NCBI GenBank assembly: GCA_036940085.1
Contig: JALLBK010000044.1
Location: forward strand, 1 to 64,000
Length of the DNA: 64,000 nucleotides
Reading direction: 5' to 3'
From: Discostella pseudostelligera
Lineage: Eukaryota; Bacillariophyta; Thalassiosirophyceae; Thalassiosirales; Thalassiosiraceae
How positions within the stretch are numbered: position 1 is the first letter of the stretch; each line of letters begins with the position of its first letter. The translations under genes and the position numbers were made by a program. Positions 1 to 64,000 of this stretch are shown piece after piece. The notes beneath the pieces were generated by a model. It searched no databases and had not been told where the DNA came from. It worked only from the letters and a program-made list of their open reading frames with translations.

Positions 1-141
1 CTGGATTAACGAGTTGTCACTGCATCCACCGCCACGAAGTCAATGGCTACGGATTACCCCTCATCCATGAACTCGTCGACGGTACACCATCAAATCTTTT
101 TAAACCAATCCTCCTCCGCCCAGTAGCATACCACTGAAATA

Positions 142-1824
142 ATGAGCTCTGCTTTCACGCTTGCGCGGCGTCTTGTCGCCAACAAGGTATGTGCGGCGAT
201 TTTGGGGGAAGATCGCATGGTTGATGATGTGACACGTGCTATGTGATACCATCATCTCTGCAGGCACAGATGTTGCGAGGGTTCGCTGCTTGATGATGCG
301 ATATCTCTGCCGTCTTTGTTGCTAACTTGTTCACAAATCTCCCCTCATCCGTTGATTTGGCAACAGGCAACTTCATCGAATGCATCTCTGTTTGCATCCA
401 CTGCCACGCGGGCAATCTCCACCCAACCGTTCGCTCCAGGACATGCACGGACTTCGGACTCATGTTTCTTTGCCATGGCGGCCGCTGCCACGGCCGTCCT
501 TACCACGACGAGCGTAGGAGCTGTTGTTGTTAATTGTGAAAGAGAGGGGGTAGTGCGCGATCCGAAGACTGCGTATGGTCTCCATGCCGAGAATGCAGTG
601 AAGATGGAGCTGAAACGTAGGATGACAGAGTTGCAGGGTGAGCCATCAACGAAGGTATTGGAGCCGCTTGACGAGGATATGCCACTTGAGCTTGAGACAT
701 CTGCGGTGGTGGTAGAGGAGATCGAACCGGTATCCATCAAAGCGACAAGTCCAGCACCAGCACCATCTTCTCCCGCCGATCCAATGGCCGAACCCAGCAC
801 TCTCATGACCCCCGAAGAGGCACGTCTTGAGGCTGCTACCCTCAAAGCCAAAAAACACGGAGGTGGCCTCAAACTCTTCAGCGGCAACGGCAACATGACC
901 CTGTCATTGGAAATTGCCAAGTTGTTGGGAGTCAACCTCGGCAGAGCCACCGTTAGCAGCTTCGCAGATGGTGAAATCAACGTTATGATTCATGAGAATG
1001 TCCGGGGGAAGGATGTTTACATTATCCAGCCTACGTGTACTCCCGTGAACAACAATCTGATGGAGCTGCTACTTATGGTGTCATGTCTTAATAGGGCATC
1101 TGCGCGTCGTGTTACCGTCGTTATCCCGTACTACGGATATGCGAGGCAAGATCGTAAAATGGCCGCACGGGTTCCCATTTCGGCTGCTGATGTTGCGCGT
1201 CTACTAGAGTCGATGGGCGTAGATCGAGTAATTGCAGTGGATTTGCACTGTGGTCAGATTCAGGGTTTCTTTGGACCGCGTGTTCCCGTGGATAATTTGG
1301 AGGGAGGCATTGTAGGTGTGGATCATTTTGGGGGGAAAGATTTGCACAATCCCGTGATTGTTAGTCCGGATGCTGGGGGAGTGTACCGTGCGAAGAAGTT
1401 TAAGGAGCTACTCGCGTACAAGTATGGTTGGGAGGATATTGGCATTGCCATGATTATTAAGCAGCGTGCGCGTGCCGGTTCTGTCGATCAAATGGATCTC
1501 GTAGGCGATGTCAAAGATTGTGATTGCATCATCGTCGATGATATGATTGATACTGCTGGTACACTGTGCAAAGCTGCCGATGTTCTTAAGGCTCAGGGAG
1601 CCCGTCGTGTGTTTGCATTTGCATCTCACGGCTTACTGTCAGGACCTGGAAATGAAAGGATCGCCAACTCTAATCTGGAGGAGTGTGTTATTTTGAATAC
1701 TATCCCCAGCACTCCGCAGCGAGTTGCGAATGAGAAACTTGTGGAGCTCAGTGTGGCACCGTTGCTTGCACAGACCATTTTCAATATTCATGCCAAGAGA
1801 AGTATTTCGGCTCTCTTTAAATAA
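142..1824 (+). CDS. PRPS: Ribose-phosphate pyrophosphokinase (PRPP synthetase), organelle-type leader; join(142..186,367..1824)
   Basis: The enzyme makes PRPP from ribose 5-phosphate and ATP, the entry point for purine, pyrimidine, histidine and tryptophan synthesis. The predicted protein has 500 residues. The two tandem phosphoribosyltransferase folds start near residue 184 (KLFSGNGN). Visible class I motifs are FADGE, the ATP-loop region YYGYARQDRK, the cation-binding DLHCGQIQGFF, and the PRPP loop VDDMIDTAGT near residue 406. Exon 1 encodes 15 residues (MSSAFTLARRLVANK) and joins in phase 0 across a 180-base intron (donor GTATGT, acceptor CAACAG). The Arg/Ser/Ala-rich stretch of about 180 residues before the catalytic core is longer than in cytosolic enzymes and begins like a mitochondrial presequence; residues 60-170 are acidic and probably disordered. 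Family assignment is very secure; the compartment is inferred. Confidence 0.93.
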
Positions 1825-2008
1825 TATCCTAAGTATTGGTATGTGGGGGTTCACATGCCATCTGTCAAGGGGAAGGTACGAGAAGAGTGAAGCAACGAAG
1901 AATTTGGTAACTAACACCAGACACTAAGAGAGAATATTGCATTGTTCTACTCTTCATTGTGATGATAGTTGCACCGCGCAGGCACCAACCGATGCAGACC
2001 ACAGACTC

Positions 2009-2135
2009 TGGAGAGGTGGCCCTCGCACCGCTGTTTAAAATTTTCAAGCGCACGGACTCCAAATTTGAAACNTGGAGAGGTGGCCCTCGCACCGCTGTTT
2101 AAAATTTTCAAGCGCACGGACTCCAAATTTGAAAC
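2009..2135. repeat. 63-base perfect direct repeat around a single N (contig-junction artefact)
   Basis: Positions 2009-2071 and 2073-2135 are identical, and the only base between them is the N at 2072. This is what results when two overlapping contig ends are placed side by side without merging. It lies in the 372-base interval between the PRPP synthetase stop and the next ATG (2197), where I see no gene. Removing one copy leaves both neighbouring reading frames untouched. Confidence 0.9.
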
Positions 2136-2196
2136 TCAGTTTCGATTGACTTCACATTTCGTCGACTGGGTAACAGTCACCGCAGAGATCAAAACG

Positions 2197-4629
2197 ATGG
2201 CCGAGGAAGGAACTGCGGTCGCTTTGAAAGGCGTGAGTATTACGGCGGCGGAAAAATGCATCAAGGCTAAAGAAATGCTCGTTGGCGTCGATATGCCACA
2301 GGACTACTCATTTCCTTCGGATGAAGTTGCAGCAGTTCTGATTGGGGCTGACTCGAACATCGCTACTGCAGCAAAACCCGTCTCATCGGCAACTGCACAC
2401 GCCTGGGTGTCACCAAACAAGAGCGACGAGGTACCTTCGTCGGAGGAAAGTTCTCCCACTTGCGATGATTTGAAAATCAATGAGAAGGAACTTGCTGAAT
2501 CTGGAATCAATGCGAACTTGAATGCTGAGTTTGATGGCGAATTCGAAACAACCGAATCTGTGGAAGCATCCGATCCAGACTTGTCAATTATTGGTAAGCG
2601 CTTGGAAGTTCAAAATCTTGTTGGCAATAGCAACGTCGAGGCTGTCCTTGATGCGACGGGTAAAGACTTCATCAGGATTGTTCACGGAGAGAAAGCAGTG
2701 ATGATGGTTTTGCCTTCGGTGGTGAGAATTTTCCAAACGTTCAGTGTATGGCCGCCCACATTAATCTAACTCACTCGTTCGTTCCTCCATGGCCGCGTAC
2801 ATTATTCTCACGCGCTCGTTCGTTCCTCAGGGGTACCCGTTGGGCTCCGCCCTCGATTTTGCTGAGGCTTTGGCCGCATCACTTGACATCACGGATAACA
2901 TTGTTGGCCTAAGGACTTCAGCCCTTGCGTTCAATAGCCAATCATCGGTTTTCAAGTACCATGGCGAATGCATCCTTCCATTTTCTGCTCTCGTGTCTGG
3001 TGAACTAGCGAAAATGATCGACAGCTCAGACTTATCGGACGGCATTCCATCCTTCGCGCTTATTACATCAAGCTTCGATTCCTACCTCACTAATAGCTAC
3101 CAAGTAGGTTCTGTTGAGTCTGTGGAAGCATTGTCATCCAAAGAGGAATCATCAGTTGGCTCCGTGAACGATGGTCCTAGCTATGCTAAGGCATTTCTTC
3201 AATTGATGGAGGAGTCTGGCGATTTTACTCCATTTGAGAAGAATGCTCTATTGAAGTTTGGCATTGGACATGCTGAGAATGGGAACATTCTATATCGATC
3301 TAGTTTCCGTGTAGCGTAAGTGCTCCTGACTTCGTGTTCATGGAATTCGACATCGCATCTGACCACTCAACCAAACATCCTGCCTTGAATAGGGTGTTTA
3401 CGGGCAGTAAGTCGTACTTCATTCGAGGACTCAAGGCAATTGCAAATATTCTTCTGAACTCTTCGCCCGAGGTCAACAAGAGCAACGAATACAACACCGA
3501 CTATCCAACGAAGACATCAATGACAATCTTTGGCATCACGGATTTCGTCATCTCCGCTGAAGAACTCTATGATTCAAATGATCTCTCCGAACAGGAGTAT
3601 GTCACTCTGCTTGATGCAATAATCGTTGGACACGCCTCAGTTCGGGCTTTGTTTGATTTATACCACAACCCCGACTTCCTTCTCGCTTGTGACTCGAACG
3701 AGGATATTCAGTCGAGTCTATGTTTGCGAGACCTCTTCCATCTCGGTAAGAAGCTCGAGCCTTTGCAGCCGCAGCCAGAGACCGACGACGGCTTACTCAA
3801 ATGGGCCATCAAGACCGGCATCCACAACTTTTCTGCCGACGTTCCTGAATTGTCTCAGGAGTTCATCAATATTATCTTCCACATGTTCAGCAGTGGCGAC
3901 GAAATGGTTCTTGCAGCATGCGAGAAGTTTGTCGAGACAGGAGATACTGGGTTTGTAAGTGAAATGATTCTCCGAGAATGGAACATTTACTGCCGCAATA
4001 ACACCGTTAGGGAAGAAGATTGCATCTCTTCCCCAAAACTAGTCCAGCAGGAGACCTCCGAATGTGCTGAAGTTCCCAACTGTCTGTTAACCGCCGTTGC
4101 CTGTTTGGTTGACGAGGACGAGATGGCGAACGATGAAGCAGTTGCCCTCATTGCATCGTACTTGCAAGGCGATCAGCTCTTGCACGAAGTCTATGGCCGT
4201 TTCATTGAGTTTGGGAATGTAGACGACTTCCTCATGATGGTGAGTTCTCCAGTTCTTGTTGCAAGAGCTACTGACTACCTAAAGGGGGTTAACTCATTCA
4301 ACTTGTATTTCCGGGATATCTCTTTTCAGCTGAAAGTAATTGCCTCCACTGAGAAGGTAAACGACGACAGCGCTCGAACTGGCACGGTCGTCTCGGCTGA
4401 AGATGCAAGTGCTGATGTAGGAAGTGATTTCTGGCCGGTGCTTGAAGAAATGAAGAGGGACAACCAATTCGGTCAGGTTGAAATCGCAGCTCTTCGTCTC
4501 GCTACGGCGATGAAAGATCCCAGGCTCACGCAAGTTCTTGCTGACTATAGAAGCAATTGCATTGATAAAGAAACTTTCAAGCGTTTCATTCTCGATGTGG
4601 CCGATGGTGTGATTGAGGAGAATTGTTAG
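2197..4629 (+). CDS. Large acidic protein of unknown function; join(2197..2721,2831..3315,3393..4629)
   Basis: I do not recognise this family. Three exons join in frame to give 748 residues. Intron 1 (2722-2830) has donor GTGAGA and acceptor CTCAG in phase 0. Intron 2 (3316-3392, 77 bases, GTAAGT...GAATAG) resolves what otherwise looks like a frameshift near 3317. The start is the first ATG after an open stretch that lacks methionine (ATGGCCGAGG). The first 170 residues are Ser/Glu-rich and likely disordered; the rest has many short amphipathic helices. Near the C terminus is an EF-hand- or ARM-like helical segment (FWPVLEEMKRD, then DKETFKRFILDVADG), but no convincing domain. No transmembrane segment is seen. 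The gene converges on THF1. Confidence 0.75.
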
Positions 4630-4941
4630 TTCACAAAAAAACGCTGAGAGTAAGCCAGAAGGCACAATTCAAGTACGCGGTATGAGATGCTGACAAATGG
4701 CGAGTCGCCAGAAATAGCTGTGTTCATAAAATAGCGATTTCTATTAGATCCTTCTGAACGTAAGGTGATTTGTTCCTTTCATGAACAAGATTAGGAGTTT
4801 GCTCACCCAAAGGACGTTGATACTCGTGTTGGTCATCCTGAAGCAAAATCTGACGGTGAAATAGTGCATTGATTACCTCGATCACTCTTCAGCCCCCAAT
4901 ACGAAAAGTAAATTGTACAAACCAGAAGCAGAATGAACGCT
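4630..4941. other. Convergent 3' intergenic region
   Basis: These 312 bases lie between two gene ends that face each other and probably hold both 3' UTRs. I see no further gene or repeat. Confidence 0.5.
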
Positions 4942-6361
4942 CTAACTGTCCCTCTTCGCGCCGGATTCCGCATCCACTTGTTCTTGCAGCTTCACCGCCT
5001 TTTCTGCTGCAATCATTGCCATTTCTGCTTTGGCTTCGAGGCGATCAGCCATTCGCTTCTTCTCCCGGATCTCAATTTCTTTCATCATGGTTTCCATCAT
5101 GTCAAGCTTTCCCTTCTGTTTGAAGTAAAGATCGCTGTCTGACTGTAAATGAAAGAAATATCAAGAGCACGGCAACTTTTGTTAGAAGAGGCGTAGGATA
5201 CAATCGTTCACGAGGTCCGTTGTTGTTCAAACTTACGCATGCTGTGTAGAAAGGCTTCTCCATACACTTGCCCATCCAGTTCTCCATGACATCATACGCC
5301 ACAGACATATCCTGCTCAACTCCTACAATTTCCATCATCTTAATCAATCCGATGCCAAAGAAACGTGAATACATCCACCATTCATTTCCCTTCGCTGCAC
5401 TAGCAATCTGTGCGAGCTTGGAGTCCCCTTCTCCCCTCAATGCACTGGCAATATCCTCCTTTGTCTTTCCCTGTGCCCAAGCAATCATTTCAGCTGCTTC
5501 CGCATCCACCGTGGTCTCGTCGAGGCCTACCGAAGTCAGCATCGCCGTCTTGATCTTTTCGGCAATGTCCTGCTCGGGGTAATTCTTCAAGACAAGATCC
5601 AACGCCGAGACTAAACCCAGGCTGAAGACGGCATCACGTTGGAATCGAGCATTGACCATAATGAGATGAAGTGATCCGACAAGATCGGTGCATAATCCCT
5701 TGTAGAGGGCGTTGATGGGAGTGCCAAGAATGTCGGTAAATTGAGTAAAGGCCTCACCGACTGTACGGACGTGTGATCCGGCAAGATGACCGTACTTGCG
5801 CGCAAAGTCAGTATCTGCTTTTCCGGGTGAGTATTCAATCTGTTCGTTTTGGAAATACCAGATAAAACATAGCAGGTTGAGAGAGTTGAAATATGCGACG
5901 AGAGTTGAAAGAGAGATCGCGGAAACAATGTTATGTCAGGAGGGAGACTAACATCCACCCGCAGCCAGTAGAAACAATCAATTATGTGTAATGCCCATAA
6001 TCCACAAATCACATGTACATCAAATTGAACACGCAAACTCCAATACTCAGCTCAGCCTACGCAGCTCATGAGAATCAGTGATAACTCAACCATTACCAGG
6101 TAGCTCCACCCGCCCCGCGACAATCTTTTGTAGGGAGCCCTCCCCCCCTACCCGCCGCCGATCACATACTTGCCAATTTCATTAATGTAACTGTCAACTC
6201 ACCTCTTTATCAAGAGCTTTGGCAATACTACTGCTGAAAAACGGAGTTGACATGGATAGACTGGTGCTGCTGCTAGCCCGGTTATTTGTTGTGGTGGAGA
6301 ACGCATTGACTGCCGCTGGGGCAGCGACAATGGCAAGTTTTAGTGCTGTCGAGAACTTCAT
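4942..6361 (-). CDS. THF1: THF1/Psb29, thylakoid formation and photosystem II biogenesis protein; complement(join(4942..5142,5237..5839,6203..6361))
   Basis: The protein has 320 residues. Exon 1 (53 residues) begins with a hydrophobic signal peptide ending VNA-FS, the diatom plastid motif, followed by a Ser/Thr-rich transit peptide. The Psb29 domain spans about residues 75-255. It shows [13 protein letters not shown], corresponding to INSIYRxVVxEL in cyanobacterial THF1, and then [15 protein letters not shown] and a C-terminal helix-rich half. The final exon encodes a Lys/Glu-rich coiled coil (about residues 255-320), as in other THF1 proteins. Introns at 5143-5236 and 5840-6202 have GTAAGT and GTGAGT donors and keep phase 0. 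Known role of the family: thylakoid membrane organisation, PSII assembly and FtsH maintenance. The leader points to the plastid stroma or thylakoid. Confidence 0.88.
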
Positions 6362-7083
6362 ATTGTTGTATTAATATCTACTGATTTATATTTCAAAGAT
6401 GTTGGTGAAAGAGAGGTAGTTGGCGGAGAGTGGTTTACCGATAGTGCAGAAGTGTTGAATAGATAATTAGAAGTTAAAGGGTGGGGTGGAACAATGAATT
6501 GTTTTTGGAATGACACAAGATATAAGCTGATCAGGCCAATGAAAGCAAACAATGACGCCACTGACACTGAGAGAACAATAGCACGATGACGCAGAGCGAA
6601 CAATGAATACACTCACCTTCCTACCAATAGAATAATATTATTGGCTCAACCAGTACTACTACTACTACCACGACCACTGCGAATAGCCGACGCTGACTGG
6701 ATTCTCATTGAACGAGGTGTCGCTCTCATCCGTACAAATCTCGTGGTTCCTTTGGGCGGCACTGATGTACCAGTTCCCCCATGAAAATCCTACGTATTGA
6801 GGTAAATACGGGGTACGGCCTACCTATGTCTGACCCTGACGCAGGCAGCTGCTGACGATGACGTTGTTGTGTCGTCTGTGAGCCGACCGACCGCCACAAG
6901 TACGTGTTCCGACCTCGCTCTCGAGGCGATAATGTGGCGAAAATGGCGGGAAGAGGAGTGTGGCGAAAATGGCGGGAAATCGCATCAAGAATGTGATGTC
7001 ATTTACAACAACTACCGCATCGGGTACACCAGAGATTCTAATTTAAGGTACAGCCCGTCAACATGATTGTTTGTGTGTGACCA
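6362..7083. promoter_or_regulatory. THF1 upstream region with two tandem GGCGGGAA elements
   Basis: The interval holds the THF1 promoter and the 3' end of the next gene. At 6945-6952 and 6971-6978 the same phrase (GTGGCGAAAATGGCGGGAA) occurs twice, 26 bases apart. A run of TAC triplets lies near 6657-6670. No gene is seen. Confidence 0.4.
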
Positions 7084-8813
7084 TCAACTGTCCAACAATT
7101 CCACCGTGGGTAATGCCACATCCATTGTAGTCGTTAATTGTTGCCATGCAGGATCGCCGTTGCGGGAAAGAATACTAGTTTGGGACGGGTATTGACAAAT
7201 ATCTGGCGTTGCATCACCCGTAACCAAAAGCTTTGCCCAGAACGAGAAATTTTGTGATATTTCGTTTGCGGTATCGTCTATTACTTCTTTGCTCATGTAC
7301 CACAGTATTGTCTATCAATTTCGGAAGGGAAAGTTCATGTAGTGCAAACATGATGACGAGAGTCGGGCATGTAGTAGCAATGAAGTAAAAACAGAATAAT
7401 TACTCACCTCATTCGAAAAGCGCTTTGCAATAACACACCGAAGTAACCTGCTGCGGTTGGGTTCATCCCCAAACGAAACATCCACTGCGCCATGTCTCTG
7501 AACGTTTCCAGCACCCGCACCACCATTCTCATCATCGTTGATTCCATCAGCTAATGCAACATCTATGCCTATATCAACAGCAGCAGCAGCATGAACAATA
7601 TTAACATCCTCCATCACAGCATCTATCCCTCGCACCGGAATCTGCTCCATCCATCCCGCCTCATCCAAATCATCCAATAGTTGTGCATTGAACGTGGGAG
7701 GAGTGTTGCCACGAAATCGTATCCTCCTCTCGGGACTTCGCGGCTTAGTAAATAAGAAACCATTCCCATTACTTCCCGTACAAAAATATATCCCATTGTA
7801 TTCTGGATCTCCCGAACCAGAAACCTTCACCCGTCGTGGCAAACCTAACATTGGTATTGGTACAAATGGTCCACCCTCCTCACGTGGTCCCACACCCTCG
7901 ATCTGCTCCTGGGCGCGTAACATTTTCATTGCCGAGCGTAACAGACGTCCGTCGGCGAGACGATGGGTGCGTTGTTCAGCCGATCGGATCGTTAGCTCTC
8001 GAAATCGATGGCAGGTCATACCCGTTCGTACAAGGTAGGAACATTCGATGAATTCGAATATTCGAAGGAGCACATCGTCCACTGCAAAATGTTGTAAAAA
8101 TGAGTAACGGCGGCGGGGTAGTGTCGCTGATGATGAAGGCGAGAACGAGTGAGCTTCATCCAGTGTTCGCGAGGTTGCTTTGTGAACATTTGGAGGTGTC
8201 TTTGGACGAGCCAAAGCACGGTCGGAAGCTGAGGAAGAAATGGCGAACATTTCAGTGATATCGCCATCTTCCTTTTCCATATGCTGTTGTTCCAGTGTTA
8301 CGGTTCTCCGATGTGCCTGCACAAATAATATGTTGAAGAGTGCACATCATGAAGCGGATGGAGAACTATAAAACGACGAAGTATGAAGCACAAAATGTAA
8401 CATACCTCTCCCAACTTGTCAAAAGCCTCCAAAAATCTTCTGTATTCTATCGTCTGCTGAAGCGCCACGACATCATTGCGAGGTATGGCCATTAACCACC
8501 GACCGCACCGTTCGAGTGTACCAAAGTTGCTACCCTCTCGATATTGTTCGGCCAAGAGTGGGAGCGGCCCTAAACCACCGAACATTGTCGGCAAATTATT
8601 GACAAATGAATCGTTTGCATCCATGAATTCTTCGTCGTCGGATTCGGCGGCGGCGACATCTGTATCATTGTGAACGACTTCGACGTGGTTGTTGCTGTTG
8701 CTGCTGCTCGTGGTCTCCTCCGCCGCCATCATCGCGCCGACGTCGACCTCCTGGTCTTCGCCGGAAAACAATTCCGCCTCAGCCTCGGCTTGGGAGAGGT
8801 CTATTGGAGACAT
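7084..8813 (-). CDS. F-box-like protein; complement(join(7084..7311,7408..8316,8406..8813))
   Basis: Three exons join in phase 0 (donors GTATGT and GTGAGT) to give 514 residues. Residues 1-80 are acidic and low complexity (ELFSGEDQEVDVG). Around residues 210-255 is an F-box-like segment (FAVDDVLLRIFEFIE, then SYLVRTGMTCHRFREL), which in F-box proteins binds SKP1 in an SCF ubiquitin ligase. It is followed by RVKVSGSGDPEYNGIYFCTG, a small beta domain whose ligand I cannot name. The C-terminal exon encodes a compact segment (SFWAKLLVTGDATPD) without a known motif. F-box identity is moderate because only the helical consensus is visible. The 5' end lies 130-210 bases from a cluster of four GGCGGGAA elements. 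Confidence 0.75.
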
Positions 8814-8941
8814 TTCTGTTATAAGAGTGATGGCAATTTATCGAGTGCCTCCTCTTTGCCCATATCCTCGTCGTCGACGGCGACCATCGTCGATGTCGAT
8901 GTCGAGTGAAACAACATAGAGGGGACATGAAGAAAGATACG

Positions 8942-9026
8942 GCGGGAAGTTGATGCGCGTGGAAAGATAAGGCGGGAAGCTTAGAAAGATATGGCGGGAA
9001 AATACATCGACTGATTTGGCGGGAAC
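8942..9026 (+). promoter_or_regulatory. Cluster of four GGCGGGAA (E2F-like) elements
   Basis: The 8-mer GGCGGGAA occurs at 8942-8949, 8972-8979, 8994-9001 and 9019-9026. The last is the full E2F-type site ATTTGGCGGGAAC. The cluster sits in the 330-base interval between the TSR3 stop and the F-box gene start, so it probably serves the F-box gene. Function is inferred from position and resemblance to the E2F/DP consensus TTTSSCGC. Confidence 0.5.
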
Positions 9027-9143
9027 GTAGATCGAGCATCGTCCAGCCAGTACCATACTCAATCAATGATAGTACTTCACATCATAATATCATCATCATA
9101 ATCTACTTTACAACAACTGCAATTGGAAAAGAAAAACTTGCCA

Positions 9144-10237
9144 TCATTCATGCAATGATTGCGAGACCTCGGCCATTGAAAATACATCCTGCGTCGGGGA
9201 CTGTTTCGTGATGCACTCTATGTTATCGTCGTTGTCGAGCTCGCCATCACTATCAACAATAAAATTCCCAAATTTGTCTACCTTTCGATCATCTTCGGAA
9301 TGACATGATTCGTATTCATCGTCGCTGGGTGGTAATTCACCCATGGGCCCTCTCCCAAATGATGGAACTTGTTCCTCCTCAGACTCTTCACTTTCGTCGT
9401 CACTTTCCCAACCTCGTCTCTTTTTCCCGGCAGCCAAATGCCCTGCACCTGCCTTCCCTCCAGATTGTTCAACTTTCTCCAACCACTCATTTTGTCTTTG
9501 TACTACCTCGGCTGCATCCGCACTTGTCCGATACAATTCCAACAATTCAGTATTTAATTTGATAAACTCCTTCCCCCATCCAAACTCATTCAATACTGCT
9601 TTGGCAGCATCGACGTATCCACAAATGTAAAGTGTTGCTGCTGCCGCTTCGGCACAACTTAATTTGGACGGTTTTCCATAATTCACAGGATTGGCCGCGA
9701 CGAGAAATGGAAGTAGTCGATGATGACCGGCGCGCATTTGTTGGAAGGGGATTTCTGCTAATCTCGCCCACGAGCAATCTATAACACTGAGACCCTGATA
9801 ATACGAGCAGTTGCACCGCATAAAATTGCTTTAGTGCGATTGCAAATAATATACTCAAATTTCACAACCGATTTTCAGCGGCGCCTTACCAAATCTTCCA
9901 ATATTGGTCTATCAGCCGGTGAAACAGAAACTGTACCATTCGGACTCAATACAATACCCCGAAAGGGTTGTTTTAATGGCATAGGTCGGAATACTCCCCT
10001 CCGTGCCAATCTAGCACCCGTGCAACGCTTTGGATCGCACTGAGCAAAGTCCCACATGCGTAGTTTCAGGCCTTTGAGTGCGGCGTCTTTGTGATTTGTC
10101 GCTGCTGCGTTCATACCATCATCGTCGCCACGTACTGTCATGCAAATCATCGGATCGGAGGGTGATGGCGTGCCGTCATTTTGCCGACTGCGAGCCTTGC
10201 TATTAGCCTTGTAGTTCCCGGATTTATTACGGGGCAT
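9144..10237 (-). CDS. TSR3: TSR3, 18S rRNA aminocarboxypropyltransferase; complement(join(9144..9794,9890..10237))
   Basis: TSR3 transfers the aminocarboxypropyl group of S-adenosylmethionine to the hypermodified pseudouridine of 18S rRNA, a late step of small-subunit maturation. The protein has 332 residues in two exons (GTAAGG donor, ATCAG acceptor, phase 0). Diagnostic motifs are MWDFAQCDPKRCTGARLARRG in exon 1, and GLSVIDCSWARL, LPFLVAANPVNYG and LSCAEAAAATLYICG in exon 2. N- and C-terminal extensions are basic and acidic respectively, as is common in eukaryotic homologues; the acidic tail (about residues 230-332) contains SDDESEESEEEQ. Identification is secure. Confidence 0.92.
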
Positions 10238-10769
10238 CGTCTTCCTACTACCACTCTACTCTCCTCAACTGCAACCCCATCCACTTGATTGAATTGATGT
10301 GTTGTTGTTGTTGTCGGTGGCGGGTAGCGGTGGCGGGCGTCGAAGTTCATAGCAAAGTTTTACAATAGACGTGGCAGTTCAGGGCGGTGAGCTATCCACG
10401 TGTTTGCGTCTGTGCGTAGTGGAGTGAGAGTGTAGGGTTGATCCACGTGTAAGCAATCAGGTGATGAGTCTTTCCGCCGCCACGTCTCGGCAGCTGCCGA
10501 TGCAGACTGCTGCAGCATGAAACCAATGAACCAAGTGGCTTGAGCCCAGAAAAGAGAGCGTCAATCAGTGACAAATCTAGTCGAATCGTTAAAGGGATAA
10601 TTGAAAGCCAGATGTGTTTTCAAACGATGACTTCTCCTACGGTAACCAGTTGACCATCATTTCCGTCTAGCAGAGTCCCCCCCCCTCCCACCGTCATGCA
10701 ACCTTAACACAAAAATGCCTGTCATCTCATCTCTAAACAGCTCCACATATTGACTGTCTACATGCTTCC
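10238..10769. other. Intergenic region upstream of TSR3 with two CACGTG boxes
   Basis: These 532 bases separate the TSR3 start from the 3' end of the epimerase/reductase gene. Palindromic CACGTG hexamers, each preceded by ATC, occur at 10397-10402 and 10444-10449. No supported gene is present. Confidence 0.4.
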
Positions 10770-11705
10770 TCAGTTCTTCCTAACCTCCTTTGGCAAACTA
10801 TCCGGAAGTGGCCCAAACTCCTCCGTCAAATTCTTTTGCATCCTCTGCATACACAGCTCCACAGCCGTCTTAATGTCATTAATCACAATCCCCTCGGGCA
10901 TATCCCTCATAAGCTTCGTAGAATCCAATTCATTATTCGAACGCCCCGCCTTGAGAATCTTGCTTTGCTCCTCCAACGTAAAGTTCTTGTAGGTGTAGGT
11001 GGGGTCAATGTACTTGGTATACAAATCCAAACATTCATTGTGAGAAATAACACCGGGGTTGCAAAAGTTGTACACTCCCGTCAATCCCTTGGCGGCCATG
11101 GCAAGACTCGCCGGGAGCATTTCGGTCAATACTGTCATGGAGTTGGGAATGTTCACGACGCGTTCGTACTTGACAATTTTCGTAATGAAATTGCGATGGC
11201 TCAAATCATCACTGATGGGCATGCGCACCCGCAGGATCATACAGGTGGGGTAACATTGGAGCATGGGTTCCATATATCCCTTCGTTTGGGAGTAGAAGCT
11301 CTCGTCGAAGTTGGGTTTGTCTTCTTCGGTGAAGCCAATGCCTGAGCCGAGGGGGTGGGCGTCGTCATATTTGAAGATGCACCCGGTGGCGTAGATGGTG
11401 CAGTGGATGTTGCGTTCATGGCACAAGTCGGCGACGTTGAGAGTGCCAATGACATTGGTACGGATAGTCTCGGGTTTGTGATCTTCACACCAATCAATGT
11501 TGGGACGGCCGGTAATGCCGGCGGCATAGAAGACGTGGGAGGGTTGGACACTGTCGAGCTCGGCGGCCACGTCGGCGCGGTTCTCGACGCGTGCCGAGGC
11601 TAGGACGATCTCAATGTTTTGTTCACTGAGGAGGGTGGCCATTTTGCCGCCAATCCAGCCGGTTTTACCGCCGTAGATGAGAGCTTTGGTGATGGGAGTA
11701 GGCAT
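10770..11705 (-). CDS. UER1: Bifunctional UDP-4-keto-6-deoxy-glucose 3,5-epimerase/4-reductase (rhamnose synthesis)
   Basis: A single exon encodes 311 residues matching plant and algal NRS/ER (UER1), which turns UDP-4-keto-6-deoxyglucose into UDP-rhamnose for wall and mucilage polysaccharides. The Rossmann fold begins ALIYGGKTGWIGGKM. The dehydrogenase/reductase motifs are NAAG-like YAAGITGRPNIDWCEDHK, TNVIGTLNVADLC, YATGCIFKYD, GIGFTEEDKPNF and the YxxxK pair in FYSQTKGYMEP. LRVRMPISDDLSHRNFITKI and IPNSMTVLTEMLP are family signatures. No targeting leader is seen, so the enzyme is probably cytosolic. The length is that of the stand-alone NRS/ER, not of the fused RHM enzyme; a partner 4,6-dehydratase should lie elsewhere in the genome. 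Confidence 0.93.
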   Translation of the reverse strand: MPTPITKALIYGGKTGWIGGKMATLLSEQNIEIVLASARVENRADVAAELDSVQPSHVFYAAGITGRPNIDWCEDHKPETIRTNVIGTLNVADLCHERNIHCTIYATGCIFKYDDAHPLGSGIGFTEEDKPNFDESFYSQTKGYMEPMLQCYPTCMILRVRMPISDDLSHRNFITKIVKYERVVNIPNSMTVLTEMLPASLAMAAKGLTGVYNFCNPGVISHNECLDLYTKYIDPTYTYKNFTLEEQSKILKAGRSNNELDSTKLMRDMPEGIVINDIKTAVELCMQRMQKNLTEEFGPLPDSLPKEVRKN

Positions 11706-12133
11706 GGTGATGGTGCCGATGGGTGTTACTAAGCCGAAATGGATTATGGTTATGGTCTATTGGTTTGGGGAGGGTCAAGGTTGCCGAGGTGGACCATTCG
11801 CTGGTTGTGTGTCATTGTTGTGCGCACTTTTGCACGCGGGCAGGCTTGTGCACGTGATGAAAAGGTCTACTGGAATTTTAGGATGACTAATGTTAATATT
11901 TAAATATTATATCAATCAATTGATTATTATTTTTAATTATCAAGATATCATTTTCGGTACCACTGACAATGGGCTGGTTTGAAGGATTCCCCCCCGTTCC
12001 CCGCTCTCTCCCCCCTAAAAATCTTATTGAGGCAAGCTAAATAAGCTGGAAGCTGCGAACTCGACCTCGACCATGACGGCCGCCTCGACATTCACCTCCA
12101 TCGTACGATAACTCCGTCAGCAGCCGCCGCAAC
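11706..12133. other. Divergent promoter region
   Basis: These 428 bases lie between the starts of UER1 (minus) and the DUF218 gene (plus). A strongly AT-rich stretch (about 11885-11950) is the only notable feature; I see no gene or clear motif. Confidence 0.4.
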
Positions 12134-13189
12134 ATGCAGCAACTAATCATTCAGCCAGGAGACATAATAAATGAAGACGACCTCTTCTCCAACATCGGCA
12201 CCGACAGCGGCGACATCGACACCGCATACCTGACATGGCTTCAATCCATCGACATCATCTTGCTCCTGGGAGGAGGTGCGCCACTCTCCCCGACCGAACC
12301 ACCCATCTACGTCCAACGACGGTGCGATGTCGTTGCTCGGATCATGATGCATAGTGAAATAAACAATTGTTCGAAAGTGATTTGTCTTTCGGCGGGCACC
12401 GCCCATGTACCACAATACATTCTCCCTAATACTGGATTGCCATTGTGGGAAAGTACTGCTTCGGCAGCGTATCTACTGCATCATCCTATCAATGCTGTGC
12501 CGTCCGATAGAGTATATGCCGAAACAGCATCATATGATACCATTTCCAATGCATTCTTTGCACGGACTGGTATGACCGATGTTATGAGACAGGAGGATAG
12601 TTGTTCATACATGAAAAGGAGCCCGCAACGTGTATTGGTGGTGACAAATGAGTTTCATGTGGGTAGATCCAAGGCTATATTTGATTGGATCTATGGTGTG
12701 CCATCGTCATCATCGTCATCATCGACGACGGTGAAAATTGACGACGATCATCGACAGTACGAAATGTTCTATCTATCATGCAACAATATTGGGCTTACCA
12801 CAGAAGCAATTGACGCGAGGAAAGCACACGAAATGCGTGGCGAAATGAACGTCCGAACAAAGTTATCAGTACAGTACAAGACATTGCATGACGTATGGAC
12901 ATTTTTAACGAGGGAGCATGATTTTTATTCTGCGAGTAAATTGGTAGAGCGCGCGATGGCTGGGGTGGACACACTGCATCCTTCCACTGAAGAGTTGAAA
13001 TTGAGTTATGGGAAGACATCAATGTTGTCATCATCTCCGTTACCAACGTCTAATTTAAGAAGAGAACAGATGGAGGGTCGGACTCAAATGTTAGAATACA
13101 AAAATGGGAAAATTGTTCTGACTCTCGATGCATCGTCGATACTTCTTGTTGTGGTTGCTTCGTTAATGTATTCATACGTTTACAAATGA
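12134..13189 (+). CDS. DUF218 (YdcF/SanA-like) protein with C-terminal membrane anchor
   Basis: A single exon encodes 351 residues. The DUF218 core shows its hallmarks: IDIILLLGGGAP at the first beta strand, VICLSAGTAH, the Asp/Glu-bearing ETASYDTISNAFF (family ExxAxxTxEN-type helix), and RVLVVTNEFHVGRSKAIFDWI near the end. Bacterial YdcF binds S-adenosylmethionine and SanA/ElyC act at the envelope; the eukaryotic role is unknown. The last 26 residues form one hydrophobic helix (SSILLVVVASLMYSYVY) with a single Lys after it, so the protein looks tail-anchored with its domain facing the cytosol. No N-terminal signal peptide is present. It converges on the OTU gene with only 77 bases between the stops. 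Confidence 0.82.
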   Translation: MQQLIIQPGDIINEDDLFSNIGTDSGDIDTAYLTWLQSIDIILLLGGGAPLSPTEPPIYVQRRCDVVARIMMHSEINNCSKVICLSAGTAHVPQYILPNTGLPLWESTASAAYLLHHPINAVPSDRVYAETASYDTISNAFFARTGMTDVMRQEDSCSYMKRSPQRVLVVTNEFHVGRSKAIFDWIYGVPSSSSSSSTTVKIDDDHRQYEMFYLSCNNIGLTTEAIDARKAHEMRGEMNVRTKLSVQYKTLHDVWTFLTREHDFYSASKLVERAMAGVDTLHPSTEELKLSYGKTSMLSSSPLPTSNLRREQMEGRTQMLEYKNGKIVLTLDASSILLVVVASLMYSYVYK

Positions 13190-13266
13190 TCGACCATTAT
13201 AGAGTCTGGATGTATAGATGTACTTAATCGACCACAGATAAATAAATTTTATAGTGATAGAGTTCG

Positions 13267-14388
13267 TCATATACTGATTACTCTAAAATTTCCAATGTAT
13301 TCATCATCGTCTGCATCTTCCTTCTTCTCGGGATGTGAGTTGCTACCCTCCTCCGTGTCATGATGGTTCTCCGCTGCAAATTTGGCCCTTCGCTTCTTTG
13401 CCTTCTCCTGGGCCATACAGCACTTTTTGTATTTCTTTCCCGAGCCGCATGGACAATTAGACCCTCTTGTCGGCGGATGCGCATCACTTTTACTACTACT
13501 ACTACTGATCTCAGTTCCTTCGTTTGGATTTGTTGCGTTGTCATGATCTTGGCTATCTAAAATCCCATCATTGGACTTGTTGGTGTCGTCAGCACTCTTA
13601 ACATTATTGTTCCTCTTTCTAACTTTTGATGATGGGTGGAGCGATGAAGGTTGTTTGCTATTGAGGCGGATGACGCTATTGTAATGATCGTTGCCGTGAT
13701 AAGCAAGCATCAAATCACCCGAAATTTCATCTCTAGAATACGCGCGTTCATCTTCATCATATTCAATCGACAAAACTCCATTGAAATATTCACTCGAAAA
13801 AACTTTGATATTGCGTTTGTACAATCTGGATGCGACGACTATTTCGACGTTTCCACCCCATTCGCCATCCTGAATAGCAAGGAGCAACAATGGATGATGT
13901 CAATGAGATTTCATTGACATACGAAAGAAAATCTTGCATCTCTCATCTCTCACCTTACGCATCTTCTCTATATACTGATCTACATTGAATACATCCTCGT
14001 CATCATCTTCCATCAACAGAAAATGTTGAAACTCCTCCTTATGTTGGGATAGATAATTGCACACATCTTGCCGCACGACAACATGCATGCTATTGTTATT
14101 GCTAGCCCCGATAACGCATGAATGTTGGAGATAAGATAGCTGATCGGCAAGACTACGAAAGAGACAATTCCCATCGCCATTCATTTCTTTTATAGTGTAA
14201 CCCTGATTCAATAGGGATGCGCGAAAGTTTGTGTCCGAATCGTCGCTGGACTCTTGCCATTTGTTTGCTTGCCGACGCGATCGTTTTTCCCTGGATTGAT
14301 TTCTCGCATGGTTGTTGTTTTTGGCAGTGGCGGTGTTGCTCTTGCTGCTGCAGGGCGGCGCTGATTTCTTCTTCCCTTTGTGTGTCAT
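13267..14388 (-). CDS. OTU-domain deubiquitinase with C-terminal SEC-C zinc motif; complement(join(13267..13869,13954..14388))
   Basis: The protein has 345 residues in two exons joined in phase 0 (GTGAGA donor, TTCAG acceptor). Residues 1-50 are basic and low complexity. The OTU cysteine-protease domain follows: MNGDGNCLFRSLADQL supplies the catalytic Asp and Cys, and AYHGNDHYNSVIRL supplies the catalytic His. Between them lie VVRQDVCNYLSQHKEEFQHF and WGGNVEIVVASRLYKRNI, typical of OTUD3-like enzymes. A SEC-C motif (CPCGSGKKYKKCC) sits near residue 300 and should bind zinc, followed by a basic tail. The family removes ubiquitin from substrates. The start is the ATG at 14388; an upstream in-frame TTG is ignored. 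Confidence 0.9.
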
Positions 14389-14864
14389 TGAATACAATGA
14401 TGATGTGCAACCCCGACAATGCTGATGTACGATCTCGAGTTGACATCACGAGCTAGAGTTGCATGATTCGTCGCTCAATTTGATGGGGAGTGGGATACTG
14501 CACATATTCTAGATACTCTTCCTCCGACTCAGTCATGGTCAACATCAAGGATGGCTACTATTACTACTACCTATTACTACTGGCTTGGTCATAGTGCGGG
14601 CGGTGCGTGCATGCAATGTTCAGTGGCAGTTGTTGCTGATTGCCGATTGCGGGATCGTCTTCTTCCCGCCAAATTCGCCACATTATTCCTCGCCACATTG
14701 TCGCTCATCTGTCTTCCCGCCAAGTGAGCAGGGTTACACGTGACGATCGCGCGGGGAGTTGATGGCGGGATGGAGGGAGGAGGGAGAATGCAATTATGTT
14801 CTCAGATGTTCAGTATTATGCAATATTGCTCGAGTGCTTTCGTATTATTAGCTTCGACGACACT
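14389..14864. promoter_or_regulatory. OTU gene upstream region with GGCGGGAA elements on the minus strand
   Basis: TTCCCGCC occurs at 14663-14670 and 14714-14721, meaning GGCGGGAA in the sense orientation of the OTU gene, 275-333 bases before its ATG. TACTACTAT-type microsatellite sequence lies near 14553-14580. I see no gene in the 476 bases. Confidence 0.4.
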
Positions 14865-17747
14865 CTACTCTGCTTCATCAAAGTCATCTGCTTCCAATTT
14901 GGATCTAGCAGCTTTTCTTCTCCCAGTAGTGCGTTCATTGTCATACGGCAAATTATTACCAGGTTCAGTGTACTCTCTACGGGCCCTTGTCAGTGTACTT
15001 CCTCGAGAAGTCCTACTTGTTGATCTTGGTGCATCGTCAACTTCATCAAAATATTCATCGTCATCGTCTTCTTCTTCATCATCTTCTTCCCAGGATGCTC
15101 TATCACTTCTGGGATTAGGATATCTACTTACAAGTCTCGATCTCTCCTGGCTAGAATTTTGCAACGATTCTTCCAAATCAGAGAAATTCCTCCACGTGCT
15201 ACCCCTCGTACTTTGTGGAGAAGCTCGCCGATTAGATGAATTTCGTAGTTCTCTGCTGCGACTTCTTTGTACTTCCGGTGGATTTTGAGATCGTTTTCTT
15301 GACCTTTTCTCTTCACCATTGGTATCATATTCATCCACTGCGAAATCTCTTTCCTGTTGTCGTGCCTGCCGCTGCGACCTAGGCACCTCTCTACGCGATC
15401 GGGGTGGTGGTGGAGGCGATCTCCTCCGTTCCGCAGGCCTTCTCGGCCTTTCTCCGTACTCATACAACGGATTCTCACCAACACCTTCATCCAGCATAGT
15501 CAACCAAGTTTTATACAAATCGTACCGCCATCGACTTTCGTCCAGTACACTTTCTTTCCAATCAGGGCCAAGGATCTTCAGGCGAAGCTGAGCCTCTGTA
15601 CGTAAATAATCGCGAAAGGTCGGTAGATCCATCCAGAATTTGTTGGGTGGTGGTTCATCACCATCGCCGCGATCAATTATGAGCTCTCTTCTTTGTTCCG
15701 TGGAACGTTGTCGCTGCCGACGTTGCTGATTAGCACTAGATCGTTGTGATGAAGCCTTTGATCGAGACTCATTTTCATCGATGCGGTTCCTCCTCTGAGG
15801 TTGTTGGGGTCGTCGCTCATCGTCATCGTTACGTCTACGCCTGGCTGCATAGTCATCAACATTTGCACGTTTCTTCCTCTGGGGCGGCAACTCATCATTG
15901 TCATAATTCCTGCGGCTAATTGCATCGTTGTCCTCGTCAACTGTCCTGGCGCGTCGATTTTGCTCCGTATGTACAGCTTCTGCCGTGGCTTCATCTTCGA
16001 CTAAATCATCATCGGCATCAACTTCAGTTTCATCAGTCAAACGAGAAGACGTGAATGGTCCCCATGATTTTGACACCTGACCTATCTTCTTTGGATCGGA
16101 GGATCTTTTAGTTTTGTTTGATACAATTCGTTCCTCACGAGGAATTGACTCGGTCCTTTCAGTGTCGGCGACTTCAGAAACGACTGACTTCTTTATTACT
16201 GGTTCTTTGCTCTCACTGATTTGAGGTGATTTCTTTGCCATTTCATTTATGCTACCGTCCAAGTCTTTCTCTCCCTTTGCATCCAGACCTGTCAATTTAT
16301 CCGGAAACTTCTTAGCAATTACCTCTACTTCCCAATCAATATCTTCTTCATCCTCCTCCTCCTCCTCTTCTGATTTACCATCATATCCTTCCAACTTGCT
16401 CAAGCGCACCCATCGTTTGGGAAGACCTTTCTTTGGCCTAGGTATACGATCTTCTATAATTAGTTCTAGGACTTTTGGGCGTAGCACTAACACTTCCTTC
16501 TTTGAGTAGCCGATGTTCATTAATGTTGAGAGAGCACAGAGTTTAACAACTTCGCCTGTGTATGTGTTGATTAGGCGAACCAATAGTGGAGGGCTCGCGC
16601 CAGAGGAAGTCGTCTGTTGTTTATCGGCACTTGGCAGTGGTGATTCATCCGCAGGCAATTTCATCCTCGGTCGTTGCATGTCTTCCCCGGCTTCATCATC
16701 GTCGTCGTTGACACCCCGCTCGTATGTCTCTCTATTTGTTGTTGATGAGCTTCTCTCTCGCTGCACAGGTTGCACTCTATCACTGAGTGGCTGATCATCC
16801 TCTCTCTCACCGTCTTGCACTCTATTTCTCATTGGAAGCTTATCATCTTTCATATCGTCTTGTACCCTATCCCGAAATGGCTCCGCGTTCACATTCTCAA
16901 CTTCTTGCTCCCGCAATGCTTGCCCCGAACTTCTATCAACTTCTTGCACATTTAATTGATTTGTTCCTGCCGGTGTATTAGTCTCGCTACCGTCAGATGG
17001 AGGTGGTATCTCAATTTCTACTTTCTTTGAATCGACATCCGTGTTATCTGACAGAGTCGTTTCATTGTTCGGTACATTGTCAATAATCTTATTGATCGTT
17101 GAACCAACCTCGGCTTCCAACCTCTCTTTTCCATCAACATTATTCGCCCCTGATTTTTCGCACAATGCTAAATCCATCGGATCATCCACAACAACATCGA
17201 GCAACTTGGAAAATGTTTGATAGTACCATTCCGAATCTTCCGTTTGTACTTGTTGGTATAATTTTTGCAAGCTGCATTCGTCGTCTTCTTCATCCTCCGC
17301 ATTATTGGTATTAACTGTATCATCTTTTTGGTTAGATGATAACCTTGATTTTGTAAAGTAATTGTAGCGAGGATAGTGTTGATGTTGAGATACCCGCAGT
17401 GTAGAAGCTGGTGGATGGGATGAATGTATTGATGGCGGTGAGTAATTATTTGTGTAGAAATGGCGAACGAACATTGAGATGTGAGAATTTTTTGACGATG
17501 TTATATCTTTTCTATATATTGCCGATGATTGTAAAAATGCATTGGTAGCAAATGTGGAAGGCAATCTCAAAGTGGCGAGCGAAGTGATGATGGGTGTCAT
17601 ACCACTTGATATTCGTGGCGGTGATGCTGCTGATGTTGCATGGCTGATTGCAAAAAATCTACCATCCACCAGCGAGGCTTGGAGATATAAGGCCAGAATA
17701 GGCACGAGGAGCTGTATTACCGTTCGGCAGCATTGATAATTCTTCAT
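14865..17747 (-). CDS. Large low-complexity protein with N-terminal signal peptide, unknown function
   Basis: A single exon encodes 960 residues; I do not recognise the family. Residues 1-30 are a clear signal peptide (VIQLLVPILALYL, then VDGRFFAISH). A Phe just after the predicted cleavage site would fit a diatom plastid leader, but it is not the classic A-F motif. Two ordered islands stand out in a sea of charged sequence: about residues 390-465 (LINTYTGEVVKLCALSTLM, GYSKKEVLVLRPKVLELI, KGLPKRWVRLSKLEG) and about residues 710-770 (FWMDLPTFRDYLRTEAQLRL, DPWK-like GPDWKESVLDESRWRYD). The remainder is rich in Arg, Glu, Asp and Ser (RRRNDDDERRPQQPQRR). It could be a stromal nucleic-acid-associated or scaffold protein, but nothing here proves that. 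Confidence 0.75.
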   Translation of the reverse strand: MKNYQCCRTVIQLLVPILALYLQASLVDGRFFAISHATSAASPPRISSGMTPIITSLATLRLPSTFATNAFLQSSAIYRKDITSSKNSHISMFVRHFYTNNYSPPSIHSSHPPASTLRVSQHQHYPRYNYFTKSRLSSNQKDDTVNTNNAEDEEDDECSLQKLYQQVQTEDSEWYYQTFSKLLDVVVDDPMDLALCEKSGANNVDGKERLEAEVGSTINKIIDNVPNNETTLSDNTDVDSKKVEIEIPPPSDGSETNTPAGTNQLNVQEVDRSSGQALREQEVENVNAEPFRDRVQDDMKDDKLPMRNRVQDGEREDDQPLSDRVQPVQRERSSSTTNRETYERGVNDDDDEAGEDMQRPRMKLPADESPLPSADKQQTTSSGASPPLLVRLINTYTGEVVKLCALSTLMNIGYSKKEVLVLRPKVLELIIEDRIPRPKKGLPKRWVRLSKLEGYDGKSEEEEEEDEEDIDWEVEVIAKKFPDKLTGLDAKGEKDLDGSINEMAKKSPQISESKEPVIKKSVVSEVADTERTESIPREERIVSNKTKRSSDPKKIGQVSKSWGPFTSSRLTDETEVDADDDLVEDEATAEAVHTEQNRRARTVDEDNDAISRRNYDNDELPPQRKKRANVDDYAARRRRNDDDERRPQQPQRRNRIDENESRSKASSQRSSANQQRRQRQRSTEQRRELIIDRGDGDEPPPNKFWMDLPTFRDYLRTEAQLRLKILGPDWKESVLDESRWRYDLYKTWLTMLDEGVGENPLYEYGERPRRPAERRRSPPPPPRSRREVPRSQRQARQQERDFAVDEYDTNGEEKRSRKRSQNPPEVQRSRSRELRNSSNRRASPQSTRGSTWRNFSDLEESLQNSSQERSRLVSRYPNPRSDRASWEEDDEEEDDDDEYFDEVDDAPRSTSRTSRGSTLTRARREYTEPGNNLPYDNERTTGRRKAARSKLEADDFDEAE

Positions 17748-18064
17748 GGTGGAGCCGTTTCTCTGCTTCTCTCCTCCTGCCTCCTCACGACCACTACGGC
17801 TACGGTCGGCGGAAATGAAAGACGTAGATAATCCTCTAGTAGAGATAGTGGTGGCAGAAGAGTGAAGTGTGAAGTGTGAAGTGGATGTTCAAGTGGTGGA
17901 GATGACGTCATTCGTCCGTCCGTCGTATGTAGATGCCAACCATTCGTCTGTCTGTCCCCCCCTTTCACCGCCAATGATTTTTTGGCGCGCCCGCCGATTC
18001 ACCGCCCACCCGCGCCGCCGCCGCACATCACGTGCATCTTCTCTCCCACTCCCACCCACAAACT
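17748..18064. other. Divergent promoter region
   Basis: The interval separates the minus-strand signal-peptide protein from RRP1. It contains TTTTTTGGCGCGCC at about 17978-17991, a weak relative of the E2F-like element seen elsewhere. Nothing else is supported. Confidence 0.35.
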
Positions 18065-18241
18065 AATCTTCATGACCATGACGATGAAGCCAACCGAGAT
18101 GGAATCCGCCGAGCCTACTACAGCCAACAACAATAACAAAAAGACAGCACCANAATCTTCATGACCATGACGATGAAGCCAACCGAGATGGAATCCGCCG
18201 AGCCTACTACAGCCAACAACAATAACAAAAAGACAGCACCA
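18065..18241. repeat. 88-base perfect direct repeat around a single N (contig-junction artefact)
   Basis: Positions 18065-18152 and 18154-18241 are identical and the N at 18153 is all that separates them. The repeat contains the RRP1 start region, so the N-terminal codons appear twice. Merging the copies leaves one normal start. The same pattern occurs around the N at 2072. Confidence 0.9.
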
Positions 18242-20806
18242 ACCCTCTCCAAGCGGCAACGGCATGCCGCTGGGCCCAACCCTTCCAACACATGGCAACA
18301 ACAGCCTCGAATCAAGTCGGCGGGAGCTCGTGCTCGAGCGTACATTGCGTATGCTGGTCTAGCCGACGATGAAGACGACGATGCTGCTGGCGGCGACAGC
18401 AAGGCACCACCAGCCAGCTCGGGTGGAGGTAGGAAAGAAAAGTCTTCCTCCTCGTCTTCTACCAACAAGGCAGCACTCCTCCTCGATCCACAAATCGACT
18501 TGAATTCACCCGAGGTAAAATTCGGCCGTATGCTCGGTGGTACCGATCAACGTAAACGTCACACCGCTGTTAAATTGTTACGCAGTTATTTAACATCGAG
18601 GGCAGATTTTACCAAGGGCGGTGTGGGGTTTAGCCAACTGGATTTTCTGAAGCTTTGGAAGGTAAGTGAGGGAGATTGAATTGGTGTGGAAAATGTCGCT
18701 GTTGATTGTTTGATTGTCCATCTACGTGTGCAATGTTTGACTTGTGCGATCATGTCTCATTTTGTATATTCCTCTCTTCTTTCACCCATTAACGTGAAAT
18801 TTGTAGGGGTTATGGTACACACTCTACATGGCCGATAAGGCCCCCGTCCAGGACAAGCTATCGAAAATCTTGGCGGAATTGATGTGGTGCCTTGCCGGCA
18901 CTGAAGAAGAGGATGAATATGCTGGAGAGGTGTTTTTGGAGATGGAAGGAGATGATGATTGTTTTGGGAATGATTACGACGACGAAGATGACAACGAGGA
19001 GGAGGATGATACTCATGAAGGAATGGAATATGGTGTGTTTGAGGATGATGATGGGGACACCATGGAGATTATTGAGATGGGCGAAAATTCTGATGATGGA
19101 GAGGAAGAAGATGACGAAAACAATATGGATGGTGATGAAGAGAATGATTACGAAGACCACTGCGAAGACGAGGATGAAGACAAGGATGACTACGAGGACG
19201 AAGAAGACGAAATCGACGACGAAGAGCAAAGAATCAAAGATATGAATGAAAAGCACTGCCGTGGTGCACATCTCGTTTCGTTGTACATTTCGACATTCTT
19301 ATGCACCATGCGACGGGAGTGGGGAAATGTGGATAAGCACAGAGTGGATAAATTCTATACCGCGGTGAGGCTGATGATCAGCGAGGTAAGTTGACGATTT
19401 CCTTTTGTATGTTATATCCGTGTACTGATTCTGACTCCATTGCATTCTGTACTTGAAAAAATTAGGCATACAAATACATGTCGAAACGTAATTGGAACAT
19501 TGGTATAATCCACCTCTTCAATGATGCCTTCTACGAAGAGGGTCTTTCCGCCGAAACTCTGGGCCTTACAAATGGATTACGTTACCATCTAATCGACATT
19601 TGCATCGATGAACTTGCCAAGGTGAATAAGGATGCCGAGATTCCACTCACAGAGGCTACGTTTTTGGATTGCATTGAACCCTTCTTCGTGCTGGCACAAA
19701 GGGCTATGGACAAAAATGTTCAGAAGAGGGTGATGGACAATGTACTGCTAAAGTTTTTGAACAAGTATAGCTTCGTTAGCTCTGTTGCCACTGATGACAA
19801 CGCGGAGGACGACGAGAAAGCATTGATTTATGATCAAGTTCACGTGGGAACTGTGTCGAAGTTTATATTTCAGATCGCGAGCGACAATGAAACCGACGAG
19901 AGGTATCGTAAATCGTTATATGAGATGCATAAGACGTATGAGAGGAAGATAAAAGCAGCAGGGAGAGACGTTGATGATGTTGAATATTGCGTCGAAATCA
20001 ATAATGAAGTAGGCAAAGCAAATGAGGATGAAGATTGCGATGACAAAAATTCCAACTCAGATGGAATGCAATCTTCTGTTAGAGGGTTGAGTGAGGAGAA
20101 TGACAATTGTGTCCACCAAATCTCTAATGAGGAAGTGGGAACTACTGAGACTACCGCACCAACAACATCTGAAAAGAAGAAGCGGAAGAAGAAAAAGAAG
20201 GGGGAGACTGTACAAGAAGATGAAGTTGTCGACGAAATTACCAATCTAGGTGATGGGACGGCAATTGATCTAAGCCCGATGAAGTCGTCATCCAAGAAAA
20301 AGAGAAAAAATATGGAGAATGGTAACAACGACAAAGGAGATGAAGTCCAAACATCAGCGCCTGGTAGTGAGAAGGTGGAAAAGAGAAATATTACGTTGAT
20401 AACTTCGAAGTCATCAAAGAAGCAGAAAAAGAAGGATGATGATACGGACACTTCACTCCTTGTCACCTCCCATGTCGAGACGCCCGCCCAATTCACCAAA
20501 AAGAAAAAGCAAAAGTCACCTCCCTCTGTCGATCCACGTTCTATGCACAGTCTAGATCAGATCAGCAGTCCTGGATCAGACGATGCTGGTGCCTCTCCTT
20601 CCAGGCGAGTTAGTTTTGGGGCGACGAACCATAGCAAAAGCCACAAGGCGTCAATGAAAGCCGTGAAAACACTAGAGAAGGAACGATGGGATACAAGGCG
20701 GACACCTGAAAAAAGTATCCTGCGAGCCAAGTCAAGCGAGAAGATGAAGAGCAAAAGTCGGCTGACGGGACAGTCGTCGTCAAGGAAGAAAAAGGGAAGT
20801 GTGTGA
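18161..20806 (+). CDS. RRP1: RRP1/Nop52 ribosome-biogenesis protein; join(18161..18661,18807..19385,19466..20806)
   Basis: Nop52 family proteins act in the nucleolus in processing pre-rRNA for the large subunit. Three exons join in phase 0 (donors GTAAGT twice, acceptors TTGTAG and ATTAG) to give 806 residues. The conserved helical domain runs through all three: FGRMLGGTDQRKRHTAVKLL, then DFLKLWKGLWYTLYMADK across intron 1, then SLYISTFLCTMRREWGNVDK and ISEAYKYMSKRNWNIGII across intron 2. A roughly 100-residue Asp/Glu-rich insert (about residues 210-310) interrupts it. The last 300 residues are basic with repeated KKRKKKKK-type clusters, as expected for nucleolar localisation. The start lies in the duplicated sequence around the N at 18153; the copy used here is the second. 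Confidence 0.9.
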
Positions 20807-20963
20807 GTTTTGTTTGATGAGTCCAAGGTTGTTGCGCAACATCGACATTAATTGAGGTTATATGAGAGCAATTAGGAAATGAGTAATTCTCTTGTATCCA
20901 CTTGGGAGTTCTTTCAATTAAATAACTTGTTTAAGATGCAATGTAGTGCATTCACCAGCATGT

Positions 20964-23900
20964 CTAGACAATTTGATTCTCTTCTGATGCCTTCCCAGCC
21001 TTCAAAATCTTGGGCCGTCGCTTGCTCAACTCATATCTCTGTTCCTTTTTCATCTCTCGCGGTCTACCTCCCAAGATGGGCACTCGTCCACTGCAACCCA
21101 AAACACCCGAAAATAGAATAGTGATTGCGATTGGGTAGTAAACAAACAACGCCAACAAGAATTCAATGAGGTACCCAAATAAAAATCCAAACGATCGCTT
21201 GTCATCATATTGGATTTCATACAACTCGTTACTCAAGATGGACTCCTCAACTTCATCTGCCACGCTCCCTTCACCATCATATTCAATGCTTGCTCGAAGC
21301 AACACGGCATATCCGCCGGCACCAATGGTAACCATGACAATGAACAGTCCGACTACACGTCCCCACTTCATTAAACGATCATCAATCCTACCACGATATC
21401 TACAAACCGTGCATGCCTTTAAATGCCACAATAGTAAATCAAACACTGTGTGGAGAAAACTCCCCAATGTCCACAGTACCAGCATCAACTTGGTGATACC
21501 AACCTCTGGTACCCCTTTCAGTGTAATTGAAAACACATTGTCCTTTACGCTATAGCCATTCCGAATGAAGTACATGTAGGTGAAATTTGATATCGTTAAT
21601 CCGATGGCAATTGATCCAAATAACATCACCAATCTCTCTTGAAACCCCATGGGATGCAATGGATGATGAAAGAACAAGCCAAGAACCGTGTGGGTATTGC
21701 TTATGTATTGCATCCAGTCCTGGCACCATGAGTTGCCTGGAAAATGGTAGGCTCGTGCGGCCAAACGACGTTTGAGTCGATTGGTGGCCTCCTCAGCTTC
21801 CCGTTCCTCGGGCATTTGGAATGTAAATCCCATGCCATTAAATGGATCGAATGAGGGGACAGAGGATGAGTCGACCGAATCCGAGCTCAGAGTAGTGTGG
21901 TTGTCCTTCGCTGAGCCGGAATTAGAACGAGGACGACCTCGACGATCTTTTAGACATTCTGGACATCGTTTACGCAAGACTCTCCATGTGTCATCATTGC
22001 GGAGTTTCATCAGCCGTACGTCGGGATGATGTATACAATATCCCTCCTCGTCAATATCACGCCGTGAACCATGTGTGTCGTACGATCGAACAGAGGCGCC
22101 GCCTCCACCACTGTAGTAGGAGGGTGCATCCTCTACGCGATTACGACAGTATCGACCGGATGATGAAAGGCCGTACTCCTCATAATCCTCGTCATACCTG
22201 TCGCTATTGGCCCAACTGCGTTGTCTTCGTCTACCATATCGTATGCTCCCCTCCTCTTCCTCCTCGTAGTCATAATAGTCCCTTTTTGACGCTGGCGATC
22301 TGCTTCGTGATGAAGCATCCCGAATGCGGTTTCGACTTAACGACGATGACGACATTCGTCCTCCCCCACTAGTTTTACCACTCCTCGAACTTTTACTTTG
22401 CATACAATTCGATCTACTTGATCTATCCTCCATTAAGCTTCGACTCCTATTCGTAGAACTTGCTCTACTTTGCACTTCCTTCAATCTAGATAATCTATCC
22501 TCAATAATACTGCGTCTTGACGATGCTGACGACGACGACGACGATGATGATTTCTTATCCAAAGTTTGACCACTCCTTGAAGTACTCCGACTCTGTACAT
22601 CATTCCATCGACTACTACTCAGACCACTGCTCCTACTAGGACTACGACTTTTTGGACTACTCCGACTCGTACTACGACCCGGACTCGCCTTCCTCGATAG
22701 CGACGTGGTGCTTTTAGATTTTACCGACAGAGACGTCGACTTGCCCCGTCCTACCATAATTTCTCGACTCTTTGCATCGTGGGGTTTGCGCAATGGTGGA
22801 ACAAATTTGGTATCGACTTCTCCCTCTTCATCCTCGACAGGAACCTCTGATGCTTCCTCCTCGTCCTCGGATGGCGGGTCATCTCTCCCCGCATTCCTCC
22901 TATCCAATAATTGTTTGGTAGATAACTTTTGACTTCGAGGAGAGCCCTCATCAGCAAAAAATAATCTGCTCCTTTCCGAGGATTGTCGTATCCCACTACT
23001 AGAGTAGTGGTGATGAGGTTCCCCCCTTTCCCATTCCTCAAATTTACGCCCCCCTCCCCTCCCTTGACTGGTCATATTCCTTGGCTCCTGAAATGATCTA
23101 TTCTCAATGGATTCATGAATCACTTCCATATCATTCTTCTTTGACAGATTACTGATGATAATTTTTGAACCTTTTCCCTTCTTGGAGGATGCTGATGGAA
23201 TCTTCACTAAAGGAGGTATTACCGCACGTCGTGTAAGTTTGGAGGAAGTGTATGAATGATTGTCAAATGTAATGGTGGACGCCGAGAGGGTGCCAGCGTA
23301 GGTTCCCGATCCGCTAATGGTGCTACCATCATAGTAGGAATTGCTGTTGCTGTTATTTTCATCAAGATCATCTTCGTAGAAGTAGGATTGGTAGGAATTG
23401 TCTTCGGGAGTGTGTTCTGGATCTGCCGCTCCTGCTGATATTGCTGCTGATGTATGAGGCGGTGGAAACTTGTGAACACTCTCGGCTACGGACGGATCAC
23501 GTCCCCTCATCCTCCCACAATCTCCTCGAGAATATGAATAGTGAGAATCATCACCATCATTTTGATAATGTGATCCCGCCTTGCTGCTACTGTTATGGAC
23601 TGAATTTGTCAATTGAAGACGACGCAATTGCTCTCGTTCCCGTGCACTAAAACCGCTATGGAGTGTCCGGGGACTGGCGTAATAACGCGACGAAGATGAG
23701 AGGTCATGCCCACCACTTCCATCACTTCTTGAAGCAGCAGCTGTAGCAGTAGCAACACCACTGCCTGAACTACGAACACTCCGAACAATTCGTCCATAAT
23801 CGTCGATTTCTAATGAAGGTTCCGACTCTTCTTCTATTCCCCCAAGGCGTTGTTCCAACAATGTGCTCCCGCTGAAACTATTACGTTTGTGCTGTCGCTG

Positions 23901-24101
23901 ACTACAGGAAATACCATCGAACAATGAATTTTGACTAACAGTGCCATCTTCTTTGATAATGGTGTCGTTTGATCCCACCAGGTTGTTCTTGTTGATGCCC
24001 GAAGCAAATGAGGAGGAGATGGAAATGCTGGTGCTGGTATTGTAGCTATTTCGCCTGTGGGCATACTCATCGTCGTCATCATTATCATTGAACTCGTACA
24101 T
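20964..24101 (-). CDS. Polytopic membrane protein with Ser/Arg-rich region and CxxH/CPEC motif
   Basis: A single exon encodes 1045 residues; no family name is certain. Residues 1-640 are disordered, with Ser/Arg blocks (SRSTSRSSPKSRSPSRSS) resembling RS domains. Around residues 705-745 a compact motif EGYCIHHPDVRLMKL, then WRVLRKRCPECLKDRRGRPR, has CxxHH and CPEC pairs that could bind zinc. The C-terminal third has four or so hydrophobic segments (LVMLFGSIAIGLTISNFTY, LMLVLWTLGSFLHTVFDLLL, VVGLFIVMVTIGAGGYAVLL, LIEFLLALFVYYPIAITILF). The start is the ATG at 24101; the frame is open slightly upstream but only through a TTG. The gene converges on RRP1, with 157 bases between the stops. Confidence 0.8.
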   Translation of the reverse strand: MYEFNDNDDDDEYAHRRNSYNTSTSISISSSFASGINKNNLVGSNDTIIKEDGTVSQNSLFDGISCSQRQHKRNSFSGSTLLEQRLGGIEEESEPSLEIDDYGRIVRSVRSSGSGVATATAAASRSDGSGGHDLSSSSRYYASPRTLHSGFSAREREQLRRLQLTNSVHNSSSKAGSHYQNDGDDSHYSYSRGDCGRMRGRDPSVAESVHKFPPPHTSAAISAGAADPEHTPEDNSYQSYFYEDDLDENNSNSNSYYDGSTISGSGTYAGTLSASTITFDNHSYTSSKLTRRAVIPPLVKIPSASSKKGKGSKIIISNLSKKNDMEVIHESIENRSFQEPRNMTSQGRGGGRKFEEWERGEPHHHYSSSGIRQSSERSRLFFADEGSPRSQKLSTKQLLDRRNAGRDDPPSEDEEEASEVPVEDEEGEVDTKFVPPLRKPHDAKSREIMVGRGKSTSLSVKSKSTTSLSRKASPGRSTSRSSPKSRSPSRSSGLSSSRWNDVQSRSTSRSGQTLDKKSSSSSSSSASSRRSIIEDRLSRLKEVQSRASSTNRSRSLMEDRSSRSNCMQSKSSRSGKTSGGGRMSSSSLSRNRIRDASSRSRSPASKRDYYDYEEEEEGSIRYGRRRQRSWANSDRYDEDYEEYGLSSSGRYCRNRVEDAPSYYSGGGGASVRSYDTHGSRRDIDEEGYCIHHPDVRLMKLRNDDTWRVLRKRCPECLKDRRGRPRSNSGSAKDNHTTLSSDSVDSSSVPSFDPFNGMGFTFQMPEEREAEEATNRLKRRLAARAYHFPGNSWCQDWMQYISNTHTVLGLFFHHPLHPMGFQERLVMLFGSIAIGLTISNFTYMYFIRNGYSVKDNVFSITLKGVPEVGITKLMLVLWTLGSFLHTVFDLLLWHLKACTVCRYRGRIDDRLMKWGRVVGLFIVMVTIGAGGYAVLLRASIEYDGEGSVADEVEESILSNELYEIQYDDKRSFGFLFGYLIEFLLALFVYYPIAITILFSGVLGCSGRVPILGGRPREMKKEQRYELSKRRPKILKAGKASEENQIV

Positions 24102-24564
24102 TGTGCATATAGTATAACCCAATGGATTGATTTGGGTGTCGCATCATAATATTATCATCATCGTGACTAAGGACGACGTCGATAATATCATTGTCGACAT
24201 GAACATGAACATGATTGAAAGAGAAATGAAGTGATGGTGTGGCATCGAGCCGGCCCTTCCAAAAAAATTGCTTGAGGGAGACAAGAGCGAAAGGGCCTCA
24301 TTGGGACAGACAGGTTCGAGAAGGGCTTCTCTATTTGGATGCAAGTGGTCATTTTCATGTTAAGTGTACGGTACGGGAGGTACAGTAGGAGCAGCTGCGA
24401 CAAGGGACAGACGAAAAGCAAAAGGCGAAAGGCGGTGAAGATTTCCAACGCGACCATGATAATGCCGCCGGCAATCGGTCGCCGCCCGCCGGCCTCCCCT
24501 AACGCTACCATCACGACTCTATCGATACATTGCGTTTGAACATCGTCGGCGGCGAATTGGAACG
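24102..24564. other. Divergent promoter region
   Basis: These 463 bases separate the membrane-protein gene (minus) from the cyclophilin gene (plus). An overlapping minus-strand open frame across 24188-24883 is antisense to the cyclophilin and not believed. No motif is noted. Confidence 0.35.
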
Positions 24565-25464
24565 ATGGACCAACAAGAACAGCACGCCCTCGTTGAGTGC
24601 ACCACCACCGCTGGACCCATCTCCCTCCACCTCCATCGCTCATGGTCACCATCCGGCTATGATCGCGCCACTTCCCTCTTCGAACGAGGATACTACGACC
24701 ATTCACACTTCTTTCGCGTAGTACCTCATTTCTTAGTTCAATTTGGTATTTCCTACACGTCCAATTCCGAACTGAAAAGGATGGCCGATACGACCATACC
24801 CGATGATCCCAAACGTAATGATTTAATGCCATTCCGCGAGGGTATGGTAAGCTTTGCAGGAAGTGGACCAAATAGTCGTACAAGTCAATTATTCATTGCC
24901 TATGATCATGCTGGTGGATTGGGAAATTCACCATGGGAAACACCCTTTGGGGAAGTGACACCTGAGACAATAGAAAATGCACGCAAATTATATTCGGGAT
25001 ATGGGGATATGCCACCGTGGGGTAAAGGACCGGAGCAGGGTCCTATTCGTAACAGGGGAGAAAGTTACATTACAGAGAATTTTCCATTGTTGGATAATTT
25101 TGTGACTTGTAATGTTAAGAGGATGGAGGATTCGTTGTTGTTGTCATCTGCGGGGGAAGAGGAATTGGAGGAGGTGGCAGATGAGAATGCCGAAACCAGT
25201 GAGGAAGAAATCAACAACGAGGTGGATGATCCAGCTGCTGGAGCAGGGGAGGCTCTTCCTCCAGATAATGAGATAGCGCATCACCGTGGAACGAGAGGTG
25301 GAATATTGAAAACATTGAAACTGCGGAACAATTCATCGGGAGACATGAATATTCTCGTCGTATTTGGCCAAATGTCATTCCTTGTTGTGGTTGCTGGGGC
25401 GATACTGTATCAATGTACTTTACGGAGTCGAAGGCGAAGTAAGCATGCTGAGAAACGAGTATAG
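24565..25464 (+). CDS. Cyclophilin-type peptidyl-prolyl isomerase with C-terminal membrane anchor
   Basis: The single exon encodes 299 residues. The cyclophilin fold begins ALVECTTTAGPISLHLHRSW and continues with GYYDHSHFFRVVPHFLVQFG, where the Arg and Phe of the active site are kept. The GPNSRTSQLFIAYD strand keeps the Gln, but the usual Phe after it is Leu; PFGEVTPETIENA closes the barrel. The core is of the short type seen in bacterial and algal secretory cyclophilins. It is followed by an acidic linker (about residues 185-240) and one hydrophobic helix (MSFLVVVAGAILYQC) with a basic tail (RSRRRSKHAEKR), predicting a membrane anchor. No N-terminal signal peptide is seen, so either it is tail-anchored or a leader exon is missing upstream. 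Confidence 0.85.
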   Translation: MDQQEQHALVECTTTAGPISLHLHRSWSPSGYDRATSLFERGYYDHSHFFRVVPHFLVQFGISYTSNSELKRMADTTIPDDPKRNDLMPFREGMVSFAGSGPNSRTSQLFIAYDHAGGLGNSPWETPFGEVTPETIENARKLYSGYGDMPPWGKGPEQGPIRNRGESYITENFPLLDNFVTCNVKRMEDSLLLSSAGEEELEEVADENAETSEEEINNEVDDPAAGAGEALPPDNEIAHHRGTRGGILKTLKLRNNSSGDMNILVVFGQMSFLVVVAGAILYQCTLRSRRRSKHAEKRV

Positions 25465-25570
25465 TTTCGTGGTTTATGAAACTGCATTGTATTGTAATTG
25501 CAGGTAGGAGTAGATCATTCAATCGATGCCGATGGCCAATGCACTCTAGATTAGACACACTCATTTGATT

Positions 25571-25691
25571 TTCCACGTGGAATAGTTGGCGCCATTATTA
25601 TTTGGCGGGAAACTAAAGTCGCGCATTATTTGGCGGGAAATTCAAGTCGCGCAAATGGAATTATGGCGCGAAACAAGAATTTTGGCGGGAA
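25571..25691 (+). promoter_or_regulatory. Palindromic TTCCACGTGGAA plus GGCGGGAA cluster upstream of the DUF423 gene
   Basis: A 12-base palindrome with a CACGTG core occupies 25571-25582. GGCGGGAA follows at 25604-25611, 25632-25639 and 25684-25691, with a GGCGCGAA variant at 25665-25672. Three sites are preceded by TTT. The cluster ends 72 bases before the DUF423 ATG, so it probably drives that gene. The function is inferred. Confidence 0.5.
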
Positions 25692-25763
25692 CCTGCCGAT
25701 TCGGATCCAAATCGATCCTTGTCTCATTTATGGAGTTGTCGATCGGAAGTGAATCGATGAACG

Positions 25764-26291
25764 ATGAGTAGTAGCGATAGATCAACAACCATACGGCAGC
25801 TCGCATCTCTCCTCGGTGCGTCTGGGGTGGGGATAGGTATGTGTCAGATACCAGCATCGTTTTGTTTTCATTGGCTGCAACCTACTTACGTCGCACCTCG
25901 TACCTCAATATAACCATCTTGGTCGTCGTTCGTCGTCCTGAAATGATATGACACAGGCGCCTTCGGTGCACATGCACTTAAAGCCACTCTTGCCAAGAAA
26001 TCTGGGGCAGGTGACAATTGGAAGACGGCCGTGACATATCAACTACTCCATGCTGTGGCACTGCTCTCCCTCTCTACAATTGACAGAAAGAACTTGTCAA
26101 TGTCAACACCTCCCTCGCCATTGTCATGGTCGGGTGCCAAAGTGATGGCGTTGGGTACGGCCATGTTCTCGGGTAGTATCTATCTTCTGTGTTTGGATAT
26201 CGGGCCGAAGAAATTGATTGGTCCGATAACACCGGTGGGTGGACTTTTGTTAATTTGTGGTTGGGCAATGGTTGGTACGGGAAACATTTAG
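25764..26291 (+). CDS. DUF423 (TMEM256/YgdD) small membrane protein; join(25764..25836,25957..26291)
   Basis: Two exons join in phase 1 (donor GTATGT, acceptor ACACAG) to give 135 residues. The join makes the family signature GAFGAHALKATL exactly across the splice, which strongly supports the model. Four hydrophobic segments follow the pattern of DUF423 proteins: residues 8-28, the region around YQLLHAVALLSL, WSGAKVMALGTAMFSGSIYLLCL, and the last one, PVGGLLLICGWAMVG. Family members are small integral membrane proteins of unknown role, found in mitochondria in animals (TMEM256). The upstream ATG at 25757 opens only five codons and is ignored. Confidence 0.87.
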
Positions 26292-26643
26292 GAATGGAGA
26301 GGTAACGGGTTGACTTGAACTTTTGTACATCTGAATGATTCCAATTGTAGTCAGCGGCTTCGTATGATGACCAGTCTCTTCGGACCTCATCAGTTGGAGC
26401 AGTGATGTTGGAGGAGGTTGCGAGGCGCAAATTGTTGCTCGCTTCGTCACATACTTACATACACCGACCCCATGCTCACTGATGTACTACTCAACAATCA
26501 GTTGCTACCTATTGATATCCCTTTTAGAGGTTAATTTGTATGTAGTCAATGCACAATCACAACCATTCTCTCTCGATATAAGTCAAATTCGTCAAACGGT
26601 TTTTATCGATAGCGCAAAAGGAATAGCATTATCCCCCATACTA
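26292..26643. other. Convergent 3' intergenic region
   Basis: The 352 bases lie between the stops of the DUF423 gene and the next minus-strand gene. A 104-codon open frame (26482-26796) overlaps the latter antisense and is not accepted. Nothing else is seen. Confidence 0.4.
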
Positions 26644-28158
26644 CTACTCCATCCCAACTACTACACACAAACTCTCACGGCATGTTCTTGCATCTTGGGC
26701 CAACATGGCAAATTCCCTAGTCCCCACCTCCTCGGCATTCTTGACGGCATCGAGTCCACCACTATCCTTCATCCGATGAGCCAAGTCCACACTTGATTTA
26801 GCCAGTGTAGACAAACATCGGGAGGCATAACAGGCATCATGGGGGTTCGATACGGCCTTATTCAAATCATGTATGAGTGTGGGGATGAGATTGGAAGTGT
26901 ACCATTCCAAGTCGGAGGATATGGTCGAAGTTAGTAAATTCTCCGAAGAGAAGAGTTCAAGCGCGTTGGATAAGGCGAGCATGGCCAGGTTGCGAAGTTT
27001 GGTCACATGATCGGCTTGGGAGGATGACTCCTCTGCAACATGATGGTCTTCGGCAACGGCATTAATGTCTTCATTACAGAGTAGAATGGACATCAAATGA
27101 TTGTGCAGATTAAAGCCATCGTTTTCTTCATCACTCGGGGACAATATCCGTCGGGAGACATTCATTGCCGAACTCTTGTCAGTCTTGAGTGGATCCGTTT
27201 GTATCACCAAGCTTTCCATCCCCAACATGTTGGAATCGGTCATATGACTGGACAATAGTTCGGAAGTGCACTTGATCGATTCGGCATACTCTTCTTGACT
27301 CGTTGAGAGTGGTGGTGGCAAGCTTAGACTACCCAAGAATTTCATTTGCGATACTGGGAAACGGAGGTACATGGGCACATCCTCCTCCTTCGATTGCTGC
27401 TGTAGCGACTTGCCCTCGGCAGCATTGAAGACGGCCCGACAATCTCTCATGAAGCTCACGGCATCCCCAGTAAGCCTATGCACTTCGACCAAAACGGCGC
27501 CGTCGTTGGTAGAATACAGACGGACATTGAAGCGACAAAAGTCTGTATTGAGACATCGGGCCAAGTTGCCTTCACTCTTGGAGAGTGTCATCTTCACTGA
27601 GCGTATTTGTAGACAGTCGGATATGCAGTTGGATATGACGCCGGCATTCATACCGTGGACGATTCGCGTGGTGGGTAAGAGTGGGAAATCGTCAGGACGG
27701 GCGGGGAGGGCGGCATGTTCGACATCCCAACTTCGCGCGCGAGCACTGCCGGTAGTGTTGACTGATGCGACACTTGGGGAGGAGGACGATGGTTTGAGCT
27801 GAACAAGCCTGGTAGGTGAAGGGTGTGATTTCGAATGGGCGATAAGTCTTCCATTGGCATCAACACGCTGGAGTCGATGTTCCCTTTGGATGGTCACCGA
27901 TCTGAAGAGAGAGAATGCGAAGGAGGTGGCGTCAAGCGTCAGAGATATTGAGCGGGAAAACAAATTGAAGACAGCGCACGGCAGAGGCGAGGCAGTATGG
28001 AGCAAATCAAGTTCTCACCTCATCTCAGGCTCCTGCTCGACATATGGCGTAGGGCGCTCCCCCAACGAGGAGGCTCGGGTCGACGGTGACCGGCCCGGCG
28101 GAGGCGGCAATCTCAATTCATTATCAGTAATATAATCTTCTTGGTATTTCTCACTCAT
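26644..28158 (-). CDS. Protein of unknown function; complement(join(26644..27901,28019..28158))
   Basis: I do not recognise the family. Exon 1 (46 codons plus two bases) joins exon 2 across a 117-base intron (GTGAGA...CAG) so that AG+A makes Arg in MRSVTIQREHRL; the protein has 465 residues. Residues 20-45 are Pro-rich. Around residues 170-225 a beta-rich segment (NTDFCRFNVRLYSTNDGAVL, then EVHRLTGDAVSFMRDCRAVF) has the cadence of a KA1/TBP-like fold (EFQRRSGD-type). The C-terminal 150 residues are helical (KLRNLAMLALSNALELF, YASRCLSTLAKSSVDLA) and could be ARM-like repeats. No signal peptide or membrane segment is seen. The function is unassigned. Confidence 0.72.
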
Positions 28159-28240
28159 CTTTGCATGGGGCAAGATGTCGAAGTGAGAATAATGATTGAA
28201 TAGGCAGCAGCGGCAGTGGCGGAGGGGGGTTTAGCAAACC

Positions 28241-28531
28241 ATGGTGGCCAATTCCTTATTCAATTATCGGCAATGGCAGTGGGATAGGTTTTGTGGCTCT
28301 GCATTGATATCAATTGCAATTGTGTTCATTTGTTGTCAGTTATTCGGTGTATGCATTGCGACGGCACGGCTCTTCGTGCATCCACTTGAATCCCCCTCGC
28401 TCGCTGCCGCGGAACACACGTGTCCAATCGCGCAACAGAGCAACAACAAGGTCCGGAATTTGGAAAAAGAATATCTTCGACGAGAATCGAAATTCTTCGA
28501 TGCTCCTCGGAGTTTAACAAATCTGAAGTGA
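28241..28531 (+). CDS. Possible small membrane protein (doubtful ORF)
   Basis: An ATG-initiated frame of 96 residues lies in the 690-base gap between two divergent genes. It contains one hydrophobic stretch (ALISIAIVFICCQLFGVCIA) and a charged tail (NLEKEYLRRESKFFDAP). There is no homologue I recognise and the frame may be chance. The rest of the gap (28532-28848) holds the CDC73 promoter, with a short inexact repeat of CAAGCTTCTTCAAGCTTC near 28603-28620. Confidence 0.2.
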   Translation: MVANSLFNYRQWQWDRFCGSALISIAIVFICCQLFGVCIATARLFVHPLESPSLAAAEHTCPIAQQSNNKVRNLEKEYLRRESKFFDAPRSLTNLK

Positions 28532-28848
28532 CCCAAGAAGCATCTTTCCTTCTTTTACAATCATCTGTATCCAGCTAGCCTCGATCTCGTCAATCTTCCT
28601 TTCAAGCTTCTTCAAGCTTCAGGTGCTGACCATCCGGACGGACATTCTTGTCTGACCGCCACCTAAAGGCACTACTTGTCGGGTGTCTACAACGGAACAG
28701 ATGCCAAATCTTCGACGGACAGGCGTTGCTGACTCCAATGTCGTCTGTCTTCGCCCGGGGATCTGGAGATGTGTCTGTCCGTCACTCCACACTGCATCTT
28801 CTATCGCTCCCTTACTAACACAAAAATCAAAAATAATCAACTCTGACC

Positions 28849-30696
28849 ATGACGCCGCCGTCGTCTACCGCCGCCATTGAGCTTCTCCGAAAAGCATGCG
28901 GCAACAGTAACGACCTATCCACCCAAGCCTCTCTCTCCGACGATGGCAAAATTCTCACTCTCTACGGGTCTTCCCATGATGCCACCTCCCTCCAAACAAT
29001 CACTACCGCCACGAAAGAGGTCACCTACACATTAGCCTCCATCTATTTGCAATTGCTCCATCCGTCAGTATTGCAATATCGTCAGGCATGCAATAGTGCT
29101 AATGTGGAAGATCCGGTGAAAATTTTGGATAAGGCTGCTATTACGGATTATTTTACTGCTGCTACTGCTGATGCCGGTGAGGAGGAGTTGGGTGATGATG
29201 GTGCACCTGCGGCAAAAGGAGACGATGGCAAAGATGCAGATGGTGATGCCACCATGGATTTGTCTAGTGACGAAGCAGATGGAGCTAGTAGGCGAAAGAA
29301 AGAAGTTGGGAATGAAAAGCGTCCTCGAAGTGGAAGTAAGGACAAGCATCGTCGTGAATCATCTCGTGGACGTGACAAAGACAAGCATAATAGAGGTGAT
29401 TCTTCTCGCAACAAACATCATTCCAAGTCTAGGAATGACAATGATGACCGAAAGGGAGGGAGTTCAAAAGCTCCCAAGGGTCCAATTACCAATGAACAAC
29501 TAGTTGCCAACTTGAGTACGATTGTGGACAAGCGGGATGCTGCCTCTGCTAACCTTGTTGGGGTTGGAACGCCAGCCAAAGTCCCAAGGACGAGCAATGA
29601 TGATGAAAACAATGATGCCACTGCTGCTGCTACCTCACCCATTCCTGCTACCACGCCCATGCTCTCTGAGGAGGAGGAAGGGGGCTTCTCACAACCCGAC
29701 GACGACGAAGAAAAGATGATGGGCACTGACTTTGATCGAGACTTGCTGCTCGCTTGGTTAACCCCCGAGGGATTTCGGGTAGACTCTCCAATTGTCGCTG
29801 CGGCCATTGAAGCTGATCGGGACACAGTACGACGTATCACGGCATTGGAAATTCCCGTGGGAGATTCGGCAAGTATATTACGAGCGGGGGCTGGTGGGGA
29901 AATTGTTGTGGACAAGGGTGGTAATGAGGTGACGGGAGGTGCTCCTGGGGTTGGAGGAGGACTGGGAGTGGGGAACGTGATGAAACGAGACTTTGCACGT
30001 GTACTAGAGATCTATCAAGAGGTGGTAGCTGCGGAAGAAGGCGCCAAGCGATCATCTAGTAGCAGCGGTAAGAAACCCCCGCCTCCTCCACCACCATCAA
30101 CGTCGCTTCAAAGCAAGAGTCCACAACCGAGCAGTGGCAGTGGCAGTGCGGCCAATACCAGTGCGAGTACATCCACCAAATCCAACCCTATCATCGTGGT
30201 TCCCAACGCAATGACATCGGCCATCACCATGATCAACGCTGGATTCTTCCTCGGTAAAGATGCCGTCTTCATCCCACGTGATCAGGCCATGCAAAATCCA
30301 TTGGCCGGGAAGCGGGGTGGTACCATCTCCATTACTCGGAAACTTGCACCTCGGCTTGGCGGAGCCGACATTACCTATGACATTATTGACAATCCAGCAA
30401 CGCGTCTTAAGAAAGATGAGTGGAATAAGGTCGTGGCAGTCATTTGTCAAGGTGCGGCTTGGCAATTCAAGGGATGGAGATATTCCGATCCGGTGGACCT
30501 GTTCTCACGGACATTTGGATTTTATGTTGGACTGGAGGGTGCATCGGTCCCCAATGAGTTACGGGGGTGGAATGTAAAAACTGGGAAGGTTAGTAGGGAT
30601 AGGAGGGGGTTGGATAATGTCTGCTTAGCGAGTTTTTGGAATGGGCTGGAGGAGTTTATGGCAGTACATAAGCAGGATTTCATCAAGTCGACTTAA
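28849..30696 (+). CDS. CDC73: CDC73/parafibromin, PAF1 transcription elongation complex subunit
   Basis: CDC73 is a subunit of the PAF1 complex, which travels with RNA polymerase II and promotes histone modification. A single exon encodes 615 residues. The C-terminal Ras-like domain (about residues 445-610) is diagnostic: PIIVVPNAMTSAITMINAGF, then FIPRD, then DPATRLKKDEWNKVVAVICQ-type IDNPATRLKKDEWNKVVAV, GAAWQFKGWRYSDPVDLF, GFYVGLEG and LRGWNVKTGKVSRDRRGLD. The middle is disordered: an acidic then Arg/Lys-rich block (DKHRRESSRGRDKDKHNRGD), followed by Pro- and Ser-rich sequence. The N-terminal 100 residues correspond loosely to the conserved N-terminal region of the family. No intron is needed. 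Confidence 0.93.
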   Translation: MTPPSSTAAIELLRKACGNSNDLSTQASLSDDGKILTLYGSSHDATSLQTITTATKEVTYTLASIYLQLLHPSVLQYRQACNSANVEDPVKILDKAAITDYFTAATADAGEEELGDDGAPAAKGDDGKDADGDATMDLSSDEADGASRRKKEVGNEKRPRSGSKDKHRRESSRGRDKDKHNRGDSSRNKHHSKSRNDNDDRKGGSSKAPKGPITNEQLVANLSTIVDKRDAASANLVGVGTPAKVPRTSNDDENNDATAAATSPIPATTPMLSEEEEGGFSQPDDDEEKMMGTDFDRDLLLAWLTPEGFRVDSPIVAAAIEADRDTVRRITALEIPVGDSASILRAGAGGEIVVDKGGNEVTGGAPGVGGGLGVGNVMKRDFARVLEIYQEVVAAEEGAKRSSSSSGKKPPPPPPPSTSLQSKSPQPSSGSGSAANTSASTSTKSNPIIVVPNAMTSAITMINAGFFLGKDAVFIPRDQAMQNPLAGKRGGTISITRKLAPRLGGADITYDIIDNPATRLKKDEWNKVVAVICQGAAWQFKGWRYSDPVDLFSRTFGFYVGLEGASVPNELRGWNVKTGKVSRDRRGLDNVCLASFWNGLEEFMAVHKQDFIKST

Positions 30697-31001
30697 TCCG
30701 ATTGAATAAGAGCGGATTAAATGTGGAATGCTGAAGGGGCCACGGGTTGCTTATGAGTGCAAAACCCATACATTGACAAAAGGGCTGTCTGAGGCTGTGA
30801 ATATGGAATGCGCAATTCAAGATGTTCTTGCCGCGACATTATGTGCACCCCCTAGGATCCAACGACCATGACGAATAACTAAACGGCATCAATTCTATTT
30901 TTCTTTGCACACGAACATTTATTGGTTAACCAGATACTATGCATTGATACTTAATTGCAACGATTTGAAGGTGCAAAACAGTACTATAAGAGCTCTAAAT
31001 A
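30697..31001. other. Convergent 3' intergenic region
   Basis: About 305 bases between two facing gene ends. I see nothing in it beyond likely 3' UTR sequence. Confidence 0.4.
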
Positions 31002-32896
31002 TTACAAACTCTTCACCGCCTCGAGTAATTCAGGCTTACTCAACGACTTTCCAGCGGTATCAGTGACTGGCACTCCCTAAATTTCCAAGTAGATGGTGAC
31101 ACGACGCACATTAGTGAACACAACATTGACAACGAACGTGTTTGTGTTGTAAAATGAAATAACGGATGTCAACTTACTCTTCCCACCAAATATTCAGTGA
31201 GCTGTGCTACAGATTTTCGTTTGAGTGTAGATTCCGCCAACGTAGCCCAATCATCGGCGTTACTAGTAGTGGCTGACTTTGTTGCAGCCTTCTTCGTAGC
31301 CAATTTTGTTGCTGACTTCTTCTTGACATCAGATGGAGTTTCGGTATCACTTTTCGATGTTTTCTTAGTTGACGCCTTCTTTGCAACCGCTGCCTTAGGT
31401 TTTGTAACCTCCGCCCCCTTGTCTACCGTCTTGCTCTCTAACTTTATAGCGGCGGCAGCAGCTGCTGCTGCGGCCTCTGTTGCAAGTCTCTTCTCGTCCG
31501 CCTCCTTCGCTGCACGAACTTTCTCCGCCTCATCTGCGTCTGCTTTAACTCGTTTCGCGACGTCTGCCTTTGCCTTCTCCGATGCAACAAACTTTGCCTC
31601 GGCTTCCCGCTTATTTTCCAGCTCCTCTGCAATTTTCTTTTGCTTCATCGCATTCTCTTCATCCATTAATTTCAATATGTCAATGATTCGATCATCTTGA
31701 TCGGGATCAGTTTCCATGGTAACCTTCGTTGGGTACTCTTCCTCAATTTCAGTTTTGATTGATTTTAATGACTTTTTCTCCATCTTTACTTCGTCTTTCC
31801 CAATTTGAGCACGTAGGGTTGCCACCTCGGCCTGAAGTGCGCGTATTTCCTTCTCCATGAATTCCTACGAATGCATCGCAGTGTGTATATCCATTAGAGA
31901 TTCATTCTATCACAGACCATGCAAAACCATAATATGATCACAAAAATATTGAATACTTGCCTTTTCTGTCTGAGCCATCTTTGATCGACTGTTTTCCAAA
32001 AGGGCATCACTTCCAGTCTTCTTCAAATCCTTTTCCATTTTAATAGCCAAAGTCTTGGCAGTATTCGCCCCCTGTGCCGCAAGTGCCGCCGCCTCTGCGG
32101 CCTCTTTCGCCTTGGCACGAGCTTTGGCTAATTCTGACTCATATGCCGCACTGGCATCTTCCTTCCCGGCTGAACGCTGTTGTGATGCAATTATTGCCAA
32201 GGCACCCGCAGCGTACCATCCTCCGTATTGATTCAAATGGAGAGAGGCAAGTATTGTATCAAGGCCGGGCATAGATCCAATATCTGGCAATTTTGTGGTA
32301 TCAAATGAAGATGAAGTTGATGTCACATCACCGAGTCCGTCCGTAACGGACTTGACTCCTCCCAAAAAGTTCTCTCGCAAGATGGCCAGATTCTCTCGTG
32401 CTCTAGCTGAGGCATCAAACGCAAGATCTGGATTAGCTTTCGATGGATCTACTGGAACGAATATATCCCCGAGTGGTTTGATTTGGAATCCCCCCACTAC
32501 ACTCGTACCCACCGCGGCTGCTTTTGTCGCGGCGGCACTCTTGGCGACCACAGAGGCAGCCGCCGCTGCTGCTGCCGCAGCCTGGTCGGCGGCATCTTGT
32601 GCGACACTCGCGGCCTTCATAAGTGAATCCATAGCAGAGTCGGCAGCTTCCGTAGGAATAATAGATTGTGGCAATGGTGGCTGTGGTGGTGGCAGTGTCG
32701 TAGTGGCAGCAGTGGTGGTGGTGGCGGCGGTAGCGGAGCCGCTGTATTCCTGCAGCAGACTGGTGAGTTCCTTGCTTGCATGTAGACGAGTTGACGCAGC
32801 CATCGACGAGACCGCGGATGTTGGCGGTGAGAACGCATGGCTATTTGTTGATAACCCTAGCGCTAGGGCAGCAATCGACGGAACTGATACGCGCAT
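31002..32896 (-). CDS. Plastid-targeted coiled-coil protein with SAP-like tail; complement(join(31002..31076,31178..31864,31961..32896))
   Basis: Three exons join in phase 0 to give 565 residues. The leader (MRVSVPSIAALALGL, cleavage at SHA-FSPP) is a diatom plastid bipartite signal. Residues 45-130 are Ala/Thr/Pro-rich. One membrane segment may lie around residues 225-240 (GWYAAGALAIIASQQ). From residue 250 to 500 the protein is an Ala/Glu/Lys-rich coiled coil (ELAKARAKAKEAAEAAALAA). The final exon completes a SAP-like helix-hairpin (LKRKSVAQLTEYLVGRGVPV, then SKPELLEAVKSL). Intron 1 (31865-31960) has a GC donor in the strong context AAG-GCAAGT. A longer open frame reaches 33196, but the leader makes 32896 the natural start. 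Function unknown; possibly membrane-linked nucleoid or plastid organisation. Confidence 0.8.
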
Positions 32897-33533
32897 GGCC
32901 GTAGAATGCCGATAACGGTAATGATTATGGAGCAATAGATCTGTATTTGATGGCTCAACAATGCGATAGTAGTTGAAGTCGCGAGGTTCGAAGTGTTCGA
33001 AGTGGATGTGCCGATGAAAAAGGCGGAAATCTGCGGCTCTTGAAGATCGAGCAAAAGATGTGGTGGTTTGTACTATTCCTACTTTAGGCACGTGGAACAA
33101 GATGATGATGGTCCACCTCAACCAGCGTCTGGCGGTCGCCCGGTGCACTCTGTTGCTAACTGTGCTACGCTGGCTTTGAGTGTGTGGATGGTACACTCTA
33201 CTACCATACGACGAATCATTATGGCATCGAGGCGGCAGCCGTTTGCTTTGGTGTTGGTGACAAGTCGTCTCATAATTAGATTGACCTTAATAGGCATGAG
33301 TTATCGAGTCCATAAGATAGAGGTCGAGTAGTATCCTCGCATCTCTCAGTGGAGAGTATTTACAAAACTTTCGCTGTTTTCCTTGCTTTAACGACAGAAT
33401 GACAGGAACATACGCTCTACTCCTACAAAATTGTCATTCTGATGTTCTGGTGCAATCCAATGTGATCACAAACCGGTGTGCCTGTGTCAGAACTTTGATA
33501 AAGACGACACTCGATACCAATGGGTGGTCATAT
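32897..33533. other. Intergenic region
   Basis: The stretch between the plastid coiled-coil gene start and the 3' end of the kinase gene holds the former's promoter. The in-frame extension up to 33196 is His/Arg-rich and not believed to be translated. Nothing else is seen. Confidence 0.35.
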
Positions 33534-35204
33534 TTAACCTTGCGCCGTCATCCACGGATGTGCACACACCTGCTCCAAACTCAAACGGTCCGTCGGATCC
33601 AACCAAAACATTCTTTGAAGTAAATCCATAGCATCAGCCGATAATCCTACTTGCCACTCTATTAACATTTGGACCAAGTAACCATTGGTCATGTATTTAA
33701 ATCGAGTGTCGGTCAATTCAGGTCGGTTCCAGGGTGGATATCCCGTCAGCATGAGAAATAGAATCACACCCGCCGCCCACAAGTCTACGGCTGGTCCATC
33801 AAACGGTAATTGGTTACTGCATACTTCCGGGGACATGTAATGCCATTTGCCACATACACCCTGTGGAAGGAGGAGATATCGTTGAAGGTTCTGTTGTTGT
33901 TGATTATGATTCGATGGCGTAGCAAAATGATTCTCCACCGCGGTGGCGTTGACGTAGGGAACGCGTAAGCACATTCCCATATCTATAATCAAGACATTTC
34001 CATCCTGAACCAACAGATTCTCGAGACTTAAATCACGATGGCATATCCCCCACCGTTTGAGGAAAGATAGACCCTTCAATAGTTGGCGCATCCAGTATCG
34101 AGCTTCGGGTTCAGAGAATCGATTCTTCTTCTCCAATACATCGAAGAGTTCTCCCCCCGAGCAGTAGGGCATGACGCTGTACAAATTTCGATCGTCGGAG
34201 AGGATGTCCATGGGAATCATTATATGATGTGATTCGGTTGCAAAATGTGGAGTTTGGATTATAGGGGCTGCTTGTGGTACTGACATCGGCGGCCAGTGAC
34301 TATTGTTGTTACCCAAGGCAATGCTGTTACTGTTGCCGATACCGTATGCACTCATACCACCACCGTTGATAGACATTGGTGCATTCAAGTGCTGCGACGG
34401 TTGCAAGGTTGACAAATTCATTCCAGTCATTTGTGAATTCAATTGCATCGTCGCATTCAGTAGTTGTCGTTTTTGCTCCTCCTCCTCTGATATCCTTCTT
34501 CCCAAATATTGCATCGCCGCCACTTCCTTAATCGGATCTTCGGCCAGTTTATTCCGTAATGTACGAATATGTTCCCAACTCATCTCCTTAATTGCCACGC
34601 ATTCATGTGTCTCTTTCCATTCGATCATGACCCATTCCGAGGTGTTCGGTAATTTCACTGGTATGGGTGGATTTAATTTGTGTAGAACAATGCCGTACCG
34701 GACACATCCGTAGATGGCAACTCGGAGAGTTCGTTGGAGCCAATAGGCTCGTTCGATTGTTGAGTTGTTGTTGTTGTTGGGAAGCCCATATTGGGTAGTA
34801 GTGGTCGACGTAGGCAGTGGATGCGCCAATGGCAATCTACTTGATACATGGCCATTTAAATGATTTCGTTCCGTGCGCATAACCTGATCGTCACCATCAT
34901 CGTCATCATCGTCATCATCGCTACTACTCGAACCAGACCATTCCGGCGTGACAGTTCGAACTAACACCCCCTTGGCCGTCTTTATCATGTAATGCCGCCC
35001 TTCAACCATGACATGTTGTGCATCCTGTACGCCCACGCCTTGCAACGAAGCTTCAGAATCGCATGGGATCATAACGCGAGTGGTAATGCAAGCGCAGGGA
35101 TGGAAGGTGGCATCGTCAAACGGGACGGGAGGTCTCGCAACTTGCACCCATTGCGAGGTGGGCAACTGACTCGCTGGGAAGTCAGAGTTCGAGTTGAATT
35201 GCAT
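33534..35204 (-). CDS. Serine/threonine protein kinase with DMG instead of DFG
   Basis: A single exon encodes 556 residues. The kinase domain spans about residues 165-550. The likely ATP-lysine is in CVAIKEMSW and the helix-C Glu in DPIKEVAAMQYL. A Gln/Ser/Asn-rich insert of about 85 residues follows. Then come NLYSVMPYCSGGELFDVLEK, the catalytic loop ICHRDLSLENLL (His near residue 388), and IIDMGMCLRVPY near residue 407, where DFG is replaced by DMG. GKWHYMSPEV is the APE-like motif, and DLWAAGVILFLMLTGYPPW and LDPTDRLSLEQVCAHPWM complete the C-lobe. The catalytic Asp residues are retained, so it should be active. The glycine-rich loop is degenerate. It may be cytosolic; substrates are unknown. 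Confidence 0.88.
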   Translation of the reverse strand: MQFNSNSDFPASQLPTSQWVQVARPPVPFDDATFHPCACITTRVMIPCDSEASLQGVGVQDAQHVMVEGRHYMIKTAKGVLVRTVTPEWSGSSSSDDDDDDDDGDDQVMRTERNHLNGHVSSRLPLAHPLPTSTTTTQYGLPNNNNNSTIERAYWLQRTLRVAIYGCVRYGIVLHKLNPPIPVKLPNTSEWVMIEWKETHECVAIKEMSWEHIRTLRNKLAEDPIKEVAAMQYLGRRISEEEEQKRQLLNATMQLNSQMTGMNLSTLQPSQHLNAPMSINGGGMSAYGIGNSNSIALGNNNSHWPPMSVPQAAPIIQTPHFATESHHIMIPMDILSDDRNLYSVMPYCSGGELFDVLEKKNRFSEPEARYWMRQLLKGLSFLKRWGICHRDLSLENLLVQDGNVLIIDMGMCLRVPYVNATAVENHFATPSNHNQQQQNLQRYLLLPQGVCGKWHYMSPEVCSNQLPFDGPAVDLWAAGVILFLMLTGYPPWNRPELTDTRFKYMTNGYLVQMLIEWQVGLSADAMDLLQRMFWLDPTDRLSLEQVCAHPWMTAQG

Positions 35205-35670
35205 AGCTCACTTTCTTGAATTGGGGGAGGACTGTGCGCAACCCGAAAGCTACTAGGTACTCTATGGCCACCGAACAGTTTTAGGTTATCGAATAGGGAT
35301 GGTCAACGGTCTGAAATGGTGAGAAGTGGGGGCGGTCGCAGCGATATGGTGGACGTAGTGTTAGGGCGTGTTATGTGAATGTAGGTGCATGTGGTGTACA
35401 TGACACGAAATTTGAGCTCTAATGGCGATACTGGCTACAGAGATGAACTAGGAAAGATCGCTGAAATTGTTTGACTTTGGTGTCTTGACCTGGCGGACTC
35501 TGTTGTGTGGAGTTCGCGACAGGCTCATGTTTTGTGTGGTGCTTCCCCAAAATCATCATAGCTTGGCCGATGGCCGATGGCCGATGGCCGATGATCCGTC
35601 TAGATACACCGACAGATAAGTAATACCTATCAACAGTTCTAACGGGAATTAGGCGGTCACAAACGATAGT
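35205..35670. other. Divergent promoter region with a four-copy 7-base tandem repeat
   Basis: TGGCCGA is repeated four times without gaps at 35564-35591, about 80-105 bases before the ATG of the plus-strand gene. No other motif or gene is supported in the 466 bases. Confidence 0.45.
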
Positions 35671-36382
35671 ATGGCGACCCCTCTTGACTTGGAGCAATCG
35701 GCGCCATTGCGCAAAAGACTAGCCACACCCAACAATAATCATGGTGACACAGCAGGCAGCGGTCAACGGACGTCGTCATTGCCCCCGCCGCCGATGCAGC
35801 TTCCAGCCAGGCATCCATTGCAGATCATGAAACGATCTTCCATTATTGGGGGATCATTGTATGCTTTTTATGGTGAGTCGAAATGATATGATGTGCCGAT
35901 CACGATGCTGTGTCATTGTTAGATATACCTTACATATTTCCTCCGATCATTCATTGAAACTTAATTGCAAAACAAATCATCATCATCATCATTGATGACC
36001 ATCAATAGATTTCAATGTATATCACATCCTAATGCACCATCCCAAAATCAATCATGAATGGTTCAAAATCGGATTAGCATCGAGTGTTGCCATCTTAGGT
36101 CTCAAGGGATACGTCGAGCTCTACCAAGGAAAGAAACAAAATAAAGCAGTCGAATACGAACATTTCAAATCGGCAACCCATTGGACGATCTTCTTCATAC
36201 TGGTATCATGGATATCCTTCCACATGGCATTATCGCCCGTGTACGGATTGGTAAAGACTTGGTTGATTATGATTGGGTTTGGGTATGGAGTATTGATACA
36301 ATCGGCATTGATGATACCCGTTTGGGGGCAGAATATATTAGCGTTTGTTTTGATGACGTTCTTCTTGCAGATGTACCAATAA
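35671..36382 (+). CDS. Small multi-pass membrane protein of unknown function; join(35671..35872,36009..36382)
   Basis: Two exons join in phase 1 (GTGAGT donor, CAATAG acceptor) into LYAFYGDFNVYHILMHHPKI, giving 191 residues. The first 50 residues are polar and Pro-rich. Four hydrophobic segments follow: around KIGLASSVAILGLKGYVEL, WTIFFILVSWISFHMAL, WLIMIGFGYGVLIQSALMI and ILAFVLMTFFLQMYQ at the very C terminus. I cannot name the family. The Lys/Gln-rich loop after the first segment (YQGKKQNKAVEYEHFK) suggests the positive side faces the cytosol or matrix. It shares a divergent promoter with the DMG kinase. Confidence 0.75.
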
Positions 36383-36777
36383 TAAAGAAGCATTGTTTGA
36401 GCTGTGATGTGGCTTTCGTAGTGTACGTAGGCTGCATGCACTCGTTCCTTTCCGTCATCAGCACCAGCAGCAATGTTGTAAGCCGAGTGCGGAAAGTTAA
36501 TATCAATGTTAAAAGATACAGCGCAGTACGCCCATCTACATCGGCTTTGCATCTTCAGTAGGGCAACGTCTCCCATTATTTAGGTAGAATGCATTGTAAT
36601 CATCGATGTGGAATTCTGCAAACAAATTCCACGTCGACAATATTGTTTTGGCGGGAACTCGCCATGGTTTGGGCGAATCTTTTGGCGGCACCAGCCGCCA
36701 TGGACATTTTGTTGCCGCCGCCGCAGCAATAGTAGGTAGCAACATCGAATCCCCCCGAGGCTCCCAGGCAGCATTTC
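36383..36777. promoter_or_regulatory. Intergenic region with one full E2F-like site
   Basis: GTTTTGGCGGGAAC occurs at 36645-36658 (core 36650-36657), 120 bases before the next ATG. A related TTTTGGCGGC lies at about 36680-36689. No gene is seen in the 395 bases. Confidence 0.4.
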
Positions 36778-37365
36778 ATGATGGGCGAGGATGACTCCGA
36801 ACCGAAGGTAATGTCTATTGCCGAGCGGATAGCAGCATTGAATAACAAATGCGATAGGGCAGCACCGCTACTGCCACCACAACCGTCGTCGTCGGCAACG
36901 TCGACGAAGCCCAAAGCAAAGGCTGATGCACTTGCAAGCCGCATTGCGGCATTGCAACAGAATGCCAATAGCTCCACCTCAACATCGCATATCGACATAC
37001 CAGAGAAACCTAAAGTTGGCAAACTGAAACCACAGGACGGGGCACCCATGATAACCTTTGGCTCCGGCCCGCCGCCATCATTGTTGAAGAAACAAAAAGA
37101 ACGGGAGGAGCGGATGGAGAAATTGCAGATGGAGGCAAAATCTATGGATGCCGAGTTAGGAGGAGGAGACGCAACGACATCAGCAGCATCAAAACCGAAA
37201 GTTGGAAAACTGAACATGCCCGCGGGAGCGGTGCCCATTATGGCATTTGGGGCTGGTCCACCTCCACCGTTATTGCTGAAGAAGCAAAGAGAGAGGGAAG
37301 AGCTTATGGAGAAATTGAGGGAAGAAGCTCGATTGGCAGAAGAGGGTGAATCGAGTGCTACCTAA
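36778..37365 (+). CDS. Small protein with two tandemly duplicated motif pairs, unknown function
   Basis: A single exon encodes 195 residues. Two short motifs each occur twice. IAERIAALNNK (residues 15-25) recurs as LASRIAALQQN (about residues 52-62). A longer unit KPKVGKL-x-(P/M)-x-x-GA-P(M/I)(I/M)-x-FG(S/A)GPPP-x-LL-x-KKQ-x-REE-MEKL starts at about residue 78 and again at about residue 140. The second helix of each unit is strongly Lys/Glu-rich and probably coiled coil. The Pro-rich GPPP turn followed by a helix looks like a short peptide-binding or cytoskeleton-binding motif, but I cannot match it to a named family. No signal peptide is present. Two ATGs in a row start the frame; the first is used. 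Confidence 0.75.
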   Translation: MMGEDDSEPKVMSIAERIAALNNKCDRAAPLLPPQPSSSATSTKPKAKADALASRIAALQQNANSSTSTSHIDIPEKPKVGKLKPQDGAPMITFGSGPPPSLLKKQKEREERMEKLQMEAKSMDAELGGGDATTSAASKPKVGKLNMPAGAVPIMAFGAGPPPPLLLKKQREREELMEKLREEARLAEEGESSAT

Positions 37366-37925
37366 TGTGAGGCGAAAGTATCTGCAACTTCTTGTATATC
37401 ATACGGCGCTGCTTTTGATACGGTGTATTGCAATCGCTGAGGAGGAGATTGAGCAATAGCACAAACCGTCGGCGCGGAATTCATCAGCTTCATGATCAAT
37501 TGATATAATGAACAGTTCATAATAACACATCCTTTTGTTCATGAGTACATTATTTTGAGCAGGTAGTAATAATTGTTTCTGACAACAAAATGTAAGCTCT
37601 GCCATCACATTCAAAGAGTTGATTGTCGAATTAGGAATCGCGGCGTCGATAATGATCTGCATTTCTGGAAACAAGAATCACACGACAGCAAATAACAACG
37701 ATGACAATAAACTATTCTCATCAGACCACTGGAGTAGACACAGTCATGGCGGCATCCATAAAACTGCTACATTATGTTACCATTTATTAAGGGTGACCGC
37801 CCCACTTCCCTCGACACAGTAAAGTGCAAATGAGGAAAGCTTAACGGGGTCGGAACATTTTCGAATCTTTAATCGGATACAGAATTACTATATTCTATCT
37901 CCGAAAATTATTCTCTCGACCGCTC
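37366..37925. other. Convergent 3' intergenic region
   Basis: These 560 bases separate the repeat protein from RPL7. Short open frames on both strands lack start context and any recognisable content. I see nothing else. Confidence 0.4.
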
Positions 37926-38651
37926 TTAGATCATGCGCTTGACAAGCTTATTGATCTCCTCTCCTCGGTTTCCAGCCTCTCCACCCTCAAGGAAGTGCAC
38001 GAGCTTCGTCTTCGTGGAGAATCCGCCACGGGGACTGGTAAGCTTAAAGGGCCACAAGAAGTTATTGGCCTCCTTGAAGTGTGGTCCAACTGTGTAAATC
38101 TCGTGAATGAGATCAGCACAGCAGTTCACTCCGACAGCTCCCACCCCCTCTTGAATAACGGAGTTGTCGGCAATGGGAATGCGTTGCTTGTTCAGCTTGC
38201 CAAATCCACGCTTGTAGATGAGCTTCTCGACGGTAGATCGGGTAGGGTAGCCGTAGGTGACGTAGGGCTCGATGAGACGAAGCATACGAATAGTCGATTC
38301 ATTGAGCTTGACAAATGTCGCGTTGTGGATCTGACGAAGACGGAAGAGCTGCATGATCTTCTTCGCCTTGGGAGAAACACCAATGGTACCTCGAATACGA
38401 ATGATCAATGCAAGCTTGGGCATGGCGGGGACGTAGAATCCACCGTCAGCCTTGGCTTGACGACGGTTGGCAATGGCAGCCTCGTCGGCGGCCTTGTACT
38501 CGGCGGCGTACTTTTCGGCGGCGGCGATGGCATCCTTCTTGTCTTGACGCTTCTTTTGCTTGGCCTCGTAGGAGGCCTGCTTGGCCTGTTCGGCGATTTT
38601 GGCCTGGGTGGCCTGCTTCTTGAGGACGGATTCGGGAACCGTGGGCGCCAT
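37926..38651 (-). CDS. RPL7: Cytosolic 60S ribosomal protein L7 (uL30)
   Basis: A single exon encodes 241 residues, the usual eukaryotic length. The N-terminal 75 residues are Lys/Ala-rich (AKQASYEAKQKKRQDKKD), then the uL30 core begins: PKLALIIRIRGTIGVSPKAK, KKIMQLFRLRQIHNATFVKL, then RMLRLIEPYVTYGYPTRSTV, KLIYKRGFGKLNKQRIPIAD, DLIHEIYTVGPHFKEANNFL and WPFKLTSPRGGFSTKTKLVH. It is part of the large ribosomal subunit. Lack of introns and compact codon-biased sequence fit a highly expressed gene. Upstream (38838-38914) are three GGCGGGAG elements. Confidence 0.96.
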   Translation of the reverse strand: MAPTVPESVLKKQATQAKIAEQAKQASYEAKQKKRQDKKDAIAAAEKYAAEYKAADEAAIANRRQAKADGGFYVPAMPKLALIIRIRGTIGVSPKAKKIMQLFRLRQIHNATFVKLNESTIRMLRLIEPYVTYGYPTRSTVEKLIYKRGFGKLNKQRIPIADNSVIQEGVGAVGVNCCADLIHEIYTVGPHFKEANNFLWPFKLTSPRGGFSTKTKLVHFLEGGEAGNRGEEINKLVKRMI

Positions 38652-38837
38652 GGTTAATGGTGATATGGTAGGGTGAGGTAGGGAGGATTGATGGTGTTAC
38701 TATGAGCGTCCGTCGGCGGAAGTGTGGTTATATTATTATGGGCGTGAAGATGATGATGGTCGAAGTCTGCGGCGCCCGCATACGTGCATCGTTCTATGAA
38801 TTCCTACACAGATAACTTACCGGTTACTTGAGCTTTT

Positions 38838-38914
38838 GGCGGGAGACTTTACACCTGGCATTGATTGGCGGGAGATTGAATGACTCGACTCAAGTGGCAT
38901 AAATTTGGCGGGAG
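38838..38914 (+). promoter_or_regulatory. Three TTGGCGGGAG elements upstream of RPL7
   Basis: GGCGGGAG occurs at 38838-38845, 38867-38874 and 38907-38914, preceded by TTTT, ATT and ATTT. The cluster lies 187-263 bases before the RPL7 start, antisense to it, within the 438-base gap between RPL7 and the SerRS stop. No gene is seen in that gap. Confidence 0.45.
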
Positions 38915-39089
38915 GATGAGTCGATTCGTCAACTTACACGTGGCACAGATTTTGCAGGAGACGACAACCTGCCGAGATGATAGAGTCGAGGGTATGGTAT
39001 CGTAGACAGTCGATAAAGAGACTCCATGATTTGATAATGATGGTTGCATAGTCTGACAGATAAACATTCGATAACTTCCATTTAGAAAT

Positions 39090-40835
39090 CTACTGCTTCT
39101 TCTTCAAGATCTCGAGACCACCCATGTATGGCCTCAAGACCTCTGGAACAACGACATCACCAGTAGGGGTTTGATAATTCTCCAATACAGCCACAAGTGT
39201 TCTACCCACCGCAAGGCCGCTTCCATTGATCGTATGACAAAATACTGGTTTCGGCTTTTTTGTATTCTTTTTCTTCCCTCCCTTGTTGTCGGCACTCTCC
39301 TCGGCCTTCACCTCAGGACGGTACCTCAATGCCATCCTCCGTGCTTGAAAGTCTCCTGTATTCGAACAAGAACTAATCTCACGATACTCCTGGGTAGATG
39401 GCAACCAGGCTTCCAAATCATAGCAATGTTGCGCACTAAACCCTACATCTCCCGAACACAATCTCATTTTGCGATAGGGTATTTTCAACTCCTCCAAACA
39501 TTCCTCCGCATGTCGTGTCAGCTTGTGATGCTCATCGTCCGATGTTTCCGGTGTTGTGATTTTCACCAACTCCACCTTATAGAATTGATGAGTTCGAATA
39601 AGCCCACGTGTATCACGACCGTAACTTCCCGCCTCGGCACGAAAGCATGGCGTTAATGCACAATAACTAATTGGCAAATCCGACTCCTCCAATATTTGGT
39701 TCGAATGCATGTTCGTTAACGGAACCTCCGCCGTGGGGATTAGGAAGGCATCCTCTCCATTGCACGTGTGTGACTCACGTACAATCTTAAACAAGTCTTC
39801 TTCGAACTTGGGCAGCTGTGACGTCCCCTCTAATGCCGAACGTGAAACAACCAGTGGAGGAGAGACTTCGGTGTATCCCTTCTCGGATGCACGATCGAGG
39901 AAGAAAGAGGAGATAGCACGTTCCAAACGCGCTACTGATCCAGTTAGGCTGACGAAACGTGCCCCCGACATGCTCACGGCGGCCTCGGAATTCCACCCAG
40001 CCAAATTTGTAGCGATATCATCGTGCCACAATGGTTCAAAATCCTCAGTCCATCCCAACTGCTTGGGCAATGCATTCACGTCACCCCATTCACTCACACA
40101 TTGGTTTGCAGAATCGTTATCACCATCGGGTACAATATCATCTAACAAGTTCGGAAGTGATGCCAATAATGCATTCATATTGGATTCAATCTCATTTAAT
40201 GTTGTCTCGATGGCACTGGCCTCGTCACCGGCTTGGGATGCCTGTTCCTTCAGACTAATAATCTCATTGCTCTCGCTCTCACCCTTGTTTTCTCTCATTA
40301 ATTTTCCAACTTGCCCTGACAATTCATTCCGTTTTTGCAATGCATCATCACGTTTTTGGATTAATACAACTCGTTCCGAATTAAGAGTGGCGATGGATTT
40401 GGCAGCGTTCAATGTATCCTCGGATGCACGACGTGCCGATAGATGAGAGAGAACAATGTCGAGATTGTCAGATAGAGAGCGTGCATCGAGGCTTGAGGAT
40501 AGGGAGGCACGGGAGAGACGATTGTTAATGAGTGTTGGCGACGACGTTGCTGGTGCATTTGAGTCAGTGCTGGTGGTGGAGGAATAACGTCGTGATGGAC
40601 GAATGATTGGACTAGTGGTAGATGGTATCATCCTGGAGTAGGACGAGACAAATTTCGTCGTCGCTTTCATGGCCTCGGCCGGCGCTAATGATAATGGTGA
40701 GAGGCGGGCTCGGGATGAAGATGATGATATGACGGCCCTCCTGGACAAAGGCCGCATGTGCTGGAATGCCCGCGTAGTCGTCATGATGGCGAAGGTGGCC
40801 ATCAGCGTAGCGAGATTGAGCCGCTTGAGCGACAT
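39090..40835 (-). CDS. Organellar-type seryl-tRNA synthetase
   Basis: The single exon encodes 581 residues. The enzyme charges tRNA-Ser. The long N-terminal coiled-coil arm (about residues 110-230; QKRDDALQKRNELSGQVGKL) and the class II core are of bacterial/organellar type: GARFVSLTGSVARLERAI, SPPLVVSRSALEGTSQLPKF, LIPTAEVPLTNMHSN, the motif 2 loop CFRAEAGSYGRDTRGLIR, and the motif 3 region NGSGLAVGRTLVAVLENYQ. The leader begins [12 protein letters not shown] and has the plastid-type TRAFQ cleavage motif. Met12 and Met18 could serve as alternative starts for mitochondrial targeting, a scheme known in diatoms for dual-targeted synthetases. Its first 77 coding bases and 68 bases of leader are identical to those of the prolyl-tRNA synthetase gene. 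Confidence 0.93.
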   Translation of the reverse strand: MSLKRLNLATLMATFAIMTTTRAFQHMRPLSRRAVISSSSSRARLSPLSLAPAEAMKATTKFVSSYSRMIPSTTSPIIRPSRRYSSTTSTDSNAPATSSPTLINNRLSRASLSSSLDARSLSDNLDIVLSHLSARRASEDTLNAAKSIATLNSERVVLIQKRDDALQKRNELSGQVGKLMRENKGESESNEIISLKEQASQAGDEASAIETTLNEIESNMNALLASLPNLLDDIVPDGDNDSANQCVSEWGDVNALPKQLGWTEDFEPLWHDDIATNLAGWNSEAAVSMSGARFVSLTGSVARLERAISSFFLDRASEKGYTEVSPPLVVSRSALEGTSQLPKFEEDLFKIVRESHTCNGEDAFLIPTAEVPLTNMHSNQILEESDLPISYCALTPCFRAEAGSYGRDTRGLIRTHQFYKVELVKITTPETSDDEHHKLTRHAEECLEELKIPYRKMRLCSGDVGFSAQHCYDLEAWLPSTQEYREISSCSNTGDFQARRMALRYRPEVKAEESADNKGGKKKNTKKPKPVFCHTINGSGLAVGRTLVAVLENYQTPTGDVVVPEVLRPYMGGLEILKKKQ

Positions 40836-40903
40836 GTGGATAGCGACGAGCTACTCTAGAGCTAGATAGAGGTAGAAGGGACCGCCTTCTAGGATAGTAG
40901 CGG
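40759..40903 (-). repeat. 145-base block shared with the ProRS gene (copy 1: SerRS leader and presequence)
   Basis: By eye this block is identical, base for base, to 51413-51557. It covers the first 77 coding bases of SerRS (40759-40835) and 68 bases upstream. Weaker similarity continues about 24 bases into the coding region (to about 40735) and then stops. The upstream remainder of the gap (40904-41305) holds nothing I can name. Confidence 0.93.
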
Positions 40904-41305
40904 TATGGTAGATGTTAGCGTGTAGCGTCGGCGGACGGCGGCGGAATGAAGTGAGATAGGGTATCTATCGTTTTCGTCGTCGTCGTCATCATCGTTGTCG
41001 ATGGGTTGGCTTGAGGGTTATCGTATCGTACGATACGAGGCTGACGCACAAAATGTGTTTGGAGAATTCCCACGTAGACAAGATACCATAAATTTTAAAA
41101 TCGCCAAAGAGCGCGAGATAGAGCCCCGCCAGACATCAAAACCGTCCACCTCCGTCTCCTCACCATCTCCATCCACCTTCCACCCACTGACTTCTACTAC
41201 TACTAGATACTACTACTTGTCACATCTCACTTCGCCTCCTTGCCTGCTGACACCAACATCGTCTCCTCGACGCCGACGAGGGGCACCAAATCGATCAATA
41301 CCAGA

Positions 41306-42123
41306 ATGGCAAACCGGGCATTCCATATCGCTACCAAAGGCTCCTTCAACTACTACGGCGTTCGTCGATGCAGTAGTCATGTTCCTTCCGCTGTTGGGTG
41401 GTGCGAACATCATCATCACTCCAAGATCAATAATTCTCATCCAGCACGCCCTATTACTCCCGCAACACCAATCATATCCCACTTGAATTATTGTCATCAA
41501 TCTCAATCATTACGAGAAATATGTCGTAATACCGCTTTGGTGCATAGAAGATTGTTCAGTGGTACGACATCAGACAAGAGTGGCAATGTTGATGCAGCTG
41601 CTAGTAGAAGTGGCAATATCGATCGAAGCAAGTTTACCCACGAGGTGAAAATCGTAATGCCCAACCTTGATGATAATGTCAAAGGTGAGTATGTGTGCGC
41701 TCGATGATGTGCTTTTACTTCGTCACGTTGATGCAACCTTCGACAATGATCACAGTGTCTTAAATGAATTTTTCTTTCATATGGGTAACCGTCAATCACT
41801 ATTCAAAGGTGTGATCGAAAAGTGGTACAAGAAAGAAGGAGATATAATTAAGAAAGATGAAGTCATTTGTGATATTCGGACCGAGGTAAGAATAATGCTC
41901 AAATCATATTGCATCGAATCAAATTGCACCATGTGGGAAATGATTAATCTCCCTTTAGCTATTCACCTTTGGGATGTTAACAGATGATGACTTTGATTCC
42001 ATCATGGGAGTGATACATGTTCCAGAGGGTTCGGATCCAGTGGAGCATGGGACAATTATTTGCACGACATTTAATGAGGGACGGGATGGAGAGGACGAGA
42101 CGAAAGATCATGATGACGCGTGA
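41306..42123 (+). CDS. Mitochondrial lipoyl-domain-like protein lacking the lipoyl lysine; join(41306..41684,41809..41885,41959..42123)
   Basis: Three exons (phases 1 and 0; GTGAGT and GTAAGA donors) give 206 residues. The first 40 residues are basic and lack acidic residues (ANRAFHIATKGSFNYYGVRR), fitting a mitochondrial presequence. Residues 118-195 are a stand-alone biotinyl/lipoyl domain: VKIVMPNLDDNVKGVIEKWY, KKEGDIIKKDEVICDIRTEL, FTFGMLTDDDFDSIMGVIHV, PEGSDPVEHGTIICTTFN. In pyruvate dehydrogenase E2 the tip reads ETDKAT; here it reads RTELFT, so the modified lysine is replaced by leucine, right at the second splice junction. No catalytic or E3-binding domain follows. It may be a structural or regulatory relative of E2/E3BP. 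The start chosen is the first ATG. Confidence 0.77.
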
Positions 42124-42351
42124 CGGCTCTCACACATCCATTCAGTGATGAATTAGTTCTGCCAGGGCTTCGATGATAGCAACAACTTGGGCATTTCATA
42201 ACTTCTCATCTTCAAAGATATCTTTCGCCAAATCACATCTAATCTTAGTGCTGGACTTATGTCTAGCCGTTCTCGTCAACTGATTTGAATATCTAGAGCT
42301 GGTCGCACACACCCGCTTTCCCTTTTGTCAAACTTCAAAACCACAAATCGA

Positions 42352-44222
42352 TCAAAAGCTCGGAGGATTCATTACATCCCATGCATGCACATCCGGAGTA
42401 CTCTGCTGTCGCGCATTTTCGGCCGCCTCTTGATGTTTCACGGGCATGGAAGTTACCGGCTCGTCTTGGCCATCCGACATCATCTCTTCCTTACTCAATA
42501 GGAGGTATCGTTTCTCCGTGCAACCATAGGCCAGTGGAGTCAATTCAATCACTGTATTCAATGGGATGTTCACATATGGAGCCTGCTCACGAGGAAGACC
42601 CATAAAGTATGCATAGAGTAACCTATGAATGCCTTGGTGGCCTAGGAAAGATTAATTGAGATAAGGTATGATGAGTTGACGATGTAGACACACGACAGAA
42701 CCAAACAGTGAAATACTTACCGACAATAAGAATGGGCTCACGAGTCCGTTCAATGTCGAGAATAATGGGTTCAAGACGCAGAGTGACATCCATGTATGAT
42801 TCACCTGAATAAAGAGCCCAAAAATAAGTACAAATATACATGACGTCGACAACAGCAATAATTACCTCTCGGCTTACCTCTTGGGTATCGATACGTCAAC
42901 TTATCTTCTTGACGTCTGGCAAATTCTTCAGGGTACTTCTCCTCAATCTCCTTGTACGTCAGTCCATCGCAAACACCCGCGTAGAGCTCATCCAGATTCC
43001 TTCGCGCCCTCCCCTGAAACTGAATCCACTCCACTACATCTCCATTATCCCATTTGAACGCGGGTATTTTTGTATGCTTGATGTATTGAGCTGTCTCCTT
43101 TGTACGTCGAAGTGTCGATGTCCAAAGTCTCGCCGGTTGGGGAGTACGCTTCTCTTCTCCGGTTTCTTCATCCTTCTCCACTTTCATCCCAACATGATTG
43201 TGAGCAAAGTCGGCGAGACGACGTGCAAACTTCCTCCCGGCATCGGTGAGACCAGAATCACCACCGATTTTACCAAGTAGGTTGTAGTCCGACTGACCAT
43301 GACGAGTAAGGTAGAATACACGAGGGAGTGTGTGAAGGTTCATGACAAAGTGAACCACCTGGATAGAATGAAGAAATGCAAAATACGAATAAGAGTTGTT
43401 TCAAACCAGAAAAAACATTAAGAGACATATAGTATCCAACCAACCTTCTGAGGCAAATATCCTCTAGCATTGTGAACAATAAACGTTTGGAAGTTCTTAA
43501 TCTTAATATAGGATCCATCTCGTTCGTCGACTGTTTCGTAGATATCCATGTAATTCTCCCTTCGCATTTTAACGTCCTTGTAGGCATCCTCGTGATCGAA
43601 GTTCCTGTACCCAGGGGTGTTCATTTTTATCGTGCGTATATTATGCTCAATTAGCTGTGGATAGTGAAAATAATTTGGTAGAGATAAGGGTTAGGTGGTT
43701 GTCGGTAAATAATGACAAATATGCATTATGTCAGTGGATTTGATTACTCACCTCTTCATTGTCACAGATAGTCTCAATCACGATGACCTTGCACTTTAAG
43801 AACGCCACCGCTTCTCTAATCCGAGTCCTCCGTTCACGTGTGCAATTTGTTGAATCCAAAATCCCCACACGCACACCATCCTGCTTCATGAAATCAATAA
43901 GTTCTCCCAAAGCGGCATCGCATGCCAGCTCGCGTTGGTTCGATGATGCATGGGTGAAGAAGTCTGTAGGTGACTTGACACCAAACAAACTACGACGGTA
44001 GTCGCCGACGTTTAGTAACTTAGATTCCACAGCAAGGAAGAAGGAGATGTACCGTGCGATACGGTTGGCAATGTGTGTTTTCCCCGTCGCGGGTAAGCCA
44101 CACATGATAATGATGAGCTTTTCGGTGGCAGTGCAGTCGCCACCGACGACTTCGAGCGGTGTGGCATTCTCACCCTCGGGGATGACGTGAGGCGTGGGGT
44201 TGTAGTCGGCTGGTTGCGACAT
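42352..44222 (-). CDS. PFKFB: Bifunctional 6-phosphofructo-2-kinase/fructose-2,6-bisphosphatase; complement(join(42352..42641,42721..42804,42878..43358,43445..43654,43752..44222))
   Basis: The enzyme makes and destroys fructose 2,6-bisphosphate, the switch between glycolysis and gluconeogenesis. Five exons (phases 0, 0, 1, 1 in order; donor/acceptor pairs all GT-AG) give 511 residues. The kinase half has the P-loop GLPATGKT at residues 42-49 and continues with NVGDYRRSLFG and DSTNCTRERRTRIRE. The phosphatase half has the RHG motif near residues 246-248 (FYLTRHGQSDYNLLGKIGGD), the substrate loop (ARLWTSTLRRTKETAQYIK), the acid CDGLTYKEIEEKYPEEFARR, and the second His in ILIVGHQGIHRLLYAYFMG (about residue 417). 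Both active sites look intact. The N terminus is short and contains no transit peptide, so it should be cytosolic. Confidence 0.93.
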
Positions 44223-44674
44223 TGTTATTGTTTGATCAAGAGGATTATTATGTAACAATGAAAACTACTTTGACATAGGAATGTAGTTCACTTTGCTCCG
44301 AAGAACTGCTGCATGCCGATGATGCTTCAAGTGCTTCTCGCCGTCGCGGATCTCATGGTGCACCGCTGCCGATGCCACCGCGCAGCGGTGGGGATGGGGG
44401 CGGGCTGCTCTTTCTTTCTGATAACGAGATGACTTCAATTAGCGAACATTGGTACAGCCTCATCGTTGAAATATTCGCCAAAACACTTCAATCCAAGATC
44501 TTTCGTAGAGGGTGGTGGGATGGACAGAAGTCTCCACGTGGAGGGAGGAATTGAGATCGGGCGGGAGCGAGGAGGTCGAGGTCGAATAGATTAGAGTGAG
44601 TGATCAGTGAACAATGATGGAAGCACAAGCAATCAATCAGGACATTATGTTATCTCTCCAACAATTGATATTGT
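44223..44674. other. Intergenic region upstream of PFKFB
   Basis: These 452 bases hold the PFKFB promoter and the 3' end of the kinesin gene. A CACGTG hexamer within TCCACGTGGA is at 44535-44540. No gene is seen. Confidence 0.35.
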
Positions 44675-47166
44675 TCAAACTCTCTCTTTCCTTTCCTTCA
44701 TCAGCACAGCTCGTTCCTTCCGCTGAATTGCTGTCACCCTATCATTCTCCTTTCTCAGCAGATCAAATAACTTCTGCGCCTGCTCTTTATCCCTATCTTC
44801 AAAGAGCTGAGCTCGCATTTGGAGGACGCTCATCTTCATTAATGTCTTTCCATCGTGCTTCTTTGCAAGCTGAACTTTATGCATCTTATTGTCAACGAGG
44901 AACTTTTGAAGATGTTTATGATTCCATGCAGTGGGAGGTAAAAGCACCGGTCTCGTCTCCTGTCGGTGTGACGAAACAGAATGTGCCTTTTCTTCTTTGA
45001 TTTGATCATCCACGCCAACGATGCTTGCTACGGTCTTTAGTGTATCCATGGTGTGTTCAGTATCAGTTGCATTGGGAGCAACACAAGCAATTACACAAAG
45101 GCGTGCTCCAGCTCTTTCAAAACTTTCTTTCAATATCCTTGTGAGGTTGCTAGATCGAAATGGAATGTGTGCACTCTTTTTTGCTCTTGCACGGATGCAT
45201 TCCTTGAGTGCGTAAAGAGACGCGTTAATCTCGGCACTTTCCTTCTGTCGTTCGCTATAATCGATAATGCATGTGAGCATGATGTTCTTGATTGACAATG
45301 AATGCAAAAAATAGCGACCACTTACCTGCTGTGATACAAGCTGTCGTGGCTCCTCTCGCTACCGGCGCAGTCTATCAACGTCAACAAGCCTCTCTTTGAA
45401 CCTGGATGTTTACCCTTGATCTGTATTTGGCACACGGCATGTGATCGGCTGGATACGCCATTCTTATCAGTGGCCTCCGTCGCACGCCTTCCTTTCGCAA
45501 GCAATATTTGTCCAAGCAATTCCTCTGGAGATGTCACTTCAAGCGACACCGCATTCAAAAGTTGGACCGATCCATCTTCGCTGTCTAAAAGCTTGACCTC
45601 TCCGGACTCTTTCACGAGCAAGTCTCTGCATTCTTTGCTACCACATAGTTCGACAAATTGCATTGTTACATGTGGTCTATCCGCTTGACGTTTCCCCGCA
45701 AACATGGATTCAATGGCTTTGAATATACCATGAGACGTTCTAGTTTCAATACCAGACATAGTATGACTTTTGCCACATCCGGTTTGACCATACATGAGAA
45801 TTGTGGCTATCCCTTGATTGGCAGCATCCAATACGAGAGGCTCTGCAATGTGTCTGTAGATATCATCATCACGAGCGTGTTCGTCAAAGGCTGCTGTGAC
45901 AGGATAACTAATTGGTTTCATGAGCATTTGCTTCATGTCCGCATGCATGACACAGTTGTGCACGATGGTAACATCGTGTGCTCTTTCGTTCGTATTGTCA
46001 ATCGATATAATGTCATAATCACCACGATCGAGCTCGTAGTCAAACATTGGTCGCTTACGGACAGCAATTGACACACCATTCATTCCTCGATCTTGAATTT
46101 GACTTCCAACCTTCTCCGAGTGATTCGATCCATTGTTCAAGTAGGAATGTCGTTGGCGGTACTGGGTGATATCAGCCTTGAACGAATCTCCGAAACGCAA
46201 TCGAGCGGTTCGTTTATCTAAATTCCTCCTCCCATCAACTTTGTTCGAAGCCGACATTGCATCTTTGAGCCGCTGATTCCGTTGTTGTTCCTCACGCTGC
46301 ACCGCCAGTGCCGCTGGCTTCTTTGTTATTGCTGTTGGAGGAGCTGATGCCGACGCCATTCCTACTGATCGAGAGTTTATTTTTGTTGGCATATCCCATT
46401 CATGCAATGATTTTGAAGTGCCGCCAGAGTTAATTGGTGCAGTAGAAGTTCGGCGTGGAGGTACATCTCCCGAACTATTCCGCCGGGAACCACCACATGC
46501 TACCTTGGCTGTTGCCGATGGTCCATTGGTATGCAATCTATCCGCTAAGCCACCATTAATTCTCTTCGTTGCAATCACCGCCGCCTTTTCTTTCACAGAT
46601 ATTTGGTTGGGATGCAATACAATTTCAGGAAGAACCTGCGTCTTCGTCGGTGGAGAGTTGAGATAGCTGTTGGGGATTGGCGTCGAATCATAGACCTGTT
46701 CCATCTCTGCCATGATGGCTTTAGTGTCTGGCGATGCCTCCTTCTCGTCTAATGTAAATGATTCCGAGTACTGATTGTCATCATCATCGCTAGAGCTGTC
46801 GACTAAGCAAGATTCGAACGAATAACTCGATGCCGATGACTCTCTAGAATGTTCTGCCTCTGAGATTGCAGACTGGACGCATTTTTTTGATGAGGACAAT
46901 GCTGGGTTGTATTTCATGTCACCCCCCTTATGCATTATCGAAGTCTTCATTTGAACCCCAGTACCATTCTTTCTCAAACCCTCCATCGCCTTTTTCGTCA
47001 CTGATGACAAGTATTCAGAATCGTTCCCAATATCGCTGCAATTATTTTCTTTTCCAATTGACGAGGTCGGATGATGCACAACCTTGCAATTATTCGTAGC
47101 AGATTTGTTTGATTTCTGCTGATACAAACGCAAACTCATCCGGATCTTGCTGTTGAAGAGTGGCAT
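44675..47166 (-). CDS. Kinesin-13 type motor with C-terminal SAM-like domain; complement(join(44675..45254,45326..47166))
   Basis: Two exons join in phase 2 across a 71-base intron (GTAAGT...TATAG) to give 806 residues. Residues 1-340 are disordered and basic, ending in a neck-like helix (PAALAVQREEQQRNQRLKDA). The internal motor spans about residues 350-700: GVSIAVRKRPMFDYELDRGD, the P-loop GQTGCGKSHTM near residue 460, switch I region NGVSSRSHAV, switch II LIDCAGSERS, and the join SSERQKESAEINASLYALKE. These are kinesin-13 (MCAK/KIF2) features; such motors depolymerise microtubules in spindles and flagella. Residues about 735-800 form a SAM-like domain (WNHKHLQKFLVDNKMHKVQL, then GKTLMKMSVLQMRAQLFEDR). 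The catalytic P-loop Thr is replaced by Ser (GKS), a conservative change. Confidence 0.9.
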
Positions 47167-47843
47167 GAGACTTCGGAAGGCAATATCAATGGTGCAATGG
47201 AATTAGCTGCCATGGGTCATGGACGAGGCAGAACAGTGCTTCTTCCTTCGACCGAGGAGAGACGAGTTTTTCTCCCGTTTTCAATTAAATTATGATATTG
47301 TAACCAAGAAAAATTGCACACCATGGTGAGAGGTGAGGGAGGATTGTTCCCATTTCCAATAATTGCCGCCACCGGCCACCAGATCATCATGGCCTCGGTG
47401 GACAGCCCGCATCACGTATCAGTTACCAGCTCCCACCGGCTCCAACTGATGCCACCCGAAGCTCATCGGTATAGTGGTAGAATGTGCTTTCAATGCCCTA
47501 CGCAACATCATGGTCAGCATAGATCAGCATAATCAATCCCCGACGCCGACGGCAGAGTTGGTTTGGAGTTGAATTTGAATCAAGATATGAAGTCGATTTC
47601 CTACTTACTTGTAGTCTACAGAGGAATTTATTTTTGCTTTTGGCGGGAGCGGAAGACGGGCTCGTTTGTCGGCTTTTGTCCGGCTTGTTCTTGTGGTTCC
47701 CGTCGCCGTCATGGTCTATGAGCCCGTTAGATTAGGTTCTACATTAAAGGTGTATCGGGCACGAATCGTCATTGTTCATGAGTTCATCGGCATTGTCCGT
47801 TGTCCACACCTCCTCCAAACAGCAGTGCAATCATCATTTCATC
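47167..47843. promoter_or_regulatory. Divergent promoter region with one E2F-like site
   Basis: TTTTGGCGGGAGC occurs at 47638-47650 (core 47642-47649), about 200 bases before the WD40 start. A phrase resembling a tRNA D-arm (GGTATAGTGGTAGAATG near 47468) has no T-arm and is dismissed. No gene is supported in this region. Confidence 0.4.
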
Positions 47844-49205
47844 ATGGATCTCCTCGGCGACATTGGTCATGCCGATCAACTCACCAGTACTCGCGAAGAA
47901 AACAAGGTCCTCCTCGCCAAAGTGAAGGAATTGAATTTCCGTATTCATGAATTAAAGGCGGAGAATGCGGCGTTGAAAGCCGAGGTGGAGATGTACCGCG
48001 AAGACTACTCGAAATCATCATCTTCTTCGAGACGCACTAGTGGTCCGGATAGTTACCATACTGGTGACGAAAGCAAGGAGTATCTCGTGGACAATGACAA
48101 TGACGTTGGTGATGATTTTGTCACATCCGGTAATGGAGTATACCCCTCCGACGCGGCAGTGACCTTGCCACACATTCACACCGGCAATCCATTATGCTGC
48201 TCTCTCCACCCCGATGATTCTCTTCTTGCTACTGGAGGTGCTGATTCAAATCTTAAACTATGTCGTTGGGGTTTGGCATTAGTACCAGGGGATGAAGCAT
48301 CAAGTAATACCGTGGCCAATTCCATTACGATTTCGTGTGGTGCACCAGTCATTTGTTGTGCATTTGCCCAAGTCAATAAGGGTAGGACATTGCCCGTGGT
48401 GGCTGCGGGATGTATGGATGGATCTGTCAAGGTGGTATATTGTGGAATAGAGTCGGATAGTACTATGGATCGTATCTTGGAGTCGAATGGTGATGATGTT
48501 GGTGGCATTAAGCATTCCAAGTATGTGAAAACACTTTGTTGGTCACCCACTGAACCAATTCTTGCATCGGCTTCTGCCGATGGGACTGTTCAATTGACAC
48601 GCATTGAAAATGTCAATAGTGAAGCTGCGACTGTCACTCTTGAAACAGTTTCTTCGATGCATTTTGATGAAGCTATCGAAGCCATGTGTTACTTGAACAA
48701 CGGTGACACTCTCTGCTGTTACGTTCGAGGAAATTCATTCTTGACTTGCTTCGATTTGAAGAATAATTCAAAACGGAGCAAGATGTGGCTGAATGGTGGA
48801 TCGGTCGGCACGGGATGCTTTGATGACCACGTGAGTTTTGCAGTGTTGTCACTATTGCCATCTCCCGATGGAAGGTACCTCGCCGCGGCCACGGATACAT
48901 CGCGAAATATTATCATGGACATTAAAACAAGTCGCATCGTTAAGAATTTGTATGGGCACAAGAATGATTCCTTCAGCACTCCCAAAATCGCCTGGAGTAG
49001 CAATATGCAGTACCTATATGGCAATAGTCAAGATGAAAATTGCATTTGTGTTTGGGACATTGCATCGGCAACCATTGTGAATCGGCTCGAGGAGGAAAGT
49101 GGTCATACCGGTTATGTGAGAGATATTTACAGCAGTAGTACGTCTGATACGGTTGTTTCTGTCTCGTTTGACAAGACGGCGAAACTTTGGCTTCGTGACA
49201 TGTGA
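47844..49205 (+). CDS. WD40-repeat protein with N-terminal coiled coil
   Basis: A single exon encodes 453 residues from the ATG at 47844. Residues 10-55 form a coiled coil (ENKVLLAKVKELNFRIHELK, then AENAALKAEVEMY). WD40 repeats follow: ICCSLHPDDSLLATGGADSN-type LCCSLHPDDSLLATGGAD, VIPV-like CCAFAQVNKGRTLPVVAAG, YVKTLCWSPTEPILASASAD, SLLPSPDGRYLAAATD, YGNSQDENCICVWDIASA and SGHTGYVRDIYSSSTSDT, ending VSVSFDKTAKLWLRDM. I count about seven blades of one propeller. The specific orthologue is not certain; such proteins scaffold complexes. An in-frame upstream ATG at 47778 would add 22 residues, but the coiled coil starts naturally at the chosen one. Confidence 0.85.
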   Translation: MDLLGDIGHADQLTSTREENKVLLAKVKELNFRIHELKAENAALKAEVEMYREDYSKSSSSSRRTSGPDSYHTGDESKEYLVDNDNDVGDDFVTSGNGVYPSDAAVTLPHIHTGNPLCCSLHPDDSLLATGGADSNLKLCRWGLALVPGDEASSNTVANSITISCGAPVICCAFAQVNKGRTLPVVAAGCMDGSVKVVYCGIESDSTMDRILESNGDDVGGIKHSKYVKTLCWSPTEPILASASADGTVQLTRIENVNSEAATVTLETVSSMHFDEAIEAMCYLNNGDTLCCYVRGNSFLTCFDLKNNSKRSKMWLNGGSVGTGCFDDHVSFAVLSLLPSPDGRYLAAATDTSRNIIMDIKTSRIVKNLYGHKNDSFSTPKIAWSSNMQYLYGNSQDENCICVWDIASATIVNRLEEESGHTGYVRDIYSSSTSDTVVSVSFDKTAKLWLRDM

Positions 49206-49318
49206 AATGTGATGTGGGTAAATCTTCAGTGTAGTACAAATAATAGCTTGAGGTTTAGAGTTGCTTTGGCAATGATATGATCTGTAACAAAAGCAAACTC
49301 CGCAGACTATTGAATAGC

Positions 49319-51489
49319 TTAGAATGCACGCCCAAACAATGCCATGTGAGTGGCGTCCTCCCCGCTGTAAAAGCATTTTTTGCCCTCTGCCATACCGGCA
49401 TTATTGACATCTATCGGGTAGCATCGAATAGTAGCCTTACATTCCTCCTTTATTTTTTCTTCGTTCGCGGCATCGCACTTCCAAGGCACCAAGTATAGAC
49501 CAGGTCCGTCGTACTCACTTGCTTCGTCCTTCTCGAGGGCTACCTTCATCTCATCATACGTCGCCATTACGTTAATACCCGCTGCAAGGCGCTCCTTAGC
49601 CGATTCAAGGAGGAACTCTTGCATGTCCTCCAACCCCTTTGTAGCCGTAGTGGCCACCTCATCAAGGGAGACGGTCGTTTTGCCCTCAGATCCAACACGG
49701 TATTTGAATACGCAAACTCCACCCGCGACATCACGTGGTCCGAGCTCAATACGCAATGGCACTCCTTTCCTTTCCCACTCAAAGTATTTGGCACCGTTAC
49801 GAACATAGTCACGATCGTCTACCTTCACTTTAAGACCGGCACCCTTCAGATCAGCCACTAACTTGTCCAAAGTATTGTCAAGTGCAATCTTTCCCGCTTC
49901 ATCATTCTTTTTTGGTGGGATGGGCACCACGACCACTTGAACAGGTGCCACACGAGGAGGAAGAACAAGTCCAGCGTCATCGGAGTGAGTCATGATTAAC
50001 GCACCAATCAGACGTGTCGATACACCCCACGACGTCCCCCAAACCACCTGCTGTTGACCCTCCGTATCCTGATACGTCACATCAAACGCCTTCCCAAAAC
50101 TCTGTCCTAGAAAATGTGACGTCCCACTCTGTAATGCCCATCCATTCTGCATAAGTGCCTCAATAGTAAATGTCTCCTCGGCACCCGCAAACCGTTCTGA
50201 TGGACTTTTGGCTCCCTTGATTACTGGCATCGCGAGGAGTTTCTCGCACATATCGGCGTATTGATGCATCATCTCCTTCGAATCCGCAAGCGCGCCCTCA
50301 GCTGAAGCGTGGGCGGTATGACCCTCTTGCCAAAGGAATTCGGAGGTGCGGAGAAATGGACGGGTACGCATTTCCCATCGCATGACGTTGGCCCATTGAT
50401 TGACTTTAAGGGGTAGATCACTAAAATGATCAAACAGAAAGTCCAGTTAAAAGCACACTACATGAGAGAGAGCTCAAAGGCAAGCAAGGAGTAAAAAAGT
50501 ATGCATTTCACTACTCACCGATGACTCACAATCCACTTCTTAAACATACTCCATATCATAGTCTCACTCGTCGGTCGTATAATCAACGGATCTTCCAACT
50601 CTGCTTCCGGATCAGCCATCAATCCTCCCTTCTCACTCTTATCGGTAGTCAATCGATGATGTGTCACCACAGCACACTCCTTGGCAAAACCATCCACATG
50701 CTCAGCCTCCTTACTTAGAAAACTCTGTGGAATTAATAGTGGAAAGTAAGCATTTTCGGCACCATGTTCTTTTATCCTCGCATCGAGATTGGTACGTATT
50801 TGATCCCATAGGGACATACCCCATGGTTTAATTACCATACAGCCACGGACTGGAGAGGTTTCGGCAAGGTCGCAGATGCGTACAATGTCGTTGTACCACT
50901 TGGAATAGTTGGTAGATCGAGGTGTGATGTAGTCGGATTCGACATCGTCTGATGATGTGCTTTCTTCTGGTGATTGTGTTTGTTTCTTCTGACCTCCTCC
51001 CTTCTCCTTTTGAGTGTTTGTAGTTGCTGGATTCAATTGCGCCTTTAATTCCATAAGTTCAGCCACATGCGGTGCGAGTTCTTCTTTGGATATGCTCTTC
51101 TCTTTGAGACTACGTATCTCATCGCCTTTATTTTTTATTTTGGTTTCGAGTTCGTCGGAGAGAGTGTCGGTAGAGGAGGATGTTTGAGATAGGAGCCGCG
51201 TAGTGAGTGAAGGGTGATGATTGAACATTGTTCGTTTTGTGGCGATGCGAGATGTGCTGCTCCTGCTACTGATGCCACCAAGTATACCCGACATTGACAC
51301 CGACGATGACGATGACGACGACAACGACGATGGTGACGACACACATGTGACGTCGTAATCGTAATTGTTTGCGCCAGTCCAAAGTGCAGCCCTCCTGGAC
51401 ACAGGTCGCAACTGCTGGAATGCCCGCGTAGTCGTCATGATGGCGAAGGTGGCCATCAGCGTAGCGAGATTGAGCCGCTTGAGCGACAT
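49319..51489 (-). CDS. Prolyl-tRNA synthetase with organelle presequence; complement(join(49319..50420,50519..51489))
   Basis: Two exons join in phase 2 across a 98-base intron (GTGAGT...TTTTAG) giving Arg in [20 protein letters not shown]; the protein has 690 residues. The class II core has [20 protein letters not shown] [40 protein letters not shown] (motif 2) and [20 protein letters not shown] (motif 3), then the anticodon-binding domain [12 protein letters not shown]. The C terminus ends in the aromatic FGRAF of the eukaryote/archaeal-type ProRS. The leader begins [12 protein letters not shown] and ends TRAFQQLRP, nearly the same as in SerRS. Mature regions of the two enzymes are unrelated beyond class II folds. 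The enzyme therefore probably serves plastid and/or mitochondrion. Confidence 0.93.
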
Positions 51490-51557
51490 GTGGATAGCGA
51501 CGAGCTACTCTAGAGCTAGATAGAGGTAGAAGGGACCGCCTTCTAGGATAGTAGCGG
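51413..51557 (-). repeat. 145-base block shared with the SerRS gene (copy 2: ProRS leader and presequence)
   Basis: Identical to 40759-40903 as far as can be read by eye. It covers the first 77 coding bases (51413-51489) and 68 upstream bases. Beyond both ends the sequences soon diverge: TATGG follows in SerRS where CGGCG follows in ProRS. Confidence 0.93.
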
Positions 51558-51648
51558 CGGCGTTAGCGGTAGCGGGGGTGTGCCATCGGATGTCGGCGGA
51601 AGTGAGAGTGAATGAAGAGAGGAGATGGTGCGTCATGAGCAATTCATC

Positions 51649-51782
51649 CACGTGGAAGTGAGTGGGTGAGTCATCATCCACAAAATATTTTGGCGGGGGA
51701 AATGAAATTTGGCGGGAGAGTCAGGGGTCAAGCAGTAATTTTTGGCGGGAGAGAGCGAGAGTGCACCTTTTTTTGGCGCGAC
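51649..51782 (+). promoter_or_regulatory. CACGTG box and GGCGGG(A/G) cluster between ProRS and HMG gene 1
   Basis: CACGTG is at 51649-51654. TTTTGGCGGGGGA starts at 51687 (core from 51692), GGCGGGAG is at 51711-51718 and 51744-51751, and TTTTTTGGCGCG ends near 51780. All are 130-260 bases from the HMG-gene ATG and 160-290 bases from the ProRS start. The 418-base interval holds no gene. Confidence 0.45.
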
Positions 51783-51907
51783 AGCGGGCGGAACCATTCA
51801 TTTTTGGCGACGGCGAAGATGACGGCCAAACAATCCGTGCCTTGCTTACAACTTCCGACAATAGTATCTAGGAGTATGAGTAATAGAATGTCTACCAGAG
51901 ATAAATA

Positions 51908-54156
51908 ATGAACATCATCGTCCACTATAACAAGTCTGCCATTGAAGTCTCGTCGGTGGCAGACGGCAGGGTAGGAGATCGAGACTCGTGGGCTAAATTG
52001 ACGCAACGATTCGTCGAGCAATCTTTAATACATCCCCCGCAATTATTGATATTGTTGGCGTCGCTCTCAACATCGTCGTTATCAAATAATCATTCATATG
52101 ATCCCATAGAAAGAAAGAGCAGAGATTTTGATAGATATTTATTTAGATTTGGTGATGGCTACGCCACCATGATTCAAACGATATGGGGCAAAGCTGGTGG
52201 CAGCAATAGAAGGATAATCCACAAAACTGATGGTGGCGGTGACAAAGGCGAGAGAGAGATGATAGAGGCAAATATCACATTGAACCCACGAGCTGGCGGA
52301 GATACTAGAAACAACTCGTCGTCGAAAATATTACAGCAACAATGTCACCCATCGGCGATGATTCCGATACCCAAGCAAAACAATGATGATGGTGAAGGTG
52401 AAGCAGGATCATCGGGAGCAATTCATGTAGATTTGATTATCGAAATGGTTGGTTTTGCAGAGGCACAACAGCAAAAGCAACATCAACGCAATCGGAGAAG
52501 GATGAGCATTAGAGATAGTAGAGGAGATGGAAGTGAAGATACCACAACATTTCCCATGACGCAAACACCCTTTCCAATCGACGATGCCAAAATGAACTTA
52601 TTGTCTGTGTGGGAACATCCAATGTTTAAGGGTGTGGTAGATCATTTTACCTTGGAACGGTATAGTCTTGTAAGTGCCAATTCAAGAGTTACTGCAGTAG
52701 GCGCAGAAGGATATGGATTAGGAGAAGGTGGTGGAACCCTACACTCAAACAACAATGTTGCAGAGCTTGCTACCATTGTTGCTGAGGCTCCTTCATCTGC
52801 GGCACTTCTCGAAACGACGACGGAACCCAATTCTCCAAGCAATCACAAGATGATGACACGAAAGAAGTTGTCGTTGGAACAGGAGACAGACACGCCGTCA
52901 TCTATAAAGCGAATACAGAATGCTTCCCAACGTCCACTCAATGGATTTATTATGTTTCGTGACGAGTTTCGCCCTATACTCCTTGCGCGTCATCCTGGAA
53001 TATCGATTACTAAGTTGGTACGTTTACAATCGCAATTTGATCGTTGCATTGTATCTGCTTGGGAGTGCATCTCACTCATCTGTTTCGTGTTCCACTATAA
53101 TCCATGATGGTATTATTTCCTCCTCACAGGCAAAGTTAGTTGGTAAGGAGTATCGAGCATTTTCGGACGATCGGCGGCGGAGGTACATCGATGATGCAAG
53201 GTTGTCAATTACTAGGTACGACGACACTAATGACGAAGAGGAATTCGAGGAGGAGCTAGACGATGGGAATGCAGACAGAAGTGTTGATTCGGATATTGGT
53301 GAGAATCGGCAGAAGAATAAACCGAAACGTCCACTCAATGGTTATTTTTTATTTGCCTGTGAGATACGAGACCAAGTCAGGGCTGCCAATCCTCATTTGA
53401 CGGGCTCCAAAATTGTAAGTGTTATTGTGTTTGCACATGGTGTTTGCTTTGCGATGCTCGTGTCTACTGTCTCTAATGCCACACTATTTCACTCTTTAGA
53501 TGTGTAAGATCGCCGAAGCGTACAATGCGCTGGACAGCAATGCAAAAAAATGGTACGAGGCCACGGGCCGTAATGCCTTTGCCAACTATAAGGAAGAATT
53601 CGGTAAGGATGTGATGAAACTAGGACCGCGATACAAGGGCAACGTGGTTGGAAAGGAACAGAAGAAGCAATTTGGTATCGTTAGCGATGAGAGTACGGTC
53701 GAGACAAGTGTCGGTGATCGCAGGAGATATAGAGATATTGTGTCAGACGTTCCGGCCAGTCCTGCCGATGGTCTACCAACTGGTTGGACGATGCGCGTCA
53801 TCCGCCGCTCGGGTAAATCTAACTGGGTCAAACACGATAAATATTGGTACTCTCCAGTCCAGTCGTACAGATTCCTATCCATGACGAAGATAGAACAATA
53901 TTTAGAAAGGTTGGAAGAGGTTGGCGGTGACGAGGTGATGGCGTATAAATTATGCAAACTCAATGACAGAAAGAGGAAGAATACGGATGCAGCCGATATT
54001 GTTGTGTATGACAGAAAGAAAGCAAAGAGGAGCAAGAGGGCGAGTAGAAAGAAAAAGATAGTTGTTGAAATGGATGAGGATGCGGATGTCAATGAGAGCG
54101 AGGAGGATGAGATGACCGACGACCGAAGCCTGGGTATAACTGTCTATGCGGTTTGA
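51908..54156 (+). CDS. Two-HMG-box protein with MBD-like domain, copy 1; join(51908..53017,53130..53414,53500..54156)
   Basis: Three phase-0 exons give 683 residues. An N-terminal domain of about 240 residues is shared with the neighbour and not recognised (IIVHYNKSAIEVSS, YLFRFGDGYATMIQTIW, FPMTQTPFPIDD, MFKGVVDHFTLER). HMG box 1 (about residues 345-405) reads QRPLNGFIMFRDEFRPILLA, then AKLVGKEYRAFSDDRRRRYI. Box 2 (about residues 440-505) reads PKRPLNGYFLFACEIRDQVR, then MCKIAEAYNALDSNAKKWYE. Residues 555-615 resemble a methyl-CpG-binding domain: GLPTGWTMRVIRRSGKSNWV, DKYWYSPVQSYRFLSMTK. The tail is acidic and basic by turns. HMG boxes bend DNA, and an MBD could recognise methylated CpG, so a chromatin role is likely. 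Introns split both boxes at the same place. Confidence 0.87.
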
Positions 54157-54759
54157 AGACTTTGACATTCATTCTGCCAACCGTCAGCTACCGTCCGGTA
54201 GATCTTCATGGCTTTTGGTGGACGAAGTACTAGTACATGATAGCGGCATAGAACGACGATGATGTCATACAAAAGTAAACCAATGCTGCCTACATCTATC
54301 AACTTAATTGATGTTCGAACAAGACATGAATGCACAATCCAGCCTCCGCCTAACAATGGAGCGAATTTCCTCGATGCATAGGAGTAAGTAGGTAATATTG
54401 TTCAATCACCGACGTAAGTGCCGGAGAATGGTGATGGAGGATGGGTGAGTGGTACGATAGTTAGACAGGTGGATGGATTGGATATTGTTATGGCGCGGCA
54501 ATAGTTGTAAAACACATTTAAACCTTAAGTGACAGACGAAAGATAGAGTATCGTATTGCGATTAAAAAAGGGGGAATATGGCGGGAAGAAGAGGTTGCCG
54601 ATATTGCGGCGAATTTTGCACCAGATGGCACATCATGCATGGAATGACCACCATGGCGTATTATTATGGCATGCTGTTGCCATTGCCACTTGCCACTTGC
54701 CGCTTGCCGCTTCCGACAGCTACTATCTACCACTATCTGAACCGATTCACTACTGAAAA
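54157..54759. promoter_or_regulatory. Region between the twin HMG genes with one GGCGGGAA element
   Basis: GGCGGGAA is at 54580-54587, preceded by ATAT, 172 bases before the ATG of copy 2. A CCACTTGCC/GCTTGCC stammer follows near 54686-54713. Open frames on the minus strand are not accepted. Confidence 0.4.
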
Positions 54760-57089
54760 ATGATCCTCGTCGTCCACTATAACAAGTATGCCATTGAAGT
54801 CTCGTCGACGGCTGGCGGGGTAGAAGATGGAGACTCTTGGGGCCAACTAGCGCAACGATTCGTCGAGCGATCTTTAATGCATCCCCCTCAACTGTTGCCA
54901 TTGCTGACATCGCTCTCATCATTGGCAAATAATCATTCTACTGGTCCCATCAAAAGCAAGAATAGCGATGGCGTTAGATATTTATTTAGATTTGGTGATG
55001 GCTACGCCACCATGATTCAAGTCATATGGGGCAATACCAGCCACAATGATGGTAATGGTGACTGCGGGGGAGAGATGATCGAGGCGAACATCTCATTTAA
55101 ACCGCGAGCGGGCAATAAACTACAACACCAATGCCACCCATCGGCGAAGGTTCCAACACCCGATTCAATTGAGGGATCATCTAGCCTTCATGTAGATTTG
55201 ATTGTCGAAGTGGTTGGGTTTGCGGGGGAACAACAACGAAATGGGGGAAAGAAGTCCAAGGGAGGTAGCAGTGGAGGTATCACAACTTTTCCCATGACGC
55301 AAACGCCATTTCCAATCGACGATACCAAACAGAATTTATTATGTTTGCGGGAACATCCTAAGTTCAAGGGTGTGGTGGATCATTATACCTTGGAGCGTTG
55401 GAATGGAGCCAGTGGCGATTCAGCAGCAGCAGCAGTTGCAGGAGGAACCCTCCCCACAAACAATGTCGAATCAAAGTCTACCTCCAGCAAAGCATCTCAC
55501 GCGACGTCAAATACGGAAGTGACACAGATGACTCATTCGACTGCAGCAATTCTCGAAACGGATAATTTGCCAAAAAAGAATAAAAGGGAGAAAAGGAAGA
55601 AGTCGGCGTCGACGGAGCAGGAGACCGACTCGAACAATATTGTTGACTCTACTCCGCAGGAAAAGAATGGCCCTCCTCCCAAACCTCATCGCAATGGGTT
55701 CATGATGTTTAACGCTGAGGTTCGTCCCAGAATTCTTGCGCAACATCCCAATTTGTTGGTAACCGAGTTGGTACGTATCACTTCTGAATCTACTTTCATC
55801 AAACTCAATTTCATTGTGAATTAGAACGTTGCATGTATTCACCTGTATTTATTTCTTCCTACGATCCGTGATGTCCCACAGGCAAAGAAAGTTGGTGAAG
55901 AGTATCGAGCATTGACAGAAGAACGACGACAGAAGTATATCGATGACGCAAGGTTGGCAATACTAAAGTACAAGGAGGAGCATCCGGAAGTGGAATTGAA
56001 TGCCTCGACGAAGAGCAAGAAAAAGACTAAGGAGGATGCAAACAAGAAGTCCTCCGTGATGCCGCCGACACCAAAACCTCTGCCGCCCCTCCCACCACTT
56101 CCGGATTCCGATGATGACACTAGTGATGAGGAAGACTCCGAGGAGAAGCGAGATACGGGGAACAAAAACAACAGTGTTGGTTTGGATAACGGTGGGAATG
56201 AGCAAAAGAACAAACCGAAACGTCCACTGAATGCATATTTGCTCTATTCCAATGAAGTACGAAATCAAGTCAGGGCAGCCAATCCTGATGCGACCGCCGC
56301 CGAAATTGTAAGTCCTTTGACGAAGACAGCGCGAGCATGACGCATTTCTGATTCACATTGCTTTGATTTGTTCGGGTTTGATATATCTGTTGTCTCTTGC
56401 TTCACGTCATCTTTGGACCTGATTGATTTCTTTTTACTCTTTAGATGTGTAAAATTGCTGAAGCATACCAGGCGCTGGACGACGGTACAAAACAATGGTA
56501 CAAGTCCGCGTCCGAGAGCGCACGCGCCAAGTACAAGGAAGAATACGGTGAAGATGCAATGAAATTAGGACCGCGCTCCAAAGGCAAGGTTGATAAAAAG
56601 GAAAAGAAGAAGCAAGCTGATAACAAGGAAAGGGAGAAGCAATCTAATGCCAAGAGTGGCGGTAGCGATGTTGACGATAGTACCGTCGAAACACACGGCA
56701 AGATAGATTTTGCGTCGGAATTCCCTGAGAATCCTGCCAATGGTCTGCCAACCGGTTGGATGATACGTGTGGCACCCCGCCCGAATAAACCCAGCCAAAA
56801 AGATAAGTACTGGTACTCTCCTGTCCAGTCGTACAAATTCCCATCCATACCGCAAGTAAAACGATTTCTTGAAATGCTGAAAGAGACGGACGGTGATGAG
56901 AAGAAGGCGTATAAGTTGTTGAACAAGAGGAAGAGCGTGGATGCAACTGACAATACTGATGACAGTAAAAAGGCGAAGAAGAAGAAAAAGAAAACTAAAA
57001 AGGTTGCCGTCGAAAAGACAACCGATGAGAATGAGGATGGCAGCGAGAGTGAGGTGGATGACGGGATGCCGGATGCTTGGGGTTGTTAA
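54760..57089 (+). CDS. Two-HMG-box protein with MBD-like domain, copy 2; join(54760..55770,55882..56307,56445..57089)
   Basis: A tandem paralogue of the gene before it: 693 residues, the same three-exon plan and the same intron phases. The N-terminal domain matches closely (VVHYNKYAIEVSS, YLFRFGDGYATMIQVIW, TTFPMTQTPFPIDD). HMG box 1 lies at about residues 312-370 (PKPHRNGFMMFNAEVRPRIL, then AKKVGEEYRALTEERRQKYI), and box 2 at about residues 452-520 (KPKRPLNAYLLYSNEVRNQV, MCKIAEAYQALDDGTKQWYK). The MBD-like domain is at about residues 578-640 (GLPTGWMIRVAPRPNKPSQK, DKYWYSPVQSYKFPSIPQVK). Between the boxes there is a Pro-rich and acidic linker longer than in copy 1. Probably nuclear; the two copies may have split roles. 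Confidence 0.87.
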
Positions 57090-57400
57090 GTTGGTGACAA
57101 TTTTTACATACATTTCATTCGATGGATTTATCTTGGTTGAGATGGCTTCAAGTTGTTTTTGTTTACATATGCCTACCGTCCACGGTGACTATTTTTCGGA
57201 AGATGTGGCAATCCTACTTATTGTAGCAATGAGTTTTATGGAGAAGCAAATAATGTCAGCGACATATAATGTGAATGATGTCCTTAAATTATATCAATTA
57301 GTACCGCCAGAATATCAACTCAGCCCGTCGACCAAACAAATCCAATAATTTTCTAACATCTGTCAAACTGAATAATGCCCTCGTTGTAAATATTCAGCAT
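57090..57400. other. Convergent 3' intergenic region
   Basis: About 311 bases between the HMG copy 2 stop and the ALB3 stop. An open frame overlapping the HMG end continues to 57348 but lacks any recognisable content. Nothing else is seen. Confidence 0.35.
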
Positions 57401-58771
57401 CTAATTTTGTGCCCCTGCAGATGCCGTCTCACGTGCCGCCGTTTCTTCCACCTTGGCAACACTTACCCAATTTTTCATCTCCTCTGGCACACTCGTCCGT
57501 CCCTCAGCTTCCACGCGAGTCCACGCTTCACTGTTCGCCCGAAGTGGATCTCTTTTCACAACATAATGAAATCTAGCTTCCTCCATAAGCTGATCAAAAC
57601 TAGGACCAGTCGAAAGACCCGCCATGGCCGCTTCTCTTTTTTCATCTGCTGTCATCTCCTCACCCTTGTCCAAGGCATCCCAATAGTCAGGAAGTTCTAT
57701 CTGGGGAGGATTGGCAGCATAATATCCACGAATGATCAAACTTTGTGACACGGTGAACAGGTTCGATGTAAACCAGTAAATGGTCAGTCCAGCAGGAACC
57801 TGTAATGAAAAGAATCCAATCATCAATGGGAGGAACTTCAAAATTCGCTTGGAACTTTGAAGCTGTTCCTTCTCCTCTTCACTGGCACTTTCATCCTCCG
57901 GTGGTTGTAGGACATTCATGGTAAAGCTTTGCATGAGCACTAGGACGACAGGCATAATGAGGAAGGGCAATGTTCCCTCCCATCCCATGGACGGGGCTCC
58001 ATTCGACCAGTTTTGTGTCAACCATTCCATACCACGATAATTGTTCTCCGCCGATACAGGGCCTTCCAACGAAGGGATCCACAAGAATGGTTCATCTAAC
58101 CTCCCCTCGGCAGCAAGACGTGTCACGGAACGATACAACCCCAAGAAGATTGGAATCTGGGAAAATGACGTAATGCATCCTGCCAATGGATTTTGCTTCG
58201 CATCTTCATACAACTTCGAAATAGCCCGATTTTGCATATTCTGATCCGAGTACTTCTCCTTGATTTTCTTTGTGTAGGGCTTTAGAGCTTTCATATACTC
58301 GGAGGATTTGTTTTGCGATATTGAGAATGGAATGAGCAACGAACGTACGCCGGCGGTGAAGAGAAATATAGATACACCCCATGTTTGTGTGAAGCCAGCC
58401 TTTCGTAGTGGTTCATCGACAATGTTATCGTGGACGAATGCTAATCCATTTTTGTAGAGCTGGATGTAGGATTCCCACCAGCTATTATCTGTCGCTGCAG
58501 CTGCAGTGGCGGCGGCTCCACCAGCATCGGCAGCATCGGCGATGATGATACTACTAGCAGAGTCAGCAAGCCAGGTAGGAGTTTGAAGAAAGAAATCTTG
58601 CTGTGGCATAATCATCGTTGAAAGATGATGTAAATTATGCAAGTCTCCCATTGTTTCAGGGGTGATCATGTTGTGAATTGTGCCGATACTCCGCGATGAT
58701 CGCGAAGTAGGTGCGAAGGCAGAGCCGACGTCGATGGCTACGGCCAAAGCCAGAGCAGTGATGTATCTCAT
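57401..58771 (-). CDS. ALB3: ALB3/YidC/Oxa1 thylakoid membrane protein insertase
   Basis: A single exon encodes 456 residues. The leader RYITALALAVAIDVGSAFAP is a textbook diatom plastid signal with the ASAFAP motif. The YidC/Oxa1 core spans about residues 110-345: WGVSIFLFTAGVRSLLIPFS (first membrane helix), SSEYMKALKPYTKKIKEKYS (coiled-coil loop), NPLAGCITSFSQIPIFLGLY (second), TLPFLIMPVVLVLMQSFTMN (third), FLPLMIGFFSLQVPAGLTIY (fourth), and FTSNLFTVSQSLIIRGYY (fifth). In plastids the family inserts light-harvesting proteins with cpSRP. The C-terminal tail (ELPDYWDALDKGEEMTADEK onward) is hydrophilic and stromal, as in ALB3, and has no clear cpSRP43-binding motif; diatoms lack cpSRP43, which fits. 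Confidence 0.93.
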   Translation of the reverse strand: MRYITALALAVAIDVGSAFAPTSRSSRSIGTIHNMITPETMGDLHNLHHLSTMIMPQQDFFLQTPTWLADSASSIIIADAADAGGAAATAAAATDNSWWESYIQLYKNGLAFVHDNIVDEPLRKAGFTQTWGVSIFLFTAGVRSLLIPFSISQNKSSEYMKALKPYTKKIKEKYSDQNMQNRAISKLYEDAKQNPLAGCITSFSQIPIFLGLYRSVTRLAAEGRLDEPFLWIPSLEGPVSAENNYRGMEWLTQNWSNGAPSMGWEGTLPFLIMPVVLVLMQSFTMNVLQPPEDESASEEEKEQLQSSKRILKFLPLMIGFFSLQVPAGLTIYWFTSNLFTVSQSLIIRGYYAANPPQIELPDYWDALDKGEEMTADEKREAAMAGLSTGPSFDQLMEEARFHYVVKRDPLRANSEAWTRVEAEGRTSVPEEMKNWVSVAKVEETAARETASAGAQN

Positions 58772-59493
58772 GTTGTGAATGAAGCGAGTGTATTAAAGGT
58801 AGCGGATGCTGATACTTTTGCGGCCAATTGAGAGGATAGTGTCTATTTGTCGATGCTCACACTGCTTAGATTATGATCCAACGCAACACTGACGACAGGC
58901 TGAAGCCATTGGTGGTTCCTTTGCCTTCAGTTTTGGTTTCGTACTCCTCTCTCTAGACTCTAGAGGTAGAGGAGGTTGAATGTTCGAACGGGTGCGATCT
59001 TTTGCACGTGACTTGACTCTTGACTGCTCAGTGACGACACGTGGAGATGGAGACAAAGGACAGACTGACGTCCATGTTGTCCGTTCGTCCATACGATACC
59101 AGCTGACTCCATCGTTGTCGTTGTGACCATGAAGTAGTCTTGTCGCACCGGTGCATCAGGAGGTCATCTGAACAATCCATACGTGAAACACAGTCATTTG
59201 CTTATGTAATTCAATGCGGGTTGAAGTTGGGTTGTACTTTGAAGAAAGTCAGGGGGTGCTCTTCAAGTTTAAATTCAAATGTTCCCTTAAGTGTTTTCGA
59301 ATATTTAACGTCAAAGATTTGCCTTCTCTCCTCCCTCACCACACCGCACACATCATACACAACACAAGAGGTGAAGGTTTTCATTTTCAACCCATCGCAC
59401 TTCTTGCCTCTCGGCTTCTCCTCCGTGAAACACCAGCCCCTTCATTCGCTCGAATATTATTATCCAAGCCAAACCATTCTTTGACGAACAGCA
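58772..59493. other. Divergent promoter region
   Basis: The 722 bases between ALB3 (minus) and PP2C (plus) hold both promoters. No convincing gene, repeat or recurrent motif is visible; overlapping small frames near 59140-59540 lack support. Confidence 0.35.
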
Positions 59494-61156
59494 ATGAACG
59501 AATCGTCACAGCCTCACTCTGTGGTGCATGCCACTAATTATGTCGGGGGGCCAAACGGTTCATCATCGTCAGACGCAAAGTCGAAGAAGAAGGTGAGGAT
59601 CTGTTTTGGTGACACCTGTTGACACTGTACCGGCGTCGTCCAACACACCAGCCGACGATTGAAGGCATGTGGTATTTTGAGAAGTTCTCGCATGGCTGCT
59701 TTGAATGAGTTGCGCAATTCATTGCTGGCGCCAGTGGCTTCGTTACCATGATGTGTCGCTAGATACATTATTTTCGACACGATCATGATCATGATTGTCG
59801 CTGTATCAAAGGCACAAGCCCGATACTCTCTGCATTATTATCTTGCATTCATTCCTGTTAATACATACGCACAATTCACTTTTACATGAAATCTCATCTT
59901 CATCATTCGTCGTTTTCAAAGGGGGGAATCATCTCGAAGATCCGTCGCCGGCTTACCGTACAGGGTGACAGTGAGACAATTGATGGGGGAGCCTTGTCAG
60001 AGTTGAGGGATGCCAAGGGAAAGGCAGAAGATGTAAGACCAATTCTAAATCAGCTAGATTATGTCTTTCCACAATATCGTTCTAAATACACTTTGACTTT
60101 TCTTGTTCGACGTTCGTCTCTGATGTTTAATTTATGTCTCGTTGACATTCTACTTCCCTTCAGCATCATGGCAATCTAAAGTGCGCAGTGACGGAATATT
60201 CTGGAGTAACAAAGAAGGGTCACGCTCCATACAACCCACGTAAAAAGAATCAGGACGCTCTCATTATGGCAGATGATCCCTCAACGAACACTCTAATTCT
60301 CTGCGTCTTGGATGGACATGGAGAGCACGGCGATGGAGTGTCGGCACAGTTCCGTGATCAGCTTGCCATGGAGATGATGTCTCATCCTTGCTGGTCGACA
60401 GATATTAAAAAGGCCGTCTCGGATTCCATTGCGAAGGTGGAACATCAGGTGATTCGTAACTTTCGTATTGATACAGAATTCAGCGGTACGACATTATCGA
60501 TGGCGATTATTCGGGGAAATACGTTGATTGGTGTGAACATTGGTGATTCTCGAGTTATTCTAGGACTTGAGAAGGATGGAAAGATTGTGGCAGAGGAATT
60601 TACTCATGATCATAAGCCGGATTCTCCTCTAGAGAAGGAGCGAATTCTTGCGGCGGGGGGTAGGGTCTTTGCGGTGGAATATGATGATGGAATTGATGGT
60701 CCCCCGCGTGTTTGGTTAGGCCACATGGATGTGCCAGGGCTTGCCATGTCGAGGTGAGTCTACTCATCCAAATCTTGTGGGATAGTTGCCATCATCGGTG
60801 GACATCGCTCATTCTCTTTCTAATCGTTTTGCATGTGCATCGACTTTTCAATATTCCTCAGATCGCTGGGGGATGCGGTGGCACACACCGCTGGTGTGAT
60901 TTCAGATCCTGAATTTGTTGAGAAAGAATTGAACCCCTCGTCAGATCGAGTTATTGTGGTAGCAACCGATGGACTTTGGGAATTTGTGGACAATGATGAG
61001 ACAATAAATATCCTAGTGCCTACTCCTGGTCCCGCGGAGGCGGTGGATAGCCTCGTGAAGGAAGCGAATGCGAGGTGGATGCAAGAGGAACAAGTGATTG
61101 ATGACACCACTGTTATTGTTGCACATTTGTTTGGTTACAAGGAATCGGACGATTAG
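59494..61156 (+). CDS. PP2C-family protein phosphatase; join(59494..59592,59922..60032,60164..60753,60862..61156)
   Basis: Four exons join to give 364 residues; the last join (AG+A in phase 2) rebuilds the motif MSRSLGD exactly. PP2C is a metal-dependent Ser/Thr phosphatase. Visible motifs: KKNQDALIM (the binding Asp), LCVLDGHGEHGDGVSA, FSGTTLSMAIIRGN, GVNIGDSRVILGLE, HKPDSPLEKERILAAGGRVF, VVATDGLWEFVDNDE and VIDDTTVIVAHLF. All metal-binding Asp residues are present. Residues 1-65 are Ser/Lys-rich and act as a soluble N-terminal extension without clear targeting. Donors are GTGAGG, GTAAGA and GTGAGT; acceptors AAAG, TTCAG and CTCAG. Plant-type PP2Cs act in stress and cell-cycle signalling; the substrate here is unknown. 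Confidence 0.92.
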
Positions 61157-61673
61157 ACACTTGGTTCTATGTTTGCATGTCGCTGGGGGGAGAGACTTTG
61201 CTTATCATTTAATTATCTTGTAAAGTTGATGCGCTTTGATGCATGATGGGGAGGGGGGAAACGATGATTTGGGTCTATCGTGGACTAACACGCATAGTTT
61301 TAATTCGATTATTCAATTGAAAATTGAACATAAAGCCCGTGCAACGCAAATGAAGTTTATTCGTAGAAATGTGGCGGATGTAGCTACACTTTGATCCATC
61401 GCCCTCATAGTGGAATCTTGATTCGATGCAGGTTCAAACTCCTTCTCCAGGACAATCTTTCCCAGCACAACATCATCAACATGCAGATCGCCTTTATTTT
61501 CAATGTGCACGTGCTGTTCCTTTCAACAACATCCCTACCTACCTGTTATTCCGATGATTGATACTGCTTTAATCCCTCCCAGAAAAAGGCTTCGACTACA
61601 TGTATACCATAGCACCGAAACACCCTCTCCCTCAATTCACAGCACCAAAAATAGCGTATTGAACATACTTTAT
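61157..61673. other. Convergent 3' intergenic region
   Basis: About 517 bases between the PP2C stop and a minus-strand stop. A 65-codon frame on the minus strand (61313-61510) has coding-like composition (ENKGDLHVDDVVLGKIVLEK) but starts at GTG and lacks a supported exon partner, so it is left out. Confidence 0.35.
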
Positions 61674-61973
61674 TCAATTCCTCTTCCCACCCGGTTGATA
61701 ATCCTGCGGCCTCGGCAATTTCTTCAAATACGAATCATCCTCCTTATCATACCAATCTCTATGTCCTGTATCCCAATACTTTTCATATTCTTCGGCATAC
61801 TTATCACGTAACATTTGTATAAATCCGGCCTGGGGATGTTCTTTCTTCTTTTGTTCATCGGTGCCTATGCGTAGTTGAGTGATGAGTTGGTAGGCTTGGA
61901 AGGTGAAGAGACCGAGACAGGTGGTGACTACGGTTTTCTGGGCCATATCGGCTAGTTTGGTGGCGAAGCTCAT
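61674..61973 (-). CDS. Small single-pass membrane protein, unknown
   Basis: A single exon encodes 99 residues from an ATG at 61973. Residues 13-33 form one membrane helix (TVVTTCLGLFTFQAYQLI). The rest is charged and rich in Asp, Lys and Tyr (LRDKYAEEYEKYWDTGHRDW, then YDKEDDSYLKKLPRPQDYQP). The size, a single N-terminal helix and a soluble tail resemble accessory subunits of mitochondrial respiratory complexes, but I cannot match it to one. The tail is too ordered to be chance, and the frame is clean. Confidence 0.65.
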   Translation of the reverse strand: MSFATKLADMAQKTVVTTCLGLFTFQAYQLITQLRIGTDEQKKKEHPQAGFIQMLRDKYAEEYEKYWDTGHRDWYDKEDDSYLKKLPRPQDYQPGGKRN

Positions 61974-62550
61974 GGTGTCGGGAGAGCGTCGTTGTATGTA
62001 TCCAAAGTGGAGGTTAGGTTAGATTCACTGTATCGATCGTTCTACAAAAAATTAAAAAGGATTTGGTTGAGAGGCGAATGCGACGGCGGAGGGGGGCGCA
62101 AATAATAAAATTGTTGGGGCAGGATGTTACTCCGGAGCCAGATAACGAGAGAGGATAATGAATAGAGCAACTGGAATTCTTCGCTTTTTGTTGGAGAGAT
62201 GCAGTGGATGGAGAGAAGTCGCTAGTATGATATTGTCAATGCTGCCGCGATGGTGCTAATTATCGTACTGTTACTGTTACTATTGTGGCTGCAGCTGCGG
62301 CTGCCATGGTCTTTGTGTGGCGGGAGCGATGACCGCTGACTCACCATGTTCATGCCGTCAGTCTGTCCGTCGACAAAGTGCCCCAGACGCTTGCCGCCAA
62401 ACTTTTGGCGGGGTCCTCGGGCAGCTTCTTTGTCTTCGTTCTTCGTTCGGCCGGGGATTTTTTGGGCCCAAAATTTTGCAGCAGCAGCGCAATAATATGT
62501 ATCGAACAAATCAATGCAAGAGCACAAAACTCAACCCAATTTCATAATCC
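61974..62550. promoter_or_regulatory. Divergent promoter region with GCCGCCAAACTTTTGGCGGGG inverted pair
   Basis: At 62394-62413 the sequence contains GCCGCCAAA and then TTTTGGCGGGG, two E2F-like half-sites facing each other, about 140 bases before the next ATG. No gene is seen in these 577 bases. Confidence 0.4.
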
Positions 62551-64000
62551 ATGAAGATGAAGGTCCCCAACGAAGCCATTGGCGTCATAGCCATGGCAGC
62601 CTCCAAAGTCTCTACCAAATATTCCAAGTCTACTACGCCAAGTGAAAGTACCGACGTCGCCAGACAACGACAGCCGCAGTTCTTGTCGCGGCGGCTACTC
62701 AATCAGCAGGAGCAGCAGGAGGCGGATCATCAACATCTCGCTTCCGATCCAGCTAGAAATTCCATTGATGCCATACTACCTTTATCTTCTTCATCAAATC
62801 ATCGTCATCTCGCAGCCAACACCGACAATTCATCCTGCGATGTCAATTTCCTCTACTGCCTCCTCTCCCCCCCCTGCCGTACATGCTTCACCTCCATGCA
62901 AGAGAATAGTATTGATTGGACCAATGTCGTACCCGACACTCCCTGCACGGACATTCTTGGTTTCTTAGTTGCTGGTGGACATTGTCTTGATGTCAAAAAT
63001 GGTGGAACAGACGTCCAAGATGGTTTTTGTGCGGCGTTTGATTCATGTGTGGTTTGGGATGAGATTGATGAGAGTGGTGGTGGTGGTGGTGGTGGTGGGA
63101 GTGATGAGAATAGTAAATCTACGTCAGACAGTGCCATCGATTGCACCACACTCACATCCTGCTCTTGGCCAGGAATGCATTCCCAATTTCTAGGCGATGG
63201 GGTCTGTCATGATTCCATGCCAGGCTGTTACAATTCCCCCATTTGTAATTTTGATGGAGGCGATTGTTGTGAAGACACTTGTCATTATCCTAGCGTCGAT
63301 GCTACTATCACTGATGGCAGCGGCGGTGGAAAAGATGTCTATGGCGAATGTGGCATGGAGGGATATGCCTGTCGAGATCCTAAGTCGGTCAAGTGTCAAC
63401 CGATCTTGGCGGGTGTGTACAAGGGATTTTGTGAAGCAAAGGCGAACAACACGACGACGGGAGAAGTAGATGATGACTTGATTCCCCAGGAGAAGGAGGT
63501 GCTACCTATCTGCAGTTCTAGTGAGACACTATTTCGATTGGTGCAATATGATTCTTGGGGGGATGGATGGGATACAACTCAGCTCACATTGAAAGAACGT
63601 GGATCATCTACATCCACCACTCCAATTTATCAGGGTGGTTTGGAATATGGAAGTCAGGGCACCGTATATCTATGCCTTACAAAGCAGGCTGCGAAATGTT
63701 ATCAGGTGACTGTCGAGAATGGAACATGGGGAAATGAAATATCATGGGAACTCCGCCCATTGGCCGGGGGTGCACCGGTACTTGCTGCCGGTGGATCTCC
63801 CGCCGATTGTACCTTCTCCCTCGGTGGCACCTCTACTTCCAGTGGTAGTAGTGGTGATGCATGTCCCAATACTTGTGAATCAACACGTCCCAATACTCAA
63901 ATTCAAGATCCTAATTACAAGGGTTACAAAGATATGGAAGCATGTATTGAAAAGAAGTGTTTGATTCAAGTAGGAAAATGTTCCATGGATGCTACCTGTG
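62551..64000 (+). CDS. Notch/LNR-repeat protein, 3' truncated by the window edge
   Basis: The frame is open from ATG 62551 (in-frame TAA just upstream at 62545) to the last base, 483 codons without a stop. About residues 208-247 form a Lin-12/Notch repeat: FLGDGVCHDSMPGCYNSPIC followed by NFDGGDCCEDTC, with six Cys and the calcium-binding Asp/Asn pattern. Around residues 331-420 is a beta domain starting YDSWGDGWDTTQLTLKERG, common in diatom extracellular proteins. The sequence is Cys-rich with a Gly run (63076-63099), so it should be outside the cell. No clear signal peptide is seen at the N terminus (AIGVIAMAAS is weakly hydrophobic), so a leader exon or a later start may be missing. In diatoms LNR repeats occur on surface or secreted proteins and proteases. 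Confidence 0.78.
   Translation, partial: MKMKVPNEAIGVIAMAASKVSTKYSKSTTPSESTDVARQRQPQFLSRRLLNQQEQQEADHQHLASDPARNSIDAILPLSSSSNHRHLAANTDNSSCDVNFLYCLLSPPCRTCFTSMQENSIDWTNVVPDTPCTDILGFLVAGGHCLDVKNGGTDVQDGFCAAFDSCVVWDEIDESGGGGGGGGSDENSKSTSDSAIDCTTLTSCSWPGMHSQFLGDGVCHDSMPGCYNSPICNFDGGDCCEDTCHYPSVDATITDGSGGGKDVYGECGMEGYACRDPKSVKCQPILAGVYKGFCEAKANNTTTGEVDDDLIPQEKEVLPICSSSETLFRLVQYDSWGDGWDTTQLTLKERGSSTSTTPIYQGGLEYGSQGTVYLCLTKQAAKCYQVTVENGTWGNEISWELRPLAGGAPVLAAGGSPADCTFSLGGTSTSSGSSGDACPNTCESTRPNTQIQDPNYKGYKDMEACIEKKCLIQVGKCSMDATC

Follow-up and report, generated by a model that had tools for sequence, protein, structure and literature searches.

Probable copying of the 5′ end of a ProRS gene onto a linked SerRS gene in the diatom Discostella pseudostelligera

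The genes of two unrelated aminoacyl-tRNA synthetases, SerRS and ProRS, begin with common DNA in the window analyzed here, the 64,000 nucleotides of contig JALLBK010000044.1 (assembly GCA_036940085.1) of Discostella pseudostelligera. Only two copies of this DNA were found, the direction of copying is from ProRS to SerRS, and the native signal peptide of SerRS is no longer recognisable. Probably, a 5′ piece of the ProRS gene was copied onto the SerRS gene and displaced its native signal peptide, and it would now provide the leader for import.

The recombination mechanism, the use as a plastid signal and the mitochondrial isoforms are inferred in this reading. At least 169 bp of the 5′ end of the organellar ProRS gene, comprising 68 bp before the ATG and about 34 codons, would have been copied at the DNA level. 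The recipient would be the neighbouring organellar SerRS gene on the same strand, to which the piece was presumably joined in frame, replacing the signal peptide of SerRS. The copied leader probably serves both enzymes for plastid import. The second methionine that each gene has of its own (M56 in SerRS, M66 in ProRS) probably gives a mitochondrial isoform, which may arise by an alternative start of transcription or translation.

The shared block and its edges

The SerRS copy (40759-40903, minus strand) and the ProRS copy (51413-51557, minus strand) are identical at 145 of 145 aligned bases, and their starts are 10,654 bp apart. In both copies the ATG lies at base 69, so that 68 bases of the block belong to the 5′ leader and the other 77 are coding. 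This is the extent which the first-pass annotation had read by eye, and its observation that a weaker similarity with substitutions continues to about codon 34 also holds. The first mismatches are found at bases 146, 147, 152, and 156, which gives a 24-bp tail with four substitutions and an identity of 98% over 169 aligned bp. From base 170, at about codon 34, the likeness is gone and the enzymes are unrelated. The block match has an E-value of 4.5e-70, which rules out chance, and the gapped match of the downstream tail (score 34) was equalled by none of 500 shuffles.

The 5′ edge is sharp, with the identity ending immediately upstream of the block. The best gapped match between the 300-bp upstream flanks covers 25 columns of a motif like CACTTCCGCCGAC with a score of 26. 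As 4 of 500 shuffles did equally well, homology upstream of the block was rejected. This motif has six matches in the window at no more than two mismatches, with 1.13 expected.

The features of both genes are listed in Table 1. The two-exon structure of the ProRS gene with its 98-bp intron was absent from the first-pass annotation.

Table 1. Positions of the shared leader and of the SerRS and ProRS genes in the window.
Feature	Position	Strand	Evidence or remark
ProRS 5′ leader, donor copy, 68 bp	51490..51557	-	identical to 40836-40903
ProRS first 77 coding bases, putative signal peptide and start of transit peptide	51413..51489	-	identical to 40759-40835; homologous leaders in ProRS orthologues
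ProRS counterpart of the diverged 24-bp tail	51389..51412	-	4 substitutions relative to 40735-40758
5′ leader before SerRS, 68 bp, copied from ProRS	40836..40903	-	identity to ProRS copy
SerRS first 77 coding bases, copied from ProRS	40759..40835	-	identity; ProRS-leader profile 33.3 bits
SerRS diverged 24-bp tail of the copy	40735..40758	-	4 substitutions; shuffle test on downstream tail
SerRS, single ORF, 581 aa	39090..40835	-	
ProRS exon 1	50519..51489	-	ORF, GT donor at 50518; WHEP domain
ProRS intron, 98 bp, GT-AG	50421..50518	-	read from sequence; splicing restores frame
ProRS exon 2	49319..50420	-	ORF; protein match to exon 2 from 50422
SerRS second Met (M56) with basic, acid-free stretch: native SerRS sequence, putative mitochondrial presequence	40566..40670	-	N-terminal profile from residue 56
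ProRS second Met (M66) with basic, acid-free stretch: putative mitochondrial presequence	51169..51294	-	

Copy number and repeat background

The first-pass annotation had proposed a search of the genome for further copies of the leader. None beyond the pair was found in the 23.0-Mb assembly, which may be incomplete and in which the searches score only the best candidates; on the same searches of best candidates, with no third copy, a repeat family was rejected. In a sample of 237,026 assembly bases, drawn from nine whole or partial contigs, the leader pair is the sole non-tandem repeat of at least 60 bp at 95% identity or more. When 12.0, 18.0, and 17.0 kb of window sequence were compared with the whole assembly, no further match of at least 95% came up outside the queries themselves. 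Among viral contigs, none of six pattern matches sought as relatives of ProRS was a relative, and no viral contig with 26 bases of the leader was found. A search of genome contigs listed 80 loci, all with bacterial titles.

The window also holds another type of duplicate, namely exact copies flanking a single N at 2072 and at 18153. The leader pair is not of this kind.

Direction of copying

The best named protein relatives belong to the Thalassiosirales. The ProRS orthologues, including P0244, P0245, P0246, and P0247, carry a homologous leader, and the SerRS orthologues carry one that is unrelated to the ProRS type. From this the direction ProRS to SerRS follows. A ProRS-leader profile built from 26 leaders, with the window sequence left out, scored 33.3 bits on the window SerRS and 34.8 bits on the window ProRS. 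On 120 other SerRS models it reached at most 2.7 bits, many of these models starting too late to show a leader, which weakens the comparison. Conversely, a SerRS-leader profile of 36 leaders, four of which (P0026, P0028, P0036, and P0037) were cut at the wrong motif, gave -4.1 bits on the window SerRS. It gave up to 13.7 bits on the ProRS of some other diatoms, which points to a weak background likeness among signal peptides and, like the miscut leaders, limits its weight. When a SerRS N-terminal profile of 30 sequences is aligned to the window SerRS, the match begins only at residue 56.

Judged from these alignments, the 5′ end of ProRS is copied onto SerRS, and the native signal peptide of SerRS can no longer be recognised. 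The profiles and relatives agree with the first-pass proposal that the leader was copied about 10.6 kb along the contig and fused in frame to a second synthetase, and the comparison with related diatoms which it had called for identifies the leader type as native to ProRS and not to SerRS. A leader common to SerRS and ProRS in other species was rejected, as the leaders were unlike in all six species tested; none of the six pairs stood out, with 136 to 910 of 1000 shuffles being as good. Against the copying from ProRS to SerRS stand its dependence on one assembly and the gene models of the nearest SerRS relatives. The models P0004 and P0005 start at the equivalent of M56 and that of P0006, the most similar one (97%), starts inside the enzyme, so that none of the three models reaches into the leader region.

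The first-pass annotation had proposed that SerRS gained organelle import immediately through the copy. This part is not supported, since SerRS orthologues of the Thalassiosirales have a signal-peptide-like start and an AF motif. With plastid-type leaders already present in the SerRS relatives, the event swapped one signal for another and did not bring import for the first time.

The leader as a putative targeting signal

The best 11-residue hydropathy of the shared leader is 2.06 near the N-terminus, as in the hydrophobic core of a signal peptide, and a putative cleavage site, TRA↓FQ, with an aromatic F at position +1 was read by eye. With its basic start, this core, the TRA↓FQ site, and an arginine-rich stretch, the copied peptide looks like the bipartite plastid signal of diatoms. 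From M56, the SerRS contains six K/R and no D/E in 35 residues, and the ProRS contains five K/R and no D/E in the first 35 residues from M66. A second methionine followed by basic, acid-free sequence is no more than suggestive of mitochondrial delivery.

Apart from the two genes, one SerRS (36% identical) and one ProRS (42%) were found in the possibly incomplete assembly. Each enzyme therefore has a single non-cytosolic gene there, as is typical of dual-targeted diatom synthetases. Both SerRS and ProRS look like organellar enzymes. This fits the first-pass statement that both are needed in the same compartments, and in excerpts of Gile et al. (2015; PMC4494062) the proRS2 and serRS2 of two diatoms are assigned to plastid/mitochondrion.

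Gene conversion and other alternatives

A more specific form of the preferred explanation places the copying of the leader earlier in the lineage; ectopic conversion between the linked direct copies would then have re-homogenised its first 145 bp, with the 3′ tail escaping. This is possible, although it is clearly the less probable version. Of the 169 bp, the last 24 hold all four substitutions, and random placement gives a run of at least 145 in 0.16% of trials. Such a one-sided spread hints at an older copy that may later have been re-homogenised, but the boundary was picked after the data had been seen, and the junction may simply change faster. The two genes are linked on the same strand, and residues special to the window ProRS leader are common to the window SerRS and absent from the ProRS of relatives. 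Compared on the ProRS side only, the copies within the genome are closer to each other (0 of 25 residues differing) than the window ProRS leader is to its orthologues (4 or 5 of 25 for P0246 and P0244), as conversion would have it. The leaders of P0245 and P0247 show four substitutions plus gaps; the core count of P0247 (103/138) is positional and ungapped and was left out of the comparison. An assembler may also have merged two near-identical copies, and the nearest SerRS relatives, whose models begin at or after the M56 equivalent, weigh against this version too. In keeping with the first-pass alternative of a very recent copy or conversion, the copied part either is recent or was re-homogenised. 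Somewhat more speculatively, the linked synthetase genes may share one cassette of 5′ UTR and plastid signal that repeated conversion keeps identical, so that delivery, and perhaps expression, would evolve in concert.

It seems unlikely that the block is kept for regulation, as a 5′ UTR control of both genes with the signal peptide as a passenger. While 68 of the 145 identical bp are untranslated, no Rfam family was found in the block and nothing stands out in its predicted fold (z = -0.94). The sole Rfam hit, mir-598 at 40931-40993, lies outside the block and is sub-threshold (25.5 bits vs. a gathering score of 69), and an RNA element was rejected.

An assembly artefact, in which the assembler placed the block before SerRS or made two diverged copies identical, is likewise unlikely. 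Short-read assemblers can merge matches of about 145 bp, the length of the block, and the assembly does hold the exact duplicates around single Ns. However, neither leader copy has an N nearby, 10.6 kb separate the two, the SerRS copy continues into a diverged in-frame tail of its own, and the native SerRS leader is missing. Merging could inflate the identity of the copies, yet it would not create a common origin. The reverse direction, with SerRS as donor and ProRS as recipient, draws on nothing but the symmetry of the identity and is highly improbable, as this leader type is present in ProRS relatives and absent from SerRS relatives with complete models.

Relation to known systems

In plants, presequences derived from duplicated targeting signals are described in excerpts of PMC2631504 (citing Kadowaki et al., 1996) for rice rps11 (from atp2), Arabidopsis sdh3 (from hsp70), and carrot rps10 (from hsp22). 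As in these cases, the presequence of one nuclear gene was copied before an unrelated gene, the same presequence stands on unrelated mature proteins, and the donor can be identified from relatives. The plant recipients had newly moved from the mitochondrion and needed a first signal, whereas the SerRS orthologues already have signal-like leaders with the AF motif, and a plastid-type signal was replaced. Unlike in the plant cases as excerpted, the 5′ UTR moved too and the donor gene is linked. The drawing of a plastid signal from another gene resembles the signals of complex plastids as described in work that cites Kilian and Kroth (2004); differing from these, the SerRS junction has no intron, and a single piece within one exon carried both the untranslated leader and the coding sequence. 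The diatom serRS2 and proRS2 each occur as one organellar copy that has a signal peptide, an aromatic +1 residue, and a second methionine; the present pair resembles them in this, its +1 residue being putative. The excerpts of PMC4494062 mention no leader common to two synthetases.

Presequence copying is a known route; unusual here are the replacement of an existing plastid signal, the joint movement of 5′ UTR and signal, and the linkage of donor and recipient. Plastid targeting signals are thought to spread among genes via recombination, and donor, recipient, and edges are seldom readable after the copies have diverged. Here the case can be read: ProRS is the donor, SerRS is the recipient, and the copied piece runs from a sharp edge 68 bp upstream of the ATG to about codon 34. 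The case suggests that even genes with a targeting signal of their own can swap signals, and it may serve to test whether two methionine starts split plastid and mitochondrial delivery.

The SerRS and ProRS Genes Share a 5′ Block

Direct comparison of the two blocks in the window gave 145 of 145 identical bases, comprising in each gene 68 bases upstream of the ATG and 77 coding bases, as the first-pass annotation had described. The weaker similarity it had noted behind the block was also recovered: including the next 24 bases (the tail), the alignment covers 169 bp with 98% identity, with SerRS/ProRS substitutions at positions 146, 147, 152, and 156, counted from the 5′ end of the block. From position 170 the two sequences are unrelated. 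The tail reached a score of 34, which was attained by none of 500 shuffles. On the 5′ side, identity ends immediately, and a search for upstream homology in the 300 bp flanking both genes yielded nothing beyond a gapped match with a score of 26, reached by 4 of 500 shuffles.

Coordinates of the SerRS and ProRS genes and of the block they share
Feature	Position in window	Strand	Remark
SerRS ORF, 581 aa	39090-40835	minus	single ORF, SerRS domains matched
ProRS exon 1	50519-51489	minus	WHEP domain within
ProRS intron, 98 bp	50421-50518	minus	GT-AG
ProRS exon 2	49319-50420	minus	
Block, SerRS copy	40759-40903	minus	
Block, ProRS copy	51413-51557	minus	
Tail, SerRS	40735-40758	minus	
Tail, ProRS	51389-51412	minus	

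The two blocks are spaced 10,654 bp apart, and the interval between the genes contains ORFs matching a histidine phosphatase, a 6-phosphofructo-2-kinase, a kinesin, and a WD40 protein. The proposed genome-wide search for further copies was performed at the DNA level and with a 35-aa peptide on the assembly of 23,041,147 bp (963 contigs); with the best candidates scored, no third copy was found besides the SerRS and ProRS sites. The assembly encodes one further SerRS (C464, 36% identity) and one further ProRS (C459, 42% identity); in addition, C833 holds a short, broken fragment of ProRS. This fragment (C833:5221-5358; L013, L096, L103) aligns to window 49344-49486 with gaps, an internal stop, and 127 of 146 aligned positions identical, and represents a disrupted copy of the 3′ end of the ProRS coding sequence. 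A 46% match to ProRS residues 59-161, including the WHEP domain, lies at C333:12792-13100 (L012) and is perhaps another synthetase.

Adjoining ProRS, a tandemly duplicated gene region was observed (51904-53565 and 54756-56510; 75-86% identity, spacing of about 2.8 kb), the first ORF of which shows a sub-threshold HMG-box match. A CACTTCCGCCGAC-like motif is located 5′ of genes, among others at 38712-38724 and 51592-51604. It was matched six times with at most two mismatches (1.13 expected; as many in 0 of 100 shuffles) and is perhaps a core-promoter element. The sub-threshold Rfam match to mir-598 at 40931-40993 (25.5 bits, gathering threshold 69) covers a CGT-rich stretch and is probably due to chance.

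Direction of Copying

The top named protein matches belong to Thalassiosirales. Leaders homologous to the shared one are present in ProRS relatives, e.g., RLGLVALMAALAMTRAFQLLPAARRAAL in T. profunda, and in the closer relatives P0244, P0245, P0246, and P0247, whereas an unrelated leader, e.g., MLSAAAAMISSRSGGIRVATAFS, is found in those SerRS relatives whose models are complete. A profile built from 26 ProRS leaders, excluding that of the window, gave 33.3 bits for the window SerRS and 34.8 bits for the window ProRS; among 120 other SerRS models, many of which start too late to show a leader, it reached 2.7 bits at best. The reciprocal profile, built from 36 SerRS leaders of which four had been trimmed at an incorrect motif, gave -4.1 on the window SerRS, with a background of up to 13.7 on ProRS of other diatoms. 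The match of a longer SerRS N-terminal profile (30 sequences) to the SerRS of the window begins at residue 56 and no earlier, corresponding to model position 27, right after the AF motif. In all six other species for which both proteins were available, the similarity between the leaders of the two enzymes did not exceed that of shuffled sequences. Taken together, the homologous leaders of the ProRS relatives, the profile scores, the alignment from residue 56, and the six unlike pairs argue that the leader was originally that of ProRS and moved to SerRS, whose native signal peptide is no longer recognisable. A gain of import by SerRS through the copy is not supported, since SerRS orthologues already have plastid-type leaders.

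P0004 (88%) and P0005 (86%), the SerRS relatives ranking nearest by score, are represented by models that start at the equivalent of M56, the second methionine of the window SerRS, and the model of the nearest by identity, P0006 (97%), starts inside the enzyme. As the ProRS models P0248 and P0250 of the same database likewise start at a later methionine, these late starts are uninformative as to whether a leader is present.

Linkage in relatives was judged only from locus tags and contig sizes in the match tables. The two genes share a contig in T. profunda (ACHAXT_000734, ACHAXT_000726), Cyclotella atomus (ACHAWO_003353, ACHAWO_003351), and T. pseudonana, and lie on contigs of different size in C. 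cryptica and Nitzschia inconspicua; the short contigs of C. cf. meneghiniana and T. exigua give little information. Judged in this way, the neighbourhood is probably older than the leader copy. Such linked genes on the same strand would provide a natural setting for ectopic conversion.

Age of the Copy and Alternative Readings

The window ProRS leader differs from that of P0246 in 4 and from that of P0244 in 5 of 25 residues, with 135 of 138 core residues agreeing in each, and from those of P0245 and P0247 in 4 residues plus gaps, but from the window SerRS leader in 0 of 25. Thus, the copied part is younger than the split from these four relatives or was homogenised after it, in line with the very recent copy or gene conversion suggested at first pass. 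All four substitutions fall in the last 24 of the 169 bp; a run of at least 145 bp occurred in 0.16% of trials with random placement, for a boundary picked post hoc. Three readings remain: an older copy of which 145 bp were later converted, a single recent copy with fast change at the junction, and near-identical copies merged by the assembler.

A faulty assembly join would be an unlikely explanation of the shared block. Exact duplicates flank a single N elsewhere in the window (63 bp at 2009-2135, N at 2072; 88 bp at 18065-18241, N at 18153); these are probably unmerged contig ends, and they show that not every join in the assembly is clean. A 72-bp pair resembling these duplicates, with one base in between, was observed at C200:17342-17413 and 17415-17486. 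The two leader copies, however, are 10.6 kb apart and without N, and the SerRS copy has its own diverged in-frame tail. In 237,026 bases of the assembly, the leader pair is the sole non-tandem repeat of at least 60 bp at 95% identity or more, and for three longer window stretches no other match of at least 95% identity was found elsewhere in the assembly.

Targeting and Relation to Known Systems

In Gile et al. (2015; PMC4494062), serRS2 and proRS2 are assigned to plastid/mitochondrion, and the pattern described is a signal peptide, an aromatic residue, and then a next methionine with stronger mitochondrial prediction. Both window proteins have a hydrophobic core near the N-terminus. Over 35 residues, SerRS M56 is followed by six K/R and no D/E, and M66, the second methionine of ProRS, by five K/R and no D/E. 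This arrangement of core and later methionine is consistent with that pattern.

For plants, PMC2631504 (citing Kadowaki et al. 1996) describes presequences gained by duplicating signals already in use, with rice rps11 drawing on atp2, Arabidopsis sdh3 on hsp70, and carrot rps10 on hsp22. Transit peptides derived by exon shuffling of plastid-targeted genes (PMC3017844) and mitochondrial transit peptides gained via recombination or exon shuffling (PMC6198282) have also been described. Among the papers listed in a literature search with most subscription papers outside its scope, no report of a leader common to SerRS and ProRS or of conversion of plastid signals was found. The original observation is real and its sense is refined, in one assembly, to a signal swap from ProRS to SerRS. 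This swap of a predicted targeting signal would represent a new form of presequence copying, in which donor, recipient, and edges are clear.
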